From a virus: a DNA stretch of 64,000 nt. The DNA lies in IMG/VR virus record IMGVR_UViG_3300033153_005382, positions 20,862 to 84,861 of that record; one strand, given 5' to 3'. The first letter of the stretch is position 1. Each line of letters starts with the position of its first letter. The position numbers and the translations under genes were made by a program. Shown one piece after another: positions 1-64,000 of the stretch. The notes below the pieces were generated by a model. The model saw only the letters and a list, made by a program, of their open reading frames with translations, was not told where the DNA came from and searched no databases.

Positions 1-240
1 CTTCTCCCAACTGATAACGACTTCCTAAATGCGTTTTACTTCCCCATCTCCGTTTCCACATTGCCCACACCTCCGTCGCCTTCAGTTCCTCAGTCATAAA
101 CTCGATGTCAGCTTTGACCTCTTGTATTGTCTTCTCCAGTCGATCCGTGTCTATTCTCATACCTGAATACTCTACTTCAGCTAGCGCTAACGACCCTTCA
201 TGAACTAGCTGATAAGCATCCTTAGTTACAGGTCTCATAC
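1..240 (-). CDS. Family A DNA polymerase, N-terminal part (runs off left edge)
   Basis: The frame opens at ATG (240) and is still open at the window edge after 80 codons. The sequence around residues 18-32 (ALAEVEYSGMRIDTDRLE) matches the thumb-proximal segment that follows the exonuclease domain in Pol I family enzymes. The 3'-5' exonuclease domain is not in this protein; it sits in the gene at 472-1674, so the polymerase appears split into two polypeptides. The palm and fingers lie outside the window, so the assignment rests on this short segment and on context. Confidence 0.75.
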
Positions 241-260
241 TAAACCTTTCGAGTTAGACC

Positions 261-482
261 CTATCCTTCCTCATCTTCCTTCTGTATCCTAGACGATCGT
301 AAATACCTCCTAAGTTCGTCGACGAACTTTTGATCGGCGTACCATTCTAACATATCCAATGGCACTTGATCTACCGGTTGACCTTTGAACCTTCCAAACG
401 GTATTGGCTGCTTCCCGAATCGCCTCGACTCCGCTACTGTCATCCTGCTTGACTTTTCCTTGATCTCATACTCACCACACAT
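261..482 (-). CDS. DUF3820-like small protein
   Basis: A 73-residue protein with the motif IPFGRFKGQPVDQVPLDMLEWYA (central third), which resembles the DUF3820 family, often found beside exonucleases and polymerases in phages. It overlaps the end of the UDG-exonuclease gene by 11 nt and is followed after 20 nt by the polymerase gene, so it lies between the two halves of the replicative polymerase. The stop is TAG. Its molecular role is unknown. Confidence 0.7.
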   Translation of the reverse strand: MCGEYEIKEKSSRMTVAESRRFGKQPIPFGRFKGQPVDQVPLDMLEWYADQKFVDELRRYLRSSRIQKEDEEG

Positions 483-1674
483 TGGCCAACTCTTTCTTCT
501 GGACTTCAGCTACTCGATACTCCACTAGAGAATCTAAACCGTTATATAACAACAACTCCCTCAACGGAATCTCACCGATTCTATTCCTTCCGTTCCCTCC
601 TTTTGCAGATAAATATGGCCCTATCCGCTCATCCCAAGACGGAAACCCTAACCTCACATAAGCCTGAAACTTCGCAGACGTTATGCCTTGCCGATTATCC
701 AACACATGTGCTGCTTGCATACAATCATGATCCCAACTTCTAACTCCGTATCCAAACTCGGCTTTCGTCCACCGCTCCTCAAACTTAATGTTCGATCCTA
801 TCTTCCTCACTTCGGACCTCAACAAACTCCCTGTGGCCTCTCTTGCAGGTGACTCCCACGGATATGCTATCGTCCGACGACCGTCGAAACATATTGAACA
901 ACTCACAATCCGTGCATCCTTCCCATCCGGCTTCAATCTATCTGTTTCGTAGTCGAACGCAATCTGTTTACTTCGGTTTCCTTCCAATTGAATGATCTCC
1001 GATGCTGTCTCAGGACACTCGTATATCTCCACTTCCTTCTTCCAATCTGGAACCTCCTCCCATGGACTCCCAACGAGATCAAACGCTTCCTTCAAATGAC
1101 GCAAAAAAATTACAGAGACAACTTTATTCTTCTTCTCCTCCCTCATTATGTACGACGAATGCCAGGTCGGACATACCCAAGCATTCAGTCGTTGTGACGG
1201 TATACGCCACCCGACCCAACGTCCTACTGGTCCTAGATCCCTCGACCAGTCTTCTGTTATCAATGACTTGACTGCCGACCCGCCTAGCAGAACGATCGTC
1301 TCCGGCTTCAACTCCTCAATCGTTCTGTCTAGGTTAGGCCGACAGCATTCGATGTATGTATCAACGATCTCGTTGCTTGGTGGTCTACATATTACAGCAT
1401 TAGTCTTCCAACAATCTTCATCAAGATCCACTCCAATCTTGTCCAACTCGTCTCTGAACCGTTGGCCGGCTTTTCCTACCAATTGCACTCCTTCGTCATC
1501 TTCGATGCTGCCTGGCGCTTCAGCTACGACTAACACTTTTCTTCGTCCTTCTCCAGAGACCGGCATCTTAGGACTGCGACATTTTCTGTACAACCCACAC
1601 TCCCCACACCTAGGTCGACGATTCTTGAATGGACTTTCCTTGAGCACCTCCTCACTGCTGAAAAACCCCTTCAT
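472..1674 (-). CDS. Uracil-DNA glycosylase (family 4-like) fused to 3'-5' exonuclease domain
   Basis: The N-terminal half (about residues 15-200) looks like a family 4/5 UDG: early clustered cysteines suggest an Fe-S site, followed by VVAEAPGSIEDDEG, VGKAGQ, NAVICRPPSN and a later WHSSY motif. The C-terminal half (about 230-400) is a DnaQ/Pol I type exonuclease with DYET (Exo I), NIKFEERW (Exo II, Glu where Asp is usual) and YNGLDSLVEY (Exo III). It would proofread, and recognise uracil, for the polymerase encoded just downstream. The fusion is clear from one uninterrupted frame; activity of each half is inferred. Confidence 0.85.
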   Translation of the reverse strand: MKGFFSSEEVLKESPFKNRRPRCGECGLYRKCRSPKMPVSGEGRRKVLVVAEAPGSIEDDEGVQLVGKAGQRFRDELDKIGVDLDEDCWKTNAVICRPPSNEIVDTYIECCRPNLDRTIEELKPETIVLLGGSAVKSLITEDWSRDLGPVGRWVGWRIPSQRLNAWVCPTWHSSYIMREEKKNKVVSVIFLRHLKEAFDLVGSPWEEVPDWKKEVEIYECPETASEIIQLEGNRSKQIAFDYETDRLKPDGKDARIVSCSICFDGRRTIAYPWESPAREATGSLLRSEVRKIGSNIKFEERWTKAEFGYGVRSWDHDCMQAAHVLDNRQGITSAKFQAYVRLGFPSWDERIGPYLSAKGGNGRNRIGEIPLRELLLYNGLDSLVEYRVAEVQKKELANVW

Positions 1675-1677
1675 CTA

Positions 1678-2700
1678 TCAATCCTCCATTTCAGCTGTAC
1701 ATGTCACATACACCCACTCGTCTGTCTTGACTTGAATCCGTCCCGGTGCGATTATACACTCATTAGTCCGCATAACCACATCCTGCAACAATTCAGGATT
1801 AATCCTAAATCCAACCCGATCCCCATCGTAACTAACAGCCCTCGTCTCCTCATAGTACCCCATCGGCCCTTTTCCCGTTATCCGCAATCCTCCTTTCTTC
1901 AATTCTACAATCACTTCATCTCTCTGCAAATCCTCGTTACTGAACACACAGCACTTCTCTACTGCTTCCTTCATTCCATCTGGTAACTCCATCTGCGATC
2001 CGTTGACTTCTAAATGCTTTCCTACATCAGGATACTTACCCATGTACCTCCTGCACGAAATCGTACAGCCAGACTTGGCTTGGAAGTGTACCCAATCCTC
2101 GGTGGTGCTAATCTTACTAAACTCAAACCGAGATAGCATCTTGGCACAAGTCGCCCTGATCAACACATCCTCATCTACCCGAGTCTTTATCCTATATCGA
2201 CAAACCCGATAATCATCAGATGCTTCGATCCATTCTGGGCCGATATGGATACAAGTCAAGAAAAACTTGGTCTGATCGTCGCTAGCACACGACGCAGTAA
2301 AACTGATCGCGTCGTCAAATCCTGATGACAGTATCCGCCACTTCCCGGGTGCCTCTACTTCGCTGACCGGAAGTTCTACCTTGGACATGAACTGCACAAC
2401 AGCTTTCCTTTTAACCTTAGCCTCCTTCTCAAGTCGTCTGATGACTAATCCCTCATCGGTCTGTTCAATCTCAACTTCCTTACCTGGGATCTTCTTCAAG
2501 ATCTTCAACAGCGGTTCCGCAGGGACAGCCCCGGCAATTCCTAATCCTACAGGTGCAACGCAGGCTACTTCCTCGTTGTACGTGAAAACTTTCCCGTCCT
2601 GAAAAACAAAGCAGTCGGACTGTTCCAACATTTCCTGACGAGCCAATCCAGGACTGACCGACTCAAGCTGTTCTATAAATTCTTTCTTCCTGACCTTCAT
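1678..2700 (-). CDS. dnaN: DNA polymerase III beta-like sliding clamp
   Basis: At 340 residues the protein has the length expected for a three-domain beta clamp, and it ends with VYVTCTAEMED, the usual C-terminal strand pattern of bacterial clamps. Other matching segments are the FDDAISFTASCASDDQTKFFLTCIHI region and GDRVGFRINPELLQDVV. It would tether the polymerase to DNA. It is packed between csrA (4-nt overlap) and the UDG-exonuclease gene (3-nt gap), forming a replication operon. Sequence is divergent from host clamps, so a phage lineage origin is likely. Confidence 0.8.
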   Translation of the reverse strand: MKVRKKEFIEQLESVSPGLARQEMLEQSDCFVFQDGKVFTYNEEVACVAPVGLGIAGAVPAEPLLKILKKIPGKEVEIEQTDEGLVIRRLEKEAKVKRKAVVQFMSKVELPVSEVEAPGKWRILSSGFDDAISFTASCASDDQTKFFLTCIHIGPEWIEASDDYRVCRYRIKTRVDEDVLIRATCAKMLSRFEFSKISTTEDWVHFQAKSGCTISCRRYMGKYPDVGKHLEVNGSQMELPDGMKEAVEKCCVFSNEDLQRDEVIVELKKGGLRITGKGPMGYYEETRAVSYDGDRVGFRINPELLQDVVMRTNECIIAPGRIQVKTDEWVYVTCTAEMED

Positions 2701-2879
2701 ACTTCCCTCCGTTCGGTCTTTTGCTTGATTGCATCGAACACTTCCTGCCTATGTACAGGCACTTCCTTGGGAGCTTCGATTCCAATTCTTACCTTGTCTC
2801 CCCGAATTTCGACGACTTGTAAAATAACATCATCGCCGATCATTATTTTCTCACCTTTCAGTCTGCTCAACACTAACAT
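2697..2879 (-). CDS. csrA: CsrA-type post-transcriptional regulator
   Basis: A 60-residue protein with the full CsrA signature: MLVLSRLKGEKIMIGDD at the N terminus, VEIRGDKVRIGIEAPKEVPVHRQEV in the core and a short helical tail. CsrA dimers bind GGA motifs in mRNA leaders and alter translation or stability. The GxxAPxxxxVHR residues that form the RNA-binding surface are present. It overlaps the clamp gene by 4 nt. A phage copy could re-target host mRNAs or control phage messages; the direction is not deducible from sequence. Confidence 0.93.
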   Translation of the reverse strand: MLVLSRLKGEKIMIGDDVILQVVEIRGDKVRIGIEAPKEVPVHRQEVFDAIKQKTERREV

Positions 2880-3039
2880 TATCCCTCTCCTTTCGTCTTT
2901 TGAACAATTCCCTCATACGTTCCGTTGGTTCTCCATCTTTGGCCAAATACCAATACGACGGCATCAAATCCAAATGCTTCCCGACAACGACATCCGGTGA
3001 CTTTGTCTTACTATTACATCCCGAAAAATACAACCTCAT
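2851..3039 (-). CDS. Small protein resembling the N-terminal segment of DpdA-type transglycosylases
   Basis: This 62-residue ORF starts in an ATGA overlap with the dpdA stop and overlaps csrA by 29 nt. It reads MRLYFSGCNS and then LMPSYWYLAKDGEP. That pattern is what I would expect at the start of phage DpdA-like enzymes (a first beta strand, then a conserved S-Y/W-YL segment), while the upstream DpdA protein begins directly at its FLDSGAH motif and lacks it. I infer a split, order-swapped N-terminal piece; no alignment was run. Confidence 0.6.
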   Translation of the reverse strand: MRLYFSGCNSKTKSPDVVVGKHLDLMPSYWYLAKDGEPTERMRELFKRRKERDNVSVEQTER

Positions 3040-4025
3040 GCCAACCTATCTCCATTCGCTTCGAACCTTGGCGGATTATCGGTCAAATAATTCGTCAACT
3101 CTTCAAAAAACCTAATGTTATTCCTACACCTCTCCCGATAATCATTTATCACTCCTCCACTGTCCGCATCATCTAACTTACCTGGTTTCACTCCTGCTAT
3201 CTCAAACCATTCCTCCACTGTCCTCAGCCTACTCCGATCAGTCTTTGTTTTCGATCCTACTAACCACGAATAATGGGTCTTCCCTGCGGATTTCGACTTG
3301 ACCTTTGGTTCAACACTTCTGTCTCCGCATAATAATTCTGATTTCGTATCCTTCCGCATCGATGGTGATTCGTCACTAATGCTTACTACGTAAGGCTGAT
3401 ACCTAGGTAATCTGAAATCGAAAGAAAACTTCCCTTGCCGTTTCGGGGGTACATACACCTTGCCATACCCAGCCATCTTGGCCCAAGACGAACTGTCAAC
3501 AGAATGCCACGGATATCTGGAAATCAAAGCAAATGACGTCATGGCAAACCCATGTGTCTTCACTTTAGGCTTTCCATTCTCACATAACATTCCGAACACC
3601 CTATCGCCCCACTTGGGATACACCCTCCAATTCGCCTCCTGGCCTACTCCTCCTATCCCAAGATAATCATACCCCTCCTTCAAATACCGTACCAACCACT
3701 TCTCATCAGTTCCCCAATGGATGACAGGTACAGGATTCAACTTGTACTTATCCTCCATATACTTCTGAACCTTCCATGACATGTCGGGATTGAAAATAAC
3801 GTCTACGGTCACGTAGTAATCCAACTCATCCTTGTGTTTCAGCAAAAACTCGCAATACGTATCAACATAATCCCAAAACTCCTCTGTCCGGTAATACTCA
3901 AACTGGTCTAATCTATTCTCGCTGCCTACTGCAAGCCTCTTTCCTTTCTTCATTACCCGTTCCGTGTACAGAGTATGAGCACCGGAATCCAAAAACGTCT
4001 TCCCTACGTTACATTGGCTCATCAT
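3036..4025 (-). CDS. dpdA: DpdA-like queuine tRNA-ribosyltransferase homologue (7-deazaguanine insertion into DNA)
   Basis: A 329-residue TIM-barrel type protein of the phage TGT/DpdA family. Visible motifs are FLDSGAH (Asp at residue 13), YYVTVDVIFNPD (second Asp near residue 76), PVPVIHWGTDEKWL, YDYLGIGGVGQ and YPWHSVDSSSWA, in the family order. DpdA exchanges guanine in DNA for a preQ0-type base. Neighbours upstream encode QueD, QueE and FolE functions, which supports a DNA-modification role. The start overlaps the glycosyltransferase gene by 17 nt. The usual N-terminal strand is missing and may be supplied by the downstream ORF at 2851-3039. Confidence 0.82.
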   Translation of the reverse strand: MMSQCNVGKTFLDSGAHTLYTERVMKKGKRLAVGSENRLDQFEYYRTEEFWDYVDTYCEFLLKHKDELDYYVTVDVIFNPDMSWKVQKYMEDKYKLNPVPVIHWGTDEKWLVRYLKEGYDYLGIGGVGQEANWRVYPKWGDRVFGMLCENGKPKVKTHGFAMTSFALISRYPWHSVDSSSWAKMAGYGKVYVPPKRQGKFSFDFRLPRYQPYVVSISDESPSMRKDTKSELLCGDRSVEPKVKSKSAGKTHYSWLVGSKTKTDRSRLRTVEEWFEIAGVKPGKLDDADSGGVINDYRERCRNNIRFFEELTNYLTDNPPRFEANGDRLA

Positions 4026-5187
4026 ACCAACCTTCCACTAGCCCCATTACAGCCAACTGCCTCTTCCACGTCAAGTCAAACCTATTATGGATCCAAGCTC
4101 TATTCTGTATCGCATCCCTAGTCCATAGATCATCTCGATCCAATGCACAGCAAACTTTCCTAGTGCAATCTTCCACATCCTGACGTTCGTACAAAAACCT
4201 CCGATCCCTCCGAAACGTTAACGGAAACGATCTGAAATATGGATACAACGGATATGCACCAGCCACAGAAGCCTCCAACAACGTAAACGCTACAAAATCC
4301 TGCAAGGCCGTGTTGATCTGTACCCTTGCTGTACACAACTCCGAATAGTACTCCTCCTTAGTACAATTCGTATGTACCTGCAACTGTCCCTTATGCACTT
4401 CCACTGCCTCATCCAACTTCTCTACTAATGCCAAATCATTGGACCTCACTTTCTTTGATCCTGTACACACTACAAACTTTGTATCGGGCCTTTGTTCCAA
4501 AACCTTGGAAACAACCTTGAGAAAGAACAACGGATCTTTTTCCGTATCCCAACGGCTACTATACACAACCTTCTGAAGTCGTTCCATTTCCCATGCCCCT
4601 TCCCGCCATGGCATTCGTTCGTTGACCTCCTCAGTACAGAACGGAAGCCCTACAACGAACACTTTGGATTCCTGGGCAATCCCTCCTTGGACAACCAACT
4701 CTTTTAGCAAGGGATGTCCTACAAAAATGCCATCATAGATCTTACCATACCCCTGCTCGATGGGTCGTATCCAATACTTCATCCCTGCCGTAAAATCAAA
4801 TTCGTCAACTGACTGTGCCCACAACATTGAGTACATCTTAGGATATACTCCAATCTGATCAAACAGATAAGGTAACGCCTCGACACCTGGTGTCCAAAAG
4901 TCCTCAAAATAGATACAATCCTCACTCTTGATCTCGCCCCTATCCGTCAGTTCCAACAACTGCTCGACTTGGGAAAAACTCCACCGTGATCTTCCCACTG
5001 CATCAAGTACAACTCCCTTCTCTATTCCTACTTTCCCATCCCTCACTCCTCCGATCCGTCGGTATTCGATCCCTACCTCACGCCATTTCCGTTCCATCCA
5101 TCCTGTGACAGGATGACTCAACTGCCAAGTATACCTCTCCTTGTACGGTTCTAATGGCACATAATACAACATATCATTACTCCACAT
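4009..5187 (-). CDS. GT-B type glycosyltransferase (group 1-like)
   Basis: A 392-residue protein with a GT-B layout: an N-terminal half with KVFVVGLPF near the domain junction, and a C-terminal half with VYSSRWDTEKDPLFFLKVV, KFVVCTG and FVAFTLLEASVAGAYPLYP, which resembles the donor-binding E-x7-G-x-P region of group 1 enzymes. It sits inside the deazaguanine module between the PTPS-like gene and dpdA with overlaps at both ends. It might glycosylate a modified base or simply be a stray member of the sugar cassette; donor and acceptor are unknown. Confidence 0.7.
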   Translation of the reverse strand: MWSNDMLYYVPLEPYKERYTWQLSHPVTGWMERKWREVGIEYRRIGGVRDGKVGIEKGVVLDAVGRSRWSFSQVEQLLELTDRGEIKSEDCIYFEDFWTPGVEALPYLFDQIGVYPKMYSMLWAQSVDEFDFTAGMKYWIRPIEQGYGKIYDGIFVGHPLLKELVVQGGIAQESKVFVVGLPFCTEEVNERMPWREGAWEMERLQKVVYSSRWDTEKDPLFFLKVVSKVLEQRPDTKFVVCTGSKKVRSNDLALVEKLDEAVEVHKGQLQVHTNCTKEEYYSELCTARVQINTALQDFVAFTLLEASVAGAYPLYPYFRSFPLTFRRDRRFLYERQDVEDCTRKVCCALDRDDLWTRDAIQNRAWIHNRFDLTWKRQLAVMGLVEGWYDEPM

Positions 5188-5920
5188 CTACGTCCACATA
5201 GAAATCGGTCCTGTACAACGAATCGTTTTTCATAGTTCTATATTCCCTATCGCTTGATTCCTCGATCCATACGATTTCTGTCTCAGTCTCCTCCTTCCTA
5301 AATCGCTGCCCATTCACTGTAATACTGCTCTCGTCTTCTATAGTCAAAACATAGCCGTGACATGCAGCCTGGCCCAAAATCCTTTTAATTGTCGCCAGAG
5401 TATCCATTCTCAACTTCCGATCATTTCCTGCTCCGTAATAGACAGCCTCTACCCTCAATCTCACACGATCGAACAGCTTACGAAATACATCAGGACTCGC
5501 ACACCCAGGAACAAACAAAGTCCATAACCCCGATCTCGGACCTTCCGCTTCTCGCCCTATGAAACACTTGCCTTTTTTCTCCCATGCTGGCAATCTATCC
5601 TGATCCCTCGTTACCTTCGCTCCATTCTCCCCGTCCTCACTCACTTCAACCCAATCAGCAGTCAACGCCTCTAAAACACAATGCCCTATATCTTCGCACG
5701 AATGGTCAAAACGTGCTCCTTCAAACTTCGACCGAATGAACCTTCTTAGTCTAGACTTGAACTGGAAAAACTCCACCTCCCTATCGCCATGTCCCACTCC
5801 CACTCCCACTTTGACATGGAATACATGGCGATGCCAGCCCCTCAAAAACGAAACCGCTTCGGGGGCTTCCTTCCACCGATGATGTCCAACAAACTGATCC
5901 GTGACCCAAACTTCGATCAT
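5177..5920 (-). CDS. Divergent 6-pyruvoyltetrahydropterin synthase (QueD)-like protein
   Basis: The N-terminal third carries FVGHHRW, WHRHVFHVKVGVGVGHGDREVEF and later FDHSCEDIG. The spacing of His residues resembles the zinc site of the PTPS/QueD fold, and DREVEF replaces the usual FDY segment. The C-terminal part (about residues 120-247) is unassigned and contains GCASPDVFRKLFDRVRLRVEAVYYG. A canonical QueD is encoded separately at 9202-9693, so this protein probably has another role in base modification. Family assignment is by motif only. Confidence 0.6.
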   Translation of the reverse strand: MIEVWVTDQFVGHHRWKEAPEAVSFLRGWHRHVFHVKVGVGVGHGDREVEFFQFKSRLRRFIRSKFEGARFDHSCEDIGHCVLEALTADWVEVSEDGENGAKVTRDQDRLPAWEKKGKCFIGREAEGPRSGLWTLFVPGCASPDVFRKLFDRVRLRVEAVYYGAGNDRKLRMDTLATIKRILGQAACHGYVLTIEDESSITVNGQRFRKEETETEIVWIEESSDREYRTMKNDSLYRTDFYVDVDVE

Positions 5921-5962
5921 AATTCACTCCAATCCAATTAGAAACATTATCCATTATCAGCT

Positions 5963-6874
5963 TTAGCTCCTTATCACCGAAAAGAACTCCTGCCTCGTTA
6001 AGCCAGACTCTTGAAACACCCCTGTAAGACTTGACGTCACCATTCTACAATCTTGCTTCCTTACTCCCCTGCACACAATGCACAAATGCTGTGCTTCCAA
6101 AACACACGCCGATCCTTTTGGATTCAACAATTCATCCAATGCCTTGGTCACTTGCTGACACAACCTTTCCTGTATCTGCAGCCGTCTTGAAAAAACCTCC
6201 AGTACTCTCGCTAGCTTGCTCACTCCGATTACCTTCCCATCTGGTATATACCCTATGTGAGCCCTTCCAACAAACGGTAACATATGATGCTCGCACATAC
6301 TAACAAACTCGATGTCCCTGAGTAGTACCATCTCATCGCAAGCTCCGTCAGTAAACACCTTAACTACATCCTCAGCTGTCTTATTATAACCCTCAAACAA
6401 TTCCTGGTACGACCGGACAACCCTCGCAGGGGTCTCCTTCAAGCCTTCCCGCTCCGGATCTTCCCCTATGTACTGAAGCAGTCTCCTGACATTGTCTTCC
6501 GGTCCCGCTTGACTCTTCATCCGATCCCACGGAAACGACACCCATTCATTGATAGATTCCTTTTGCTTATCCACCAACACGAAGAACGGACGATCCGGAT
6601 GACGTTGCTTAGTCCTTCCACTGTCCAACACATCATCTACCACAACATGGGCCTTCGCCAAATCATCTACAATTTCAAGCCGTGGTCCCTCCTGACTCCA
6701 TCTCTTCTCATTCTGCTTCGCGATCGCAACAGCCTGAGCAGCGTATACTCCCGCTTTCGGCACTGGATATAAGAACAACGTTGAAGTCGGCAAAAACGGG
6801 ACAATGTCTCGATGAAAAATCTCCCCCAACAGAGCGTTGGCTCTTTCGTCTACATCAGTCCAAGACAGCTTCAT
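5963..6874 (-). CDS. folE: Phosphoribosyltransferase-like domain fused to GTP cyclohydrolase I
   Basis: Residues 1-110 resemble a type I phosphoribosyltransferase, with the PRPP loop AHVVVDDVLDSGRT and FPWD. Residues about 125-303 are a full FolE: LLQYIGEDPEREGLKETPARV, FVSMCEHHMLPFVGRAHIGYIP, VIGVSKLARVLEVFSRRLQIQERL and CVLEAQHLCIVCRGV. The zinc ligands (Cys in CEHH, His, Cys in CIVCRG) are present. FolE converts GTP to dihydroneopterin triphosphate, the first step to preQ0. The fused PRTase could channel guanine or PRPP; this is inference. Confidence 0.92.
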   Translation of the reverse strand: MKLSWTDVDERANALLGEIFHRDIVPFLPTSTLFLYPVPKAGVYAAQAVAIAKQNEKRWSQEGPRLEIVDDLAKAHVVVDDVLDSGRTKQRHPDRPFFVLVDKQKESINEWVSFPWDRMKSQAGPEDNVRRLLQYIGEDPEREGLKETPARVVRSYQELFEGYNKTAEDVVKVFTDGACDEMVLLRDIEFVSMCEHHMLPFVGRAHIGYIPDGKVIGVSKLARVLEVFSRRLQIQERLCQQVTKALDELLNPKGSACVLEAQHLCIVCRGVRKQDCRMVTSSLTGVFQESGLTRQEFFSVIRS

Positions 6875-6923
6875 ATTTCTTCTCCATTTAAGTTACAACT
6901 CCTCGTCATTCCCTCTTTATCTC

Positions 6924-7166
6924 CTATCGAGACCCGGACTTAGACCAAGATCGAGACCAAAACCGAGACCCGGACAGAGACCCAGACCAAGACCAAAACT
7001 GAGACTGAGACCAAGACCGAGACCGAGACTGAGACTGAGACTGAGAACAAGAACTAGACCGAGACCAAGACCAAGACCGATACCGAGACTGCCACCGAAC
7101 AAGAGGCAATAAACTACAGAAAGATCTACACTGTCGAAATTCTGGTAAAAATCTCATCTGACTCAT
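6924..7166 (-). CDS. Ser/Arg/Trp dipeptide-repeat ORF downstream of queE
   Basis: The start codon overlaps the queE stop (ATGA). About 27 ordinary residues (MSQMRFLPEFRQC and so on) are followed by roughly 50 residues of alternating S with R, W or Q, encoded by the hexanucleotide array. It ends with SGSR and TAG, the same kind of end as the tandem ORFs upstream of queE. Translation is plausible from the coupling but unproven. Other frames of the array give Gly-Leu repeats. Confidence 0.4.
   Translation of the reverse strand: MSQMRFLPEFRQCRSFCSLLPLVRWQSRYRSWSWSRSSSCSQSQSQSRSRSWSQSQFWSWSGSLSGSRFWSRSWSKSGSR
6925..7098. repeat. GAGACC/AAGACC hexanucleotide array between queE and folE
   Basis: The plus strand is an imperfect run of hexamers of the form NAGACC or GAGACT (minus strand GGTCTN). 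Many units read GAGACC, so the minus strand repeatedly shows GGTCTC. Substitutions fall mainly at the first and last positions of each hexamer, and the hexamer phase keeps one reading frame open. The array flanks queE on its downstream side and matches the larger array set at 7862-8792. Confidence 0.9.
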
Positions 7167-7840
7167 TCCAATCCAACCACTTTATGTAACTGCACACCTA
7201 GCCGATACCCCATCACCATTGATGCGGCAACGCATAAATCCAGATTGGCCGCGTTCCTATCCTCATCTCCTTCGTCCATCGGCTGTACGAATAGCTCACC
7301 TCGATGCTCTCTCGGCGGTCGGTACACATTCAGCGGGATATAATCCCGATCCACACCCTCCTTGATCGACAACACATACTTCCAAACGATTCGGCCCCAA
7401 AATTCACAATCCCATTCCATCTCGGTCTGCAGGGGTGTCTTTGGGCTGCACACAATCGTCAAATCCATTGTGCTGGTCATTGGTCTTAGATCGGCTGCCC
7501 ACTCACACAAATAAGTGCCGTTAGTCTCTATCTGGATCCTATAGCCCTCAGACCGGAGCCTACGAATCAGCGGCAACACATTCTGCATTAGCGGCTCCCC
7601 GCCCGTTAGCACTACCAACTTCCCCACTCCGCTGTGTCCACTTCGACGGTCCTTTATCCGTCTGGCAATCTCATCCAAATTCAATACAGCACTTAATGAA
7701 TAATCAGTGTCGCACCAAGCGCATTTCAAATTACACCCAGCAAGACGAACAAACACGGACGGCGTTCCTACTAGTGGCCCTTCGCCTTGGATCGAGGGAA
7801 AGATTGAATGCACCGCTAATTCATCATCGTTGTACTTCAT
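7163..7840 (-). CDS. queE: 7-carboxy-7-deazaguanine synthase (radical SAM)
   Basis: The protein starts HSIFPSIQGEGPLVGTPSVFVRLAGCNLKCAWCDTDYS, the diagnostic QueE N terminus with the radical SAM CxxxCxxC cluster motif, followed by LVVLTGGEPLMQ. QueE converts 6-carboxytetrahydropterin to 7-carboxy-7-deazaguanine in the preQ0 pathway. At 225 residues its length is normal. An AGGAGG site precedes the ATG by about 10 nt. The gene is flanked on both sides by hexanucleotide arrays, and its frame is shared with the upstream repeat ORFs, separated by a TAG. Confidence 0.93.
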   Translation of the reverse strand: MKYNDDELAVHSIFPSIQGEGPLVGTPSVFVRLAGCNLKCAWCDTDYSLSAVLNLDEIARRIKDRRSGHSGVGKLVVLTGGEPLMQNVLPLIRRLRSEGYRIQIETNGTYLCEWAADLRPMTSTMDLTIVCSPKTPLQTEMEWDCEFWGRIVWKYVLSIKEGVDRDYIPLNVYRPPREHRGELFVQPMDEGDEDRNAANLDLCVAASMVMGYRLGVQLHKVVGLE

Positions 7841-7855
7841 ATCTCTAGCTTCCTC

Positions 7856-7993
7856 CTATCCTATCCTAGACCGATACCGATACCGAGACTGAGACCGAGA
7901 CCAAGACCAAGACCGAGACCCAGACCAAGACCGAGACCAAGACTGAGACCTAGACCGAGACTGACACCGGGATCCTTCAAATAGGTATCTCAT
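7856..7993 (-). CDS. Tandem SR-repeat micro-ORF 5 (45 aa), next to queE
   Basis: It starts with MRYLFEGS, continues as alternating S with R, W, Q or G, and ends RYRYRSRIG then TAG. The ATG sits 9 nt after the TAG of the previous ORF within the repeated spacer, with TAGGAG acting as both stop and ribosome binding site. The stop is followed in the same frame, after five codons, by the queE start. Translation is plausible but untested. Confidence 0.4.
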   Translation of the reverse strand: MRYLFEGSRCQSRSRSQSWSRSWSGSRSWSWSRSQSRYRYRSRIG

Positions 7994-8002
7994 CCTAATC
8001 TC

Positions 8003-8098
8003 CTATCGAGACTGAGACCAAGACCAAAACCAATTCCGAGACCGAGACCAAGACCAAAACCGAGACCAAATTCTAGATCCAACAATGAGATACCTCAT
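8003..8098 (-). CDS. Tandem SR-repeat micro-ORF 4 (31 aa)
   Basis: It starts MRYLIVGS in the diverged spacer copy and then alternates S, W, R and F to a final SQSR and TAG. It is the shortest unit and is in the same frame as the units on both sides. The TAGGAG site is kept even though the octapeptide has changed, which hints at selection on the start region. Confidence 0.35.
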   Translation of the reverse strand: MRYLIVGSRIWSRFWSWSRSRNWFWSWSQSR

Positions 8099-8107
8099 CC
8101 TTATCTC

Positions 8108-8317
8108 CTATCGAGACTGAGACTGAGAACAAGACCGAGACCCAGACCGAGACCAAGACCGAGACTGAGACCGAGACCAAAACCAAGACCAAGACCAAGA
8201 CCTAGACCGAGACCAAGACCAAGACCAAGACCAAGACCGAGACCCAGACCAAGACCGAGACCAAGACTGAGACCTAGACCGAGACTGAGACCGGGATCCT
8301 TCAAATAGGTATCTCAT
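8108..8317 (-). CDS. Tandem SR-repeat micro-ORF 3 (69 aa)
   Basis: The unit has the conserved MRYLFEGS start with a TAGGAG site upstream, followed by about 60 residues of SR, SQ and SW dipeptides and a TAG stop within the next spacer. The start lies 9 nt after the stop of unit 2. No known domain is visible. Arg-Ser content suggests a basic, disordered, possibly nucleic-acid-binding peptide if translated. Confidence 0.4.
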   Translation of the reverse strand: MRYLFEGSRSQSRSRSQSWSRSWSGSRSWSWSWSWSRSRSWSWSWFWSRSQSRSWSRSGSRSCSQSQSR

Positions 8318-8326
8318 CCTTATCTC

Positions 8327-8488
8327 CTATCGAGACCCAGACCCAGACCAAAACCGAGACTGAGACTGAGACCGAGACTGAGACCAAGACCGAGACTGAG
8401 ACCAAGACCGAGACCAAGACCAAGACCGAGACCCAGACCCAGACCAAGACCGAGACCGAGACTGGGATCCTTCAAATAGGTATCTCAT
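8327..8488 (-). CDS. Tandem SR-repeat micro-ORF 2 (53 aa)
   Basis: It starts MRYLFEGSQSRS and ends at TAG (8327-8329), with the same start and stop architecture as its neighbours. Its 162 nt keep the frame shared by all units. The count of hexamers differs from unit to unit, as expected for a slippage-prone array. Confidence 0.4.
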   Translation of the reverse strand: MRYLFEGSQSRSRSWSGSGSRSWSWSRSWSQSRSWSQSRSQSQSRFWSGSGSR

Positions 8489-8497
8489 CCTTATCTC

Positions 8498-8749
8498 CTA
8501 TCGAGACCGAGACCAAGACCGAGACCAAGACCGAGACCAAGACCGAGACCTAGACCGAGACCAAGACCAAGACCAAGACTGAGACCCAAACCAAGACCAA
8601 GACCAAGACCGAGACTGAGACCAAGACTGAGACCTAGACCGAGACCGAGACCTAGACCGAGACCAAGACCGAGACTGACACCAAGACCGAGACCTAGACC
8701 AAAACCAAAACCGAGACTGAGACCAGGATCCTTCAAATAGGCATCTCAT
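8498..8749 (-). CDS. Tandem SR-repeat micro-ORF 1 (83 aa)
   Basis: It starts MRCLFEGSWSQS and is the longest unit, with about 75 residues of alternating S and R, W or Q, ending SRSR and TAG. It follows a short repeat tail of the 8795-9130 gene region in the same frame. The five units together could be read as one 297-residue product only if the TAG codons were read through. Confidence 0.4.
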   Translation of the reverse strand: MRCLFEGSWSQSRFWFWSRSRSWCQSRSWSRSRSRSRSRSQSWSQSRSWSWSWFGSQSWSWSWSRSRSRSWSRSWSRSWSRSR

Positions 8750-8794
8750 CCTAATCTCCTATCGAAACCGAAACCCAGACCGAGACCGAATACA

Positions 8795-9130
8795 TCACTT
8801 CTGCACTCTCGGCAGGTCATGGTCCCATAGGGTCGCATCAGTGATACACCCCCGAGAAATGATGACATCGTTAACAAATGGCTCGACTTCATTGAAGTCA
8901 CCAGTCCGCAGAGCATCGGAAAACCTCCCCGTGTCTGCAATCCAAGCGGTATCACTCAACACAATATCCGTATCCGTGATAGCTTTCACACGTCCGGTGT
9001 AATACATTGTCACCGTTCGGATTAGATAGCATTTCCCAATCTCAAATGAATGGGACATCCCTTCTCGCAACAGCGACTCTCCTTGCAATTCCCGAACCAG
9101 CATAACTACATCTTTCAATTCGATTGACAT
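8795..9130 (-). CDS. Conserved-looking hypothetical protein (111 aa)
   Basis: I do not recognise a named domain. The protein is rich in beta strand and has the segments YLIRTVTMYYTGRVKAITDTDIVLSDTAWIADTGRF and IISRGCITDATLWDHDLPR, which read as an ordinary folded domain without membrane segments. It is the first gene of the stretch that holds the repeat ORFs and queE, 71 nt downstream of queD. Codon use is normal for the window, so it is a real gene. Confidence 0.75.
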   Translation of the reverse strand: MSIELKDVVMLVRELQGESLLREGMSHSFEIGKCYLIRTVTMYYTGRVKAITDTDIVLSDTAWIADTGRFSDALRTGDFNEVEPFVNDVIISRGCITDATLWDHDLPRVQK

Positions 9131-9201
9131 TTTCTACTCTCCTGTTTGTGGTTTACTCGTTAAGAAACACTAACAGCTTGAAACGCACAACTTGCTAGAA
9201 A

Positions 9202-9693
9202 CTAACAATCCGTGTCTTGTCGCTCACTACCTTGATTCGATACAAAATGATACTCGGCCCAGCTATCCTCAGTCTCCAGAATACGCACCTTAGTAACGTC
9301 GCACCCGTCGGTTACTACCTGTGCCCCTACTAACAATTCATGTGCTTTCATGAACAACATCCGAGCCATATTCTCAGCGGTAGGCTTCAACGCACCGGTA
9401 TTGAACAACTTGAACATCGTATCGATCGGCCCTGGTATCTCTCCAATCTTTATCAATTCTTCAATATCCGAATTCGTCAGCAAACACGCATGGTCCCAAT
9501 GATCATCTATCCACTTGCCTACTGTCTCCGACAAAAGGACGAAATCAAGAACCATGCCCGTATCCTCTAACGTTGATCTCGTCACAGTCACTTCGGCTAC
9601 GTAACTGTGACCATGGACCTTTTCGCACTTGCCATTGTAATCCGGCAACCGATGCGCTGCCTCAAACCGAAACCGCTTCGTTACTGTAAACAC
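9202..9693 (-). CDS. queD: 6-carboxy-5,6,7,8-tetrahydropterin synthase
   Basis: The QueD motifs are all present: FRFEAAHRLPDYNGKCEKVHGHSY (zinc His residues and catalytic Cys), GMVLDFVLL, DHACLLTN, KPTAENMARML and ETEDSWAEYHF. The enzyme turns dihydroneopterin triphosphate, the FolE product, into 6-carboxytetrahydropterin, the QueE substrate. Length of 163 residues is slightly longer than the bacterial norm. It lies just upstream of queE and folE in the same direction. Confidence 0.93.
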   Translation of the reverse strand: MFTVTKRFRFEAAHRLPDYNGKCEKVHGHSYVAEVTVTRSTLEDTGMVLDFVLLSETVGKWIDDHWDHACLLTNSDIEELIKIGEIPGPIDTMFKLFNTGALKPTAENMARMLFMKAHELLVGAQVVTDGCDVTKVRILETEDSWAEYHFVSNQGSERQDTDC

Positions 9694-9717
9694 AGCTGTT
9701 CTCCTGTACCGAGTTGA

Positions 9718-10383
9718 CTACTCCTTCGTGCCTATCAGCTCGATTCTTGATGTAGTTCCTTCTTTCGTTACCTTAGCATATCCGTGCTTTTTCCAATACC
9801 CGACATGTCCCGAAATCCGACTCCTCGACAACCCCGTCATCTCACACAACTCCTGAATTGTCTTCGGTCCGTCGGCTTTTACCATTGCTACGTTGATAGC
9901 AGCAGCCTCAGTTCCGAGACGATTCCCGAACTGATCCACCTCCGCTGCTTTCTTGGCCTTCTTTGCTTTGGCCTTCTTCTTTGACTTCTTAGTCTTGCCC
10001 TCAGCTTCGTCCTCGACAACGGGAGTTTCCTCCTTCTCGGGTTCGTCCTTCTCTGGTTCGTCCTTCTCTGGTTCGTCCTTCTCTGGTTCGTCCTTCTCTG
10101 GTTCGTCTTCCAGAGGATCTTCAGGTACGGAAGTTTCCTCCTTGGACTTGACCAACTCGAACTGTCCTTTCGACTCTCGCAACGACTTCAACAACTTGTT
10201 CAATCGATCTCGTTCATCTTTGTCTTCAACAATGTCCTCGTCGATCTCCAAATCCTTGTAATCGTCCTCCGAAGCCAAAGTCTTGAACTTACGCTCCATC
10301 CGTGCCCGATTCCACTTGCCCGCCGACTTGTACCCAATCCCAATACAAATCGCTACTGCATCACTCTTCGTAATCGTCAACAT
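9718..10383 (-). CDS. Winged-helix protein with acidic DEPEK repeats and a lysine-rich segment
   Basis: Three parts are visible. An N-terminal region (1-90) has no recognised domain. An acidic linker near residues 95-125 holds five tandem DEPEK pentapeptides, followed by a Lys-rich stretch (KTKKSKKKAKAKKAKK). The C-terminal domain (about 150-221), TIQELCEMTGLSRSRISGHVGYWKKHGYA, is a winged helix-turn-helix. A DNA-binding regulatory or nucleoid role is likely. It precedes queD with a 24-nt gap. Confidence 0.7.
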   Translation of the reverse strand: MLTITKSDAVAICIGIGYKSAGKWNRARMERKFKTLASEDDYKDLEIDEDIVEDKDERDRLNKLLKSLRESKGQFELVKSKEETSVPEDPLEDEPEKDEPEKDEPEKDEPEKDEPEKEETPVVEDEAEGKTKKSKKKAKAKKAKKAAEVDQFGNRLGTEAAAINVAMVKADGPKTIQELCEMTGLSRSRISGHVGYWKKHGYAKVTKEGTTSRIELIGTKE

Positions 10384-10450
10384 CTTCCACCTCTTTCGTT
10401 ACTACTGATTCGTGACAAAATCTGGATGACTTACTCATCCCTTACAAACT

Positions 10451-10456
10451 ATTATA
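10451..10456 (-). promoter_or_regulatory. Possible -10 box (TATAAT) before the winged-helix gene
   Basis: The minus strand reads GGGTTATAATAGT in the 78-bp gap between the helicase stop and the 10383 start. It shares TATAATAG with other putative phage promoters in this window. No good -35 hexamer is visible at 16-18 bp, so it would need an activator, a different sigma factor, or may be chance. Confidence 0.35.
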
Positions 10457-10461
10457 ACCCT

Positions 10462-11886
10462 TCAATCGGATCTGGCCTGATTTTTCTTGACATTTTCAAA
10501 ACTTTTTATACATGGGTTGCCTATATCCAAACAACCTGCCGTGATGCACATCCAACGTTCTGAATACTTGCCGTCCCGTCGAACTACCCAATTCAATCCT
10601 GTCATACACTTCTTTTTGAACTCGTCTGATACGTTCAACCCTACCATTCCCGTTACATGAGCCAACTTTGTCTTACGTCCACTGAAATGCTTCCTTCCCA
10701 ACGTCCGTTGCTTGTTCGTGTAAGCAGCCGCATTGGACTGTGTTCCTGTTACTACTAATGCATGCAACTCCTGACTCATACGTCTCAACTCTTTCCACGT
10801 CTTGTCTGTCTGTTCCTTCTCGTCCAAGATGCCCCTCGGTGGTGCTAGAATATCAGCATAGTCAATCAACACAATGTCTGGCACCCACCCTTCCCGTTCC
10901 CATTCATCTATGATGGTCCTAATCCCGTACACACTCAGCGTATCGTTCGGATGACAGGACAGCCGAAACATATCCCTCTGCCAACACAACTTTCGAACAC
11001 GATTGTACACTTCCTTAACGGTCAGCCTCTCCTTTGCTTCCTTCTCCTCCCACTTGACATCTACTCCTCCTTCCTCAGTCATATACAACTCTTTCGGTAC
11101 AGTGAATTTCTTCGGTCTAATGGGACGCCTCGAGAATCTTTCGGCCATCCGAGACATAATCTGATCCCTCGACATGTCTCCTACTTCGAACATGGCAACC
11201 CGTTTCTTTGCTACTAACCCTCTGAACCCAACATCCATGATCCAGAACGACTTGAACGACTTGTCAGGGCCCATGAACCCAACGAAACAATCCCGTCCTA
11301 ACGTCTCTCCGAAAAACCTACCGACGATTCCAGGATAATACACTATCGGCTCTTGTCTAGCCACGTTCAACACTTCCCGCCACGTCTCGAAGTCCTCTGC
11401 CAGTTTGATGGTGGATCCTTGTCCCATCTCCACTTTGTTCAAGCCAATCATCCGTGTGTAGGCTTGCTCTACTTTTCCCCGATCCAAATCCATTTCAGCT
11501 TCTTCCCACTCCCGCCGCAACATCGTAGACGTGAAGAACTCCTTTGCTCTGTCGATTATGTAATCAGACGATACTCCTTCGTTGACTAACATAGTATCGT
11601 TGACACCCTCCAACACTCGTCCTACCAGATTCGCCCTATCCTCGGGCACTCCTTTCTGATCGGCCCAAGTATGAAACATGGCATTCATACGCTTCCCTGG
11701 AGCTTGTCCATACTTGTCTAGAAACTTCAGACACCAACGTGCTAGCAAGTTTGCTTCTTCACTCGGGAACAATCCTTCGGGTCTCCATTGGCTGGCTATC
11801 CGTGACAAAACAATGGTATCTGTAATCATCCCGCCAAGTATCAACTTCGCGTCTGTCGTTGATTTCTTTCTCACTCCCATGGTCAT
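10462..11886 (-). CDS. DnaB-like replicative helicase
   Basis: The 474-residue protein has a RecA-like core: CFVGFMGPDKSFKSFWIMDVG (Walker A region), KKRVAMFEVGDMSRDQIMSRM, PDIVLIDYADIL (Walker B) and TGTQSNAAAYTNKQ (H3/H4 region). The P-loop reads GPDKSFKS, with Phe where the invariant Gly of GxxxxGK(S/T) is expected; this variant also occurs in other phage and plasmid helicases as far as I recall. It follows the initiator gene by 13 nt. It would unwind DNA at the fork. Confidence 0.85.
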   Translation of the reverse strand: MTMGVRKKSTTDAKLILGGMITDTIVLSRIASQWRPEGLFPSEEANLLARWCLKFLDKYGQAPGKRMNAMFHTWADQKGVPEDRANLVGRVLEGVNDTMLVNEGVSSDYIIDRAKEFFTSTMLRREWEEAEMDLDRGKVEQAYTRMIGLNKVEMGQGSTIKLAEDFETWREVLNVARQEPIVYYPGIVGRFFGETLGRDCFVGFMGPDKSFKSFWIMDVGFRGLVAKKRVAMFEVGDMSRDQIMSRMAERFSRRPIRPKKFTVPKELYMTEEGGVDVKWEEKEAKERLTVKEVYNRVRKLCWQRDMFRLSCHPNDTLSVYGIRTIIDEWEREGWVPDIVLIDYADILAPPRGILDEKEQTDKTWKELRRMSQELHALVVTGTQSNAAAYTNKQRTLGRKHFSGRKTKLAHVTGMVGLNVSDEFKKKCMTGLNWVVRRDGKYSERWMCITAGCLDIGNPCIKSFENVKKNQARSD

Positions 11887-11899
11887 TTCGTCCTTTGCC

Positions 11900-12910
11900 T
11901 CAAAACACCTCCGTGGGACTGACTAGTCCTATTTCGTATCCCAACGCTACTAACGCTGTATCCACGTCAGTCTGCGTGACTGGCTCACCGAAGGCCGACC
12001 AGCCCCTCTCCCCTAACCAATCTTCGACCTGTTCAGCCATACTCTTATTTGTATTACTCCTCCCCTCATCTTCGTCTCGACCTTGCTTGGCTTGTCTGAA
12101 CGCTTCCCAGTTCGTATACAAATCATCGGCCTTTCGTACCCTCGGCACGTATGTCTTTCCGTAATTCTTACCTAACCACTTCAACACCTGACTGATCTCG
12201 GTGGCTGGTACGTTTCTGTCCTTCCGTAAGTTTGACAGCACGATGGTCAGTCGATTCAATGACACTGGTCTCTTTCCATTCCTCGGTGCGACGATGTCTG
12301 CATCATGCTCGATCAGTATCGATCGTAACTCTGCTGCCCTTTGTCTGTCTCCCTCGGCGTTAGCTTTATCTAGTGGGGGAACCGAGGCGGCCGGAGGCCT
12401 GCCTCGCTTTCTTTTTCCTTTATTGTTATTATTTATATTGTTATTAATATGGAATACCGGATTTTCCGGAATTAGTTTACCGGGTTTTACGGAATTAGTA
12501 TCCCCGGATTCTACGGAATTAGAATCTGGGGTTTTACGGAATTGGCCTTCGACATTTTCCTTCTCTTCAAGCAGTATATCTACTAGCTTTTTGTCGTTCA
12601 ACTTGAAGTGTCTCTTCGGTGGCAATCCCTTTCTTTTCGACTTGACGAGTTTCAACTTCGTCAGTTCTCTCAAAACCCTTGTCTGTCTTTCCTGTGTCAA
12701 CTGTATCTCGTCTTCCATCTTTTTGATGGTACAGAAGAACCAACCTTCTTCGTCTGAACCAACTGCCTTCCGATGGTTCAGCAGATACTGCATGACTACT
12801 CCGAGGTCGAGACCTATTGCCTCGATCAGCTTGAACGATACAGGAAACCATCTCCCTGTGAATGACAGATCGGTCAAATCGCGATCGTTGACGGTTCGGG
12901 TGGCACACAT
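11900..12910 (-). CDS. Replication initiator with N-terminal winged helix (lambda O-like organisation)
   Basis: Residues about 10-125 form a winged helix domain (VVMQYLLNHRKAVGSDEEGWFFCTIKKMEDEIQLTQERQTRVLRELTKLKLVKSKRKG pattern). A flexible linker rich in Asn (HINNNINNNNKGKRKRG) follows, and then a C-terminal helical domain that probably recruits the helicase encoded next. The linker DNA holds four iterons and an AT-rich tract, so the origin lies inside the gene, as in lambda O. GGGAG precedes the ATG. Role is inferred from architecture and position. Confidence 0.8.
   Translation of the reverse strand: MCATRTVNDRDLTDLSFTGRWFPVSFKLIEAIGLDLGVVMQYLLNHRKAVGSDEEGWFFCTIKKMEDEIQLTQERQTRVLRELTKLKLVKSKRKGLPPKRHFKLNDKKLVDILLEEKENVEGQFRKTPDSNSVESGDTNSVKPGKLIPENPVFHINNNINNNNKGKRKRGRPPAASVPPLDKANAEGDRQRAAELRSILIEHDADIVAPRNGKRPVSLNRLTIVLSNLRKDRNVPATEISQVLKWLGKNYGKTYVPRVRKADDLYTNWEAFRQAKQGRDEDEGRSNTNKSMAEQVEDWLGERGWSAFGEPVTQTDVDTALVALGYEIGLVSPTEVF
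12417..12545. other. Putative replication origin: four iterons plus AT-rich unwinding element
   Basis: Four direct repeats of the 19-mer CCGGRTTYTACGGAATTAG type lie at 12457-12475, 12480-12498, 12504-12522 and 12527-12545, spaced 23-24 bp apart. Repeat 4 differs at three positions. Directly beside them, 12420-12453 is almost pure A/T. In gene direction the iterons come first and the AT-rich tract second, the order seen in lambda ori within gene O. Confidence 0.75.
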
Positions 12911-12946
12911 ATCAGAGACTCCCTACTTTGTCGATAAGTCCATGAA

Positions 12947-12982
12947 AAACCCGGCCCCTTTTTTGGCACGGGGGCCGGGTTT
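12947..12982 (-). terminator. Strong hairpin terminator or attenuator before the initiator gene
   Basis: A 12-bp stem (AAACCCGGCCCC with GGGGCCGGGTTT) and a 12-nt loop are followed on the minus strand by TTTTTC. It lies 37 nt upstream of the initiator start and downstream of the putative promoter at 13170, so it sits in that transcript's leader. On the plus strand it would be a weaker terminator. Confidence 0.85.
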
Positions 12983-13163
12983 GTTAGCAAGAGCAGAAAG
13001 CAAAGAAAGCAGAGTGCTCTTGATCGTCGATTTACTGAAACTTAATGTGAATGACACTTCCTGTCTCTACTTTTTTTCTTTCTGTTTCATCTTGCTAACG
13101 GAGCCTTCATCGTGTGCCGTCCGATTCGCGTCCAATGCAATAAGCTCTTCTTCTCCTCCTCTC
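12983..13163 (-). promoter_or_regulatory. Structured leader RNA with alternative pairings before the terminator
   Basis: In the minus-strand RNA, GTTAGCAAGA (13090-13099) is exactly complementary to TCTTGCTAAC (12983-12992). AAGAGCA (13015-13021) is complementary to TGCTCTT (12989-12995). The two partners share four bases, so the pairings exclude each other, right beside the terminator. Two tiny ORFs (MKAPLAR and MKQKEKK) overlap by ATGA in the leader. This is the usual layout of an attenuation control region; regulation is inferred. Confidence 0.5.
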
Positions 13164-13169
13164 CGTCCT

Positions 13170-13197
13170 ATTATAGCCCCACACCTCAATGGGTCAA
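13170..13197 (-). promoter_or_regulatory. Sigma-70-like promoter for the initiator-helicase operon
   Basis: The minus strand has TTGACC (13192-13197), a 16-bp spacer and TATAAT (13170-13175) in the context GGGGCTATAATAGGACGG. The start would fall near 13163, giving a leader of about 250 nt before the initiator gene. Confidence 0.7.
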
Positions 13198-13568
13198 TAA
13201 GGCTTTTGCTTCTTCAACCTCATCCTTGCCCTTTGCAAGAGAAACCATTGCTTCTCCTCCTCTGCATTCAGAAACGACGGTGGTTCTTTGGGCAATGACT
13301 TGCCTTCTGGCAACGTTCCTTGTATGCTTTCGGTTTTCATTTCCAACCATTTGATACAAGCACTTACGTTGCCTGATATGGCTGCTTGGTACATAGCTTC
13401 CTCTATGTTGTTCTTCTCGATATCGAGGACTTCTTTGGCCCACTCCGAGTCTTTCCTGAGCTCTAGACGAACTTCCCTTACGTCCATTCCTATGATCTCA
13501 GCAGCTTCTGTCCTTGTTGCTCCTCTTATGAGTTCTTCCGTGAACTGTTCACGTTCTTCTGGCGTCAT
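13194..13568 (-). CDS. HTH protein resembling a small terminase subunit
   Basis: A 124-residue protein with an N-terminal helix-turn-helix (TEELIRGATRTEAAEIIGMDVREVRLELRKD) followed by helices with YQAAISGNVSACIKWLEMK. The A-x-x-G-N-x-x-A-x-x-x-W-L pattern is typical of TerS-like proteins. It lies far from the head genes and no large terminase is in the window, so a regulator with the same fold is an alternative. It overlaps the methyltransferase gene by 4 nt. Confidence 0.6.
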   Translation of the reverse strand: MTPEEREQFTEELIRGATRTEAAEIIGMDVREVRLELRKDSEWAKEVLDIEKNNIEEAMYQAAISGNVSACIKWLEMKTESIQGTLPEGKSLPKEPPSFLNAEEEKQWFLLQRARMRLKKQKPY

Positions 13569-14209
13569 CTTTCTTCCTTTCTATCCACGACTGCTCCCCA
13601 ATAGATCATCCTACCACCCTTGGCTATGTAAAACTTGGTCCTAACGATCCTCAATTCCGCCTCTTCGCAGAACTTTTGAAACCAAGGCAACACGACTTTT
13701 CGCCAGTAGAAGTTCCTCAACTTTCTTCTCTCGACTAATGACAATCCTTTTACTTTCTCTCCCTCGGGTGTTCGGTAGTTTCCGTACCTTGTCAACGGTC
13801 CTAGCTGCCCATCAGTAAAGAACATCACTAATGGATATTCCTTAGTGGCTCCCCTCCAGAATGCATGGAAACTATCGTACGGGTAGGCCTGCGCATCGAA
13901 ATCAGCCACGGAGAAGCCTACACCTTGGTACTTGAAGAACGGCCATATGTCACAGTCGCCTGTCTGTGCGACTGCGTCTGGTAGACGTTCACGGAACACG
14001 TCTGTTTTCTTTTCGTCGATGTCTGCTGCGAATACGTCTCGTTCCTTGTACAGTGCTACAGCCGGATCGCCCTCACCGCAGAACGGGACATACACTGCCC
14101 CTTCTCCTGCCTTGGACAAGAGCATCTTCCGAAGTCCTATCTTTCGGTAAATCTCTGCACTTTGTTTCTTGCCCTTGTCAATCGATATTGTACTTTGTTT
14201 CAGTTTCAT
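13565..14209 (-). CDS. SAM-dependent methyltransferase-like protein
   Basis: The N-terminal half reads GAVYVPFCGEGDPAVALYKERDVFAADIDEKKTDVF, a Rossmann-type SAM motif I followed by an acidic ribose-binding residue in ADID. The rest includes YPLVMFFTDGQLG and a C-terminal RTKFYIAKGGRMIYWGAVV strand pair. Substrate is unknown; nucleic acid is plausible in a replication operon. It overlaps the Gp37/Gp68 gene and the HTH gene by 4 nt each. Confidence 0.65.
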   Translation of the reverse strand: MKLKQSTISIDKGKKQSAEIYRKIGLRKMLLSKAGEGAVYVPFCGEGDPAVALYKERDVFAADIDEKKTDVFRERLPDAVAQTGDCDIWPFFKYQGVGFSVADFDAQAYPYDSFHAFWRGATKEYPLVMFFTDGQLGPLTRYGNYRTPEGEKVKGLSLVERRKLRNFYWRKVVLPWFQKFCEEAELRIVRTKFYIAKGGRMIYWGAVVDRKEER

Positions 14210-14958
14210 TTCACTGTCGGAAACGCCTGGTATCGTTTACCATCTAGCTTGTCCCGCGTATTTGCTCGTCCATGGCCGGAGGCTTGCTTATAGAAAAACG
14301 CAACCTCTGCTTCCCTACATTGTGCCATGACATCTCGTGCCCATTGCGTGTCATCGGGTCTTCCGTCGCTTTCTCCTCCGTAAATCACCCAATCGATTCC
14401 GTCCAACACTCCATTGCTTAAATCCAATGGACCGATTGCAGGTTCGTAACTCACGAACCTACATACAGCGGGCATCTGTCTCAACACATCGATCCGTCCG
14501 ATACACTCCTGGGACTCAACCGTAACGCCCAACCAGACATTCCTCCATGGTCCGTATTTCGTATCGAACCACATGCCATCAGGCATCATCCTGCTCATGT
14601 TCTCCGGTCTCTTCGTTAGCAACTGGAATGTCAGAGCGTCACACTCCCAAATCAAATCCCACATATCTTGTCTCATGTCGTGCAACTCTGGTCGATCTTC
14701 GAATACGTCCATTAGCGACCCAATGAACACAAGCTGTGTCCTACCTTCCTTCTTCGCTTTTCGATTCCACTTCCTAACATTAGCCCATGTCGACTTGGTT
14801 CGCTGTCGTGTTTTGTCGTTGCCCCACAAGTCCAATCCCATTCGGTTCTTGGTTAACGTAACTGCGTAGCAATGCTTACAGCCTGGAGAGATCCTAGTAC
14901 ATCCCATCCATGGATTGAACGTGTTGTCGGTCCAACTGATACCTGTTCCTTCTCCCAT
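14206..14958 (-). CDS. Phage Gp37/Gp68 family (DUF5131) radical-SAM-like protein
   Basis: The start TGISWTDNTFNPWMGCTRISPGCKHCYAV is diagnostic for the Gp37/Gp68 family, with CxxxxxxGCKHCY resembling a radical SAM cluster. Later family blocks are FIGSLMDVFEDRPE, FQLLTKRPENM, NVWLGVTVESQE, RFVSYEPAIGPLDL and DWVIYGGESD. The family is common in actinophages, mycobacteriophages and plasmids, often beside primases. Biochemical function is not established; RNA or DNA base modification has been suggested by the fold. Confidence 0.92.
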   Translation of the reverse strand: MGEGTGISWTDNTFNPWMGCTRISPGCKHCYAVTLTKNRMGLDLWGNDKTRQRTKSTWANVRKWNRKAKKEGRTQLVFIGSLMDVFEDRPELHDMRQDMWDLIWECDALTFQLLTKRPENMSRMMPDGMWFDTKYGPWRNVWLGVTVESQECIGRIDVLRQMPAVCRFVSYEPAIGPLDLSNGVLDGIDWVIYGGESDGRPDDTQWARDVMAQCREAEVAFFYKQASGHGRANTRDKLDGKRYQAFPTVK

Positions 14959-14988
14959 CCTTAATCCTCCTTTGTCCTGAGATCAACA

Positions 14989-15870
14989 CTACTGACTAAG
15001 ATACCTAGCCCTCAACTCTGCAATCTCCTCCTGATCCGCTTCGGCGGGATCATCGCCTGTTTCCAAATCATACACTTCTGTAACTCCAGGAGCTACGAGC
15101 AGTCTAGAGAACAACTTGTCCGCTCTTCTCCTTGCTACTACTGATCGATCGAAACAAACGATCCGCCTCGGATAGGCGGATATTTCCTTCACCTGTGTAG
15201 GGCTAATCTCAAGACCGCTTATCGCTACGGCTCCCGGACCGGTTGCCCATACGTCCAACGGTCCTTCGTGGACAATAATCGTATGTCTTGCTAAATCCGC
15301 CCCATACAATATGTCTTTATGTGACAACACTTCCTGATTCTTAGCGGCCGACAGATACCTCGGTTGCTTGTCGCCGATTGCCCGTGTAGTCCAACTTACT
15401 GTTGTTCCATTGACAATTATCGGTATGAACAACCGCCAGCTATGAGTCTTGGCTTGTCCTATTCCTTGGACATCCCACCGTAACCTAATCTCCTGCGGAT
15501 CAAATCTCCTATTTTTCAGATACCGCAGATGGGCTTTTTCCAGATGACCTACCCCTTTGGGAATTATAACCCGGGATGGCCTTTCGACCTTTTGCTCATA
15601 GGCTAGCCTACCCTTAGTTAGCTGAAACACGATGTTTTTGACCCCTGCCCAGTTATTATGGGTCAACCTCATCAAAGCCTCACCTAACTTATGCTTTCCA
15701 CATCGCCAACACGTACAAAAACCATCCGCTTCGCGGATGCCTAGGTGCCACGCCGAAGAATAACACCATGGACATTGCACACCTACCCAACCGTATCGTA
15801 CATGCCTATGCGATCCTCCCTCCTTGTACTCGATCCTATGTTCGACAAGATATTCCGTCAATGCGCTCAT
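14989..15870 (-). CDS. DNA primase (zinc finger plus TOPRIM)
   Basis: A 293-residue DnaG-like protein. The N terminus holds a zinc ribbon with CPWCYS and CTCWRCGKHK. The TOPRIM domain (about residues 195-285) has IIVHEGPLDVWATG (catalytic Glu and Asp) and RRIVCFDRS. It would make primers for lagging-strand synthesis with the DnaB-like helicase. It is shorter than cellular DnaG and lacks a C-terminal helicase-binding domain, as is common in phages. Confidence 0.85.
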   Translation of the reverse strand: MSALTEYLVEHRIEYKEGGSHRHVRYGWVGVQCPWCYSSAWHLGIREADGFCTCWRCGKHKLGEALMRLTHNNWAGVKNIVFQLTKGRLAYEQKVERPSRVIIPKGVGHLEKAHLRYLKNRRFDPQEIRLRWDVQGIGQAKTHSWRLFIPIIVNGTTVSWTTRAIGDKQPRYLSAAKNQEVLSHKDILYGADLARHTIIVHEGPLDVWATGPGAVAISGLEISPTQVKEISAYPRRIVCFDRSVVARRRADKLFSRLLVAPGVTEVYDLETGDDPAEADQEEIAELRARYLSQ

Positions 15871-15891
15871 CTAGCACCTATTGACTTAAAA

Positions 15892-16091
15892 CAGCCCTGC
15901 CGGGAGTCGAACCCGGAACGATCCTAGCCAGCTAAGCACGGCTCATACGAGCATTCATCGTGACTGGCGCCTTTGTATGTTTTTTTTCAGATCGCGTCTT
16001 GTGTCTCATCGGTCATTTTGTTCTAGCTGGCCTACCGAGAATCTCCAGCTACTACCTTCGCAATGCGTATACCAATTTCGCTACAGAGCTG
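15892..16091 (-). tRNA. Interrupted tRNA-like gene (intact ends, about 120-nt unexplained middle)
   Basis: The 5' end CAGCTCTG (16084-16091) pairs with the 3' end CAGGGCTG (15892-15899) over 8 bp with one G-U. TA at positions 8-9 and a tRNA-Leu-like D arm (GCGAAATTGGTATACGC, within 16064-16083) follow the 5' strand. A perfect T arm, CCGGGTTCGACTCCCGG (15900-15916), directly abuts the 3' acceptor strand. Between the D and T arms lie about 147 nt instead of some 22-40. No clean anticodon stem was found and no CCA is encoded. Confidence 0.5.
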
Positions 16092-16130
16092 CCTTGTGTA
16101 TTCTAGCGGTGGACAGCTTTCTCATGGTGG

Positions 16131-16457
16131 TCATACACTGCCTCGCCTGACCTGGCTAGTAACAGTTGCTTCAACGTTGCCTGTCCTTGTAGGATCAGGA
16201 CAACTCCACATTCCCCTAAGGGGACATTTCTGTTCTACACCGCCTAATACACAAACCTCGATTGCGACGCCGTCGAGGGTGGCCGGATCGTCGAATTCGA
16301 GCCATGCTCGGTTACCTCGAATCGGTTTGCCGTTCGTTGTCATTTCGATGCTAGAACCGGCAAAATACAATCGCTGGCCGAATCCGCACCATTTACTGTC
16401 AAATCCAGCCTCTGCGAGTCACTCAACGAGTTCGTTTTGTAGTTCGATCGTTTCCAT
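16131..16457 (-). pseudogene. Small ORF interrupted by an in-frame UGA at codon 13
   Basis: GGAG lies 6 nt before ATG (16455-16457). The frame reads METIELQNELVE, then TGA (16419-16421), then LAEAGFDSKWCGFGQRLYFAG and on to a normal stop at 16131. Replacing the stop by Trp gives a natural NELVEWLAEAGF segment, so the gene is either broken by one TGG to TGA change or read through (context UGA-C). Other genes here end in TGA, so a general code change is excluded. Function unknown. Confidence 0.6.
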
Positions 16458-16497
16458 TGCTATTCTCCGTGAGTTAGAGTTTCAGTCGTCCAGTCAT

Positions 16498-17025
16498 TCA
16501 CTCACCTACCGTGTCTCGTAATTCCGCGAAGAAGTCGAGCGTGCCGTGCATCTCGACACCGTCATCCTCGGCTGCCTCGTCGTTGGCACGGCTCGCCGCT
16601 GCCACCAGTTCGTCGTCAGTTGTCGCAGCGGTGATGCCGTATCCCTCTCGCGTTTCGTCCTTGCCGAGACATGTAATCAACCAGTCGCTCGCATCGACCT
16701 GCACGCGAGATGCCGCCTCGGTGATCCATTGCTCGACAATATCCTTGTCGTCGTCGAACTCGTCATCACCTACGGTTTGCTCAACCGTGAACCCGGCCTC
16801 GTGCACTGTTCGTCTGGCATCCTCGACGGTGTCGAACGCGCCGCGAGCGTACGCTGACCAATCGTTGGTCGTGCCGAGCCAGCCGGTAATGAGTTCCTCG
16901 TCACTCTGGTTGGTGCGACCTGGAGTGTAGCAAATCTGCATTACGTGCCAGGTGTCGCCGATGATGCTCCCGTCACTGGCTTTGTCATCGGGTCCAACGT
17001 ACTTGCGTTCAATTAGGTAAAACAC
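16498..17025 (-). CDS. Acidic hypothetical protein in GC-richer insert
   Basis: I chose GTG (17023-17025) because AGGAG lies 8 nt upstream; the frame runs further up but without a good start. The 175-residue product starts FYLIERKYVGPDD and has WHVMQICYTPGRTNQSDEELITGWLGTTNDWSAYARGAFDTVEDARRTV, then a strongly acidic C-terminal half. No known domain is recognised. Base composition and codon use (GTC, GAC, GCG) are more GC-rich than in flanking genes, which suggests recent acquisition. Confidence 0.65.
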   Translation of the reverse strand: MFYLIERKYVGPDDKASDGSIIGDTWHVMQICYTPGRTNQSDEELITGWLGTTNDWSAYARGAFDTVEDARRTVHEAGFTVEQTVGDDEFDDDKDIVEQWITEAASRVQVDASDWLITCLGKDETREGYGITAATTDDELVAAASRANDEAAEDDGVEMHGTLDFFAELRDTVGE

Positions 17026-17053
17026 GGTCGTTCTCCTCAGGTTAGACAGTAGG

Positions 17054-17245
17054 TTACAAGACGAAGTCGTCGTAATCGAAGTCGGCGTCGTACACTCTTT
17101 CGATTTCCGCTCGCAGTAGCTTCGCGGTCGTCGGATCAACCAATTCAATGGCGATCAGCGTCGCCTCAACGTGATTTTGCGTCAGAACTCGCCGGTGCCA
17201 TTTTTCCTTTGCAGCAGTGCAGAGAGCGACGCCATCCTCACTCAA
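17054..17245 (-). CDS. Small hypothetical protein (63 aa or shorter)
   Basis: The frame can start at TTG (17245). It codes for KWHRRVLTQNHVEATLIAIELVDPTTAKLLRAEIERVYDADFDYDDFVL, a plausible helical protein with an acidic end. A -10 box lies only 3 nt before the TTG, so the true start may be further in. It shares the GC-rich character of its downstream neighbour. Function unknown. Confidence 0.5.
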   Translation of the reverse strand: MSEDGVALCTAAKEKWHRRVLTQNHVEATLIAIELVDPTTAKLLRAEIERVYDADFDYDDFVL

Positions 17246-17247
17246 CT

Positions 17248-17253
17248 ATTATA
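17248..17253 (-). promoter_or_regulatory. Possible -10 box (TATAAT) at the head of the GC-richer insert
   Basis: The minus strand reads AAGTTTTATAATAGTTGAG. The TATAATAG core matches other putative promoters here, but no -35 hexamer is seen. It stands at the junction between AT-normal sequence and the insert. Confidence 0.35.
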
Positions 17254-17341
17254 AAACTTGCACAAGGTCTTGAGCCTTTTCATACACATCACCTCCTTCC
17301 TGATCTTGAGTCTTTCAGAAACAAACCTGTCTTTCCGTCCT

Positions 17342-17347
17342 ATTATA
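17342..17347 (-). promoter_or_regulatory. Possible promoter (TATAAT) just after the SNF2 helicase gene
   Basis: The minus strand reads GGGGCTATAACTATAATAGGACGGA. It shares both GGGGCTATAA and TATAATAGGACGGA with the promoter at 13170, pointing to a recurring phage promoter motif. The -35 region is weak. Confidence 0.45.
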
Positions 17348-17348
17348 G

Positions 17349-18704
17349 TTATAGCCCCTTGTCCCGTAAACCGGACAGCAGTTTGTCAAGAATATCAAAA
17401 TTATTCTTGACCTTACGTCCGTCCAAAACTGCTGTGAGAATCTCTTGCTTCTTCTGCAGAACCTTACACAACTTCTCCTCTATGGTGTCAGCCGCAACGA
17501 AGTACCTTACCCATACAGTACTTTCTGTTCCTATTCTCCAAGCACGATCCTCTCCCTGCAATGCTAATCCTGGCTGCCACGGCAGCTCGGCGAAACAGAC
17601 GTTCCTGGCTACTTGTAATCCATCCAGTCCTACTCCTGCTGCCCTTAGATTACCAATGAACAACCGTACCTCTGAATCGCTCCGAAACTGCTTAACCGCC
17701 TCAATCCTCTTCTTGCTACTAGTTGATCCATCTATCACAACTGACTTCCCTTTACAATTCCGCCTCAACGAATCAATAGCACCTGCGTGGATAGCAAACA
17801 CTACAAGTTTCTCATCCGACCGTTCCAGAAACTCGTTTATCCACTCGACTACGTATCGCATCTTCAACCTAGCTGCAAGTCTGACCAGATACCCGACCTT
17901 CGTCAATCCTTGTGAACGCTCGGCTTTCCTAGCTCGACCCTTATCCCATTCCTCTAGCCACTCTAGAAAATAACTATTCGCCTTCCGATACTCAGCCGGA
18001 GCCTTCATTGGCAACGGAATAACCGTTCTCACCTTTAGTGGAAACTGATCCAACACGTCGACTTTCCGACGTCTTACCATACACAAATCCATCAACTTGT
18101 CGTGCAATTCCCTTGTGTTCGACGCCCCATCGTACTTCCATCCCCATGGCGTCATCTGCGGATTACAATACCGTTCAATGAACTTCCATCGGCTCCGAAA
18201 CTCTCTTGGCTTCAACATCTTCAAAATCGAGTACATCTCAATGGTCCGATTCTCCATTGGCGTAGCAGACAATCCTAACACATACGGCACCCCTTTGGCC
18301 AAAGCATGACAAGCCATGGTCCGCTTCGCTTTCAAATTTGAAATCTTCTGACACTCGTCAATGATCAAAGTCCGAATTGGCAATTCCGTAAGCACTTTTA
18401 ACCAATGAGTCAAGATGTCGAAATTCACAACTGTAAGATCGACTAGGGGTAAACGCTTCCCTGGCCTCGTTCCCTCCAAAACTTGTGGCTTGACTCCTAA
18501 CACCTTCTCTGCTTCCTTAGCCCATTGACATTTGATCGAGGCTGGACATACAACAACGGCTGGGGAGGCATCGTCCTTGTGCCTCCCCAGCCACCAAAGC
18601 GAACAGTTCGTCTTTCCAAGTCCAGGGTCCCACGCTACGAGAGCTCTTCCCTTGAACTCTTCGATCCTATCTAAATCCTCGACTTGGAAGTCGTACGGTT
18701 TCAT
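17349..18704 (-). CDS. SNF2-family DEAD/DEAH-type ATPase (helicase-like)
   Basis: All SF2/SNF2 landmarks are visible in 451 residues: AWDPGLGKTNCSLWWLGRH (motif I), LIIDECQKI (motif II, DECQ), GLSATPMEN (motif III) and, in the C-terminal lobe, KLVVFAIHAGAIDSL, VVIDGSTSSKKRIEAV, LFIGNLRAAGVGLDGL and ELPWQPGLALQGEDRAWRIG (motifs V-VI). It translocates on DNA and may remodel replication intermediates. It overlaps the next upstream gene by 4 nt. Confidence 0.92.
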   Translation of the reverse strand: MKPYDFQVEDLDRIEEFKGRALVAWDPGLGKTNCSLWWLGRHKDDASPAVVVCPASIKCQWAKEAEKVLGVKPQVLEGTRPGKRLPLVDLTVVNFDILTHWLKVLTELPIRTLIIDECQKISNLKAKRTMACHALAKGVPYVLGLSATPMENRTIEMYSILKMLKPREFRSRWKFIERYCNPQMTPWGWKYDGASNTRELHDKLMDLCMVRRRKVDVLDQFPLKVRTVIPLPMKAPAEYRKANSYFLEWLEEWDKGRARKAERSQGLTKVGYLVRLAARLKMRYVVEWINEFLERSDEKLVVFAIHAGAIDSLRRNCKGKSVVIDGSTSSKKRIEAVKQFRSDSEVRLFIGNLRAAGVGLDGLQVARNVCFAELPWQPGLALQGEDRAWRIGTESTVWVRYFVAADTIEEKLCKVLQKKQEILTAVLDGRKVKNNFDILDKLLSGLRDKGL

Positions 18705-18892
18705 TTAATCTTACTTTCGGTTACTGCCTTGACTTCATCGAAGTGCTTCCTACACACAGTCACTCCGCATCCTCCTTCGACGTCGAACTCAACATACCCC
18801 TTGGCTGAGCACTGCACAGGCTTGCCCGCCCGATCCAATCCGACTTCCCTCTGGCACTTGGCCTTACTCGGCTTTAGGCTCATCAACTTCAT
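18701..18892 (-). CDS. Small Cys-containing hypothetical protein
   Basis: I chose the ATG at 18892 because it forms an ATGA overlap with the stop of the previous gene. The product starts MKLMSLKPSKAKCQREVGLDRAGKPVQCSAKGYVEFDVEGGCGVTVCRKHFD. Four spaced Cys and a CRKH pair suggest a small zinc-binding fold. The next gene, the SNF2 ATPase, overlaps by 4 nt. Confidence 0.7.
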   Translation of the reverse strand: MKLMSLKPSKAKCQREVGLDRAGKPVQCSAKGYVEFDVEGGCGVTVCRKHFDEVKAVTESKIK

Positions 18893-19077
18893 AACGTGGT
18901 CTCCTTTTTGGTAGTCCAATACTCTCGATCGTCCCAATGCCTCTCGGTCCGATTCAGTCCCTTACGATCATCCTCTGCCTCTGTCTTTGTATCATATGGG
19001 CCATATGGCCCGTCCTCTTCGTCTCCTACGATCCACCAACTATTTCCCATTCGTCTGACGGTAAATCGCATAATCAA
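18889..19077 (-). CDS. Small hypothetical protein (62 aa)
   Basis: The product MIMRFTVRRMGNSWWIVGDEEDGPYGPYDTKTEAEDDRKGL contains the GPYGPYDTKTEAE pattern often seen in short phage proteins of unknown role. AAGGAGG stands upstream of the ATG. A possible promoter lies 12 nt further up. Confidence 0.75.
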   Translation of the reverse strand: MIMRFTVRRMGNSWWIVGDEEDGPYGPYDTKTEAEDDRKGLNRTERHWDDREYWTTKKETTL

Positions 19078-19088
19078 TCCTCCTTTCT

Positions 19089-19094
19089 ATTATA
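19089..19094 (-). promoter_or_regulatory. Possible -10 box (TATAAT) before the 62-aa gene
   Basis: The minus strand reads TAGGCTATAATAGAAAGGAGG, so a start here would give a very short leader. GGCTATAATAG is shared with 13170 and 17342. No good -35 is visible. Confidence 0.4.
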
Positions 19095-19114
19095 GCCTAG
19101 ATCCTTGGAACGTT

Positions 19115-19642
19115 CTAATCAACTTCCCACTTCTTCGGCTCACTCTCCCGGTGCTCTTTCAACTCCTTCTGCAAATCCCTCAATATCAAATTCCACTGCT
19201 TCCACTTCCTACTGATCTTCCTCGCTCTCGGAGTCTCGGCCATTGTGGAGAACTTTACCCGACGAGGCTTTTGGGATTTTCCTATTTCGACGATGTCGTG
19301 CATGGGAACACCTACATATCGATGCCACAACTCAGTCACAAACGTGGCGAACACTGGTCCATGCTGATATCCTTGCGTCAGTACATGAGCTACTTCGTGT
19401 AACACAACACACTTCGTCCATGACCACTCTGGCAGAACGATTCTCCAACTACTAGCCCTAGCATCCCAATTTCTCCGACCCTTAACGACTCTCGGAGGAT
19501 TCGAACCTGAACGATAGTCCTCCCAAACCTCTGCGACCAGGGATTTGCATTGCTCCCACGTCAAACGTTCCTCCAACTCCGGAAAGGTCTCACGAACCTT
19601 TTCCTCCCACCTATACACTGCACTCCTTTGACTATCCTTCAT
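19115..19642 (-). CDS. SprT-like zinc metallopeptidase
   Basis: I chose ATG 19642, which forms an ATGA overlap with the sigma-like gene. The core WTKCVVLHEVAHVLTQGYQHGPVFATFVTELWHRY has HEVAH plus a downstream His, the SprT/Spartan zinc site. Spartan-type proteases degrade DNA-protein crosslinks; phage homologues are found in early regions. The C terminus is basic and could bind DNA. Substrate is unknown. Confidence 0.85.
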   Translation of the reverse strand: MKDSQRSAVYRWEEKVRETFPELEERLTWEQCKSLVAEVWEDYRSGSNPPRVVKGRRNWDARASSWRIVLPEWSWTKCVVLHEVAHVLTQGYQHGPVFATFVTELWHRYVGVPMHDIVEIGKSQKPRRVKFSTMAETPRARKISRKWKQWNLILRDLQKELKEHRESEPKKWEVD

Positions 19643-20139
19643 ATGGCATCTCCTATCTCGTTGAACACATTGTGCCACCGACATAGTGACCACTTCCATT
19701 CCTTAAAACACTTCCTCACGGCTTCCTCTCGGTCCTGCTTTCTTAGCCATGACTTGACAATCTCATCGCTCGTCTCCGTGATGGCGATGATCAATTTCCT
19801 AGCATCGTCAGACAACTCGAACATCAAAGTCCTCAACCGGTCCTGTCCTTGACCTGGATTACCATCCATGGTAGACCCATTGTTCTTGAACCTCTGCGAC
19901 TGCTTGATACACTTCTTACGTCGAATCAACAACCCTCCCCTCACCTGCCAATAGACCCAAGTCGAAAACTTCGTTCCCCGACTTGGATCATAGGTCAAAT
20001 AGGCCCGCGTATACCACTCCATGGCGGTCCCGATACGATCTTCGACTGAGCACTGATCACAACACTGAATCTGCCTAGCTAACTTGAAAATCAAAAGACG
20101 GACATCTTCATACGTTTCTTCCTTTGCTTCGGCAATCAT
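19639..20139 (-). CDS. Sigma-70-like factor
   Basis: The 166-residue protein has the region 2 signature YDPSRGTKFSTWVYWQVRGGLLIRRKKC (compare F-S-T-Y-A-x-W-x-I-R in sigma factors), preceded by a helix with YTRAYLTYD. The C-terminal half is helical, SDEIVKSWLRKQDREEAVRKCFKEWKWSL, and could stand for a divergent region 4. It would redirect host RNA polymerase to phage promoters, perhaps those with GGCTATAATAG. Promoter specificity is speculative. Confidence 0.75.
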   Translation of the reverse strand: MIAEAKEETYEDVRLLIFKLARQIQCCDQCSVEDRIGTAMEWYTRAYLTYDPSRGTKFSTWVYWQVRGGLLIRRKKCIKQSQRFKNNGSTMDGNPGQGQDRLRTLMFELSDDARKLIIAITETSDEIVKSWLRKQDREEAVRKCFKEWKWSLCRWHNVFNEIGDAI

Positions 20140-20151
20140 GACCGCCTCCTT

Positions 20152-20439
20152 TCAGTCTATGACCCATCCGTCGTTCACTAATGACTCCACATCCTCATAC
20201 TCCCACGTGTCTGCCCTCTGCAAAGCTTCCCTACTAATCGCAAACACATTGATCAAATACACTACCGGATACGCTTCCCTTGCCCCTTTCAGAGCAAAGA
20301 CAATTCCCAGCTTTACCTCACCGTCCCTCGTTCTTTTTACAGGGGCAGCAAGAAGTCCTCCCCAAGACCTCCAACGCTTAACATCCTTCAAGTACAAAAA
20401 CGAACGTTCCCTTCTTGTAAGTCCTGCTACCGCAACCAT
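20152..20439 (-). CDS. Hypothetical protein (95 aa)
   Basis: The product includes GGLLAAPVKRTRDGEVKLGIVFALKGAREAYPVVYLINVFAISREAL and a C-terminal acidic helix. No domain is recognised. It is followed after 12 nt by the sigma-like gene and has a ribosome binding site upstream. Confidence 0.65.
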   Translation of the reverse strand: MVAVAGLTRRERSFLYLKDVKRWRSWGGLLAAPVKRTRDGEVKLGIVFALKGAREAYPVVYLINVFAISREALQRADTWEYEDVESLVNDGWVID

Positions 20440-20506
20440 TGCAACACTCCTTTCAATCCAATGTCTAAATTGTCAAACTCCTCTTCCCTGTTCCTACGAT
20501 CGACTT

Positions 20507-20725
20507 CTACTGCTTCATCCCTACCGACAATCCATGACTGTGACCATGGTGGGCATGTGCATGGGCATGTCCCGTCTTATGCTTGACTGTGACCTCTCCA
20601 CCGACAAGCTCTGCCAAGGCCTCAAGCATTTCATCAGCAGACTGATGGTTCTTGCCACTGACAGCATCAGTCTCGATCGTTATCGTACCGTCCTCTAATA
20701 TCTCAAACTTGATCGTATCCATCAA
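20507..20725 (-). CDS. DUF2997-like protein with His-rich tail
   Basis: The 72-residue protein reads IKFEILEDGTITIETDAVSGKNHQSADEMLEALAELVGGEVTVKHK, matching the DUF2997 pattern (I-x-DG-x-I-x-x-E-x-x-V-x-G, then a helix). The tail GHAHAHAHHGHSHG is unusually His-rich and may bind metal. DUF2997, DUF1257 and a Ycf46-like ATPase commonly occur together in phages and cyanobacteria, and all three are present within 3 kb here. Confidence 0.75.
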   Translation of the reverse strand: MMDTIKFEILEDGTITIETDAVSGKNHQSADEMLEALAELVGGEVTVKHKTGHAHAHAHHGHSHGLSVGMKQ

Positions 20726-20777
20726 ATCTCTCCTTTCTTGGTTCCAACGAACATCACTCGGGATGGCCGCTGATTGC

Positions 20778-20966
20778 TCAACTCTGTCGACTGCAAGATA
20801 CTGCAGTCCCGTAGGCCTTGATCTTGTCCTCCAAAACGAGATGCCACGGCTTTTTGATTTCCTCGATTACCTGTCTTAACAGCTCACCGAGTTTATCTCT
20901 GAACTCTGGATCGGCCTTGTTGACCATTCCAATAACAGTGCCGGGATACTGTTTCTTGTAATCCAT
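20778..20966 (-). CDS. Small hypothetical protein (62 aa)
   Basis: The product MDYKKQYPGTVIGMVNKADPEFRDKLGELLRQVIEEIKKPWHLVLEDKIK is mainly helical and charged. It lies between the DUF1257-like and DUF2997-like genes and may belong to the same complex. No family is recognised. Confidence 0.65.
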   Translation of the reverse strand: MDYKKQYPGTVIGMVNKADPEFRDKLGELLRQVIEEIKKPWHLVLEDKIKAYGTAVSCSRQS

Positions 20967-20977
20967 TTCGTTCCTCC

Positions 20978-21289
20978 TTAGAATCGACGGAGAACACCTC
21001 TCGTCTCAGTCTCGGATTTCCTTGTCCACATATTCATCTTAGCGACCCTATCCAACGCTGCAGACGAATATGCCCGTTTCAACTGGTTCAGCTTCGACTG
21101 CTGCCACTCCTCCAACTTAGCCTCCTGTCTTCTTAGGTCAATCTCAATTCCTTCGTTTTCCCTCGTCAACATTATCCTGTCCGCGTGCTCTGTAAACCCC
21201 CATCCTAAGTTCGTCAGAGCCTTGATCAACAAACCCTTGTGCTGAGCCTGAAACTCAACACTCATTGTCCTCACTTCGTAACACGGCAT
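20978..21289 (-). CDS. DUF1257 (Ycf35)-like protein
   Basis: The start MPCYEVRTMSVEFQAQHKGLLIKALTNLGW fits the DUF1257 pattern of a short strand followed by a helix with L-x-x-A-L-x-x-L-G. The C-terminal half has LNQLKRAYSSAALDRVAKMN, also family-like. It accompanies the AAA ATPase encoded upstream. Role in phage biology is not established. Confidence 0.7.
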   Translation of the reverse strand: MPCYEVRTMSVEFQAQHKGLLIKALTNLGWGFTEHADRIMLTRENEGIEIDLRRQEAKLEEWQQSKLNQLKRAYSSAALDRVAKMNMWTRKSETETRGVLRRF

Positions 21290-21677
21290 TGGATCGATCC
21301 TCCTTCTTGGACTGGTTCTCGTCTTGACTGACTATTTCGGACAGAATTTTCAGTTCAGGCAAAACAGTCTGTCCCAACTCCTCATTCAATCTCACCAACT
21401 CCTTGGCGATTATACCTACAGCATACCTCAACTGTTTCACAGTTCCCATGGCCGTCCCCCCATTGGCTTTGCTTTTTGTCCTGTGCGGCCAATTCCCTTT
21501 GATATAGCCCTCCGACCTCATCGCTACTGCAAACGACGTCAACGCGGACTCGGTTGTCTCCGCTCCGATCTCTTCGTGAATCAGGTCTACGGCTTTGTCC
21601 CTTGTAATATCGCTCTCCTGTATTCGTTTCCAGTTGTTCTCCAGCCAACGACGAATCGCATACGCTTGACTGGCCAT
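21255..21677 (-). CDS. Hypothetical helical protein (140 aa)
   Basis: I chose ATG 21677, 9 nt after an AGGAG. The product MASQAYAIRRWLENNWKRIQESDITRDKAVDLIHEEIGAETTESALTSFAVAMRSEGY looks like a helical, possibly DNA-binding domain, followed by a helix with ELVRLNEELGQTVLPELKILSEIV. It overlaps the DUF1257-like gene by 35 nt. No family is recognised. Confidence 0.7.
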   Translation of the reverse strand: MASQAYAIRRWLENNWKRIQESDITRDKAVDLIHEEIGAETTESALTSFAVAMRSEGYIKGNWPHRTKSKANGGTAMGTVKQLRYAVGIIAKELVRLNEELGQTVLPELKILSEIVSQDENQSKKEDRSNAVLRSEDNEC

Positions 21678-21763
21678 AACTTGTTCTCCTGTGTTACGGT
21701 TGCCTGAGTCCTCAAATATAACCCCTAACCCTATGGACATCAATAGCCCTGCCTTACACTACA

Positions 21764-23242
21764 TCAGTTCAACTCCATCTTCCTCGTCCGAGTGTCCTTC
21801 TCGATCCTGAACAATCCAAGCTCCGATGCGGATAGGTACCGGCCATCGCAATCCTTACGAAGCTTTTCGATCCTTTCCCTATCCTGCGTGTACACCGGTA
21901 TGACATACTGAGCAGCTTCGGTCAAACTACAATCAAACTCATATGAGTTATCGCAGCAGTTCTCGATTTCTGCTCCAGTCCAATTCGTATCGTTCGGTAT
22001 GTCTTGGTTCGGATCCAAGTCATACTTCCTAAGGTAATGCTGCCATATCGACTCCCGCTCCTCCTTGGTCGGAAGATCGACAAAGAAAGTACCGCAGCGA
22101 AACCTCCTCCTCAACTCCGGCGGGAGCGAACTAATCGAATTGCACGTCGCGATCCAGAACGACTCCCCTCCAGTCACTGACGTCACTACCTTCAAATTCG
22201 ACCGCATGGCCGTCTCTGACTCCCCAACGAGCGATCCCTTCATCCCATTGAGATCAAACGCAATGGTCGGTACTCCAGCTTGGTTTCCCATCGCCTTCGC
22301 AATCAATGACTTGCCAGTTCCAGGAGGGCCAATCAAAATTATCCCTCGAACCTTGAAGTCCTGCATGTAGGTCAGCAACTGTTGCAGAAACCCCTGCGAC
22401 ACTCCTGACGAATCGCCGCCAGCGGTCGAACTGCCTGCGATCATCTTCTCGATCTCGTCGATGAACACAATCCCTTTTGGTGGTTTCCTTCCGTCGATGA
22501 CCATCTTGCCGAACTGTTTCAAGTTCGCCAGTCCTTGTATGTCATCAAAACTCTCGTTGCCCTGCCAGATCGAAATTCCCTTCTGCTGTTCCACTTGCCG
22601 CCGCTTGGCTTCCCAAACTCCCTCAGCGTCGACACCGTCCTTTAGAATGTTCATTGCAACGATATTCTCAGCCGCTCCGAGCGGCAATCCTCTAACGGCA
22701 TCTACGACCTGAGCCTTGGTCCTATCCTCCATCCGTGCCCTACCTTTGACGACTTCACTGGCCTGCTCGTCAAGCATTCCTACCATGCTGCCCAACGCCT
22801 CATCATCCGGATACTCCTCCTCGAGAATCACTACATCGTTTGCCAAACTGGCTGGCAGTGTCAAGGTCGCCCCTAACAAAACGACCATCCGTTGCGTTGC
22901 CTTATACGGATTCCTCAAATTCCAAATGCCCTGCCGAACAGTCGACTCGTTCAGCCACTCATCCATTCCCAAGACGAACATCACGATCCCTTCGGGCAAC
23001 TCGGGTGCGGCGTCCATCAACATGGCCGTTGGGTTGCCTATGACCTCACTATTCGCATAGGCCATCCCAAGTTCGTTCACACCCCAAATACCCCGAATAC
23101 AATCCCAAGCGACGACCGGCGTGTTGCCATTGACTGCTTCTGTAATCTCCTCGATGGTAGCTGTGGGATCGGGAGTCTCGACTCCTGTCAACGGTACGCC
23201 TGCTCGTCTGGCTCTTCTGAATTGCTCAACCAAACTCATCAC
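21764..23242 (-). CDS. Ycf46-like AAA+ ATPase with permuted Walker motifs
   Basis: N-terminal residues 1-170 resemble Ycf46 (RARRAGVPLTGVETPDP, NTPVVAWDCIRGIWG). The ATPase core is unusual: the Walker B segment KGIVFIDEIEKMIAGS stands before the Walker A segment GIILIGPPGTGKSLIAKA, and sensor 1 (FWIATCNSISSLPPELRRRF) follows both. In ordinary AAA+ proteins Walker B comes between Walker A and sensor 1. I recall the same order in other phage ATPases, so it is a family trait. It acts with DUF1257 and DUF2997 partners, function unknown. Confidence 0.85.
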   Translation of the reverse strand: MMSLVEQFRRARRAGVPLTGVETPDPTATIEEITEAVNGNTPVVAWDCIRGIWGVNELGMAYANSEVIGNPTAMLMDAAPELPEGIVMFVLGMDEWLNESTVRQGIWNLRNPYKATQRMVVLLGATLTLPASLANDVVILEEEYPDDEALGSMVGMLDEQASEVVKGRARMEDRTKAQVVDAVRGLPLGAAENIVAMNILKDGVDAEGVWEAKRRQVEQQKGISIWQGNESFDDIQGLANLKQFGKMVIDGRKPPKGIVFIDEIEKMIAGSSTAGGDSSGVSQGFLQQLLTYMQDFKVRGIILIGPPGTGKSLIAKAMGNQAGVPTIAFDLNGMKGSLVGESETAMRSNLKVVTSVTGGESFWIATCNSISSLPPELRRRFRCGTFFVDLPTKEERESIWQHYLRKYDLDPNQDIPNDTNWTGAEIENCCDNSYEFDCSLTEAAQYVIPVYTQDRERIEKLRKDCDGRYLSASELGLFRIEKDTRTRKMELN

Positions 23243-23307
23243 TATTCTCCTTATACTGGTGGAAAGACAAACGGCCCCTTCTCTGCTCCTACCTCACTCT
23301 CCTTGCC

Positions 23308-24180
23308 TCACTCGTCGAAGCTGAACTTCCGCTTCGTTTTCGTTACCAACCTTTCCAATCCTTTGGAAACCTCAGACAGTTCCTTGGTGACCTTGGCCTT
23401 CACATCACTCACCCGCAAGTCAGAAGCATCCTTGCCGTCGAGAATGTCCTGTGCCTTCGTGGCCAACGCTGCCAGTTCCCTGTCCTTCAACACATTCCTC
23501 TTGCTGAACAGATCCAAAAACTCCTTGACCTTCTCGACGGCTCTTGGGTGGAGCTTGCTCTTCGTTCCATCGGGGGATTCCTTAAGCTGACTAAGCAGAT
23601 GCGTAATCAACTTGGACAGTCCGACTTGTAATGCAACAGAGACCTGACCTTCAGCCACCTCCCACTTGGCCTTTGCCTTCTTCAACTCCTTCTCGTACAA
23701 CACTTCACCTAGCGTTGCGTTGTCAGGAGTCTGGAACTCGAGCAACTGCCAATCCAACCCAAACGCTCTTCGAATCCGCTCAACGCTTGGGAACTGCCGT
23801 TCGTCGAACTGTGACCTCAGCCTCTTCTTCGCGTCCTCCTTAATCGCTGGCCAATCCTTCGACAACTGCTTGGCAGCTTCGTCATACTCTTCCTTGGCCT
23901 TCTCCAATATCTCATAGCAATCTTCCAAGCAGTCGACTGGCATCAAGTACGTTCCGTTCTTAAACGGACTCGGCAACGCATACCGTGCCAACTTCTTCCT
24001 CACCGTGGTTCGTATCGATGCCGTCTTGTTGTAATACGGAGACCTGAAAATCTCCTTAGACATTTTCAACGAATCCGCATCAGCATCTACATCGACATCC
24101 GACAAAGATGCCGGTCGAGCCGCATTCGGCGTGTGAAAATTCACATCCAACACCACCGTCGCTTTCTGTAACCTACTCAT
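23308..24180 (-). CDS. DUF3150-like helical protein
   Basis: The 290-residue protein begins with a strand (TVVLDVNFHTPNAARPASLSDVDVD), then RTTVRKKLARYALPSPFKNGTYLMPVDCLEDCYEILEKAKEEYDEAAKQL, a layout like DUF3150, which is often encoded beside phage AAA ATPases. Long helices with coiled-coil character follow to the C terminus. The family call is by pattern only. It immediately precedes the AAA ATPase gene. Confidence 0.6.
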   Translation of the reverse strand: MSRLQKATVVLDVNFHTPNAARPASLSDVDVDADADSLKMSKEIFRSPYYNKTASIRTTVRKKLARYALPSPFKNGTYLMPVDCLEDCYEILEKAKEEYDEAAKQLSKDWPAIKEDAKKRLRSQFDERQFPSVERIRRAFGLDWQLLEFQTPDNATLGEVLYEKELKKAKAKWEVAEGQVSVALQVGLSKLITHLLSQLKESPDGTKSKLHPRAVEKVKEFLDLFSKRNVLKDRELAALATKAQDILDGKDASDLRVSDVKAKVTKELSEVSKGLERLVTKTKRKFSFDE

Positions 24181-24222
24181 CTCTTTCTCCTTTTCAATTT
24201 CCTGAACCTAACTAACAATCAC

Positions 24223-24420
24223 CTACCCGTTCCGCTGACTACCACCAATAGGTCTCAAACAGCCTAACTCCTCCAACTCCGTGATCCAACTCCTTTTTGT
24301 TCGCTTTGCTTTGGAAAGACCGACTCTCGTCCTTGCCCCATTGTCTAATACAACGGTCTGTGAAAGAACAAACCACACCGACGGCACTCCATCGACACAT
24401 CTCCATAATCCAAAGTACAT
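24223..24420 (-). CDS. Small basic hypothetical protein
   Basis: The C-terminal part ARTRVGLSKAKRTKRSWITELEELGCLRPIGGSQRNG reads like a genuine conserved basic motif. The frame starts 76 nt inside the previous gene, so the true start may be an internal GTG near SVWFVLSQ. Function unknown. Confidence 0.45.
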   Translation of the reverse strand: MYFGLWRCVDGVPSVWFVLSQTVVLDNGARTRVGLSKAKRTKRSWITELEELGCLRPIGGSQRNG

Positions 24421-24776
24421 GTCGACTGATCCTCCCAGTCGTGTCCTTCAGCCCAACACTGTGATGCCGAGTACATCGAATCGACGAACCCTTGATACTC
24501 GACGATCCAAGGCAAACAAGTCAGACACCCGATCACTCGTCCCCACTTTCCTTTGTCGCCCCACGACTCGCAGATCTGATCCCAGTGGTCCTCGATAAAG
24601 CTTTGCACCGTCAGTCCTTCATAAGGCATTCCTTCTACCTCATGGGGCATTCCCGACGTGGCCTCCTCAATCCATTGTCCCATTTGTCTAGTCCAATCAC
24701 TCTTGAACCGTGGAACCTGGACATTCGACTCATCTTGTCCTCGTACTTGAAAGCCCATCGTTCTTTCCTTTCTCAA
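24345..24776 (-). CDS. Hypothetical protein with C-terminal zinc-ribbon-like Cys
   Basis: The 143-residue product has an acidic helical N-terminal half and ends DWEDQSTCTLDYGDVSMECRRCGLFFHRPLY, where Cys and His spacing suggests a small zinc ribbon. The start could be either of two Met codons (residues 1 or 7). It overlaps the gene at 24773 by 4 nt. No named family. Confidence 0.65.
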   Translation of the reverse strand: MRKERTMGFQVRGQDESNVQVPRFKSDWTRQMGQWIEEATSGMPHEVEGMPYEGLTVQSFIEDHWDQICESWGDKGKWGRVIGCLTCLPWIVEYQGFVDSMYSASQCWAEGHDWEDQSTCTLDYGDVSMECRRCGLFFHRPLY

Positions 24777-24988
24777 TACGTGTAGAAGTAGCCACCATGG
24801 TTACAGCCTACCCGACCACACTTGATAACCTTAAAGTCCAACTCAATCTCCTGCAATGACATCTTGAACGTTCCCGTCAAGATGAACACCGTTCTTGTGT
24901 CCACCTTAATGGCCCGATCCAAGCCCACACTTATACGGGGATTCGGAATCCAAAACGCATCGCCGATTTCGAGTTCCCTGAACATCAC
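24773..24988 (-). CDS. Small hypothetical protein (71 aa)
   Basis: The product has RELEIGDAFWIPNPRISVGLDRAIKVDTRTVFIL and GRVGCNHGGYFYTY, a beta-rich small domain reminiscent of short phage proteins of the 'F-x-x-L-x-x-G-x-x-F' type. It is linked to the next gene by a 4-nt overlap. Confidence 0.7.
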   Translation of the reverse strand: MMFRELEIGDAFWIPNPRISVGLDRAIKVDTRTVFILTGTFKMSLQEIELDFKVIKCGRVGCNHGGYFYTY

Positions 24989-24997
24989 TGTCCTCCT

Positions 24998-25366
24998 TTA
25001 TTCTGCCCCATCGAATACTCTTCCATGGGCGAAGTCGTCCCACCCGTCGGCAGCGTCCTTCTCCAAACTGACAACTGCCTTTTTGAACATATCGCTGAGC
25101 TCCTTCTCAGACTCAGCTGCATCTGCCAAACTGGCGAGCATTACAAACTCCTTCCAGTTCAAGCAATCACCAACAAAATCCTCCGGGTCGTAGGGCAGTC
25201 TCTCGACCATTCTATCAATCACTACCTTGTCCACTTGACCAACCGCAACAGCATTGATCAACTGGTACAACGAAACATCTGCATCCTCGTCGCCCCTGAA
25301 CCAATCACCTCTCTCCCTACTTGATTGGATCCTGCCTTTCGAGAAATCAAATCTTGGTAATTTCAT
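24998..25366 (-). CDS. Hypothetical protein (122 aa)
   Basis: The product MKLPRFDFSKGRIQSSRERGDWFRGDEDADVSLYQLINAVAVGQVDKVVIDRMVERL is acidic and helical with no recognised domain. GGAGGG lies 8 nt before the ATG. It overlaps the small ORF at 25347-25502 by 20 nt. Confidence 0.65.
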   Translation of the reverse strand: MKLPRFDFSKGRIQSSRERGDWFRGDEDADVSLYQLINAVAVGQVDKVVIDRMVERLPYDPEDFVGDCLNWKEFVMLASLADAAESEKELSDMFKKAVVSLEKDAADGWDDFAHGRVFDGAE

Positions 25367-25502
25367 TGATCAACCCTCCTCTTGTGTTACTTGTTCTGAC
25401 GATTAACAACTGCTCAAAATCGTCGAGCAACGGGATACACTGACCCAACTGCTCCCTGTCGAACACCATCGCCTCGTCTTTCATGCCGGGCATGAAACAC
25501 AT
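25347..25502 (-). CDS. Small ORF (51 aa)
   Basis: The frame from ATG 25502 reads MCFMPGMKDEAMVFDREQLGQCIPLLDDFEQLLIVRT and stops at TGA 25347. AGGAGG stands just upstream of the first ATG and at better spacing for the Met at residue 4 or 7. It fills an otherwise empty gap in a tightly packed operon. Function unknown. Confidence 0.5.
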   Translation of the reverse strand: MCFMPGMKDEAMVFDREQLGQCIPLLDDFEQLLIVRTSNTRGGLINEITKI

Positions 25503-25531
25503 ATCCTCCTGGCTCCTCTTCCCTTCCTCAA

Positions 25532-26098
25532 CTAGAATTCGCCAACGAAATTGATCTCGTCGACCAGCCTGATTTCAGCTTCTTCCTCGTCCATTCCATA
25601 CCCACCTACCATGCTCATCCAATATTGCATCAACCCATGATAATAATCCTCCCAGGTCAACTCTGGCTTGGGTTTCCCTCCTTTGCTAGGCCATCCGTCA
25701 TACGGCTCTGCCAGATGCTCACAACCGATGTTCGTCAAAGCCCGACAGCAGAGTTCCTGACAATACTCGTCGCCACTCTCACACCTCTTCTTCAGTTCCC
25801 ACAAGCTGCTAATCGGCTTGTACTGAAGAACCTTGAACCGCACCCAAAAGTACGAGTTCTTCCTCACTCCTTCGCTGCCTTTGAACGTGGCCCAATGATC
25901 GCCTTTGTCGACGACTTGGATCCTGAACAACTTCCTGATGTCCTTCTCTAGATCCTCCTCCGAGCGTCCATGCTTATAAAAGTATCCTCTCCGAACTGTC
26001 CACTCCCCTTCCTTCCGGTGGTTCGTGACATGTCCCTTGTCGTCATTGGAACCGAAATTCTCATGCAAGATCGTCCTGATTTCCTTAGCCGTTTTCAT
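25532..26098 (-). CDS. Hypothetical protein, first gene after the long leader
   Basis: The 188-residue product includes RRGYFYKHGRSEEDLEKDIRKLFRIQVVDKGDHWATFKGSEGVRKNSYFWVRFKV, a compact alpha-beta domain, then CESGDEYCQELCCRALTNIGCEHL, rich in Cys. No family is recognised. AAGGAG precedes the ATG. It is the first gene downstream of the consensus promoter at 26791, after about 690 nt of leader. Confidence 0.7.
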   Translation of the reverse strand: MKTAKEIRTILHENFGSNDDKGHVTNHRKEGEWTVRRGYFYKHGRSEEDLEKDIRKLFRIQVVDKGDHWATFKGSEGVRKNSYFWVRFKVLQYKPISSLWELKKRCESGDEYCQELCCRALTNIGCEHLAEPYDGWPSKGGKPKPELTWEDYYHGLMQYWMSMVGGYGMDEEEAEIRLVDEINFVGEF

Positions 26099-26784
26099 GA
26101 CTCATCTCCTTGGATTGTGCCCGCCTACCCTCGGACGGTTCGTGGAAGATCGACTCTGTCTCACTCTCCTTCAGGGTTTCGAGGTAACTCATTCAGCATG
26201 GGGTACCAATCCCCACAGACCCTTAAGGGCTAGCTCGGGCAGGAGTCGAATTCGACTCCTCACATAACGCCTGGTCCGTCGGGTTCTGAGAGTCTGTGCT
26301 CTGTGCTGTTTCCCAAACCTACTGAAGGCTTGCTCCGTGTTCGATAAGGTACGAGCAGAACGTTTACTGGAGGCCTGCTCCGTGTTCAACGTTTGCTGAT
26401 TGACTGAGTCTACTGGAGGCCTGCTCCGTGTTCAATCTCAGCCGAGAACCCGACCCGCTACTTGCGTCGCGTTAACTAGATCCTGCTAGTAATACGTATC
26501 CGACTTACTCCTGCGGTGGGTCAGGGGACTGGTGGAAATGCATTATCCCGAGCTATTTGGTTGCTTTCCCGGCTGGAAACTGGGCTTATTGACAATGCCA
26601 GTTATTGCGGGGGATCGACTGGGGGCCTGTCCCTTGTGTCTTGGCTGGGCGGGATGTTATTCGCTACTTGTGCCACCGCCTCAGCCCCCGTTTTCCTGGG
26701 GGACCTCGTCTTGGTCGATGCCGTCTGAATTGTGAAAGAACCTGGCCTTGCCCCCTCCCCTGCCTCCCCCCTCCCCTGCCCCGC
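26099..26784 (-). ncRNA. Gene-free 686-nt leader with G-rich 5' end and triple repeats
   Basis: No convincing protein gene is visible; three overlapping plus-strand frames exist but look like shadows. From the predicted start near 26784 the RNA begins with a G-rich run (26751-26783) able to form a G-quadruplex. Three copies of a 23-mer (26320-26342, 26365-26387, 26411-26433) follow at 45-46-nt spacing and are not in one reading frame. A perfect 20-bp palindrome lies at 26241-26260. No terminator is seen before 26098, so it may be a leader, a separate RNA, or both. Confidence 0.55.
26320..26433 (-). repeat. Three direct repeats of a 23-mer
   Basis: On the plus strand the repeats read TACTGGAGGCCTGCTCCGTG followed by TTC; the copy at 26320 differs at two positions. 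They start at 26320, 26365 and 26411. Two copies give NTEQA in one minus-strand frame but the third is out of phase, so the conservation is at the nucleic-acid level. Confidence 0.8.
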
Positions 26785-26790
26785 ATCTTA

Positions 26791-26819
26791 ATTATATACC
26801 TATATCCTATGACTGTCAA
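26791..26819 (-). promoter_or_regulatory. Perfect consensus sigma-70 promoter
   Basis: The minus strand has TTGACA (26814-26819), a spacer of exactly 17 bp and TATAAT (26791-26796). It is the only full consensus promoter I found in the window and directs transcription into the leader and the early genes below 26.1 kb. Host RNA polymerase should recognise it without phage factors. Confidence 0.9.
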
Positions 26820-26923
26820 TAGGCTTTAACCTGTTGGTATATAAAGATTTACGATACGACTTTTCGTTAATTTCCATGGATTCAGACTGCTTTTAGGGGT
26901 AAACGCATTATAATAACACAAAA

Positions 26924-26948
26924 CCCCACACCTTTGGGGGGTGTGGGG
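26924..26948 (-). terminator. Intrinsic terminator after the HTH gene
   Basis: A 9-bp stem CCCCACACC/GGTGTGGGG with a 7-nt loop is followed on the minus strand by TTTTGTGTTATT. It ends the upstream late or modification transcript just before the consensus promoter at 26791. Confidence 0.85.
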
Positions 26949-26988
26949 CTATTATTCCCTTGATTTCTGTACTACTAATGTATTTCTA

Positions 26989-27192
26989 TTACCGTGGGTT
27001 CCGGCCCGGTTTCGTTTGTCTATTACTCCTAAATACGTCCACTTCTTCCTTCTCCAACAGTCGCCTGCCTAACACACAAATGGCCGTCAATCTTCCGTCG
27101 GCCAAAAAGTGAAACACCCTTCCATAACTCACTCCGATTCTCTCGGCTGATTCTTTTACAGTCAAATACTCCCGTCCTCCGACCTCTATCAT
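26989..27192 (-). CDS. Excisionase/MerR-type helix-turn-helix protein
   Basis: The 67-residue product REYLTVKESAERIGVSYGRVFHFLADGRLTAICVLGRRLLEKEEVDVF is a typical single-domain DNA-binding protein of the helix-turn-helix 17/excisionase type. It is the last gene before a terminator and the gap that holds the early promoter, so it may regulate that promoter. Regulation is inferred from position only. Confidence 0.85.
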   Translation of the reverse strand: MIEVGGREYLTVKESAERIGVSYGRVFHFLADGRLTAICVLGRRLLEKEEVDVFRSNRQTKPGRNPR

Positions 27193-27270
27193 TGCCTTGC
27201 CTTATTCAATCGAATCTTGTGGAGTTTCTTCCTTGACAGATTCTTCTTCCTACCAGCCTGTCGATGACCC

Positions 27271-27468
27271 TTAATCCTCCTCTTCCGCTTCACTACGAAC
27301 CCCTTTCAGATTTCCCTCTGCCTTCACAACTGTCGATGGCCGACGTCCAAAACGATACGGCCACAACGGACAGTCCTCTGCACTACACTCACGTACCTCC
27401 TTTACGCTTCCACCGGAACAATCTACACACTTTGCTCGAATGGTTTTTAACGGTGTCTTTATCCTCAT
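27271..27468 (-). CDS. Small Cys-rich phage protein
   Basis: The start MRIKTPLKTIRAKCVDCSGGSVKEVRECSAEDCPLWPYRFGRRP matches a common short phage family with CxxC and C-x5-C spacing, probably a zinc knuckle. It overlaps the preceding gene by 80 nt, but the conserved start supports it. Function unknown. Confidence 0.8.
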   Translation of the reverse strand: MRIKTPLKTIRAKCVDCSGGSVKEVRECSAEDCPLWPYRFGRRPSTVVKAEGNLKGVRSEAEEED

Positions 27469-27730
27469 CTTCTTGCTCCCATTCTATCTTAACATTCCCC
27501 ATATGCTTTCGCCACAACGAATCAAACTTCGTCGCACTTACACAACTACTCCTAGGTACTACTATCTCAGTCATGGCCCCAGTCACGGACGTGTAATATC
27601 CATGCAACATCAATCCCACTGCTCCTACGACCCTGACCGTTGCGTATTCATCCCCTCTGCGAATCCGCAATTCGTTTCCCTCCTCCTCTGATAACCAATC
27701 CCTGATCCTAACTTTGAGCCAACGAAGCAT
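27389..27730 (-). CDS. Hypothetical protein (113 aa)
   Basis: I chose ATG 27730 because AAGGAG lies 6-7 nt upstream. The product MLRWLKVRIRDWLSEEEGNELRIRRGDEYATVRVVGAVGLMLHGYYTSVTGAMTEIVV is beta-rich with a charged, basic C terminus. It overlaps the sulfotransferase stop by 23 nt. Function unknown. Confidence 0.6.
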   Translation of the reverse strand: MLRWLKVRIRDWLSEEEGNELRIRRGDEYATVRVVGAVGLMLHGYYTSVTGAMTEIVVPRSSCVSATKFDSLWRKHMGNVKIEWEQEDEDKDTVKNHSSKVCRLFRWKRKGGT

Positions 27731-28355
27731 AACATCTCCTTCCCTCGTTCTCCCCATAGAACCTCTCAATTATAGATGACTCACTCTCCTTGACCCTAGA
27801 CAACAGATCCTTGTTCCACTTCACTTCTACAAAACTGTGAGAACATGGGCCTTCATCTATTACCTGACGCCTAAATCCGACTAGTCCTAACAAGTCCGAT
27901 AGATCACTGCTTATGGTCTCGTACCGTCCTATCCAATCAACCCACTCTCCCTGATCCGGACCAACATATGATTCAATCAACCTAGTATACCACAATGGGT
28001 ACCTCTCCAACATTACAAACACCCAATCGGCAAACGTTCCCTTTTTTGTTTCCCTGAAAACATCTAAAGCAGTAGCCAATGGATGCCACTTCACACACTT
28101 CGTCCTAACCGCAAACTTAGGCGGCTTCATACTAAACCACATCCATACAGACTCGTAATACGATACAGGGTGTCTCACAAACGTCGCTACCATCTTGACA
28201 TCTACCATCCGATGGCGATGCTTATGAGCATACAACCCCCACTTATCCGCACTCCATTGCACTTGAGCTTTATACCACGACTCGGCTTCGATGTTCCAGT
28301 TTGCTAACGATCTATTCAACCACTCCGTCCCTGTCCGCGGGATGTACTGGATCAT
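27708..28355 (-). CDS. Sulfotransferase-like protein
   Basis: I chose ATG 28355, just after the KdsB-like gene ends. The product starts MIQYIPRTGTEWLNRSLANW, a P-loop-like 5'-phosphosulfate segment, and has MVATFVRHPVSYYESVWMWF, the RxPxxxxxS-type 3'-phosphate segment of PAPS-dependent sulfotransferases. It would move sulfate from PAPS to a glycan or protein. It is the last member of the sugar and sulfate cassette. Confidence 0.75.
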   Translation of the reverse strand: MIQYIPRTGTEWLNRSLANWNIEAESWYKAQVQWSADKWGLYAHKHRHRMVDVKMVATFVRHPVSYYESVWMWFSMKPPKFAVRTKCVKWHPLATALDVFRETKKGTFADWVFVMLERYPLWYTRLIESYVGPDQGEWVDWIGRYETISSDLSDLLGLVGFRRQVIDEGPCSHSFVEVKWNKDLLSRVKESESSIIERFYGENEGRRCYASLAQS

Positions 28356-28369
28356 TAACCCTTTGCTTC

Positions 28370-29089
28370 TTATGAACCTTGACAAGTTCTCCTCCCTTCG
28401 ACTATAAACTTGAACTTGCTCCAATCTGTCCACGTATTGACAGATAACGGACACTTGGATACGTGTATAGCCTTAATCTCAATCCTACCCTCAATCCACG
28501 TCAACTGTTCCAACGACTCCTTTCTAGCATAGCTCGATACCTGGTTGCCATTATTATACCACCACTCCAGAGCTACAGGATCCATCGCATACACTCCAAC
28601 ATGAATTTTAGCTCCCCGCATCCAAGCTCGGCTAAACCAATGACATCTGCCATATGATTCCGTTACCTTCACAACACTATACCGTGCATAATCCTCGATT
28701 TCTGACGGTCCTACTATTGTATTAACTCCTCCATTTACCGAACAGGCCATCTTAACCTGCTCCGGCTGAATAAACGGCTCATCAACTTGCCAATTGACGA
28801 TCCTCCTCCAGTCCGACAACCCACCTATTTCGTGAAACAGTCCTGCTATTCGACTTGTACCACAATCAAACTCACGATGTTCTGTGGTCTTGACAGTAAT
28901 ACCCTTTTCCTTACACAAATCCACTACCTCATTGTCTCCTGTCACAATCCATACGTTTTTCGTGAACTTGCTTGCCTGACTATGCGTCCATTCTAACAGT
29001 GTCTTTCCTCCTGCCACCAACATGGGTTTTCTTGGCAGCCTCGTGCTTTGATTCCTTACGGGAATTACAACTAGATCAGAAGTACTCAT
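28370..29089 (-). CDS. KdsB-like CMP-sugar (3-deoxy-manno-octulosonate) cytidylyltransferase
   Basis: The start LVVIPVRNQSTRLPRKPMLVAGGKTLLEWTHSQA is the nucleotide-binding segment of the KdsB family. IVNWQVDEPFIQPEQV corresponds to the family's (N/Q)-x-Q-x-DEP-x-I block, and ARKESLEQLTWIEGRIEIKAI to the ESLEQLR block. The enzyme activates a 3-deoxy sugar acid with CTP for transfer. It suggests a CMP-linked donor for one of the neighbouring transferases; the exact sugar is unknown. Confidence 0.85.
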   Translation of the reverse strand: MSTSDLVVIPVRNQSTRLPRKPMLVAGGKTLLEWTHSQASKFTKNVWIVTGDNEVVDLCKEKGITVKTTEHREFDCGTSRIAGLFHEIGGLSDWRRIVNWQVDEPFIQPEQVKMACSVNGGVNTIVGPSEIEDYARYSVVKVTESYGRCHWFSRAWMRGAKIHVGVYAMDPVALEWWYNNGNQVSSYARKESLEQLTWIEGRIEIKAIHVSKCPLSVNTWTDWSKFKFIVEGRRTCQGS

Positions 29090-29627
29090 ATCGTTCGCAC
29101 AGCTCCTCTTCCCTATGAACTATTTGTTGTCGTAGCCTCCGTACGTCCTTTGCCATAATTACACGCCTCCTCAACCGAGCCGGTATCTCAACCTCCTTCA
29201 TTACGTCTAACACTCCTTCGTTGATTCCCAATGACGAGAAAAACTCATCCACATTCCATGGGAAATCTTCGCACCTAAGACACACTTCAGCTTTGTACTC
29301 CTCCAGTATGTCTACTAACTGCACTTCGCTTTGCATCAAGTAGCTTTGAACAAACTCCATCCACCCTGTCCTTCGCAGTCCCCTAAACTGCTCGACGCAA
29401 CATCCTACACACTGTCTCTTGCCTTTTGTATACTTGTAAACCTCTCTCAGCCAATCAAACGGATGACGAACTAGTCCTACTCGAAACGATTGGCTTCGTC
29501 TTGACGGTGGTCTATGCAAATCCCCTTCCCCTTCTTCCTTCAATCCTGCTGTAAATGCAGCTTTAATAAACCACTCCCCACCTGTTCCAATTGGACAGGC
29601 AAATTCAAACAATCCAAAGTCTATCAT
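29076..29627 (-). CDS. Sulfotransferase-like protein
   Basis: The product begins with FEFACPIGTGGEWFIKAAF, a glycine-rich P-loop-like segment, followed by FRVGLVRHPFDWLREVYKY, the family R-x-P segment. Pattern and length resemble the protein at 27708, so both probably belong to the same superfamily. A helical C terminus with KDVRRLRQQI completes it. Acceptor unknown. Confidence 0.65.
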   Translation of the reverse strand: MIDFGLFEFACPIGTGGEWFIKAAFTAGLKEEGEGDLHRPPSRRSQSFRVGLVRHPFDWLREVYKYTKGKRQCVGCCVEQFRGLRRTGWMEFVQSYLMQSEVQLVDILEEYKAEVCLRCEDFPWNVDEFFSSLGINEGVLDVMKEVEIPARLRRRVIMAKDVRRLRQQIVHREEELCERYEYF

Positions 29628-29630
29628 ATA

Positions 29631-29840
29631 TCACCCCAACAATACCTCATCATGGTTCATCTGATTCAACTCCTTTACCTCCCTCCTCCTAACCCACGTC
29701 GCAACTAATTCTTTCACCTCCTCACATGGCACATCAACTACTTTCCGATTCGTCTTCCTGTCTATTATAGCCACGGTACCCTCGAAGCTTTCCTTAGCTA
29801 TGAACTTGAACTTCTCACATTCTACGATCAACATCATCAT
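29631..29840 (-). CDS. Small hypothetical protein (69 aa)
   Basis: I chose the Met triplet at 29840, just after the methyltransferase stop. The product MMMLIVECEKFKFIAKESFEGTVAIIDRKTNRKVVDVPCEEVKELVATWV is a small alpha-beta domain. No family is recognised. Confidence 0.6.
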   Translation of the reverse strand: MMMLIVECEKFKFIAKESFEGTVAIIDRKTNRKVVDVPCEEVKELVATWVRRREVKELNQMNHDEVLLG

Positions 29841-29844
29841 CCTC

Positions 29845-30390
29845 TCACTTTCTAAACCACCATATATCACCCTTCCTGATGTACTCCAACTTATATCCAT
29901 CTTCCTCAACAAATTCATCAACCGGTATTCGAACCTCTGATTCCTTATGCCCTAATCCCAAATAGTCATGTCCGATTGCAAATCCACCTCCTTTCACTTT
30001 TCTTACCCAACATCGCAAATCCTCCTCAACATCCTCAGCTTTATGGCTTCCATCGATGAACACAAAATCCAAAGACCCATCCTCGACTGTCTTGGAAGCC
30101 TTAGTACTTGACTCCCAAATAACCTCATACCGATACCCCGGAAATGCCGACAACCTCCGAATTGCTTCATCATGACATTTCGACATCTTCTCAACGCTGT
30201 AGTTAACAGTGCCTCCTCCGTGTCCTCTCTCCCATATATCAACCAGCATCAATCGAAGTCCGGGGAACTCCTTCAACAACTTCGCTGATGTTCCTGCCTT
30301 CCAAACTCCAATTTCCGCACCTACCAATGGTCCACCTGGGAACTCCCTCTGCAACAACTTGTACAAAGACCGTCGGTACTTTGCCATCAC
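29845..30390 (-). CDS. Class I SAM methyltransferase (Methyltransf_24-like)
   Basis: Residues 20-60 read GGPLVGAEIGVWKAGTSAKLLKEFPGLRLMLVDIWERG, SAM motif I and II. LDFVFIDGSHKAEDVEEDLRCWVRKVKGGGFAIGHDY is the hallmark of the Methyltransf_24 type found in sugar-modification clusters. It probably methylates a sugar made by this cassette. It overlaps the upstream GT gene by 4 nt. Confidence 0.85.
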   Translation of the reverse strand: MMAKYRRSLYKLLQREFPGGPLVGAEIGVWKAGTSAKLLKEFPGLRLMLVDIWERGHGGGTVNYSVEKMSKCHDEAIRRLSAFPGYRYEVIWESSTKASKTVEDGSLDFVFIDGSHKAEDVEEDLRCWVRKVKGGGFAIGHDYLGLGHKESEVRIPVDEFVEEDGYKLEYIRKGDIWWFRK

Positions 30391-31139
30391 AATCCCCTCC
30401 TTTGCTTTGGACTCTCGTAAACCCGTTTCGGATGTCTAAGCCTATAAACTCCCAGCAGATCGACCTTGGTAATCAGCCCCTTTTCCCGACAATTCTTTCG
30501 ATACCTCATATCGCATCTACAACTCACAAACGTTCCATCTGGCGTCGGTGTCTGAAACGTCTTATCGTCTGGCAAGTAGCCTTCCGACCTTGCAAAATCT
30601 CCCCTCACTATCTGAACCCCACCGATAGCCTTATTCAATTTCTTGTGAACAAACTCTTCCGGTTTGATGTCGATTGTCTGCGGATATCTGTGTATCTGTT
30701 CTACCCTCGCCGTTCCTATATCCCAATCACGATGTATCATTGTGTTCTCCGGATACACCATTACAGTTCCATCTGGCCAGTCCAACCCTCCCAATGATTC
30801 CAAACACCCTTGGTGAAACACATAATCAACATCGGTAAACCACACTATATCAGCCCGTGTATTCTTCGACGCTATGTTCCTTCCGATAGCCCGCCGTCCT
30901 ACTCGACCGGGACTCAACGTTACTACCTGCAAATCCAACCAACCATGGTGCCGAACAAAGTAGTTCAGTACTGCTCTCGTAGCCCTATCCTCTTCCGGAC
31001 AACACACAATGGTAATTCGTACATCAACCTCCCGCTTAGCAGGATAATACAACACCAACGAACTCAATTGGTACATGAGCAACGAATCGTAATACGGTCG
31101 CTCAATCGACTGACAATGAGACACTATCTCTATCAACAT
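30387..31139 (-). CDS. GT-A glycosyltransferase (GT2-like)
   Basis: I chose ATG 31139 (MLIEIVSHCQSIERPYYDSLL). The core GRRAIGRNIASKNTRADIVWFTDVDYVFHQGCLESL carries a DVD motif corresponding to the DxD metal site. CRCDMRYRKNCREKGL may be a small metal site. It would transfer a sugar from a nucleotide donor. It overlaps the sulfotransferase upstream by 38 nt. Confidence 0.75.
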   Translation of the reverse strand: MLIEIVSHCQSIERPYYDSLLMYQLSSLVLYYPAKREVDVRITIVCCPEEDRATRAVLNYFVRHHGWLDLQVVTLSPGRVGRRAIGRNIASKNTRADIVWFTDVDYVFHQGCLESLGGLDWPDGTVMVYPENTMIHRDWDIGTARVEQIHRYPQTIDIKPEEFVHKKLNKAIGGVQIVRGDFARSEGYLPDDKTFQTPTPDGTFVSCRCDMRYRKNCREKGLITKVDLLGVYRLRHPKRVYESPKQRRGL

Positions 31140-31782
31140 CAAACTCCCTTTCGAACTTGTAGCCAAACCGATCTACATCCCTTTGGTAATATCTCCCTAC
31201 TATCTCTACCAACTCCTCGTCGTAGTATGACTGATACCTCCTATGCTTTGACGTCCTACTGACAGGAAGCGGCACGTATGTCTTTCCGATCTCATCACAG
31301 AACCTTCTCCAATCCTCCTTCAACGTTTCAAATCGTAATACCTTATCGACGCCCCATTTTAACCAGGCTACCTGTGGGTTCACCTGTGAAAAACTCCGAA
31401 CGTTTCGACTACTTACCGGCTTCACAAACCTACCCGTCGATACTGTCCTTGCAAACAAATCGAAGGTCTTCAAACTTTGACTTGATCCTCGCTTCGGTGA
31501 CCTCCTAGGACGAAACTCCGACAGATAAGCATACAGACTAACCAACCTATCCCATGGATTCCGTACCACTGCCAACTTGATCGACCTATCCCACCACTCC
31601 TGTGATATATACTTCTTTCGATAGTACCCTGCAGCTACGTGCCTCAAATCCGTAAAATCACACCACTCGTCCCAATCCTGTGGCCTCCTTCGCTGGTAAC
31701 CTCCTCCGTTCTTCTTCATCCACTCCGTTATGGACGTTCCTGCTGTCTTCGGTATGTGAATGAATATCACCTGCTTGACCAT
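31102..31782 (-). CDS. Sulfotransferase (Sulfotransfer_2-like), paralogue B
   Basis: The start MVKQVIFIHIPKTAGTSITEWMKKNG is the textbook 5'-PSB loop. RSIKLAVVRNPWDRLVSLYAYL is the 3'-PB segment. It is a tandem paralogue of the next gene upstream: 73 nt around this second motif (31529-31601) are identical with 32176-32248. It transfers sulfate from PAPS, most likely to a carbohydrate. Confidence 0.92.
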   Translation of the reverse strand: MVKQVIFIHIPKTAGTSITEWMKKNGGGYQRRRPQDWDEWCDFTDLRHVAAGYYRKKYISQEWWDRSIKLAVVRNPWDRLVSLYAYLSEFRPRRSPKRGSSQSLKTFDLFARTVSTGRFVKPVSSRNVRSFSQVNPQVAWLKWGVDKVLRFETLKEDWRRFCDEIGKTYVPLPVSRTSKHRRYQSYYDEELVEIVGRYYQRDVDRFGYKFEREFDVDRDSVSLSVD

Positions 31783-31784
31783 AC

Positions 31785-32429
31785 TCAACTCCCATAACAA
31801 TACTCAAATCGTTCTACGTCCTCCCGATAGAATCTACCTACCTTTCTAACCAAATCATCAGTATAATACATCCAATAATCCCTACCTCGTCTCGACTTGT
31901 TCAACTTCCCCAACTTGGCTTGCGGCAACTCCGACTGCCTACAAAACTGACACCACTCATCCTCCAAATTCTCAAAACGAATCAAGACATCAACTTGCTT
32001 CCGCAGCCATTCTACCTGTGGATTCGCTTGTCCAAACTCCCTACAAGCTCTTCCACTAACTCGTCCTACCCATCTAGAACATCCCGAACATACCTCGGTG
32101 GCAAATTCCTCAAAACTTGTAAGATGTACATTTGACCGTTTCCAATGGCCCCGAAACCTAATCCCTTTCCAATAGGCATACAGACTAACCAACCTATCCC
32201 ATGGATTCCGTACCACTGCCAACTTGATCGACCTATCCCACCACTCCTCGGTGATATGTCCTTTCGATAAATACCACTCTGACGACAAATGGCCTAAGCT
32301 CGTAAACCAACATCCTTTGTCCCACTCCTTCGGTCTGTATTTCTGAAACGTTCCGTTCCTTCGTCCATACGACTCAATGGACGTGCCTGCGCATCGCGGT
32401 ACATGGACAAATATCACCTGTCTTGTCAT
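31785..32429 (-). CDS. Sulfotransferase (Sulfotransfer_2-like), paralogue A
   Basis: The protein starts MTRQVIFVHVPRCAGTSIESYGRRNG (PSB loop; Arg-Cys replaces the usual Lys-Thr) and contains WWDRSIKLAVVRNPWDRLVSLYAYW. Overall it aligns end to end with the downstream paralogue. The divergence elsewhere, compared with the identical block, points to gene conversion or strong constraint. It overlaps the upstream methyltransferase by 4 nt. Confidence 0.9.
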   Translation of the reverse strand: MTRQVIFVHVPRCAGTSIESYGRRNGTFQKYRPKEWDKGCWFTSLGHLSSEWYLSKGHITEEWWDRSIKLAVVRNPWDRLVSLYAYWKGIRFRGHWKRSNVHLTSFEEFATEVCSGCSRWVGRVSGRACREFGQANPQVEWLRKQVDVLIRFENLEDEWCQFCRQSELPQAKLGKLNKSRRGRDYWMYYTDDLVRKVGRFYREDVERFEYCYGS

Positions 32430-32983
32430 GCCGGCCTCAACACCATAATCCGCTTCGTAAAGTATGGCCGTGTCAATCTATTCCTTAACCTACTAGTCTC
32501 CTCGTCATCTACCAACCAATCCCATTCCCTGAATCTAGCTGCTACGTACTCAGGCTTCCTATTGTTCACATGGCCATTGCCTCTCTGTCCAGGCTTTCCC
32601 CAAGTGACTATTAGCCCTTTCTTTGCCAACAAACTAACATTGCGAAAAACCTCATCCTCAAAAGCTTTGGGAATATGCTCCCCAACATCGAGGAACAATC
32701 CCCAATCCTCAGCACTGTACGGAATTGTATCTGACGTCAAATCACAAAACTTGACAAGTCCTCCTGTAATCTCCTCTACGTCTTCGCCTCCGTCCAATCC
32801 TACAACTTTGTACCCCAACTCCTGGAACGCCCTCACATACTGTCCAACGCCGCATCCAATGTCAACAATGGTCTCGTCTATCGGGATCAAATCCGCCAAT
32901 GCCCTTACTAACTCTGCCTTAGGCCTCTTCTTCGTCCTCTTTCCCAAGCTGTTTCTTGAGAACCCTCCCTTTGCTCTCCTCAT
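32426..32983 (-). CDS. Class I SAM methyltransferase
   Basis: Residues 25-75 read LADLIPIDETIVDIGCGVGQYVRAFQELGYKVVGLDGGEDVEEI, motif I with DIGCGxG and an acidic end of strand 2. EDWGLFLDVGEHIPKAFEDEVFRNVSLLAKKGLIVTWG follows. The same domain (DIGAGPGKLV, DWGLMLNVGEHVP) is found at the N terminus of the next gene upstream, so the two are paralogues. Sugar or glycan substrate is likely. Confidence 0.88.
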   Translation of the reverse strand: MRRAKGGFSRNSLGKRTKKRPKAELVRALADLIPIDETIVDIGCGVGQYVRAFQELGYKVVGLDGGEDVEEITGGLVKFCDLTSDTIPYSAEDWGLFLDVGEHIPKAFEDEVFRNVSLLAKKGLIVTWGKPGQRGNGHVNNRKPEYVAARFREWDWLVDDEETSRLRNRLTRPYFTKRIMVLRPA

Positions 32984-32986
32984 GGT

Positions 32987-34318
32987 CTACCTCCTATGTC
33001 TAAATATCGGTTCGGGTCCCTTATCTACTAATCCCTTCAACATTCCACACCTAGGCCTAATAAGACGCTGATCCGGCTGGAACGAATCCCAAAGCTCCTG
33101 CAACGTCATTCGACCGAATCTCTTATCGACGGAATACGTAATGAACTGCTCATCGCCTGCTTTCTTCTTGGGATACTTCTCTATCAATTCCTCATAGTCC
33201 TCGAAAAACCAATCCAGTAACTCAACACACGTGAAGTACATAAAGCATCCAAACAATCCTACCAACGGTGTCACCCGGGTCCAGCCATTGCCCTCCCTAG
33301 GCCGAAACCAAAAATAGCCTTTCTTGTAACTAATCAAAGGCATTTGCATCAACCGACCCAACCCTTTCTTTGCATACAACAACTCCATTACCCTGCCTTG
33401 ATCGAATCCAAGAGCCGGATACGTATCCATATCCGTATACAGCACCTCACCATATTCCTTCAACGCTTCCCTAACTAAGTACAACTTATTCCATGACAAC
33501 ACTCCACCCGACACCCTCATTATCGGTTCCGGATGTACCTCCACTATATTCCTAGCTCCCTTATCCTCTAACAGCTGCGTAGCCTCCCTTCCCATGGTAT
33601 AATACACAACCGTCTCCTGTGCAAACTCCGGATTTCTGCGAAACGATTTTCGTAGGTCCTTCAAAATCTTCGGACGGGTCCGTTCAAAATCGCCACCATA
33701 CAACACTCGCACAAACTTCATGGTTAAACCCTCCGACCTCCGAAAAACTAACAATCGCTTGTTCATCCTACTAAACTGTCCAGCTACCGCTCTAGCTTGC
33801 CTTGTCTTCTCCTCACTGAGACACCACCCCAATCGTCCAAACAAATTCGCTACGTATGATGCTTCCCTTCTATTCTTAGCCCTCCAATCAGGCGTCTTCT
33901 CATCTGCCCAAGCAACAACTAACCACTTCCTCGGAATTCTCGCTGTCCCTTTTGCTAGCTCCCACTCTAATTTCCTAGGGACATGCTCTCCTACATTCAA
34001 CATCAATCCCCAATCCGCACATTTATCCCACTTTCCACTTCCTTCAGTCACGTCGAACTGAAAAGTCCTCCCCTCACTAATCTCCTCTATTCCTTCTGAT
34101 CCATCCAATCCGAATATCTTGTATGCATTGGTCTTATGCATACAAGTCTTTACCAGTTTGCCTGGCCCTGCTCCAATATCTACGACACTCGCTCCTTCGG
34201 GAACGATTGTCTTGATCATCTGATACATCAACCGACGTTTCTTCTTACCAACATTCAGTCTTGCATTCAACTGCTGCTCGGCTGTAAAAACGCCAGTATT
34301 GTCTCTCTCCTTATCCAT
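32987..34318 (-). CDS. Methyltransferase fused to a GT-A glycosyltransferase-like domain
   Basis: Residues 1-200 are a SAM methyltransferase (ASVVDIGAGPGKLVKTC, DWGLMLNVGEHVPRKLE). Residues 205-443 form a second domain starting MKFVRVLYGGDFERTRPKILKDL, with GEVLYTDMDTYPALGF, where DMD is a likely metal site, and KKAGDEQFITYSVDKRFG. The two-domain layout implies coupled sugar transfer and methylation. An internal Met precedes the second domain, so a separate product is possible. Confidence 0.8.
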   Translation of the reverse strand: MDKERDNTGVFTAEQQLNARLNVGKKKRRLMYQMIKTIVPEGASVVDIGAGPGKLVKTCMHKTNAYKIFGLDGSEGIEEISEGRTFQFDVTEGSGKWDKCADWGLMLNVGEHVPRKLEWELAKGTARIPRKWLVVAWADEKTPDWRAKNRREASYVANLFGRLGWCLSEEKTRQARAVAGQFSRMNKRLLVFRRSEGLTMKFVRVLYGGDFERTRPKILKDLRKSFRRNPEFAQETVVYYTMGREATQLLEDKGARNIVEVHPEPIMRVSGGVLSWNKLYLVREALKEYGEVLYTDMDTYPALGFDQGRVMELLYAKKGLGRLMQMPLISYKKGYFWFRPREGNGWTRVTPLVGLFGCFMYFTCVELLDWFFEDYEELIEKYPKKKAGDEQFITYSVDKRFGRMTLQELWDSFQPDQRLIRPRCGMLKGLVDKGPEPIFRHRR

Positions 34319-34973
34319 CCCAATTTTCCGGATTGAACACTTTGATAGGAGTAGTCCTTCTCGGAAACTTTCCTTCCGGTGGTGTTCCTCCTACGAAATC
34401 AGCTATCAATTTCCACAACACCAAATCCTTCATACTGAACACATCCAAAACCAACAAACGTTCTGGTTCCCGTGCGAAGTACTCCTGAACTTCGCTAGAA
34501 TGCCTAATAAACCCTTCCCTTAGTTGCTCCTTAGTCGGAGTCTCACTTCCATAATGTCTCTTGTGCAACATGTTACCGCGGCGAGGATCAGCTCTTCCTC
34601 CTGTTCCGATCTTTCCTTTAGCAGACTTCAACCATTGATCTACTGGCCGCAACGTGAGAATAAACTTCGAGTCCTGCCTCTCCTCAGCCAACTGTCTCCA
34701 ATGGAACGACGGCATGTGTCCGCAATACTCGTAAGTCTCATACAACATCAAATCAATACGTCCTGCTTCCATCTTCTCGATGGCGTCATTGATACACAAA
34801 GTACAGCCTCCCGATCCATGAATAGCTTTCAAACCGAACGACTTAAAAGCAACATAAACAGACCTTGTTGCAGTCCTTCCCATTCCTATCTCGAAATAAC
34901 GACACCTCACCTCCTTCAGCAAAACTCCCCGATGCCTTGCACATGCCCACGGTCTGTTATATGGTCTGTTCAT
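34311..34973 (-). CDS. Sulfotransferase-like protein (Sulfotransfer_4 type)
   Basis: RYFEIGMGRTATRSVYVAFKSFGLKAIHG is a PSB-loop variant of the Sulfotransfer_4 type, and KFILTLRPVDQWLKSAKG corresponds to the 3'-phosphate segment. The 220-residue length is typical. The first 25 residues before RYFEIGMG may not be translated. It overlaps the next gene by 8 nt. Confidence 0.78.
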   Translation of the reverse strand: MNRPYNRPWACARHRGVLLKEVRCRYFEIGMGRTATRSVYVAFKSFGLKAIHGSGGCTLCINDAIEKMEAGRIDLMLYETYEYCGHMPSFHWRQLAEERQDSKFILTLRPVDQWLKSAKGKIGTGGRADPRRGNMLHKRHYGSETPTKEQLREGFIRHSSEVQEYFAREPERLLVLDVFSMKDLVLWKLIADFVGGTPPEGKFPRRTTPIKVFNPENWDG

Positions 34974-35157
34974 GCTTCAATGCCTCGTAATCGAATGAAT
35001 ACAACTTGCGAAATCGTCCAACTTCTCCTTTCTTTGTACTCGATGGTGCCTCATGTACCATAAATTCTCTCCCAACAAACTCCTCAAACTTCCCCTTAGG
35101 GTTCCTCCGCCTGTCCTAGGGGAGATGCAATAGCAGTACTTTCGGATAACCCATCAT
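34957..35157 (-). pseudogene. Short ORF interrupted by an in-frame UAG at codon 14
   Basis: A frame from ATG 35157 (TGATG overlap with the previous stop) reads MMGYPKVLLLHLP, then TAG (35116-35118), then DRRRNPKGKFEEFVGREFMVHEAPSSTKKGEVGRFRKLYSFDYEALKHEQTI and TAA. The downstream half alone could start at ATG 35061 (34 aa, GGGAGAG upstream). Either a point nonsense mutation or readthrough explains it. It overlaps the next gene by 17 nt. Confidence 0.5.
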
Positions 35158-36104
35158 CAACTTTCTACTAAATCGAGATGTCGATTCTTCACACTATTCC
35201 TCCAATCTGCCATCCCTCCTACGTTGTCCTCCAAACACTGTCTATACACTGGCCACCACAGATTAAATCCCTTTGCAGACTTCTCTGGCCGACAACACGA
35301 ATCGCCATGGTAATGACGGACTACAACATCCTCATCCCTCAGCCCTTTCGGCTGGTATATTGGTGAACAGTTGTATTGCCCTCCGCAGGCCACAGCTATC
35401 TTATCCATATGCATGGACAACATCAGATGCAACACCCGCTCATCCGCAATAAACAACCTGCCACACCTTTTCGTCCACTCATACCACGTTGGCAATACTT
35501 CCGATATGGGCTGTGCTGCCCATACTCCTCCGTTAACCGACGGCCATTTGCTTTTGCTTGCCTTCAGAACATGCTCGGCTGGTACTGAACACTCTAACAA
35601 CTTCCTAATCCTATCGTAAACCATTCCACTGTCCATCGTCCAATCGTTCCATTGCGTAGCACAAAACGACCGATCCTCTGCTATCTCGAACAGTATATCC
35701 AGCTTCCCGTGAATTGTAGTATCCGCATCTAAATACAACAACGTGCCACAATCCAATTCCATCGCCAAATCAATCTTGTCGAGAAACTGTGCATTGCTTC
35801 CTACTCCATCCTTCCGTCTCAACTTGGGATGTCGTTCCTTCGCCTCAATCCCCAGCCGCCTATCCCTAGCTATGAACTCCTTCCCTATGGAAAACGATTC
35901 CGGCCAACAATAGACTTCAACTGTACCTCCCCAACCCGACTCCCTCAACGTCCACAACGAACAAACCAAATATGGCAAATGGGCCGCTCCACTCATCAAA
36001 TACACTACCCGACGATCCTTGCCTCCTTGAAAAACCACCGTGCGTGCCTGTGATTTTTCTTCCTGCGATGGTTCGAGGACTATATTGTCCGAATCCTTAT
36101 TCAT
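35157..36104 (-). CDS. GT-A glycosyltransferase (GT8-like)
   Basis: The N-terminal sequence VVYLMSGAAHLPYLVCSLWTLRESGWGGTVEVY resembles GT8-like starts. FLDKIDLAMELDCGTLLYLDADTTIHGKLDILFEI carries the DAD metal motif, and WPSVNGGVWAAQP matches the family's N-G-G-x-x segment. Sugar donor unknown. A flexible N terminus (first 25 residues) is Gln/Glu rich. Confidence 0.82.
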   Translation of the reverse strand: MNKDSDNIVLEPSQEEKSQARTVVFQGGKDRRVVYLMSGAAHLPYLVCSLWTLRESGWGGTVEVYCWPESFSIGKEFIARDRRLGIEAKERHPKLRRKDGVGSNAQFLDKIDLAMELDCGTLLYLDADTTIHGKLDILFEIAEDRSFCATQWNDWTMDSGMVYDRIRKLLECSVPAEHVLKASKSKWPSVNGGVWAAQPISEVLPTWYEWTKRCGRLFIADERVLHLMLSMHMDKIAVACGGQYNCSPIYQPKGLRDEDVVVRHYHGDSCCRPEKSAKGFNLWWPVYRQCLEDNVGGMADWRNSVKNRHLDLVES

Positions 36105-36144
36105 CTGGTTTACCTCCTAGCTAGCCTAGGTATTTTCTAGAAAC

Positions 36145-36933
36145 CTAAGACCACATAGCTTCCTCAGCTTCCTTCCTGATATTAGCTATTGACAACCGCT
36201 GCAACCATCCTCGTCGCCTCATGTTCGGTCTAAGAATAGACAATCCCATCCGTCTCGCACAGTACCACAAGTAACCATCCTGACTCGATACCGGTAATCT
36301 TCCATACCCGCATGTCTTCTCTGCCATCCTAATACACTTTTTCGTAAACTCCGTATTGAAAAACGCACACCAACTAATAATCCTCTTGTGTCCTAATCTA
36401 TCCTTACCTTCTTGCGGTACCATCCTCAACGGTTCCGTTCCTTGAAACTCCGGCAGTCTTCTTTGACATTCCTCTGCCCATTCATCGAGCACTAACATTT
36501 GATTCGGCGGCTTAGTAAATGACCAACAATGTGCTACTATAGCTGGATCATCGACAAACCAATCATCGCTTATCCAACTGTCCATTTCTTTAGCAACGAC
36601 ATCTGTATCCACCTTCAACCAATATGGTGTCTCAACGTGTGCTGCCATGTACACAAATCCGGACAGCATCTTTTCCCGCTGCGGATCCTCCCACCTATCC
36701 CCTGACTGTCCGAAATACGCTATCGGCCATGGTGGCCACCTGAAAAAACGAACATTGTTACGTCCCACAACTTGGGACACATCCGATTCTTTTATCTCAC
36801 CATCATCATAGAACACCAACTTAGGAACACTTGCCAGACTCGGCTTGTTCCTCATCCATGTCGGCCACACGATCGATAGCTGTTTCAGATGCTTCCGATC
36901 GACTCCTATTACTATCGTATACTGCCATTCCAT
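36145..36933 (-). CDS. GT-A glycosyltransferase-like protein
   Basis: The 262-residue protein has YTIVIGVDRKHLKQLSIVWPTWMRNKP at the start, TPYWLKVDTDVVAKEMDSWI with a DTD motif, and SSQDGYLWYCARRMGLSILRPN at the end, a layout typical of small GT-A enzymes. It shares a 113-nt overlap with the cupin gene upstream, unusually long for this genome. Donor and acceptor unknown. Confidence 0.72.
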   Translation of the reverse strand: MEWQYTIVIGVDRKHLKQLSIVWPTWMRNKPSLASVPKLVFYDDGEIKESDVSQVVGRNNVRFFRWPPWPIAYFGQSGDRWEDPQREKMLSGFVYMAAHVETPYWLKVDTDVVAKEMDSWISDDWFVDDPAIVAHCWSFTKPPNQMLVLDEWAEECQRRLPEFQGTEPLRMVPQEGKDRLGHKRIISWCAFFNTEFTKKCIRMAEKTCGYGRLPVSSQDGYLWYCARRMGLSILRPNMRRRGWLQRLSIANIRKEAEEAMWS

Positions 36934-37318
36934 CCCATTCCCCTCCCGATTCTAGCCTAACTATATCATCAAACTCACACTTCCCTCCTTCCTGGTCTGG
37001 CCAATACACTTCAATTAGCTTTCCACTCTCGACTACATTGAACCGATGTTCTATCTTGCTTGGAACGACTAACATATAGCCTGACACAAGATCGGCCATT
37101 GTCCTTGTCCAGCCATTCCACACTTCAACAACGATCTTCCCCTCCTGAACGTAGAACATGTTTGCCCGGTGCTGATGGTAATGCCTAGAACATCTGTAGC
37201 CGGCTTTAACTTCCAAATGACTAACTGCTGCGTTCTCGCTCTCGAATATATGACACACCCTGCCCCACACCTTCTCTTCCCACTCAGTCTTCTTCAAATA
37301 CGGTATCTTCTTACTCAT
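36821..37318 (-). CDS. Cupin protein (mannose-6-phosphate isomerase type II-like)
   Basis: The core KKTEWEEKVWGRVCHIFESENAAVSHLEVKAGYRCSRHYHQHRANMFYVQEGKIVVEVW and LVSGYMLVVPSKIEHRF follow the cupin 1 and cupin 2 motifs (G-x5-H-x-H-x-x-x-x-E and G-x5-P-x-G-x2-H), with slight deviations. Similar domains occur in nucleotide-sugar enzymes and in sugar-modification cassettes. The last 37 residues overlap the next gene. Confidence 0.78.
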   Translation of the reverse strand: MSKKIPYLKKTEWEEKVWGRVCHIFESENAAVSHLEVKAGYRCSRHYHQHRANMFYVQEGKIVVEVWNGWTRTMADLVSGYMLVVPSKIEHRFNVVESGKLIEVYWPDQEGGKCEFDDIVRLESGGEWDGMAVYDSNRSRSEASETAIDRVADMDEEQAESGKCS

Positions 37319-38492
37319 CTTTTTCCTCCCTCTTGCCTTTCTTCCTCTTATACTCCTTCTTCAACTCCGATCGCCTCTCCCTAGGCCACGTTAACCCGCA
37401 ATCCAAACACTTGTCTTCTCCTATAATGCAATCCATCTGCACATGCCACGATTCGCACTTCGGACACCGACACTTCTCGTACCATCCTTTCAAATCAGGG
37501 ACTTTCTCTACCCACCCCACGGCATCGTCTACTGCGGCGTCGAAGTCAACAAATGGAAAGGCCCTCAATCCACTGTACTGACAACAGTTGAATACCTCCA
37601 ATCCAAACCGATCGAACACTCCTGTACTTTGCATCCGAACCAACCACTTGTTCAACACCTCATACTGATGGTTATTCGACTTACATCCTCCTTCTCCTTT
37701 GCCTTGATTGAACGAATACACTTCGCCTGGCTTCATCCGAAAATCCACACCCACTAAATACACACGTCGTGACCCTAAATAATACAACAACCTTAGACCC
37801 AACAACATGGTCGACACTGTCTTTTCCTCTCCTGTCCTTTTTACACCGGAATCCAAATTGCCCCAAGCTGCTCCTTGATCAGTGAAAAACGAATCATCCG
37901 GTCTAAACCAACTATTCCTCTTGAACCTCCAGACATTAGGTACCTCTATCGTACGTCCATGTTCCACAAACGTATTCCCATTATACTTCCTTCTGATCAT
38001 GCCCCGAGTAGACTTACTGACCTTCGGTCTTGGAACGAATTTCATCACCCCGGGGTCAAGCCACACACTATGCGTAAACTTCAACGGAGGATCGGAACAC
38101 ACAAATGCCTGAGGCCTTACACCGAATCCAGCTGCGTTGTTCACTGCCAAGGAAAACGTGCCACGACGATTCAAAAGCTCCACTTTATCTTTACCTGACG
38201 GTCCTCCACATACTAAAAAACTAGGTTGTCCCTTCAGCATTCCCTCCCACGCCTCGGCCTCCATTCCGGATGAACTTGTTACTAACAATGGATCAATCCA
38301 CTTCTCCTTAAAATCCTCATCCGATCTAACTAGCCTATCTACACACTCCCCACACCATGGCAACCTTCCGCTCCTTGTCTTGCCTGCCGTACACTTCCCG
38401 AATTTCCGACACTGGAACCTTTTCTTTTTTGCTTTCCCTATTTCCTCTCCCCGAAAGACGCACTCGTACATTGACAATTTCCTCCTTACCAT
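37311..38492 (-). CDS. DUF115/MptE-like (sialyltransferase-like fold) protein with zinc ribbons
   Basis: I chose ATG 38492. The central domain reads QPSFLVCGGPSGKDKVELLNRRGTFSLAVNNAAGFGVRPQAFVCSDPPL and LGLRLLYYLGSRRVYLVGVDFRM, the pattern of DUF115/Maf-like proteins and CMP-sugar transferases. Both ends carry Cys pairs (CRKFGKCTAGK; CRCPKCESWH and CLDCGLTWP). With a KdsB-like enzyme in the same cassette, transfer of a CMP-linked sugar is a reasonable hypothesis. Confidence 0.65.
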   Translation of the reverse strand: MVRRKLSMYECVFRGEEIGKAKKKRFQCRKFGKCTAGKTRSGRLPWCGECVDRLVRSDEDFKEKWIDPLLVTSSSGMEAEAWEGMLKGQPSFLVCGGPSGKDKVELLNRRGTFSLAVNNAAGFGVRPQAFVCSDPPLKFTHSVWLDPGVMKFVPRPKVSKSTRGMIRRKYNGNTFVEHGRTIEVPNVWRFKRNSWFRPDDSFFTDQGAAWGNLDSGVKRTGEEKTVSTMLLGLRLLYYLGSRRVYLVGVDFRMKPGEVYSFNQGKGEGGCKSNNHQYEVLNKWLVRMQSTGVFDRFGLEVFNCCQYSGLRAFPFVDFDAAVDDAVGWVEKVPDLKGWYEKCRCPKCESWHVQMDCIIGEDKCLDCGLTWPRERRSELKKEYKRKKGKREEKDE

Positions 38493-38962
38493 AGTCGCTG
38501 CGGACATCCCATCAATCCGTTCTTCAGCCTCTTCTTACATGGTATCTTGACCATGACCCGAAACCTATTACACATCCCCTCCGGCTGGAACAAACAAAGA
38601 TCTTCCTTTTGATTATAACTCAAGCATTGACGACATAACCTAATTGCAAACCTACGGTCTTCCCTATTATAGACCTCAATATTTTCCCTCTTCCCGCATC
38701 CCTGCGAACGTTTTGTCTTCGACTGTTTCGTCGAGCGTTTCGTTGACTTATCCTTAACAACAGATCCTCCCTTACGTTCTACTGTCATTGATATAGGCTG
38801 TGTCGGTCCCCTTCCCTGCTCGTACAAAACACGAAACCGAACATCGTCTACTACCATCTGACAGAAGTGCGGGAACATCTTACAATCAAAACGAGCACAA
38901 TGGTAAGATCGTCCTCCTCCAAACATTAGACTACATGGACAATCAGGCATCGACACACTCAT
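38486..38962 (-). CDS. Cys-rich hypothetical protein
   Basis: The product has CPCSLMFGGGRSYHCARFDCKMFPHFC at the N terminus and LCRQCLSYNQKEDLCLFQPEGMC near the C terminus, with a lysine- and serine-rich linker between. The Cys spacing suggests two small metal-binding units. The start could be one of three Met codons. It bridges the tail genes and the sugar cassette. Confidence 0.6.
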   Translation of the reverse strand: MSVSMPDCPCSLMFGGGRSYHCARFDCKMFPHFCQMVVDDVRFRVLYEQGRGPTQPISMTVERKGGSVVKDKSTKRSTKQSKTKRSQGCGKRENIEVYNREDRRFAIRLCRQCLSYNQKEDLCLFQPEGMCNRFRVMVKIPCKKRLKNGLMGCPQRLW

Positions 38963-40046
38963 GGCTTCCAAGTTCAGTGATTATGATGTAAAACGAACCC
39001 GCCACCTCGTCATCGCAACAATCGCATCCGACTGATGGATCAGCCCCCTCATAACCACTCAAAGGAAACCTCACCACCAACGGACTGCACGAAGTTACTT
39101 CCTGTTCCTCATAACAATACCCAATACAATAATCTGGCTCCCCGACGCATCCACCACCCGGATCTAACAAATTCGTCAACGTAAACTGTTTTCCTTCTTC
39201 ATGGGGATAGGAACAGCAATCGGACCACTCGCACTTAAACGTCCACGCAGCATCAGAACAAAACAATCCTTGATCTGACTTCCAAACACGGTCGCTGTGA
39301 TCGTAATACAAACAAAAAGTAGCTCCGTCTAAATTAGCCTCACATCCTCCAAACGCATAGACCGTGGCAAGCAATGTCTGTGCTATGCAATAATCCTTCC
39401 CGTTCTCCTCACACATACATTGCTGAGTACAACACTGCACTGGAGGCTCACCGGGAACTCGCTCGCCATAGAAATTTTCGAGCGTGAACGTTTCGAACTC
39501 TACCTTCTGTGCTCCCCCATTACCTACCCCCGCTTTCCTTCCTGTCGAAAATAAAGTCGGATTACAGTAATACAGTATGCTGCCTGGTGGGCTTGGATTC
39601 GGCTTGAACGAAAAGCTTTCATTGTTGATACATATCGTCAATCCCGACTCATCTTCAAGCTGACTAATAACTTCTTCATGGAGCAGACTGTTTGCTCCGC
39701 CCTCCCGCTTGTAAAATCTGATCGTCGTATTGCCTGCGTTCTGTTGTACCTCAACAAAATGGTAATTCTGCTCATCCACAGCATTGCAAATCAACCGTGG
39801 CATGTCGCCTACGTCCAACAACACATCAGCATTCACATGCTGCTCATTGTTTGCAGTTTGTATTGCAGTCAAAGCACACGCATTGGCAGTTCCACTCTCA
39901 TCGAGAGTCGTCCCAGAATAGGACCAAGTCCCAGACTCCTCAGTCCAATCAGAACTTAGATCGGGAGACGGGTCATCGTCAAACTCGTCCGTAAAAACTG
40001 CACACGTTCGACAACAACAACTGGAAGCTGTTCTCCGCCGACTCAT
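38943..40046 (-). CDS. Tail-associated protein with LamG-like N-terminal domain
   Basis: I chose ATG 40046, next to the previous stop. After a Cys cluster (SSCCCRTC), residues about 20-190 resemble a concanavalin/LamG-like beta sandwich (FTDEFDDDPSPDLSSDWTEESGTWSYSGTTL is a usual start). The C-terminal half is Cys-rich (CCTQQCMCEENGKDYC) with no known match. It lies at the end of the tail module and could be a receptor-binding or tip protein. Confidence 0.6.
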   Translation of the reverse strand: MSRRRTASSCCCRTCAVFTDEFDDDPSPDLSSDWTEESGTWSYSGTTLDESGTANACALTAIQTANNEQHVNADVLLDVGDMPRLICNAVDEQNYHFVEVQQNAGNTTIRFYKREGGANSLLHEEVISQLEDESGLTICINNESFSFKPNPSPPGSILYYCNPTLFSTGRKAGVGNGGAQKVEFETFTLENFYGERVPGEPPVQCCTQQCMCEENGKDYCIAQTLLATVYAFGGCEANLDGATFCLYYDHSDRVWKSDQGLFCSDAAWTFKCEWSDCCSYPHEEGKQFTLTNLLDPGGGCVGEPDYCIGYCYEEQEVTSCSPLVVRFPLSGYEGADPSVGCDCCDDEVAGSFYIIITELGSHECVDA

Positions 40047-40047
40047 T

Positions 40048-40737
40048 CTAACAAGCTCCCATTTCATCTCCACGGCAGCAGAGGTCGAATATCACTCCGA
40101 TTACACCGGGATCATTTTCAATCGGCATCATCTTACACATTCCAAACCCTCCAACGTTAGCCTCATGGCCTACCTCATTCCTGTCAGCAACGTATATATA
40201 GTTGTCACAATCGTAATCGTAACCTCCATCTCCGGACGGGTTCCAAACCTTAATGGCAGCTTTGACTTTATCCCCAGAGAACTGTTCGAGATTCTCCATC
40301 AACATAAACTCAACCGTCCCTTGCATTCCTACAATAGGTACGAAACAGTCCCTCTGTTCGTCCCAATACACAATGATCAGATTACCTACCTGGTATCCAG
40401 GCGGCGTCCTGTTGACTCCCCGTTCATCCATGATCCATTCCTTATCATCGTCCGTGATCCACTTCCCCTCACTATTTCGAAACCAACGTAACTTGATCTT
40501 GTACAAGCCGCTGGTAGCACTATCTCCTTCCGCAGCCGTAAGATCACTTACCACTGCTACCGATGTTAACCGATTGAACTCCCCTGCCGAAGACTCAAAC
40601 GATCCGCTATGGAAACCATCACTAAACGTTCCGGGTTTCTTTTGCTCGAACTTGTTGACATGGCGATACACTCTATCCATATCAACGGCTCTCAACGAGT
40701 CTCCCTTCTTCAATCCCTCGGGCAGATAGTCCTTCAT
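40048..40737 (-). CDS. Tail tip-module protein of unknown function
   Basis: The 229-residue product begins MKDYLPEGLKKGDSLRAVDMDRVYRHVNKFEQ and continues with beta-rich segments (YKIKLRWFRNSEGKWITDDDKEWI, VGNLIIVYWDEQRDCFVPIVG). The pattern matches other phage tip or baseplate proteins only in general character. Position between the tape measure side and LamG-like protein supports a structural role. Confidence 0.6.
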   Translation of the reverse strand: MKDYLPEGLKKGDSLRAVDMDRVYRHVNKFEQKKPGTFSDGFHSGSFESSAGEFNRLTSVAVVSDLTAAEGDSATSGLYKIKLRWFRNSEGKWITDDDKEWIMDERGVNRTPPGYQVGNLIIVYWDEQRDCFVPIVGMQGTVEFMLMENLEQFSGDKVKAAIKVWNPSGDGGYDYDCDNYIYVADRNEVGHEANVGGFGMCKMMPIENDPGVIGVIFDLCCRGDEMGAC

Positions 40738-40738
40738 G

Positions 40739-41701
40739 CTACGGTTCCCATATCTCTGTCAAATTGGTCTGGCTGTACATGTAATTGCCATCCACCAACA
40801 ACTTCCTGTAGCCGTAATCCGGTCGCCAAATATGCTGATGCGTCACCTCAACTCCTGCAGGTGACGTAAAATTCTTCTCCACAAACTTCATCTCTAGCCG
40901 AATCGGATTCTTCCCTGACCGTCCTCTCCGCCACGTAAACTCAGTCGAAGCAGTAAACGACATGAACAAGATCGTATCAACTGGGGCATCGTGAAACAAT
41001 GGCATGCTGCTATCATTTACCTTGCCCAGCTTTCCGCGTAACCTTCCCATTAACGTTCCATCCCAAAAATCAAATGGAATCCTCGGCCAACTGACGCTCC
41101 ACTCAACTGATGTCTCAATCTTCGTGTTCGGTATGCTTTTTTCGGTTACCTCATCAGACTCGCCCGTACAAATCATATCACCGACATCGTTTTCATTACA
41201 TTCATATGGTTCCGCATCATCGGGTAACTCCCACATAGCCTTTCCTGACAACGGACTTTTCAAGAACACACCCGTCGCAGATGAACTGACCGTCAAGAAC
41301 GTAAACGGATTATGCGGATCCTGTTCCTCGTCGTTCTCGGGTGTCGGTCCGTATGATACGACCATCTTCATGTATGGACAATACGTTCCTTCAGGCGCTT
41401 CCGGATCATGTCCAAACGGATCACATGGTAAGCTGTCATCAAAACTAACAAACCGTAGTCTATTAGGTACTAGAGTACCTAACCCCGGAATCACAGGCTG
41501 CTGAGGATAACGCAACGAACTTCCAAACACTACTGGTTCTGGAAACCCGAATACACACCAATCATACAAATCGGATGCCTGTATCAAATACTCTTCTGTG
41601 ATCCGTGCATCCTCATACCCTACCTCCCCTTCGCCGGCCTTCAGTATTCGATACTTCAATCCAGCGCTATTTTCCAAACGCCAACTTCCTGGATCTTCCA
41701 T
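40739..41701 (-). CDS. Distal tail-like structural protein
   Basis: The 320-residue beta-rich protein (for example IETSVEWSVSWPRIPFDFWDGTLMGRLRGKLG and HQHIWRPDYGYRKLLVDGNYMYSQTNL) follows the tape measure gene by 11 nt, where siphophages encode the distal tail protein. No specific motif identifies it; the call rests on position. Confidence 0.55.
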   Translation of the reverse strand: MEDPGSWRLENSAGLKYRILKAGEGEVGYEDARITEEYLIQASDLYDWCVFGFPEPVVFGSSLRYPQQPVIPGLGTLVPNRLRFVSFDDSLPCDPFGHDPEAPEGTYCPYMKMVVSYGPTPENDEEQDPHNPFTFLTVSSSATGVFLKSPLSGKAMWELPDDAEPYECNENDVGDMICTGESDEVTEKSIPNTKIETSVEWSVSWPRIPFDFWDGTLMGRLRGKLGKVNDSSMPLFHDAPVDTILFMSFTASTEFTWRRGRSGKNPIRLEMKFVEKNFTSPAGVEVTHQHIWRPDYGYRKLLVDGNYMYSQTNLTEIWEP

Positions 41702-41712
41702 TCGAACCTCCC

Positions 41713-43845
41713 CTAGCTTAATCTTGCAATGGGTTCTCTCAAATTGAACTTCTGAAGCTCCCCTCGAATCTCCTTCTGTACTTCTGTCTGATGCTTCAAC
41801 TCTTCGACAGTCTGTGCTGCTGGATCATCCTTCTTCAACATCAAATCCTGCACTTGCTGAGCAAACGTCAAAAACCCAACTTGGCCTGTTCCTATTCCTT
41901 CTTTTTGACCTGCTAATCTACGCAAATTACTAGTGTACGTTTTCTCGCTAATCTCCTTCCCTTCGTACATTTTCTTCAGCATATCGAATTCCTCCTTGAT
42001 ACGTTCCGCATCCGTCGTCCCTAATCTAACAAAACGTTGCTTGGCTAATTCCCACCTCTGTTCCTCTCTCCTCGCCTCCTCTACCTTCTTCTTAACCTCC
42101 TCCAACTTCCGTGCCCACTTCTCATACTCCTTCTCCATATCATAAGTCACACCAGCCTTTCTTCCGAACAATTCTACTGCCCTTCCTACATCATCATACC
42201 CATTCGCTAGGAAAAACACCTCCTGCTTCAATTCCGAAATCTCTGACTTGGCCTTGCCTATGGGCGTCCCTTCAAATGCCTTTGTCAGTGCCTCCCTCAA
42301 TTGCACACCTGTAATCTCACCATACGCACGCAGCGCAATTAACTGTCGTCTGTGATCACGAAAAGTCTCTTCCCACCCCTTCCTTGTAGCCTCCTTCTTC
42401 ATCATCTGCATTTCTTCTTCCGATCCAAACTGCTGCATCAACTGAAGACGGTTCAACTTAGCAATGGCCTTCCCTAAGGGCAACTTCTCAAACCCTTCGC
42501 CTCCTAATTCGATATCAGGTCCTTCCTCAAACAATCCCAACTCTGCATTCTTAACACCCCTAACCCAATTCTCCGTCTCCTTCTGAATCTCTTGGATTAC
42601 TTCGACCCATTCATGGAATACACTCTCCTTAATCCTTTCCAACTTCATCTCACCCATAGCCTGAGCCGCTTCCTTGGCTGCATCGGTCACACTCGCCAAT
42701 CCTTCCTTCACATCGTTAGTACCATCGGCCATCTCCGCAATTACTACTCTAGCATCCCTCACTTCTTCTACTGTATCTCCTAACAAACTATTCATTGCAT
42801 ACAACGATCCTGCTGCAGCTGCGATGCCTATAGCCATTTGTGCCCAACCTTTTGGTCCAGACAGAGCCAGAATTAGTGTCTGAATTGCTACAGTCGTTTT
42901 CCCTAATGCGTTATAAACTCCTACAGCTATTGACAGTATCTTCACTGCTGCCGCAGCAGACATCAACGCAATTCCATACTTCGCAACGTTCACTGCTAAA
43001 TTAACGAAGGTTGTAATCAACTCCTTATTCTCTCCTATCCACACTCGAACATTCTCAGCTATCCGAATAGCGTTAACTTCAAACCGTTTAGCTGCCGGCA
43101 TTAACATATCCCCAATCACCCTAGACGTAATACCCAACACGTCCTTGAACGTGCTCCACAACCCCAACAAACTCGTACTTTGCTTCTCCATCAAATTATG
43201 GAACCTGCCCCCTTCTTCCGACAATTCCCTAAATATATCCTTCAAATCCTCAAAGGACACTCTTCCAGTTGATATCATCTCCTGAGCAGCACTTGTCGTT
43301 ACGTCAAAATGATCTGCTATATCTTGCAACGACAAGATACCCCTTGTCGACAGTTGTCTGAAATCTTGAGTCAATAGCTTTCCTACGCCTCGCACCTGAT
43401 TGAACACTAACGCCAAAAACCCAAACGGTGTAGATGTTCCAGAAGCTGCATTGCCTAGCATTTCCATAGTCTCGATCAAATCCTTGCCACGCTCCCCGAA
43501 CTGAATCAATCCCCTAGCAGCCTGGAGAATTTCAGGCATTTCAAATGGAGTCAACGCGGCGAACTCGGTAAGATCGGCCAAGGTCTTCTTCGTCTCTTCT
43601 GCCGACCCTAACATCGTCTCAAACGCAATTTTCGTCTGCTCGAATTGACCTGCCTTCATCAAGGACGTAATCGTTCCAAAACTTCCGGCCACTACTGCTA
43701 ACGCAGCGCTTAACCGTCCGGATATCATCCCTTCCATCCTGCCCAAAAATTTTCCGGTCTGTCCTTCTACCTGATCAAAGTCACTCCGCAACTTAGATTG
43801 GTCAGCCTGTATGGCAATGAACGCTCTTGCTAATTCTAATCCGAT
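41713..43845 (-). CDS. Tail tape measure protein
   Basis: A long helical protein of about 700 residues with the tape measure signature near the start: SVAAGSFGTITSLMKAGQFEQTKIAFETMLGSAEETKKTLADLTEFAALTPFEMPEILQAARGL. Hydrophobic segments occur near residues 255-345, and a helical charged C-terminal half follows. The frame is open upstream of TTG 43791; AAGGAGG lies 6 nt before an in-frame AUC at 43843-43845, so the start may be non-standard. It follows the chaperone pair as expected. Confidence 0.92.
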   Translation of the reverse strand: MGLELARAFIAIQADQSKLRSDFDQVEGQTGKFLGRMEGMISGRLSAALAVVAGSFGTITSLMKAGQFEQTKIAFETMLGSAEETKKTLADLTEFAALTPFEMPEILQAARGLIQFGERGKDLIETMEMLGNAASGTSTPFGFLALVFNQVRGVGKLLTQDFRQLSTRGILSLQDIADHFDVTTSAAQEMISTGRVSFEDLKDIFRELSEEGGRFHNLMEKQSTSLLGLWSTFKDVLGITSRVIGDMLMPAAKRFEVNAIRIAENVRVWIGENKELITTFVNLAVNVAKYGIALMSAAAAVKILSIAVGVYNALGKTTVAIQTLILALSGPKGWAQMAIGIAAAAGSLYAMNSLLGDTVEEVRDARVVIAEMADGTNDVKEGLASVTDAAKEAAQAMGEMKLERIKESVFHEWVEVIQEIQKETENWVRGVKNAELGLFEEGPDIELGGEGFEKLPLGKAIAKLNRLQLMQQFGSEEEMQMMKKEATRKGWEETFRDHRRQLIALRAYGEITGVQLREALTKAFEGTPIGKAKSEISELKQEVFFLANGYDDVGRAVELFGRKAGVTYDMEKEYEKWARKLEEVKKKVEEARREEQRWELAKQRFVRLGTTDAERIKEEFDMLKKMYEGKEISEKTYTSNLRRLAGQKEGIGTGQVGFLTFAQQVQDLMLKKDDPAAQTVEELKHQTEVQKEIRGELQKFNLREPIARLS

Positions 43846-44258
43846 GACACACCTCCTTCCGAATACTTACTCGAAGGACGTTTCGTTTTTCCTTCTCTGA
43901 TCAATCTAGCCAAAGACTTTCCTTTCGTCTTCAACTCAATCGAACTTCCGTCCCTTGCTCGTCCCTTAACTGACCCATCCTCACCAACTTTCACAACACC
44001 TCCTACTCCTTCTGATCGCACAGTAACGGTCCTTTTTCCAACATCCTCTTTCAGTAACTCCATCTCACATAATCTATGGTGTACCTGATCCTGCGTCATC
44101 TCCCCTACCTCCTCATAACTGTATCCTCCTCCCCCATTCCACGGATTCTCGGTTAAGATCCGAATATGATACGCAGTGACACTGCTTAACAGCCCGCTAG
44201 GTCTTTCTAACTCCTCATCCGTGACATTCCTGACCTCAGCGGGCTTTACCCATTTCCC
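43836..44258 (-). CDS. Tail assembly chaperone, frameshift extension (T part)
   Basis: This frame is open from upstream of the gpG-like stop and has no good start codon before ATG 44099. A -1 slip on GGGAAAT (44252-44258) joins it to the upstream gene, giving a fusion of about 347 residues (209 from frame 0 plus 138). The extension reads WVKPAEVRNVTDEELERPSGLLSSVTAYHIRILTENPW and ends KYSEGGVSSD. It is the equivalent of lambda gpT. Confidence 0.8.
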   Translation of the reverse strand, partial: GKWVKPAEVRNVTDEELERPSGLLSSVTAYHIRILTENPWNGGGGYSYEEVGEMTQDQVHHRLCEMELLKEDVGKRTVTVRSEGVGGVVKVGEDGSVKGRARDGSSIELKTKGKSLARLIREGKTKRPSSKYSEGGVSSD

Positions 44259-44878
44259 ATCTGAACAGCCGTCAACTTCTCGACTATCCTACTTGCCTCA
44301 ATCAGCTTGGGGTAATCCCACTCACACACATCCTCATAGCTCAACTTGTTCTTCCCGCTCCCTTCCAATGCAAGATAAACAAACCTCGCCATTCCCTCTG
44401 CTGAAGCAGTCACCCACCACTGATCATATCTAACACTTCCTCTCCTAGGAACAGTCCCACTGAGCTTCTTTACCTCCTGCGGTCCTATTATCTTAGTATC
44501 CAATGCCATGGACAAAATCGCCCTAGCCGAAAACTCCTGTTCCGGTCTCAGATCAAATTCTGATTCTATCCAATCCAACAACTTGGGCGTCACTGGAATC
44601 GACGACGCATCGTACACATGTTTTCGAGGCAACGAGGATACGTCCCAACTTGCCACCTCCTCCATTTTCGCTTGCAGTACCTTTGCGCTATCCTGACCGT
44701 TGACCAGCTTCAAGCTGTCTGCAAAGCTCTCAATGTACTGCCTCTTGTACGCCCGAAGAGCTTCACGCTCTAACTCACAGAGATGTCTGACTACGATTGG
44801 CCGAAGCCTTACCTTCTTTTTTCCAACCTCTAAAACATCTCCAGCGCCTAATGCTCTCGCTTCCCTATCACTTCCCAT
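44246..44878 (-). CDS. Tail assembly chaperone (gpG-like)
   Basis: The 210-residue protein ends KLTAVQMGNG with TAA, one codon past the slippery heptamer. It lies between the tail tube and tape measure genes, the standard place of gpG. Motifs such as VRLRPIVVRHLCELEREALRAYKRQY and ARFVYLALEG fit a helical chaperone. It should bind the tape measure protein during tail assembly. Confidence 0.8.
   Translation of the reverse strand: MGSDREARALGAGDVLEVGKKKVRLRPIVVRHLCELEREALRAYKRQYIESFADSLKLVNGQDSAKVLQAKMEEVASWDVSSLPRKHVYDASSIPVTPKLLDWIESEFDLRPEQEFSARAILSMALDTKIIGPQEVKKLSGTVPRRGSVRYDQWWVTASAEGMARFVYLALEGSGKNKLSYEDVCEWDYPKLIEASRIVEKLTAVQMGNG
44252..44258 (-). promoter_or_regulatory. Programmed -1 frameshift site GGGAAAT
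   Basis: In frame 0 the codons are ATG GGA AAT GGG TAA. The heptamer G GGA AAT fits X-XXY-YYZ exactly, as in lambda (GGGAAAG), and lies one codon before the stop of the gpG-like gene. After a -1 slip translation continues in the open frame of the T part. Confidence 0.85.
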
Positions 44879-44905
44879 TGTTCTATTCTCCTTGAAAAAC
44901 GAAAA

Positions 44906-44946
44906 CCCTGACGGGAGTCGGGACTCGCTCCCGATCCCCGACAGGG
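44906..44946 (-). terminator. Terminator after the tail tube gene
   Basis: The stem CCCTG/CAGGG with an inner TCGGGA/TCCCGA pair is followed on the minus strand by TTTTCGTTTTTC. It would limit transcription from the abundant tail tube gene into the chaperone gene. Confidence 0.75.
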
Positions 44947-44978
44947 CCTGATCGAACTCTTCAACTGTTCCTACCTAA

Positions 44979-45383
44979 TTATGGACTCTGCCCCGGCCTA
45001 TAGTACTGTCCATCAGCACCCCAACTGGACGTCCACCCAATAACCTCCTCGGTATCGATATTAACGCTTACCTTGAAGTCCATACACAACGACCGAGGGA
45101 AATTCCAATTCAACGTGTCGTTCATTTCGAGAATCGATGCAGCGTTATCTCCCTCCTCAAACAGGTCCCAAACTTCGTCAGTCGTATCGTACGTCCCGGT
45201 CGTATCGAATGTCGCATCCTTACGACCGGCAGACCTATTCGTATAACCATTGCTATCAGAATCGCCCCACTCGTTGGTATTCGCCAACTTGGGATTCACG
45301 TCCCACGTCTGGAGGCGGGCGACGTACGTTCCATCGACGGTATGCTCACCGTCCCTTCCTGTTAAGGTACTTTCAGAAGACAT
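44979..45383 (-). CDS. Major tail tube protein-like
   Basis: I chose ATG 45383 (MSSESTLTGRDGEHTVDGTYVARLQTWDVNPKLANTNEWGDS). The pattern of a short beta-rich protein with ATFDTTGTYDTTDEVWDLFEEGD and MDFKVSVNIDTEEVIGWTSSWGADG fits phage tail tube proteins (134 residues). It precedes the chaperone genes and is followed by a terminator, as befits a highly expressed structural gene. Confidence 0.75.
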   Translation of the reverse strand: MSSESTLTGRDGEHTVDGTYVARLQTWDVNPKLANTNEWGDSDSNGYTNRSAGRKDATFDTTGTYDTTDEVWDLFEEGDNAASILEMNDTLNWNFPRSLCMDFKVSVNIDTEEVIGWTSSWGADGQYYRPGQSP

Positions 45384-45411
45384 AAACCTCACCTCCTATC
45401 TGTGCCAGTCG

Positions 45412-46161
45412 CTAAGCCGATTGGCTTGACAAACTACTGGAACTCTGACTACTAGACGATTCGGACGACAGGAACGAACTAGCAGAGCTCGTCGAGTAAC
45501 TGCTAGAACTTGTCGATACAGACGATTCAGAGGTACTCTGACTGCTCGAACTACTCAAACTGGAACTGCTCAAACTACTCGACTCACTAGAACTAGAACT
45601 CGATACCTCATCGTCATGTCGAGCCAATATGTAAAGCGAAGCAAGTACGGCAGCCCCGCTTGCCTTCAACGTGATCCGATGGGACGACGCACTTAGATCA
45701 AATCCCGACTCACTTGGAGCGCACTTGACCAATATCCCTTGTCCTGGTAATGCACTTCCATTTGCTACAGTATGGTTCCCTAGTATATTCGTCCCTTCGC
45801 TGGACGCAGCGATTATCTCAAGCCGTCCTGCACTTGTCACAACATTGTCATTCTGTATCCCGATAGCAACGATCTCTTCGTACAGAATTTCCTGTCCTAC
45901 CCCATCGTTACCGGCACCTGCTCCGATGTCAAACCCTTGGAAATCTCGCAAACTGATCGTAACCTGGCCACCGTTCGGTACCGAAATACTCGACACCTCG
46001 AATCCCCTATTGGCCTGATTCGCACTGGCACCTGACGTCAACGTTGGTCGATACTGCATGTCCGGATGACTGACCTTCGTCTCTGAGCCATCCGACAAGG
46101 TATTGACTAGTTCAGCCGTAATCCTTAGATTGATCTTCGGCTGTGATAAGCTTCTTGTCAT
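45412..46161 (-). CDS. Structural protein with Ser-rich C-terminal tail (tail module)
   Basis: Residues 1-185 are a beta-rich domain (MTRSLSQPKINLRITAELVNTLSDGSETKVSHPD, then VTISLRDFQGFDIGAGAG). From about residue 188 to the end the protein is over 75 percent Ser with scattered Glu, Gln, Leu and Thr. A second virion-module protein (51626-52246) has the same kind of tail. Such tails are candidate O-glycosylation sites. Position before the tail tube suggests a tail or decoration role. Confidence 0.65.
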   Translation of the reverse strand: MTRSLSQPKINLRITAELVNTLSDGSETKVSHPDMQYRPTLTSGASANQANRGFEVSSISVPNGGQVTISLRDFQGFDIGAGAGNDGVGQEILYEEIVAIGIQNDNVVTSAGRLEIIAASSEGTNILGNHTVANGSALPGQGILVKCAPSESGFDLSASSHRITLKASGAAVLASLYILARHDDEVSSSSSSESSSLSSSSLSSSSSQSTSESSVSTSSSSYSTSSASSFLSSESSSSQSSSSLSSQSA

Positions 46162-46171
46162 TATCCCACTC

Positions 46172-46657
46172 CTATACAGCTATTGGAACGTCAATGCGAA
46201 ACAAATACATGATCGTCCACTGGTATGTCTCACCTTCGGTCCACACACCATACTCATTCTGTAACTGAGTTACCAAATGATTGCCATGATCCAACGTCAG
46301 GTCTACTGGTACTCCCCCTGAATGTCCTCCAAAAACCTCCATAATGGCTCCGGCTAGTCCACCAGCTTTCTCCTTCACATTGCCTTCCTTCGTATGAACA
46401 TGGAACACTACCTCGATGTCTCTTATCTCCCGCTTCTTTCCGATCTTCGTACTACTGTGCCTCTGTACAACGTTATAGGTTGGCTCGTCCATTACAACGT
46501 ATGGCCAAGGCTGTCCATCGGGTGCTATCTGATCGTTCAACACAAAGTATGCATCTTCTGATGGATCGCTCCATTCTGCCCGAAACGTAGCATTCAACGA
46601 ACTTGCATCCCAAGCTCGATTGATCGCTTTACAAAAGTCTAACGTTCCTACAGCCAC
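46172..46657 (-). CDS. Tail completion/terminator-like protein
   Basis: The 161-residue protein reads FCKAINRAWDASSLNATFRAEWSDPSEDAYFVLNDQIAPDGQPWPYVVMDEP and DIEVVFHVHTKEGN, a pattern common in minor tail or tail terminator proteins encoded between head-tail joining and tail tube genes. The assignment rests on position and general pattern. Confidence 0.6.
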   Translation of the reverse strand: MAVGTLDFCKAINRAWDASSLNATFRAEWSDPSEDAYFVLNDQIAPDGQPWPYVVMDEPTYNVVQRHSSTKIGKKREIRDIEVVFHVHTKEGNVKEKAGGLAGAIMEVFGGHSGGVPVDLTLDHGNHLVTQLQNEYGVWTEGETYQWTIMYLFRIDVPIAV

Positions 46658-46676
46658 AACTATTCCTGTGCCTCTC

Positions 46677-47123
46677 TTACGATATTGGTCCTGTTAGAAT
46701 TCTCCTGACTGTTCGTTGATTCTCCCTCAACGTTCTGGTCAAAAATGACCGATTCATTCTAGTCTCTAATATTACACCATAATCTAATGGCGTTCCGATG
46801 TACCCAGTGACGCCGTCCTGGTCTTCCTTGATTACCTTGAACAGAGTCTTCATCAACTGAGTCGTATCAGCCCTCGGGTATTCGCCGGGTGATGATCTTT
46901 CCGTTACGACGATTCCTCCTCTCGCTCCTTGAACCTTGACAACTGGCACTGATACGTTCCTAATCATCTCCTGCAAAACCATGTCGGTGGCCAATGTTAC
47001 CCGTTGCCTCATGGTCATCTTGATCTTACTTGACACCTGATCTATGAACCACTCAATTCTTGCTTTGCGTGCTATGCTTCCTGATGATCTTCGTCTTCTT
47101 GCGGCAACAACAGGGGCCGGCAT
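46677..47123 (-). CDS. HK97 gp10-like head-tail joining protein
   Basis: The 148-residue basic protein has SSPGEYPRADTTQLMKTLFKVI and TGYIGTPLDYGVILETRMNRSFLTRTLRENQ, matching the gp10-like family pattern (YGxxLExG...RPFL...). It lies two genes after the capsid protein, where head-tail joining proteins are found. Confidence 0.75.
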   Translation of the reverse strand: MPAPVVAARRRRSSGSIARKARIEWFIDQVSSKIKMTMRQRVTLATDMVLQEMIRNVSVPVVKVQGARGGIVVTERSSPGEYPRADTTQLMKTLFKVIKEDQDGVTGYIGTPLDYGVILETRMNRSFLTRTLRENQRTVRRILTGPIS

Positions 47124-47125
47124 AA

Positions 47126-47722
47126 CTAATCTCCTAGGCTAGCTAGTTTCTCTGCCCATGGTTCTAAATCCTCCTCATACCGTGGTTGACGATAGCCTCC
47201 TATATTCGTCTGATTCAGCAGATACTTGCCTGGCAATTCGTCCACATCATCCATATCCGGTTTCCGTCCCTCGATGATCTTTGCCTCTCCTGCTTCGACA
47301 ATTAACGTCACCTCCCTGATAAGCGACTTCATTTCGTCCCACCCTAACTGTCCTTCCTTGCTTTCAACTCCTTTCAACGTACCATGGACGGAATAGCCCG
47401 CACTCTTGTTGATCGCTTTCCTGATCCGATCAAGTAACCTTTCATCATCCCTAAGCGGATCTACTACTATCCACTTCCGCTTGGCTGGGTTGATATGCAA
47501 CTGCATTCCGGGAATCCTGCCCGGCAGTCCATCAATAATCTTTGCAGATGCTGGGACAACAACGGACTCCCCTTCTTCCTTACTGAAGACCATCTTCGTT
47601 GGTTTCACGGCTGATCTGAGTCGTGTTCGTTCTAATCCTTGGATGATCAAATCCGAATTCCGAGGATGATCCGCTTCGATAGCAAATGGCTTTACGTCTA
47701 CTATAGGTTGACTCTCGCTCAT
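47126..47722 (-). CDS. Structural-module hypothetical protein after the capsid gene
   Basis: I chose ATG 47722 (MSESQPIVDVKPFAIEADHPRNSD), because the upstream frame runs through a hairpin. The 198-residue product contains RIPGMQLHINPAKRKWIVVDPLRDDERLLDRIRKAIN. No domain is recognised. Position suggests a head completion or decoration role. Confidence 0.65.
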   Translation of the reverse strand: MSESQPIVDVKPFAIEADHPRNSDLIIQGLERTRLRSAVKPTKMVFSKEEGESVVVPASAKIIDGLPGRIPGMQLHINPAKRKWIVVDPLRDDERLLDRIRKAINKSAGYSVHGTLKGVESKEGQLGWDEMKSLIREVTLIVEAGEAKIIEGRKPDMDDVDELPGKYLLNQTNIGGYRQPRYEEDLEPWAEKLASLGD

Positions 47723-47769
47723 AATATTCTGTTCTCCTACATGCTGTTCTCGAATTCTTGATAGACAGA

Positions 47770-47810
47770 CCCGCCACCGACCGGAGAACAGCGAGAGAAC
47801 CGGTGGCGGG
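47770..47810 (-). terminator. Hairpin after the major capsid gene
   Basis: CCCGCCACCG pairs with CGGTGGCGGG over 10 bp. The minus-strand tail is TCTGTCTATC, only moderately T-rich, so it may slow polymerase or protect the 3' end of the capsid message rather than stop all transcription. Confidence 0.6.
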
Positions 47811-47845
47811 CCTTTTCCGGGAGGGATCACCTCCTCCAACATGGA

Positions 47846-49435
47846 CTACGCAGGTGCGGTTGTCGTGATTCCTACGCAAGCGCCTCGTTCTACTTGGCCT
47901 CCATACCTAGCCATGGCAACAATCAACATGCTGTTATTCCGAATCAGCGTATCGCCTTCGGTGGACGTTCTGACAGCAAAGCCCTTACGACGATACATCC
48001 GATACCGCTTCATCAGTGTATAGATGATTTGCTGATTTGTCAGGCTTTCGTTGATCTTGTACGGTCGTTGCATCCAACTGTACGAATCGTAATCCATTCC
48101 ACCGACCCGTCTAGCATCAGCAGTACCGACCGGAATTCCACGGGCCCTACTGTAACTTGTCTCGGTGCCGATGAACACTGCGGAAGACTTAACGGCGGCC
48201 GTGTGTTCATTCTTCGGCACGGAGAATCGTAACGATTCGTAGTTTCCAATCGTCGTAGTCCCACTAAATGCTACTGATGTCGTTCCGGTAGCATTAGTAT
48301 ACCCTTCCGGTTGCGTCGTTCCATTGCCAGTGGCAATGACATCATCGAGATCTTCGAGCAATCGTTCCCCATACTGTTGGGTCATTACTGCTCCGAAGTC
48401 GATTGGTGTATCGCTTAGGAAATCAAGGCCGATACGTACAGCTCCTTCCCAACGATAGATGGTCGTGTCAAACGCAGCGACGAACGAATTCGTATTGAAC
48501 AACGTGATCGCTGAGTCATCGACACCGCCCCAACTTCCAGTCACCGTCTCGATGCTGACTCCTTCGATTCGACGACCCCTGGACAACGGAATCTCGTTGA
48601 CCATCGGATACAGTTCGCCGTTCAGCAATGGCACCTGAATGACTTGCTCATCGAACACAATCGGAGCTGCCTCAAGACCGCCAGACGTGGCATCGTCGAT
48701 CAAAGCCTTGATACCTCGGCCGTTTTCGGAATTGTAGCCCTTTTGACGTCCAACGACGTAATCACGGCTGTTGTCCCATTCCGCCTCCTCGGCTAGATGG
48801 CACAGCAAACTCTTGTCGTGATTATTCATCTGGGCAAACGCAGCATGAGCATTGCCGGCCAGTTTGGGCGTCACCGACATGAGCTGAAACTTGGCCCAGA
48901 CTCCTGAAAGGGCCTTCTCTAGATCGGAAGCCTCGTCCAGGGGCTCACCGAACGCTTTTACTCGTTGCTTTGAATTCTGATGCGGTCGTCCGTGTTTCGT
49001 ACTTTCGGGATACAACAGAGCTGTCTTGGTCGTCGAGTACTGTTCAACAGCAGCTTTGACCCTAGCCTCAACAGTCTCATCATTGCCTTCGACAGTACCA
49101 CCGATCGACGCTATCTTCATGGCCAACCCGGATGACTTGACTTCTTTCACTTCCGTGTCCTCTGACTTCTCATCAGTCTCTTCCTCTTCCTCTTCCTTGG
49201 TCGCAAGTAGATCGATGGCCTTTTCAAGTCCATCGGCAATTCTATCGAATCGCTTGGCAAACTCATTTGCCTCATCCTCATCGTCTTCCTTGCTCAATTC
49301 CGCATGCTTTTCCGCCGTCAACTTGCCTTCCAGCATTGCTGCCACGGCGGCCTTGCGTAGATCGTCATCAGAGTCATTGACATCACAGTCATACTCTTTA
49401 ACGAGCCACGCCCTTAGTGCTTTTGTGATCTTCAT
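47846..49435 (-). CDS. Major capsid protein, HK97 fold
   Basis: The 529-residue protein has an acidic, helical N-terminal delta-like region (1-130, with DDEDEANEFAKRFDRIADGLEKAIDLL) and a C-terminal HK97 body. TSGGLEAAPIVFDEQVIQVPLLNGELYPMVNEIPLSRGRRIEGVSIETVTGSWGG and IYRWEGAVRIGLDFLSDTPIDFGAVMTQQYGERLLEDLDDVIATGNGTTQPEGY are diagnostic. It follows the prohead protease gene. The N-terminal region is probably removed by the protease. Confidence 0.93.
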   Translation of the reverse strand: MKITKALRAWLVKEYDCDVNDSDDDLRKAAVAAMLEGKLTAEKHAELSKEDDEDEANEFAKRFDRIADGLEKAIDLLATKEEEEEETDEKSEDTEVKEVKSSGLAMKIASIGGTVEGNDETVEARVKAAVEQYSTTKTALLYPESTKHGRPHQNSKQRVKAFGEPLDEASDLEKALSGVWAKFQLMSVTPKLAGNAHAAFAQMNNHDKSLLCHLAEEAEWDNSRDYVVGRQKGYNSENGRGIKALIDDATSGGLEAAPIVFDEQVIQVPLLNGELYPMVNEIPLSRGRRIEGVSIETVTGSWGGVDDSAITLFNTNSFVAAFDTTIYRWEGAVRIGLDFLSDTPIDFGAVMTQQYGERLLEDLDDVIATGNGTTQPEGYTNATGTTSVAFSGTTTIGNYESLRFSVPKNEHTAAVKSSAVFIGTETSYSRARGIPVGTADARRVGGMDYDSYSWMQRPYKINESLTNQQIIYTLMKRYRMYRRKGFAVRTSTEGDTLIRNNSMLIVAMARYGGQVERGACVGITTTAPA

Positions 49436-49498
49436 TTCTTACCTCTCTTGGTTTGATCACATCGGCTTGGACCGCCGCGGACCGTCCGCTGCGAGTCG

Positions 49499-51142
49499 TC
49501 ATTTCGTTTTCTGTCTCTTCAACTCCCGATACTGTTCAGCCTTCTTACTGGCTTCCTCTCGCTCGTCGAAGTGCTTCAACACTTTTACTAGTCTTGCTCT
49601 TTCTGCTTTCGTAGAATGTGCTACCCATTCCTCCATGGACAACTCCTCTGACTTCTCCTCAACTCCCTCAACTTCCTTCCCTTCCTCATTGACCATGGTC
49701 GATAACACACCCTTCATGTGATAAATCGACTGTCCGATACACGCCTTGCAATCGATCGGTGGGCTCATCTTGTAAGCCTCTTCGGCGTACCCTACGGCTT
49801 TCTTGAGCCGTCCTTCGTTCGATAACGACAACACCCGTCCTTTCTTTTCGCCGTCTGCTTCAGAAGTTTTTTCCTCCTCTTCTTCCTTTTCAGGTTCTTC
49901 AGCCTTGGATGGCTTCTCCTTCCCAGTCATCTTGTAACCGCACTTCTCACACACGCCGTCCTTGATCTGATCACTACCACACTTTGGACATACAGGAGCT
50001 TCTTTTTCTTCTTCCTTTTTCACTTCCTTGTCGGTACTTCTCTCTCCTTCGTCCCGTCCTTCGCTTCCTTCGTCTCCAGTCCCATCGCTGGCTTCTTTTG
50101 ATGGGCTGGCTTCTCCGCCGGCTTTCTGATCATCTCCTCCGGAATCTCCGCCTCCGAATTGGCTGGCAGTGTCTGTATCGGAATCTCCCTTTTCATTGCT
50201 CTCCTCCAATTCCATCTTTACGGGCACTGTAACATCTCGTCCTTCCCGAATAACTCTTCCTACTTCCTTCATTACACTCGACGTGAGCTTTCCGCTCTCG
50301 ACTAATGACAAAATCACCTCATGCGTATCCGTATCAACGTTGGCTGGAACAGACACAAGTGATTCTTCCATGACCTCACACCGCACAATGTCAAAGCCTC
50401 CCGTCAGCTTTCCTTTCGAGTCTTTCACCTTATCAAACTCACGGGCTTTGAAGCCATGACTGAACCTGCCCATTCCATTGTCCACCATTACGGCAGAATC
50501 ATGACTCGTCTCGTTCATGTCGATGATACATGACCACAGATCGAGTGTCTTCTCATTCTGCAACGCAATTCTGAGCATCTTGCCAATTGGCATGGTATTA
50601 ACGTGCTGAAACAGAAGCAGCATCTTCGGATCGACTTCCATTCCCTCGGTTCGAAGTATATCCCCATCCCGATCCTTCCTTGGTGTAGACAGAGTATGCC
50701 TGAACACCATCAACGTACTCTTCGGCAGCTCCACGCCTTGGGGCAGATCGTTGTACAGATCTGTCAGTTTTTCGTGCACTTCACTATCTTCGTTCGAGTA
50801 CACAAGTGTCTGTGCTGCTTTCCTCAACACATCGTCAAACGATGTCATTCCCTTGGCTGCGACCCCATAACAGATCTCAACTCCGGCTTTATCCAACATC
50901 GTCTGAACGTATCTATCAGCAGTCAGGATTCCTCGATTGAACCGAGTCTGCTTTTCCTGCCGCTGTCGTATAGCTACCAACAGTTCCTCATTAGGATCCA
51001 TTGCTTTCTTCTCCTCTCTCCAGATCGAATGACAAATCGCCACGGCTTGCTTTTCATCCTTGGCGGTGCCTTCGTTCAAAACAAAAGGAATACAACGCTC
51101 AACGAACTGATCCTCGGTCTCGCCTTGCTTTGGTTTAGGCAT
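49499..51142 (-). CDS. HK97-family prohead protease with zinc ribbon and acidic C-terminal extension
   Basis: Residues 130-310 form the S78-type protease: PRKDRDGDILRTEGMEVDPKMLLLFQHVNTMPIGKML (His near residue 189) and GFDIVRCEVMEESLVSVPANVDTD (Ser near residue 262). The C-terminal 200 residues are very acidic and include a zinc ribbon (CPKCGSDQIKDGVCEKCGYK), probably a fused scaffold. The N-terminal DQFVERCIPFVLNEGTAKDEKQAVAICHSIWREEK is a small cap found in phage proteins. Confidence 0.88.
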   Translation of the reverse strand: MPKPKQGETEDQFVERCIPFVLNEGTAKDEKQAVAICHSIWREEKKAMDPNEELLVAIRQRQEKQTRFNRGILTADRYVQTMLDKAGVEICYGVAAKGMTSFDDVLRKAAQTLVYSNEDSEVHEKLTDLYNDLPQGVELPKSTLMVFRHTLSTPRKDRDGDILRTEGMEVDPKMLLLFQHVNTMPIGKMLRIALQNEKTLDLWSCIIDMNETSHDSAVMVDNGMGRFSHGFKAREFDKVKDSKGKLTGGFDIVRCEVMEESLVSVPANVDTDTHEVILSLVESGKLTSSVMKEVGRVIREGRDVTVPVKMELEESNEKGDSDTDTASQFGGGDSGGDDQKAGGEASPSKEASDGTGDEGSEGRDEGERSTDKEVKKEEEKEAPVCPKCGSDQIKDGVCEKCGYKMTGKEKPSKAEEPEKEEEEEKTSEADGEKKGRVLSLSNEGRLKKAVGYAEEAYKMSPPIDCKACIGQSIYHMKGVLSTMVNEEGKEVEGVEEKSEELSMEEWVAHSTKAERARLVKVLKHFDEREEASKKAEQYRELKRQKTK

Positions 51143-51152
51143 TACCGGCCTG

Positions 51153-51626
51153 CTAACTGTTGGCTTCGATTTCCTCTACGACGTCTTCGTGTGCACGAGT
51201 CTTCAACGTCACGTGAAGTCTCTGCAAGAACTTGACATCCTTCTTGTACCCGGCTTTGGATATGTCAATATCGTTCAGCCACCGTACGATATCATGAATA
51301 CTTGGACGTCCGCCCTGGAACCTAGGCGAGTTACCTAGTACCTTTGCCTTGCCTGCATCCAACTTCAGTCGTTTCATGGTCCTGGTAGTCTCCGCCAAAA
51401 GCTGTCCCGCCCTCTGCTGATCAGCATTGACTGCCAATTCCTGTACGGCTCCAAAATTGATCGACACTTTGTAATCCGGATTCTTCATCTGCTTTCTAGC
51501 CTCCGATTCGTTCTGTCTTTCGACAAACGTGACCCTTTCGTTACCTAAAACCAATCCATCGTCTACTTCCTTATTCCTAGCCTGCCTCCTCTGTGACCTC
51601 TCAAACGATTTGACGATTCTGTTCAT
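51153..51626 (-). CDS. Structural-module hypothetical protein (157 aa)
   Basis: The basic helical N terminus MNRIVKSFERSQRRQARNKEVDDGLVLGNERVTFV is followed by VSINFGAVQELAVNADQQRAGQLLAETTRTMKRL. No known domain. It is linked to the Ser-rich protein upstream by a 1-nt overlap and to the protease downstream by a 10-nt gap. Confidence 0.6.
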   Translation of the reverse strand: MNRIVKSFERSQRRQARNKEVDDGLVLGNERVTFVERQNESEARKQMKNPDYKVSINFGAVQELAVNADQQRAGQLLAETTRTMKRLKLDAGKAKVLGNSPRFQGGRPSIHDIVRWLNDIDISKAGYKKDVKFLQRLHVTLKTRAHEDVVEEIEANS

Positions 51627-52246
51627 TAGGTCGACCAGCTACTAGACGATAGACTCGACTCACTAGTCGCGGAAACGCTGCTCTGTGACTGGCTCGAAGC
51701 GCTCGATGGGCTACTGGACGATTCGCTAGAACTAGATTCACTACTAGAGCTAGAACTAGTCGACTGACTCGACTGGCTGCTAGAACTAGTCGACTGACTC
51801 GACTGGCTGCTAGAACTCACACTACTAGAACTAGTCGATTGGCTCGACGAACTTTCGGAGCTAGTCGATACACTACTAGAGCTACTATTGCTTGTCGAAC
51901 TCCAAGAACTGGACGAATGACTCGACGAGCTGGACGATACGAATTCCTTGCTAAGCACACAGAAGTTACTGAATGCTCCAGGAAACACCCTATCACCGGT
52001 ATGGAAATGCAACACTTGTGGCAGGCCTGTCGTTCCATCGACATTGGTGTCGATCAACACGGCCTCATACATTTGATTGACAGGCAATGTCGTAGACACA
52101 GTCTCGGTCGTCCCGCCGATTGCGTCATTCGAATAGGATGCTGCTATTGCTGAATCATCTCCTGCCCTTCTCATCCTTGTGATCGTTAGACTTCTGGACG
52201 ACAAATGGGCTCCGCCGGGTCCCAGATACAACGTGACTCGTGCCAT
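51626..52246 (-). CDS. Structural protein with Ser-rich C-terminal tail (head module)
   Basis: Residues 1-105 form a beta-rich domain (MARVTLYLGPGGAHLSSRSLTITRMRRAGDDSAIAASYSNDAIGG). From residue 105 to 206 nearly all residues are Ser with some Gln, Glu, Thr and single Trp or Asn. The DNA there is a mosaic of short repeats around CTAGAACTAGTCGA. The same tail type is found on the protein at 45412-46161, which suggests a shared post-translational modification. Confidence 0.65.
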   Translation of the reverse strand: MARVTLYLGPGGAHLSSRSLTITRMRRAGDDSAIAASYSNDAIGGTTETVSTTLPVNQMYEAVLIDTNVDGTTGLPQVLHFHTGDRVFPGAFSNFCVLSKEFVSSSSSSHSSSSWSSTSNSSSSSVSTSSESSSSQSTSSSSVSSSSQSSQSTSSSSQSSQSTSSSSSSESSSSESSSSPSSASSQSQSSVSATSESSLSSSSWST

Positions 52247-52271
52247 GTCAACTTCTCCCTCAAAACAAAAA

Positions 52272-52307
52272 CCGCGATTGCCTAGTTCTAGCTTTTAGGC
52301 ATCGCGG
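52272..52307 (-). terminator. Terminator between connector genes and the Ser-rich protein
   Basis: CCGCGATTGCCTA pairs with TAGGCATCGCGG (one bulge) across a short loop, and TTTTTGTTTT follows on the minus strand. The surrounding gap 52247-52395 shows no gene or clear promoter. Confidence 0.8.
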
Positions 52308-52395
52308 CTCTTATTACCACCTTGTCGCCTAGCTTCTATTCTTTAATATAGATGCTCTAGCTCACTTAGCCTATAGAGCTTTCTGTAACTTTACC

Positions 52396-52602
52396 TCATT
52401 TCCCTGCCTCCGCCCTATCAAAACAATCCGTCGACACCCTACAATGAACAATCCCATCCCGATTACCGCGAACTTCGAGTTTCAGATTGAAATCCTCCCC
52501 GTTGACCATGAAACTGGTGAACAGCTTTTCGAACTTCCGTAAGTTCGTCAAGAACAGCTTCAAATGGACGTCATCCTTTATTAGGCTTCCATAGTCGGTC
52601 AT
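52396..52602 (-). CDS. Small hypothetical protein (68 aa)
   Basis: The product MTDYGSLIKDDVHLKLFLTNLRKFEKLFTSFMVNGEDFNLKLEVRGNRDGIVHCRVSTDCFDRAEAGK is alpha-beta with no recognised domain. It overlaps the preceding gene by 32 nt and is followed by a terminator. Confidence 0.65.
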   Translation of the reverse strand: MTDYGSLIKDDVHLKLFLTNLRKFEKLFTSFMVNGEDFNLKLEVRGNRDGIVHCRVSTDCFDRAEAGK

Positions 52603-52828
52603 TCGGTTTCTCGACTTCGATGTCTAGTTCTGTGGCATTGTAAATCAACACCTCAACATCACATCCTGCCCATTTCGTAATGGCCTTTCGTAACCGACAT
52701 TCCTCATCCTTCTCAAGCTTCCTATATGTCCGACATAGTATCCGATCCCCAGGACTAAATTGTATCTTGGTACAGCTTATGTCGGCTAGCTTGGGCCTTG
52801 GTCGTCTTAATGGAACTGCCATACTCAA
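52571..52828 (-). CDS. Small hypothetical protein (85 aa)
   Basis: The product includes KLADISCTKIQFSPGDRILCRTYRKLEKDEECRLRKAITKWAGCDVEVLIYNATELDIEV, a small alpha-beta domain with several Cys. It is coupled by a 4-nt overlap to the membrane protein gene upstream. Function unknown. Confidence 0.65.
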   Translation of the reverse strand: MSMAVPLRRPRPKLADISCTKIQFSPGDRILCRTYRKLEKDEECRLRKAITKWAGCDVEVLIYNATELDIEVEKPNDRLWKPNKG

Positions 52829-53103
52829 CCCCTACCTATCGACTCGAAGAAGTCGGGCAACGTAACCTCATCGCCTCCATTGTCGTCATCGTCGTCTTCG
52901 TCCACAGAGACAGTCAAACTAATAGAAACTGCTTCGCCTTTTGCTAAGTTTCTAATCCTCATCCTCACCTCGTCTACAAGCGTACAATTCTTACGCTTCA
53001 ACTGTGAACCGGTTGCCGATAACATAGCCACGATCGGGAACGAAACAAGCGCTCCTAAAACGAAAGCAACGATTACCGCATTGACTACTGCTACTGTATC
53101 CAT
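52825..53103 (-). CDS. Small membrane protein
   Basis: The N terminus AVVNAVIVAFVLGALVSFPIVAML (about residues 4-27) is a clear transmembrane segment. The rest is soluble, with an acidic patch of consecutive Asp (SVDEDDDDDNGGDE). It could be anchored in the host membrane with the C terminus inside. A holin role was considered but one segment and a long acidic tail do not make the case. Confidence 0.65.
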   Translation of the reverse strand: MDTVAVVNAVIVAFVLGALVSFPIVAMLSATGSQLKRKNCTLVDEVRMRIRNLAKGEAVSISLTVSVDEDDDDDNGGDEVTLPDFFESIGRG

Positions 53104-53107
53104 AATC

Positions 53108-53443
53108 CTACTCCCTCCATTTGATGGTCTCTGTCAACTGTCCTCTCAACATCCGATACAAATCTAGACACCACTGAGCTACTTCCTTAGTTGCTTTCTC
53201 CTCTGATTCCGTATTCCTCCAATCCCCTGTACTGTGCCTCACTGCCATGGTACGCCAAAGAACTATTGATGCCTTCCTGTCAGCATCAATCCTAGGTGGC
53301 GTGCCCCACCGATCCCGATACATACTTACCGTCAACGAAAACCTCGGGGCTAATGCTGCCCCTAACTGAACCATATCCTCAGTACTTTGTACTAACTGCT
53401 CTCCATGAATTCGTTTCCTTTTCTTTCCGTTTCTCTTCGACAT
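53108..53443 (-). CDS. Hypothetical protein (111 aa)
   Basis: A basic, helical protein (MSKRNGKKRKRIHGEQLVQSTEDMVQLGAALAPRFSLTVSMYRDRWGTPPRIDADRKASIVLWRTMAVR). No domain is recognised. It sits between the MuF-like gene and the small membrane protein gene with short gaps on both sides. Confidence 0.6.
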   Translation of the reverse strand: MSKRNGKKRKRIHGEQLVQSTEDMVQLGAALAPRFSLTVSMYRDRWGTPPRIDADRKASIVLWRTMAVRHSTGDWRNTESEEKATKEVAQWCLDLYRMLRGQLTETIKWRE

Positions 53444-53445
53444 AA

Positions 53446-54207
53446 CTACTCCTCCATGGGACCACCGCCAGGATTAGAAACAAACCTATCAGTAGCAGGA
53501 TCATGGTACGGGTTGAACTTCTCGCCTAGTTCGTCTACTTCCTCCCCTAAATTCGACTCTTCCCTTTCGTAATAATCTCGAATAAGCTGTTCGGCTTCGC
53601 TTGCCTGCATCCCGTACTCCATCACTATTGTACACTGACAATTACACCTTTCCTCGGGTGGTAGCCCGAAGTATCCTGGCCATGGAATAAATAAACCTGC
53701 TAACAACCACATTCCATTCTCATCTGCCGGGACTCCGTCTAGTGATGCATGAGAATCCCTTGTCGTAGTTCCTAAAACACTTAGCCACGACGGTCTCATC
53801 GGCACTAACGGTCCCAAATCCTCTATCATCTGATTTATTGAAGCCTTCCTTGCTCCGTTCAACGCATTACCTGCCTCGGTGCGGGCTATGTTCATCGCCC
53901 GTTGTCTTGCGTACTTATCTCCCCCTAAGGACTCTTCCATTTCCTTCGCGATCTTCCTTATCGACCATCCTTCCCCGAGTCCTCTAATCAATGCATTCTC
54001 AGCGTCTCCCTGAGTTGTTTTGGCAATGACATCCCAATACGATTCAACAAATGACTCTGCTAGCTGTTCTGCTATGACCTGCTTCATCCACAACGGTATT
54101 TCAGTCCACAACCGTATCGGAAAGCCTTCCAATCCCTCAAACAACTCTCCAAGAGCATAAACATCCCCTGGATTCTCTATTAGCCATTCTGTTGCTGTTG
54201 TGGGCAT
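53446..54207 (-). CDS. MuF-like minor head protein
   Basis: The diagnostic MuF segment is RQRAMNIARTEAGNALNGARKASINQMIEDLG, followed by RPSWLSVLGTTTRDSHASLDG and PWPGYFGLPPEERCNCQCTIVMEY. MuF proteins sit beside the portal in the capsid. The C terminus ends with the linker FNPYHDPATDRFVSNPGGGP and then stops, whereas the neighbouring gene carries the same linker followed by an enzyme domain; here the cargo appears missing. Confidence 0.88.
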   Translation of the reverse strand: MPTTATEWLIENPGDVYALGELFEGLEGFPIRLWTEIPLWMKQVIAEQLAESFVESYWDVIAKTTQGDAENALIRGLGEGWSIRKIAKEMEESLGGDKYARQRAMNIARTEAGNALNGARKASINQMIEDLGPLVPMRPSWLSVLGTTTRDSHASLDGVPADENGMWLLAGLFIPWPGYFGLPPEERCNCQCTIVMEYGMQASEAEQLIRDYYEREESNLGEEVDELGEKFNPYHDPATDRFVSNPGGGPMEE

Positions 54208-54377
54208 TACAACTCCTTGGGATCGAATCCTAACATAGCCACAACCTCGGGTGGTGTGTTTTCCAACAACTCGTCATCAGGATCAACATCTTCGAAATTT
54301 GCGGCTCTCCAATCCACAACATCGTCTTCCTCGATGGTCCCGATGAACACATCAGATTCCTGATCGTAAACTTCCAC
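54207..54377 (-). CDS. Small acidic protein with GTG start (56 aa)
   Basis: The GTG (54375-54377) has GGAGG 9 nt upstream, and the stop TAA overlaps the MuF ATG (TAATG). The product reads EVYDQESDVFIGTIEEDDVVDWRAANFEDVDPDDELLENTPPEVVAMLGFDPKEL, strongly acidic, the sort of short protein often found beside MuF and portal genes. Function unknown. Confidence 0.7.
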   Translation of the reverse strand: MEVYDQESDVFIGTIEEDDVVDWRAANFEDVDPDDELLENTPPEVVAMLGFDPKEL

Positions 54378-54383
54378 TTTCTG

Positions 54384-55796
54384 TTACCTCCACACACTGA
54401 ACACGGCTGGATCGATATACGATTGCAATGCGACCGCTGGTGTATTGCCTAACACTTCCGACACCTTCTTCCCTACCTCCTTGACAGCTTTCTTATACTC
54501 CTTCTCGTTCTTGGGTCTGGGCATTTGCTTGATCAGATCAACAGCAGCTGTTGTCCCTTTTGCTGTTCTAAAATCCTTCGTCTTGAATTTTCCACCGTCC
54601 TTAGTCTGACTGTACTTACTCAACTTCACTTCGTTTGTATTGAAAATCTTACCCCTTGCTCCGGCAGCCTTCTTCCTCCGAATCAAATCAGCCTTGATCG
54701 TCTTATCGGTCACTTCTACTTTCCTGCTCACTCCTTTCTTGCCTATATACACCAACGTCACCTTGCCAGCAGTTGAAACTCGTACGTGCCTTCCCTCGAT
54801 GGTACTTGCCCCATACGCTTTCATTTCTGCCTTAGTATCGCCCCGACCACCGGGCCTCATCCCGGTATTTATTATAAGTCTCAGACAGCTTGCTTCTTCC
54901 CTTGTTACTGGATTCTTTGCATCCTTGTTGACCTCGGCTTTGATGGATCTTGCTTTCTTTCTCAATTCGTTTGTCTTAGCAAACTTGGCCTTGGCAGCTT
55001 TTTCCCAATGCTGTTTACTGTACACACTCTGCCATCTTCCTTTCGCGTCCCTTCCTTTGACTAACAACTCCGCTTTGGGATTCCTGGCTACAACTACATT
55101 CCTCCAAGCTGGTGGTATGTTCTTCGGTATATGCTTCGGCAACGGGGCTCCGTCAGCCATTGTCAACTTGCCATCCTTGTCCCGTTTCGTCTTACTCATC
55201 CCAGTTCCTACTCCACTGGAACTTCCTCCTCCTCCGAAACCTCCACCTGTGTCTGGTGCCATCATGGGACCACCGCCAGGATTAGAAACAAACCTACCAG
55301 TAGCAGAATCATGGTACGGGTTGAACTTTTCGGTCAGTCCCTGTACTGCTTTGTCTCTTGGATCGACCCCCACACTTACCATCTGAGCTACTGCAGCTTC
55401 CATCATCTTACCAGCTAGCACTGGCAATAGCCTATCCTTCAATCTATCCGTCCACTCGCCTGGAGAAAACGCTAAGGTAGCCCATGCTTTTGCCTCCTCC
55501 TCTATGCTCTTGGTAGCAACGCTACCTTCCTCCCCTTCCTCCCCGTTACCTCGTGCTAGGCCCTTGCTTTCTGATAGATTACTGCCCAATTCCATTAGAC
55601 CCTCGGTAAGGCATGATACTTGTGCCTTGATCTCCCTTTCGACAACTGCTGTCACATCCTTCTCAGTATCCTCAAACTGTTTGACGTGAATGATCCTAGA
55701 CACATCTTTGCGTATCCTATCCTCCATCGTATCGCGCTTGAGCCTAACGGCCTCGATGGCTGCCCGTCGTAGCTCTGTCAGTACTGTGTTGCTCAA
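54384..55796 (-). CDS. Virion-module protein with C-terminal topoisomerase IB-like domain
   Basis: Residues 1-155 are a helical head-module domain. A linker (KFNPYHDSATGRFVSNPGGGP) with Gly-rich tail leads to residues 215-470, which look like a type IB topoisomerase: ASCLRLIINTGMRPGG (Arg), VTLVYIGKKGVSRK (Lys), GGKFKTKDFRTAKGTTAA (Arg) and NTPAVALQSYIDPAVF (catalytic Tyr). Pox-type TopIB nicks and relaxes DNA through that Tyr. Fusion to a capsid-type domain suggests packaging in the virion. Activity is inferred from the order of key residues. Confidence 0.82.
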   Translation of the reverse strand: MSNTVLTELRRAAIEAVRLKRDTMEDRIRKDVSRIIHVKQFEDTEKDVTAVVEREIKAQVSCLTEGLMELGSNLSESKGLARGNGEEGEEGSVATKSIEEEAKAWATLAFSPGEWTDRLKDRLLPVLAGKMMEAAVAQMVSVGVDPRDKAVQGLTEKFNPYHDSATGRFVSNPGGGPMMAPDTGGGFGGGGSSSGVGTGMSKTKRDKDGKLTMADGAPLPKHIPKNIPPAWRNVVVARNPKAELLVKGRDAKGRWQSVYSKQHWEKAAKAKFAKTNELRKKARSIKAEVNKDAKNPVTREEASCLRLIINTGMRPGGRGDTKAEMKAYGASTIEGRHVRVSTAGKVTLVYIGKKGVSRKVEVTDKTIKADLIRRKKAAGARGKIFNTNEVKLSKYSQTKDGGKFKTKDFRTAKGTTAAVDLIKQMPRPKNEKEYKKAVKEVGKKVSEVLGNTPAVALQSYIDPAVFSVWR

Positions 55797-56035
55797 TATT
55801 CAACCCCTTCCCGTAATGGCGTGTCGTCTATAACTTCCTCGACGACTCGTCCTCCGTATATTTCAACAGCTTCCCTGGCCATTGTGATATGCGGTTGCGG
55901 ATCTGCTCCGGATGGGCCATCCGGATCCTTCAAATCATTGAGCGATTTCTCTAACCAATCCTCATCTGAACTCCATTCCAATTCCCCTGCCTTGATTATG
56001 GCTGTAGCTCCTCCTATTTCTACTACTGCATACAT
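55793..56035 (-). CDS. Small hypothetical head-module protein (80 aa)
   Basis: I chose ATG 56035, just after the portal stop. The product MYAVVEIGGATAIIKAGELEWSSDEDWLEKSLNDLKDPDGPSGADPQPHITMAREAVEIYGGRVVEEVIDD shows an alpha-beta pattern. It overlaps the TopIB-like gene by 4 nt. Function unknown. Confidence 0.65.
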   Translation of the reverse strand: MYAVVEIGGATAIIKAGELEWSSDEDWLEKSLNDLKDPDGPSGADPQPHITMAREAVEIYGGRVVEEVIDDTPLREGVEY

Positions 56036-56039
56036 TAAC

Positions 56040-58808
56040 TTAACCTCCGTACGGATCGTGCCCTCTTGCAACATCAAGTACGAACGCAAATGCCGCTGGA
56101 TCCTTCTTTGCAAACATAACCGGATCCTTGACCATGTACTCTAACCCCATAGACAGAATCTCCGTTGCTCCATGACGGTAATACTTGCCCATGTAATTAT
56201 TTATCCATGTGCCCTTCCCTTTAGCTTTGGGGAAATACTTCTCGGAATTGCGATACCTCAACCCCAACGACACTACTCTCTTTCCTCTTGTCTGTTCGGC
56301 CAAAAATCTTCTTGCATTAATCCCGTTTATCGATCTAGCATATTCCAAATGGTGACCCAATTCATGAACCATAGAGGACTTCCCTGATCCCGCCCCTAGA
56401 GACACACCTTTCCCATCCTCATAACAACTTCTACTTGATTTCAAATCCTTTATCTTAACAGATCTTGCGTCTCCTAATGCCTTGTTACTTACAAGACTTT
56501 CAAAATCCTTAAGTCCTTCCTCAACTGCTTTCTTATTCTTGCCTCGATATGAGGCTGTTAATCGTGCCTGTTGATTCTTAGGCAATGCTAGTAGTTTCTT
56601 AGCAGCTTCTCTGCCTTCTTTTTCTCTTTTGTGCATTTTAGCTGCAATTCTCGTTCTTCCTCTCATCAATTGGTCCCATTTCCCTTTCAACGTTTGTACC
56701 TTACGCTTAGATTCAGGAGTAAGCTCTGACAGTTTATCTAGTTCTCCTTTAGCTTTCCTTACCTCCGGGGAACCTACCCACTGTGTTCGTGACAATTCCT
56801 TCCACTTCCCAAAAGCCCTCTCCCTGGCTTTTGGATTCTTGTAATCCCTTTTCGTATTCTCCAACTCACTTGCTAAAGAACTTAGTTCGTTGTTTATCTT
56901 CTCCAATCCCTCGAGGTCTTTGCTTTTTCTCGCGGATATTTCCTTGATCAGTCCCTGCATATCTTCTAACACTTCTTTTCCCCGCTTTGGAACTCCTCCT
57001 GCTGGGCCTGGTCCAACTGGTGGTTTCGGCTTCAGTGGTTTCTTCCCAGGCTTTGGCTTCGGTGGTTTCTTCCAATGGCCTCCACGACCGCTTGGACTTA
57101 CGACGAAATTCCATCCCATACCTCCCCACTCTCCTCCTGTTGGCCTCCCTGCAGGAATCCTAGGCTGTTGTGTCCAATCCTTGACTATGTCCACTACCAT
57201 CTCTGCTATGACCTTGCCACTTACATAATCCATCCTCCGTAACTCAGCTACGGCTTTCTTCAACTCCTCCTCCTCAGACTCTTCCTCCACGGGTGGTTTG
57301 CCGTCGACTGGCTCCGTAGCTTCTTCCGACTTCTCGACTTTGGGACCAGCAATTGTCTTTGCCAGATCAGACGGTATCCCCAACCCCTCAAGCAAGGCCA
57401 TGGCCTGATCATTCTGTATCTTTCCTCCTCCTACTTTTTCCAACAGGGACACAATGCTACCAATCATCCCTTTCTCGATGACTGATTCGTTCCTATCCTC
57501 GTCGGGCCCGTACCCCAACAACGTCCGCAGCTCATTCTGTGATATGTCATTGTTCCGTCGAGCAAACTGCACCATCTGATTCCACTGCTGTACATCCTTA
57601 ACTTCCAATCGCTCCCACCAGACCAACAGATCCTTCTCATCTTCCTCTTCGTTAGCAAGATTCGTCATTAAATTCGACAGCATATCAAGATACGAATTCA
57701 CCCGATCATAGAACTGTCCCTTGATAATGGCTGCCTGTGCATATCCTCCAACTGACACCGTCTCGCCCAATATAAATGGATGAACGCAGAACACCGACAG
57801 AATCGCCTTCTTGACCGACTCCTCGGATTTCTCCCAACCCATCTCGGTGTTCGTCATCGACAAACGTTCTACATTCTCAATCAACCCGTCGATGATAGCT
57901 GGACTTCCGTAATTTGCAATCGATCCCATGGCTTGCTTGATCGCCATATGCACCTGCCGCCGCTGCGATGGACTAAGCCGTTGCCTGATTCCTCCAGGCA
58001 CGTCGGGATGCGGATCCTTTCCTACGGTCACGATGACCGACGGGAATACTCCTTGGTGAAAAAACACCTCCCGGCTTGTCTGAATATGATCATCGATCCT
58101 GATAGTTACTGCCCTAGCATCGGCAGGAGCGAACCCCATTCGAGGATCAGCTGGGTTCGGCAAATGAGCAAATCCTACCTGTGTCCTATCTAACCACTTT
58201 CCATCTTGCTGTGAATCAGGCTTCCCCGGATCAACTACTTTGAATCGACTAAACGGTCCTTGGGTATGATCAGCCTTAATCCAATTCGTCGGCAGGGAAT
58301 AGAACTCCATTTCTCCTTCATCGTTAAAATCCTTGACTACGTAAGCCCAACCAGTCAAACACAGATTCGACAAAAACGAATACGTGAACTGCCACCTTCC
58401 CTGTATTGGATTCGGCTTCTCCAAAGCTATCTTAATCGGATGATCTTCTATGATGTCTACTTCGTCCCCGGAAGCCTTGCTCGACATGAACGATGTCATG
58501 GTCGATTTCGTACTTGAATACGATTTCGGCTTTCCGGTCTTTTTCTTCCTGCCTACTAAAACCTTTTGAGACGCTCCTCGATGGCAAATGGCATTGACTG
58601 CTGAATACAACCAACCGGAAAACAATCCATACCTACTCCGATACCGTTCCTCCTGTTTCCAATCTGTCAACATGCCTGTGATATTCGGTGCAAGTACATC
58701 AGACATGAACCCCGTCTGTCTAGTACTCCTCGCTGCTTTCTCAAATGCAACGATTGATATACTACGACTGTCTTGCAATGCCTTACCGAGGGTCTCAACG
58801 GCTTTCAT
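56040..58808 (-). CDS. Portal protein fused to a C-terminal zinc metallopeptidase-like domain
   Basis: Residues 1-530 are an HK97-type portal (LFSGWLYSAVNAICHRGASQKVLVGRKKK; TGWAYVVKDFNDEGEMEFYSLPTNWIKAD; VFFHQGV). A Pro/Lys/Gly-rich linker lies near 575-625 and a charged helical stretch near 630-780. Residues about 800-922 hold SSMVHELGHHLEYARS (HExxH) and RHGATEILSMGLEYM (possible third ligand Glu), like a gluzincin. At 922 residues it is about twice the normal portal length. The extra domain may process or be delivered with the virion. Confidence 0.88.
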   Translation of the reverse strand: MKAVETLGKALQDSRSISIVAFEKAARSTRQTGFMSDVLAPNITGMLTDWKQEERYRSRYGLFSGWLYSAVNAICHRGASQKVLVGRKKKTGKPKSYSSTKSTMTSFMSSKASGDEVDIIEDHPIKIALEKPNPIQGRWQFTYSFLSNLCLTGWAYVVKDFNDEGEMEFYSLPTNWIKADHTQGPFSRFKVVDPGKPDSQQDGKWLDRTQVGFAHLPNPADPRMGFAPADARAVTIRIDDHIQTSREVFFHQGVFPSVIVTVGKDPHPDVPGGIRQRLSPSQRRQVHMAIKQAMGSIANYGSPAIIDGLIENVERLSMTNTEMGWEKSEESVKKAILSVFCVHPFILGETVSVGGYAQAAIIKGQFYDRVNSYLDMLSNLMTNLANEEEDEKDLLVWWERLEVKDVQQWNQMVQFARRNNDISQNELRTLLGYGPDEDRNESVIEKGMIGSIVSLLEKVGGGKIQNDQAMALLEGLGIPSDLAKTIAGPKVEKSEEATEPVDGKPPVEEESEEEELKKAVAELRRMDYVSGKVIAEMVVDIVKDWTQQPRIPAGRPTGGEWGGMGWNFVVSPSGRGGHWKKPPKPKPGKKPLKPKPPVGPGPAGGVPKRGKEVLEDMQGLIKEISARKSKDLEGLEKINNELSSLASELENTKRDYKNPKARERAFGKWKELSRTQWVGSPEVRKAKGELDKLSELTPESKRKVQTLKGKWDQLMRGRTRIAAKMHKREKEGREAAKKLLALPKNQQARLTASYRGKNKKAVEEGLKDFESLVSNKALGDARSVKIKDLKSSRSCYEDGKGVSLGAGSGKSSMVHELGHHLEYARSINGINARRFLAEQTRGKRVVSLGLRYRNSEKYFPKAKGKGTWINNYMGKYYRHGATEILSMGLEYMVKDPVMFAKKDPAAFAFVLDVARGHDPYGG

Positions 58809-58816
58809 GTTTGCAC

Positions 58817-59260
58817 CTACGTGCCTCTCTCGCTACTTCCCTTATCCATTGGGGAATAAGCTGCCTGCCGACTAGCCTGCAACGCTATATCGGCTTCGAC
58901 TTGAGTCCTGATCGATTCGTTGGCTAGTGCCATCTGCGGAACTACTACATCCCGCAATATCCTAAGCTCACTGTTCAATGCATCCTCAACTTCTTCATGG
59001 CTATCGATTAGTCTCTCGGCATTCTTCCTCATATCGACAACCCGATCGATCTGTTCTCTCACCGACTCATCTATCACCTCCGACTTCCGCTTGTACTCCC
59101 GATACGTCTTAATCCACTTCTGTCGTTTCTTCTCGATGGTCCTTTCGGCTTTTCCTAGGGCCTTCAACAGACCAACAGCTTCTTGCTTCCACTTCCTCGC
59201 TTTCCTTTCAGCTTCCGATTCCTTCGGCGTTGACAGTGCCCACAGCCAATTCATACTCAC
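58817..59260 (-). CDS. Coiled-coil head-module protein
   Basis: The 147-residue product is almost entirely helical and charged (KQEAVGLLKALGKAERTIEKKRQKWIKTYREYKRKSEVIDESVREQIDRVVDMRKNAERLIDSHEEVEDALNSELRILRDVVVPQMALANESIRTQVEADIALQAS). It directly precedes the portal gene. It could be a scaffold, a minor head or a packaging accessory protein. Confidence 0.6.
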   Translation of the reverse strand: MSMNWLWALSTPKESEAERKARKWKQEAVGLLKALGKAERTIEKKRQKWIKTYREYKRKSEVIDESVREQIDRVVDMRKNAERLIDSHEEVEDALNSELRILRDVVVPQMALANESIRTQVEADIALQASRQAAYSPMDKGSSERGT

Positions 59261-59589
59261 ACCTCCTCATCTGAAGGCGTATCGTCTACCTCCTCATCGG
59301 GTATCCACCTCTTGGGGAAAGCCTGCGGCAGCGGTTCGGGTTCCTTTTCCTCCTCATCAGGTACGACTACTTGTCCTGTCATGAACTCACACAGCTTCTC
59401 GCCCATCAAAGCAATGGCTGTCCAGAAACCCGACTTCGGAAACCTCCACGTCGTCATCCTACTCATCGTTATCTCGCCCTCGTCATCCTTTTTCCAAACG
59501 ACGGCCATCCAATTTCCACTCGCTGATACCTCATCGAATGCTTCGAGAAAATGCTTCCTCGCTTCCTCTTGTTTCTCATGCTCTGTCAT
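59257..59589 (-). CDS. Hypothetical protein (110 aa)
   Basis: The product NWMAVVWKKDDEGEITMSRMTTWRFPKSGFWTAIALMGEKLCEFM has an alpha-beta N-terminal half and an acidic, Pro-rich tail (PDEEEKEPEPLPQAFPKRWIPDEEVDDTPSDEEV). No family is recognised. Confidence 0.6.
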   Translation of the reverse strand: MTEHEKQEEARKHFLEAFDEVSASGNWMAVVWKKDDEGEITMSRMTTWRFPKSGFWTAIALMGEKLCEFMTGQVVVPDEEEKEPEPLPQAFPKRWIPDEEVDDTPSDEEV

Positions 59590-59607
59590 TCTACTATTCT
59601 CCGATTT

Positions 59608-59982
59608 CTACACGCCTAGTACACCGGGACCAACCTCGAACCCGTACTCCTCAGCAAACTCCCTAATTCTCTTTTCCACTCCATCTGCTACTGCAGTGCC
59701 TGCCATCTCCTGAGTGGCATCGTGATAATCTATTCCGCAATCCTCACTGTACTCTAACAGATATTCCCCTTCGTCCTGTCCTGCAATAATCAAACCGGAC
59801 ACATGGACGAACACCTCCCACTTGGCTCCTTCCCTACGTCTGTTTCCATTACAATCCGCCTGTGGCTGACTAGTCCGACTGAACCTGATTGTTTTCTGAA
59901 ACAAACACCCAGTACCGTTTCTCGTCCTCTGACATTTGACCTCGTCGAAGAACTCATCTAGTCTATTACAAACTACTATCAC
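59608..59982 (-). CDS. Head-tail module protein (minor capsid-like)
   Basis: I chose GTG 59982, because the upstream part overlaps the preceding gene and has no clear ribosome binding site. The product reads VIVVCNRLDEFFDEVKCQRTRNG and WEVFVHVSGLIIAGQDEGEYLLEYSEDCGIDYHDATQEMAGTAVADGVEKRIREFAEEYG, which resembles a small alpha-beta connector protein. Assignment by position. Confidence 0.55.
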   Translation of the reverse strand: MIVVCNRLDEFFDEVKCQRTRNGTGCLFQKTIRFSRTSQPQADCNGNRRREGAKWEVFVHVSGLIIAGQDEGEYLLEYSEDCGIDYHDATQEMAGTAVADGVEKRIREFAEEYGFEVGPGVLGV

Positions 59983-59984
59983 GA

Positions 59985-60365
59985 TCAGTCCCCTTCGCTT
60001 GTCAGCTCCACACACATGACCTTGTACAGAATCCCATACCCTACACTCGAATCTGGCAATGGATCACCTACCACGTGCAACTCAACTTGATCGGCTTCTG
60101 CTACATCCGTTCCGGACCTCTTCGTTATTATAATCCTGTGCCGTTGTGTTACTCGGGGATTGTCCCGGAAGTAAACCTTCCTAGTGACTCGTTGTCCTTC
60201 CTTCTGATGCTTCGATACCTCATTCGCCCCTGCACTTTGCTCCCAACACGGAACTTCGGTACTTACTACCACTCCTTTTGACTTCCGTCCTCCTGCGCTG
60301 TCTTTCCGATAGCGAGTATTCAAAATACTACATTCATGAGGCATACTGTCGATCAACGATGACAT
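59985..60365 (-). CDS. Head-tail stopper-like protein
   Basis: I chose ATG 60365, which overlaps the previous stop (TAATG). The product starts MSSLIDSMPHECSILNTRYRKDSAGGRKSKGVVVSTEVPCWEQSAGANEVSKHQKEGQRVTRKVYFRDNPRV, a pattern seen in phage head closure proteins of about 110-130 residues. Position after a gp6-like connector agrees. Confidence 0.6.
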   Translation of the reverse strand: MSSLIDSMPHECSILNTRYRKDSAGGRKSKGVVVSTEVPCWEQSAGANEVSKHQKEGQRVTRKVYFRDNPRVTQRHRIIITKRSGTDVAEADQVELHVVGDPLPDSSVGYGILYKVMCVELTSEGD

Positions 60366-60712
60366 TACGCTGCTCTCCTGTCTAGCCGTGATAACACAGT
60401 CAAATAACCATGGGTTCCGGCCCCGCCACTGGCCCCTAGTTCTATCTCTACAGCTTCTTCGTTGTCTCCCGCTAGAATCATGCTCGGTGTCCACTGCACT
60501 ACGCCAGCTGCTACTGCCGGGAGTCTAATAACAGTTCCTCCTAACGTGATGGTCAACTCCGTAGGGGCTGCGGGGGCTGCGCTGAAACCGTACAACACTT
60601 GATCAATTACCCAACAATAGTCCGCATCCGGCTTTGGCAGTGTCTTTGAAACTACTGCATTTGTTTCCCTGCCCGTAAATACAAAATTGCCATAAACGTC
60701 GCTTCTTGACAT
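60365..60712 (-). CDS. Structural-module hypothetical protein (115 aa)
   Basis: A beta-rich product: DYCWVIDQVLYGFSAAPAAPTELTITLGGTVIRLPAVAAGVVQWTPSMILAGDNEEAVEIELGASGGAGTHGYLTVLSR. It looks like a small jelly-roll type fold such as head fibres or decoration proteins use. No specific match. Confidence 0.6.
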   Translation of the reverse strand: MSRSDVYGNFVFTGRETNAVVSKTLPKPDADYCWVIDQVLYGFSAAPAAPTELTITLGGTVIRLPAVAAGVVQWTPSMILAGDNEEAVEIELGASGGAGTHGYLTVLSRLDRRAA

Positions 60713-60724
60713 ATCAATTTCTCC

Positions 60725-61519
60725 TTACGCCATGAACCCTAAATGCGTAAAGGGCTGGAGCCTCATTACACTTTCACCTGATAACTGATAACCACTCCCA
60801 TATAGCTTGGCGGCTAATCCCGCATTCAACGAATAGCTGTAATCTCCCAATCGTTCGCTTGTCTTCGGTCCTAGATAACCTACAGCAGATTTCTGATTCT
60901 GCATAACCCTAGTATGCCAACGAACAGCTTCGTCAAGAGCACTAGCCCATATCGGAGTAGCGTCGATTACATCGTCCGTACCCCGCAACTCGGTGGACGT
61001 ATAGCCCGACACATACGTCACCTTAACAGTTCCTGGCTCCAATGGCCACAACCCTACACTATGCAAAATGCCATCCGTACAAACCGGATTACTACTGCTA
61101 TCCTCAAATTCGTAATTCGGCCAGAAGTCAGTTCCTTCGGTCTTCAATGTCTCACTTGCAAATGATCCTACCTGTGTTCCACTTCTCCCGTCATAATCAA
61201 CGTACAACGACGTGATGCTTCTGATCGGAACGCCGATCAGTTGCAACTGATCACTGGCGATCACTCCTAATCGTCTTTGATATGCTATCGAATCATTAGC
61301 CTCCCAGTACACTTCGCCTGAATAAGCCCCGAAGCTCTGACGAGGATAGAACTCAGTGCGAGTACCTTGTACTGGACTATACCCTAAGAACCGTTTGATT
61401 GCTCCTTCAGTACTAGTAATAGCCAACTCGGCTATTGCTTGCTCAGCGGCGGTAACTGTGTCCGTAATGCCTAACGCAGCTAACAATTCTGCTATCGTTA
61501 TGATATTCGTTACTGCCAT
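60725..61519 (-). CDS. Head-tail connector, gp6-like
   Basis: The 264-residue protein starts TIAELLAALGITDTVTAAEQAIAELAITSTEGAIKRFLGYSPVQGTRTEFYP, the pattern of gp6-type connectors, followed by PIRSITSLYVDYDGRSG and PGTVKVTYVSGYTSTELRG. WASALDEAVRWHTRVMQNQKSAVG completes the helical part. It should dock on the portal after packaging. Confidence 0.78.
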   Translation of the reverse strand: MAVTNIITIAELLAALGITDTVTAAEQAIAELAITSTEGAIKRFLGYSPVQGTRTEFYPRQSFGAYSGEVYWEANDSIAYQRRLGVIASDQLQLIGVPIRSITSLYVDYDGRSGTQVGSFASETLKTEGTDFWPNYEFEDSSSNPVCTDGILHSVGLWPLEPGTVKVTYVSGYTSTELRGTDDVIDATPIWASALDEAVRWHTRVMQNQKSAVGYLGPKTSERLGDYSYSLNAGLAAKLYGSGYQLSGESVMRLQPFTHLGFMA

Positions 61520-61556
61520 GGTCTAATTCCTTATCACTAACAATCCAACTTCTTAG

Positions 61557-61772
61557 CTACTCATCCCAAGGCCATGAATCCCACTCACCAAAATCACAAT
61601 CACACGGAACCCACTCCTCTTCTCCCTCATCCTACACCTCGCCATTCAAGTAGGCAGTCGAATCGTCCAATGAATCAAAATACAACGCCAAGTACAACTG
61701 CCCCCATAATAATGCGTCTTGGGCATACTGAAAATACAGCGTCTTCGTAATACGGATCGCAACTGGGCACAT
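61557..61772 (-). pseudogene. Short ORF interrupted by an in-frame UAG at codon 47
   Basis: The frame from ATG 61772 reads MCPVAIRITKTLYFQYAQDALLWGQLYLALYFDSLDDSTAYLNGEV, then TAG (61632-61634), then DEGEEEWVPCDCDFGEWDSWPWDE and a second TAG. The segment after the first stop is strongly acidic and protein-like. Nonsense mutation, readthrough or a truncated 46-residue product are all possible. It overlaps the small membrane ORF at 61675-61875 in another frame. Confidence 0.5.
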
Positions 61773-61875
61773 TCTCGCACCCTAGGGTCTCGGCATATAC
61801 CTTGTACAACAATCCTGCTACACACACTGCGAGGATGACCAACGTGACTGCTTGGAATACTCTCTTTAGTCTCAT
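61675..61875 (-). CDS. Small membrane protein (66 aa)
   Basis: The N terminus RVFQAVTLVILAVCVAGLLYKVYAE is a clear transmembrane helix, and the last residues IIMGAVVLGVVF are hydrophobic. The 3' third overlaps the interrupted ORF in a different frame. It could be real in its first half only. Function unknown; small phage membrane proteins near tail genes can be lysis-related, which is not shown here. Confidence 0.45.
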   Translation of the reverse strand: MRLKRVFQAVTLVILAVCVAGLLYKVYAETLGCENVPSCDPYYEDAVFSVCPRRIIMGAVVLGVVF

Positions 61876-61902
61876 GACAGTTCTTCTCTTAGAACAAGCT
61901 TA

Positions 61903-64000
61903 CTAATTGCCCCACAAATCTATGACAAACATACCTGTCGTGTAATCAGCGTCAGGCGAACCTGTCTGCCCTACAAGATAGAGATACTGGGTATCAGTCG
62001 GCAGGGCGGTCAGGGTATCCTCCTCGTCGGCCGCCCAGTCGCCGTGATCAAGGAGTTGGGTTTCGGTTAAGCCAGTAATAGCATCGTCCTCTTTACCCGT
62101 GCCCTCGTCGGCTGTGTACAAATCAATATCTTCATCGCCTCCCGCAGGCACTACCAAACAACGAATCGTACCGGCAAAGATCGTACCGTTCTTTGCTTCG
62201 TCAATCCTTGCAATGAAACATGGATCGGTGGTCCCATTAACACCGATAATGTCTCCTGCAGCCGTATGCCGCAACCCATCAACGTTAACTACGATCTGGG
62301 TATGGTACAACCCACTACCGATCGTCACAGTCTCCACACAAACGGTACCGGACCCGTCGATAATCCCGTCGCCTACAACCGTGACATCGTGAATCAAATT
62401 GTTGTGCCCTAAAATCAGATTGTCAGAAACCAGATTGCCCGTCGCTGTGGTCGACGTGTTGTCAATGGCAAAAACACCAGCCTGAGCAGGTCTCGCGTTA
62501 TCGGCTAAGATGTTTCCTTGAATGACATTGCCAACGGACGCTCCGCTGATCCAAATCGTATCATAGTACGAATCACGCAGCGTATTGTTCGTAATCACAT
62601 TGTACGACGCCCCTGCAGAGATCGACAAAGTCTGGACGGGGATAACAGTAGCGAACGACCCGCCCGCTACCATCGAATTCCCTGTGACCACGTTGTAATT
62701 ACAATTCGTATTCGAAATGGTCATCTTCCCGCCATTAATCACATTCCCTACCACTACATTGTTTTGAGTAGCATTCAACTCGATAGAGATATAACCAGTA
62801 TTCGGAAATGCCTCTGTCATACTCATCTCAACATAGTTATTCGCAATCACACAACTGTCCGTCCCGGAAAACTCCACACAATACGCCGACTGATACGAAT
62901 TGATAGCATGGTTATTCGCAATAACATGCCCGTGATCAGCACTTCCGCCATTCGGCCACACTTCTACTGCCCGCCAATGATTGTAGTCAAAATCATTGTT
63001 GATCACTTTACAGCCCGACGAATCTCCAGTCAACAGAACGCCCATGTGCGGAGTATTCTTAATCCAACATCCTTCTACAACACACGATGTCGAATCGATG
63101 ATATACACTCCACTGCCATAGATCTCATACGTTGCAGCATCTGAAACAATTGGAGCATGCGTATACTGGTACGAATTCTTACAATCAGCTAACACCTCGT
63201 CTGATAACTGGGTTGTCAGTTGCTCATTCGCCAAATAAATCGACGTGTGTTTCTGAGAATTGTACTTTGCATGTGCATCAATCGCTGCTACCAACTCACC
63301 TACAGTATCATAACTTCCACTCGTAAAATCGAACTCCAAATTATCGGCTGCTTGTCCCGTACAAACCGTTTTGAGCTTGTTTCCTGCTATGGTCGTTACA
63401 CAATCAGCACCTGTTCCTATATACCTAATACCGACCATTCCAAAAGCATCTCGATAACTGTCCCCGTAAGACATCGCCAACGTCATCATAGCCTGATTGT
63501 TAGCATTGCCATCGATCGTCATGTTGCATATCTTGACCTGATCCGAACTGTTCATGATCTCGAATATGTTATCCATTTCGCCTGCAGAAGTAGCGGAAGG
63601 ATTGTCTACCAACTTGATCACTGTGCCTGGCCCTGCTCCCATGATCACTAAGTTCGACAACCCATCAATCTCGATGGCTGATGATACGAGGTACGTACCT
63701 TCGGGAATGAACACTGCACCGTTACTACCTGCTGCTGTGATAGCCGCCTGAATTCCTACTCCAGTTGCAGCATACGTCATTCCATCGACTATCGTTACTC
63801 CGTTCAAATCATCGAGCCCGTCTATTCCAAATCCACCACCTGTGATATTCCCTCCTAACGTACATGGCCCGAGTGTCGTCGGATTCAACGTCGGCACGTT
63901 TATCGTTGTAGCGTTTATCGTTGTAGCAGTCAGAGTAGTTGCATTGACCGTGGCTGCCTGCAGTGTACTCACACCTTTGATCTTGTTGTTCCTCGCCCGC
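61903..64000 (-). CDS. Tail spike-like right-handed beta-helix protein (partial at right edge)
   Basis: After an N-terminal TTLTATTINATTINVPTLNPTTLG repeat (probable trimerisation segment) comes GAVFIPEGTYLVSSAIEIDGLSNLVIMGAGPGTVIKL, the Pectate_lyase_3 start. Many N-x-x-x-N-N and GN-x-I repeats of a beta-helix follow to about residue 560, and a smaller C-terminal domain ends the protein. GTG 63972 could be the start, but the frame stays open to the window edge. It probably binds or degrades a host surface polysaccharide. Confidence 0.82.
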   Translation of the reverse strand, partial: RARNNKIKGVSTLQAATVNATTLTATTINATTINVPTLNPTTLGPCTLGGNITGGGFGIDGLDDLNGVTIVDGMTYAATGVGIQAAITAAGSNGAVFIPEGTYLVSSAIEIDGLSNLVIMGAGPGTVIKLVDNPSATSAGEMDNIFEIMNSSDQVKICNMTIDGNANNQAMMTLAMSYGDSYRDAFGMVGIRYIGTGADCVTTIAGNKLKTVCTGQAADNLEFDFTSGSYDTVGELVAAIDAHAKYNSQKHTSIYLANEQLTTQLSDEVLADCKNSYQYTHAPIVSDAATYEIYGSGVYIIDSTSCVVEGCWIKNTPHMGVLLTGDSSGCKVINNDFDYNHWRAVEVWPNGGSADHGHVIANNHAINSYQSAYCVEFSGTDSCVIANNYVEMSMTEAFPNTGYISIELNATQNNVVVGNVINGGKMTISNTNCNYNVVTGNSMVAGGSFATVIPVQTLSISAGASYNVITNNTLRDSYYDTIWISGASVGNVIQGNILADNARPAQAGVFAIDNTSTTATGNLVSDNLILGHNNLIHDVTVVGDGIIDGSGTVCVETVTIGSGLYHTQIVVNVDGLRHTAAGDIIGVNGTTDPCFIARIDEAKNGTIFAGTIRCLVVPAGGDEDIDLYTADEGTGKEDDAITGLTETQLLDHGDWAADEEDTLTALPTDTQYLYLVGQTGSPDADYTTGMFVIDLWGN

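Follow-up and report, generated by a model that had tools for sequence, protein, structure and literature searches.

The question raised by this locus is what a type IB topoisomerase (TopIB) would be doing among the genes for a phage head. The gene concerned lies at 54384-55796 of the window, the 64,000-nucleotide stretch of viral DNA analysed here, on the minus strand, as do all the features of this gene and of the head module described below. It encodes 470 aa from a TTG start at 55796, which is preceded by a Shine-Dalgarno-like stretch, GGAAGGGG, and overlaps the TGA of a small ORF (55793-56035, 80 aa, ATG at 56035) between the portal and TopIB genes, such that the small ORF and the TopIB gene are coupled through the tetranucleotide TTGA.

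The C-terminal part of this ORF, from residue ~200 to residue 470 (54387-55199), is a type IB topoisomerase. Residues 266-456 match the Pfam family Topoisom_I (PF01028) with an E value of 2.6e-18 and 66.7 bits, against a curated cut-off of 23.7, and there is a weak match (2.4e-4) to the N-terminal module of bacterial TopIBs. The top sequence match in the PDB is the Deinococcus radiodurans enzyme (2f4q/3m4a; E 4.8e-21 over residues 214-467), followed by poxvirus TopIB (2h7f; 1.7e-6). The R-K-R-Y order read in the initial annotation corresponds to R314 (54855-54857), K353 (54738-54740), R410 and the predicted nucleophile Y460 (54417-54419), to which K407, forming a TopIB-type K407-x-x-R410 motif (54567-54578), and N451 (54444-54446) can be added; all of these align with active-site positions of the Deinococcus enzyme. 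The fifth position, represented by N451, is likewise N in D. radiodurans TopIB, and H in poxvirus TopIB. In an alignment of 88 domains the catalytic residues are invariant or nearly so: the predicted catalytic R314 and K353 do not vary, the fifth position is N in 85, and the nucleophile is Y in 87, with a gap in the remaining one. An AlphaFold2 model based on the window protein together with relatives retrieved for it reached a pLDDT of ~90 across the TopIB part. The structural comparison with Deinococcus and poxvirus TopIBs that the initial annotation had proposed recovered the TopIB fold, the top ranks in Foldseek being the Deinococcus enzyme (3m4a, E 3.4e-13), poxvirus TopIB (TMt 0.66) and human Top1. 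The domain is in all likelihood catalytically active. The protein matched no PADLOC defence system and no NCBIfam family.

As tyrosine recombinases and telomere resolvases have the superfamily fold in common with TopIBs, an integrase-related enzyme was also considered. The motif sets the window protein apart from integrases, since KxxR replaces the HxxR of recombinases, and the recombinase structures scored at an E value of 0.06 or worse, Cre among them, against 3e-13 for the TopIB fold. PF01028 was also matched by each of the 68 related ORFs described below, and the TopIB N-terminal module by 61 of them. Furthermore, no match to an integrase, TopIA or gyrase B family was found in the 84.9 kb virus record from which the window is taken, which is possibly incomplete. 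This identity was consequently rejected, and we regard it as extremely improbable.

The remainder of the protein consists of an N-terminal domain (residues 1-158; 55323-55796), a putative cargo tag, KFNPYHDSATGRFVSNPGGGP (residues 157-177; 55266-55328), and a Gly-rich linker running to residue ~199, in agreement with the earlier description of such a linker, which adjoins the tag at residues ~172-196. The N-terminal domain, modelled as all-helical with low confidence, had been described as belonging to the head module. No Pfam or PHROG family matches it, and searches with the whole-protein fold returned TopIB-type matches only and none to this domain, so that the description stands on synteny and on a homologue in the related contig L007, where a stand-alone gene directly after a portal-TopIB fusion is 33.7% identical over 163 aa (E 2e-20). 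A partial homologue is present in L027. We therefore regard it as a putative head- or portal-associated domain.

The neighbours are as first described. Upstream lies the portal gene (56040-58808; PF04860, 1.3e-22; phrog_33618, 8.3e-26), and downstream that of the MuF-like minor head protein (53446-54207; PF04233, 2.1e-11); no MuF domain was matched by Pfam in the TopIB ORF itself, MuF being the next gene. The portal carries a C-terminal cargo region of its own, in which a motif scan identified HELGHH, a zincin-like signature, preceded by the linker QQPRIPAGRPTGGEWGG, and KFNPYHDPATDRFVSNPGGGP, the tag in which the MuF-like protein ends, is followed by no cargo. Further along are a putative S78-like prohead protease (49499-51142; phrog_617, 3.5e-10; PF04586 at 0.0047, below the Pfam cut-off), which is a candidate maturation enzyme, and the major capsid protein (47846-49435; PF05065, 3.9e-10). 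Two other proteins of the structural region (51626-52246 and 45412-46161) have long serine-rich C-terminal tails.

The first scan of viral contigs recovered two loci, L001, an independent metagenome contig with a TopIB gene 99% identical to that of the window, and L002. A profile of the TopIB domain extended these to 21 loci, and a second profile detected 146 in a single IMG/VR scan, 80 of which were kept; from these relatives 68 ORFs were selected so as to avoid duplicates. Against 84,980 bacterial and archaeal genomes this second profile yielded just two loci, a count that does not include ordinary bacterial TopIBs because the search patterns are specific to the clade, and one of the two is the same TopIB ORF as in a viral contig (L094 and L038). 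A PHROG of 565 positions, phrog_23460, matches 52 of the 68 family members. A search of an annotated phage collection turned up just two distant TopIB matches and no relative of the L007 portal region, and hence supplied no cultured model phage for this clade. TopIB is not peculiar to the window phage: it belongs to a large phage family, which switches between a state fused to the portal and a separate one.

The fused state is found in 26 of the 68 ORFs and extends across four Pfam portal families (21 with Phage_portal_3, two each with Phage_portal and Phage_portal_2, and one with Portal_Mu). Other domains identified by Pfam on these ORFs are InPase (6), NUDIX (6), DUF2213 (2) and MuF (1), the DUF2213 cases being fusions to head-module proteins. 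Most unfused TopIBs follow a portal gene of the same strand at a distance that is typically 0.4-6 kb, these neighbourhoods being read from portal and terminase calls and Pfam-based matches. For loci in which these calls gave no portal, Pfam identified six Phage_portal, one T4-type portal and five MuF neighbours, along with several capsid and terminase matches. Portal, InPase and TopIB occur together in L002 and L019. In two jumbo genomes, of 485 kb and 281 kb, the portal-TopIB spacing is just 448 bp and 5.2 kb, respectively, and it is unlikely that the proximity in both is due to chance. The structural module of the 281-kb phage (L041) contains a pair of TopIB genes (9848-10807 and 15320-16996), the second with HxxR and D where KxxR and N are usual. 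A 2108-aa protein of L025 (1854-8177) has a TopIB-like domain towards its N-terminus that groups with its counterpart in the 485-kb phage (L023).

The association of TopIB with the structural module is therefore very strong, with relatives fused outright to portal proteins. This bears on the suggestion that the enzyme functions in replication, outside the virion, and sits in a head operon by accident. Free TopIBs are indeed encoded by jumbo phages such as PaBG and Motura (PMC7824862), but 26 TopIBs are fused directly to portals and the linkage recurs from one portal family to another, which leaves this with very little probability.

How the two states relate is best seen in L007, the closest relative, which shares a contig with L026. 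The head module there is syntenic with that of the window (portal 44% and MuF 54-62% identical), and the L007 TopIB, 63% identical to the window's, is fused to the portal; in the window TopIB is instead on the neighbouring protein, and the portal bears a different cargo. The model of the L007 fusion is good for TopIB and poor for the portal (mean pLDDT 56). A second close pair comprises L032, fused, and L038, separate. That such arrangements are chimeras of assembly was rejected, as the same architectures are repeated in independent metagenomes (L001; L008/L009; L038/L094). In a quick tree, with weak support on many inner branches, 67 phage TopIBs cluster together (SH-aLRT 96), separately from six plasmid-borne bacterial TopIBs, and the TopIBs of the window and L026 are sisters (support 91). 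Parsimony places 16 changes between the fused and unfused states on this tree, and no fewer than four when strongly supported branches alone are used. Within the group, pairs unsaturated at silent sites gave dN/dS values of 0.06-0.15, and the phage TopIBs are evolving under strong purifying selection. An inactive structural remnant was rejected on the basis of this low dN/dS and the conserved active site.

The tag of the window protein recurs within its genome: KFNPYHD(S/P)AT(G/D)RFVSNPGGGP is found between the N-terminal domain and the Gly-rich linker of the TopIB protein, and a second time at the extreme C-terminus of MuF. Several linker types precede TopIB in the family, most being of the form (D/E)xHPR...GKF..GG, with KHLxxQHxQxxHxH in L007 and L027, NPxHDxxTGRF in the window and L042, and RDxxGRWT in others; among the patterns tried, none was present in about a quarter of the ORFs. 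Within a contig, the kind of linker tends to be repeated in proteins other than the TopIB, with two copies in each of L027 and L042, and four extra copies in L007 on proteins with GNAT, ADP-ribosyltransferase and kinase-like domains. Contigs in which the linker kind could be compared agree in 17 cases and disagree in one (Fisher p 0.0007 for HPR against other, with patterns picked after looking and related contigs counted as independent). A tblastn search of the 23-aa tag peptides against annotated phages found almost nothing, which is a weak negative since such searches are insensitive for short peptides. In L007, the MuF gene (11874-14267) has an intein-like insert (PF14890 match) and its product a C-terminal kinase-like domain behind a KHLPGQHDQ tag; the adjacent 1015-aa protein (14264-17311) combines GNAT and ADP-ribosyltransferase domains with two copies of KHLPGxHDQ.

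As the tag tracks the genome rather than the cargo, a trans-acting partner is suggested, which may be a maturation protease or a docking site. That the tag is itself a site for docking, or for a maturation cleavage freeing the enzyme for ejection, can be proposed only tentatively. A processing step would be needed for delivery into the cell, because a portal-fused enzyme stays in the particle unless released.

The reading we favour, as the more probable on the present comparisons, is of a competent TopIB held at the portal vertex and acting on phage DNA during ejection or early infection. Its parts differ in strength. Incorporation of TopIB into virions is likely: the enzyme would be built into the head through the head-associated N-terminal domain in the window phage, and in relatives through direct fusion to the portal C-terminus or as the product of a gene just downstream of the portal. 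The C-termini of tailed-phage portals point into the capsid interior, and a fused TopIB would therefore sit in the head around the DNA exit. It is probable, then, that the virions of many phages contain an enzyme able to relax DNA. Type IB topoisomerases require neither ATP nor metal, which would suit an enzyme stored in a particle. The chances are about even that it acts on the phage DNA during ejection or early infection. It would then relax the DNA leaving the head and entering the cell, one strand being nicked through a transient 3'-phosphotyrosine at Y460, allowing the DNA to swivel before being resealed, without ATP or metal. The need for relaxation is not obvious, because a linear genome, during ejection, has a free end about which it could in principle swivel.

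The same placement could serve packaging instead. A TopIB working only in the infected cell, where it would relieve torsion or seal concatemer nicks at the portal during packaging and then be inert in the full head, accords with a gene in the late head module and with up to 12 portal-fused copies where DNA is pumped. We consider this rather unlikely, as the slot is also taken by effector-type domains (zincin-like, ADP-ribosyltransferase, GNAT, NUDIX and InPase), and such interchangeability suggests a deliverable cargo. The exchange with effectors might also be read as indicating that TopIB is one of them, altering the supercoiling of the host chromosome or defeating a topology-sensing defence once injected. 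TopIB does hold the slot of polyvalent and MuF effector domains, and phage polyvalent proteins have been proposed as early effectors (PMC5512222). However, TopIB itself is not known to be toxic, and portal fusion puts it on the phage DNA; this role accordingly seems improbable. Returning to the favoured reading of a TopIB acting on phage DNA, a bolder form of it can be put forward: in many tailed phages, up to a dozen active TopIB domains at the portal vertex would act as a DNA swivel in the packaging/ejection channel, being a modular cargo exchanged among unrelated portals behind a genome-specific tag that is cut by a phage protease or recognised by a head protein. This is offered as a speculative possibility.

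Each component of this arrangement has known counterparts. The TopIBs of D. radiodurans and poxviruses have the fold, domain order and active site in common with the window enzyme, but those of the phage family are joined to head proteins and form a clade separate from the sampled bacterial TopIBs. A precedent for a virion-packaged TopIB is provided by the vaccinia TopIB, H6R, which is named as one of the known virion enzymes in a study in which it was itself undetected (PMC1540416). The polyvalent proteins of Iyer et al. (2017, PMC5512222) are multidomain, tied to portal and MuF proteins and thought to be packaged, and include InPase-portal fusions; the TopIB family is alike in consisting of multidomain, effector-bearing proteins linked to the portal/terminase packaging module. 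The domains described in their main text do not include TopIB, topoisomerase appearing in the reference list alone. MuF polymorphic toxins (Jamet et al. 2017, PMC5576092) are encoded just downstream of the portal, like the TopIB genes, and have variable C-terminal domains, but the window protein lacks an N-terminal MuF domain and no toxin domain is claimed for it; topoisomerases are unmentioned in that paper. The free TopIBs of the jumbo phages PaBG, Motura, RSL1 and Lu11 (PMC7824862) are likewise phage-encoded, but are described as DNA-handling enzymes, with no head domain or portal fusion reported, and phrog_23460, matched by most of the present family, is of unknown function in PHROG. The initial annotation had taken a virion-borne enzyme of this kind to be undescribed, and the main texts of the open-licence literature searched contain no description of TopIB as a virion-borne enzyme or as a phage head or portal domain. 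Hence TopIB is known and portal/MuF cargo is known; it is their combination that was not found described.

It has long been asked whether torsion in the DNA matters while a phage packages or ejects its genome. The occurrence of a topoisomerase on the portals of many phages suggests an affirmative answer, at any rate in their case. With this family, a DNA-topology enzyme joins those thought to be carried in phage heads, and the tag could serve to flag further head cargo where phages are uncharacterised.

Elsewhere in the window, an ORF at 3036-4025, for which there was no Pfam match, has an LDSGAHT motif that we take to resemble phage DpdA-type proteins. Three minus-strand genes encode GTP cyclohydrolase I (5963-6874), a QueE-like radical SAM protein (7163-7840) and a QueD-like protein (9202-9693), and together make up a 7-deazaguanine pathway, which possibly serves the modification of DNA or tRNA.
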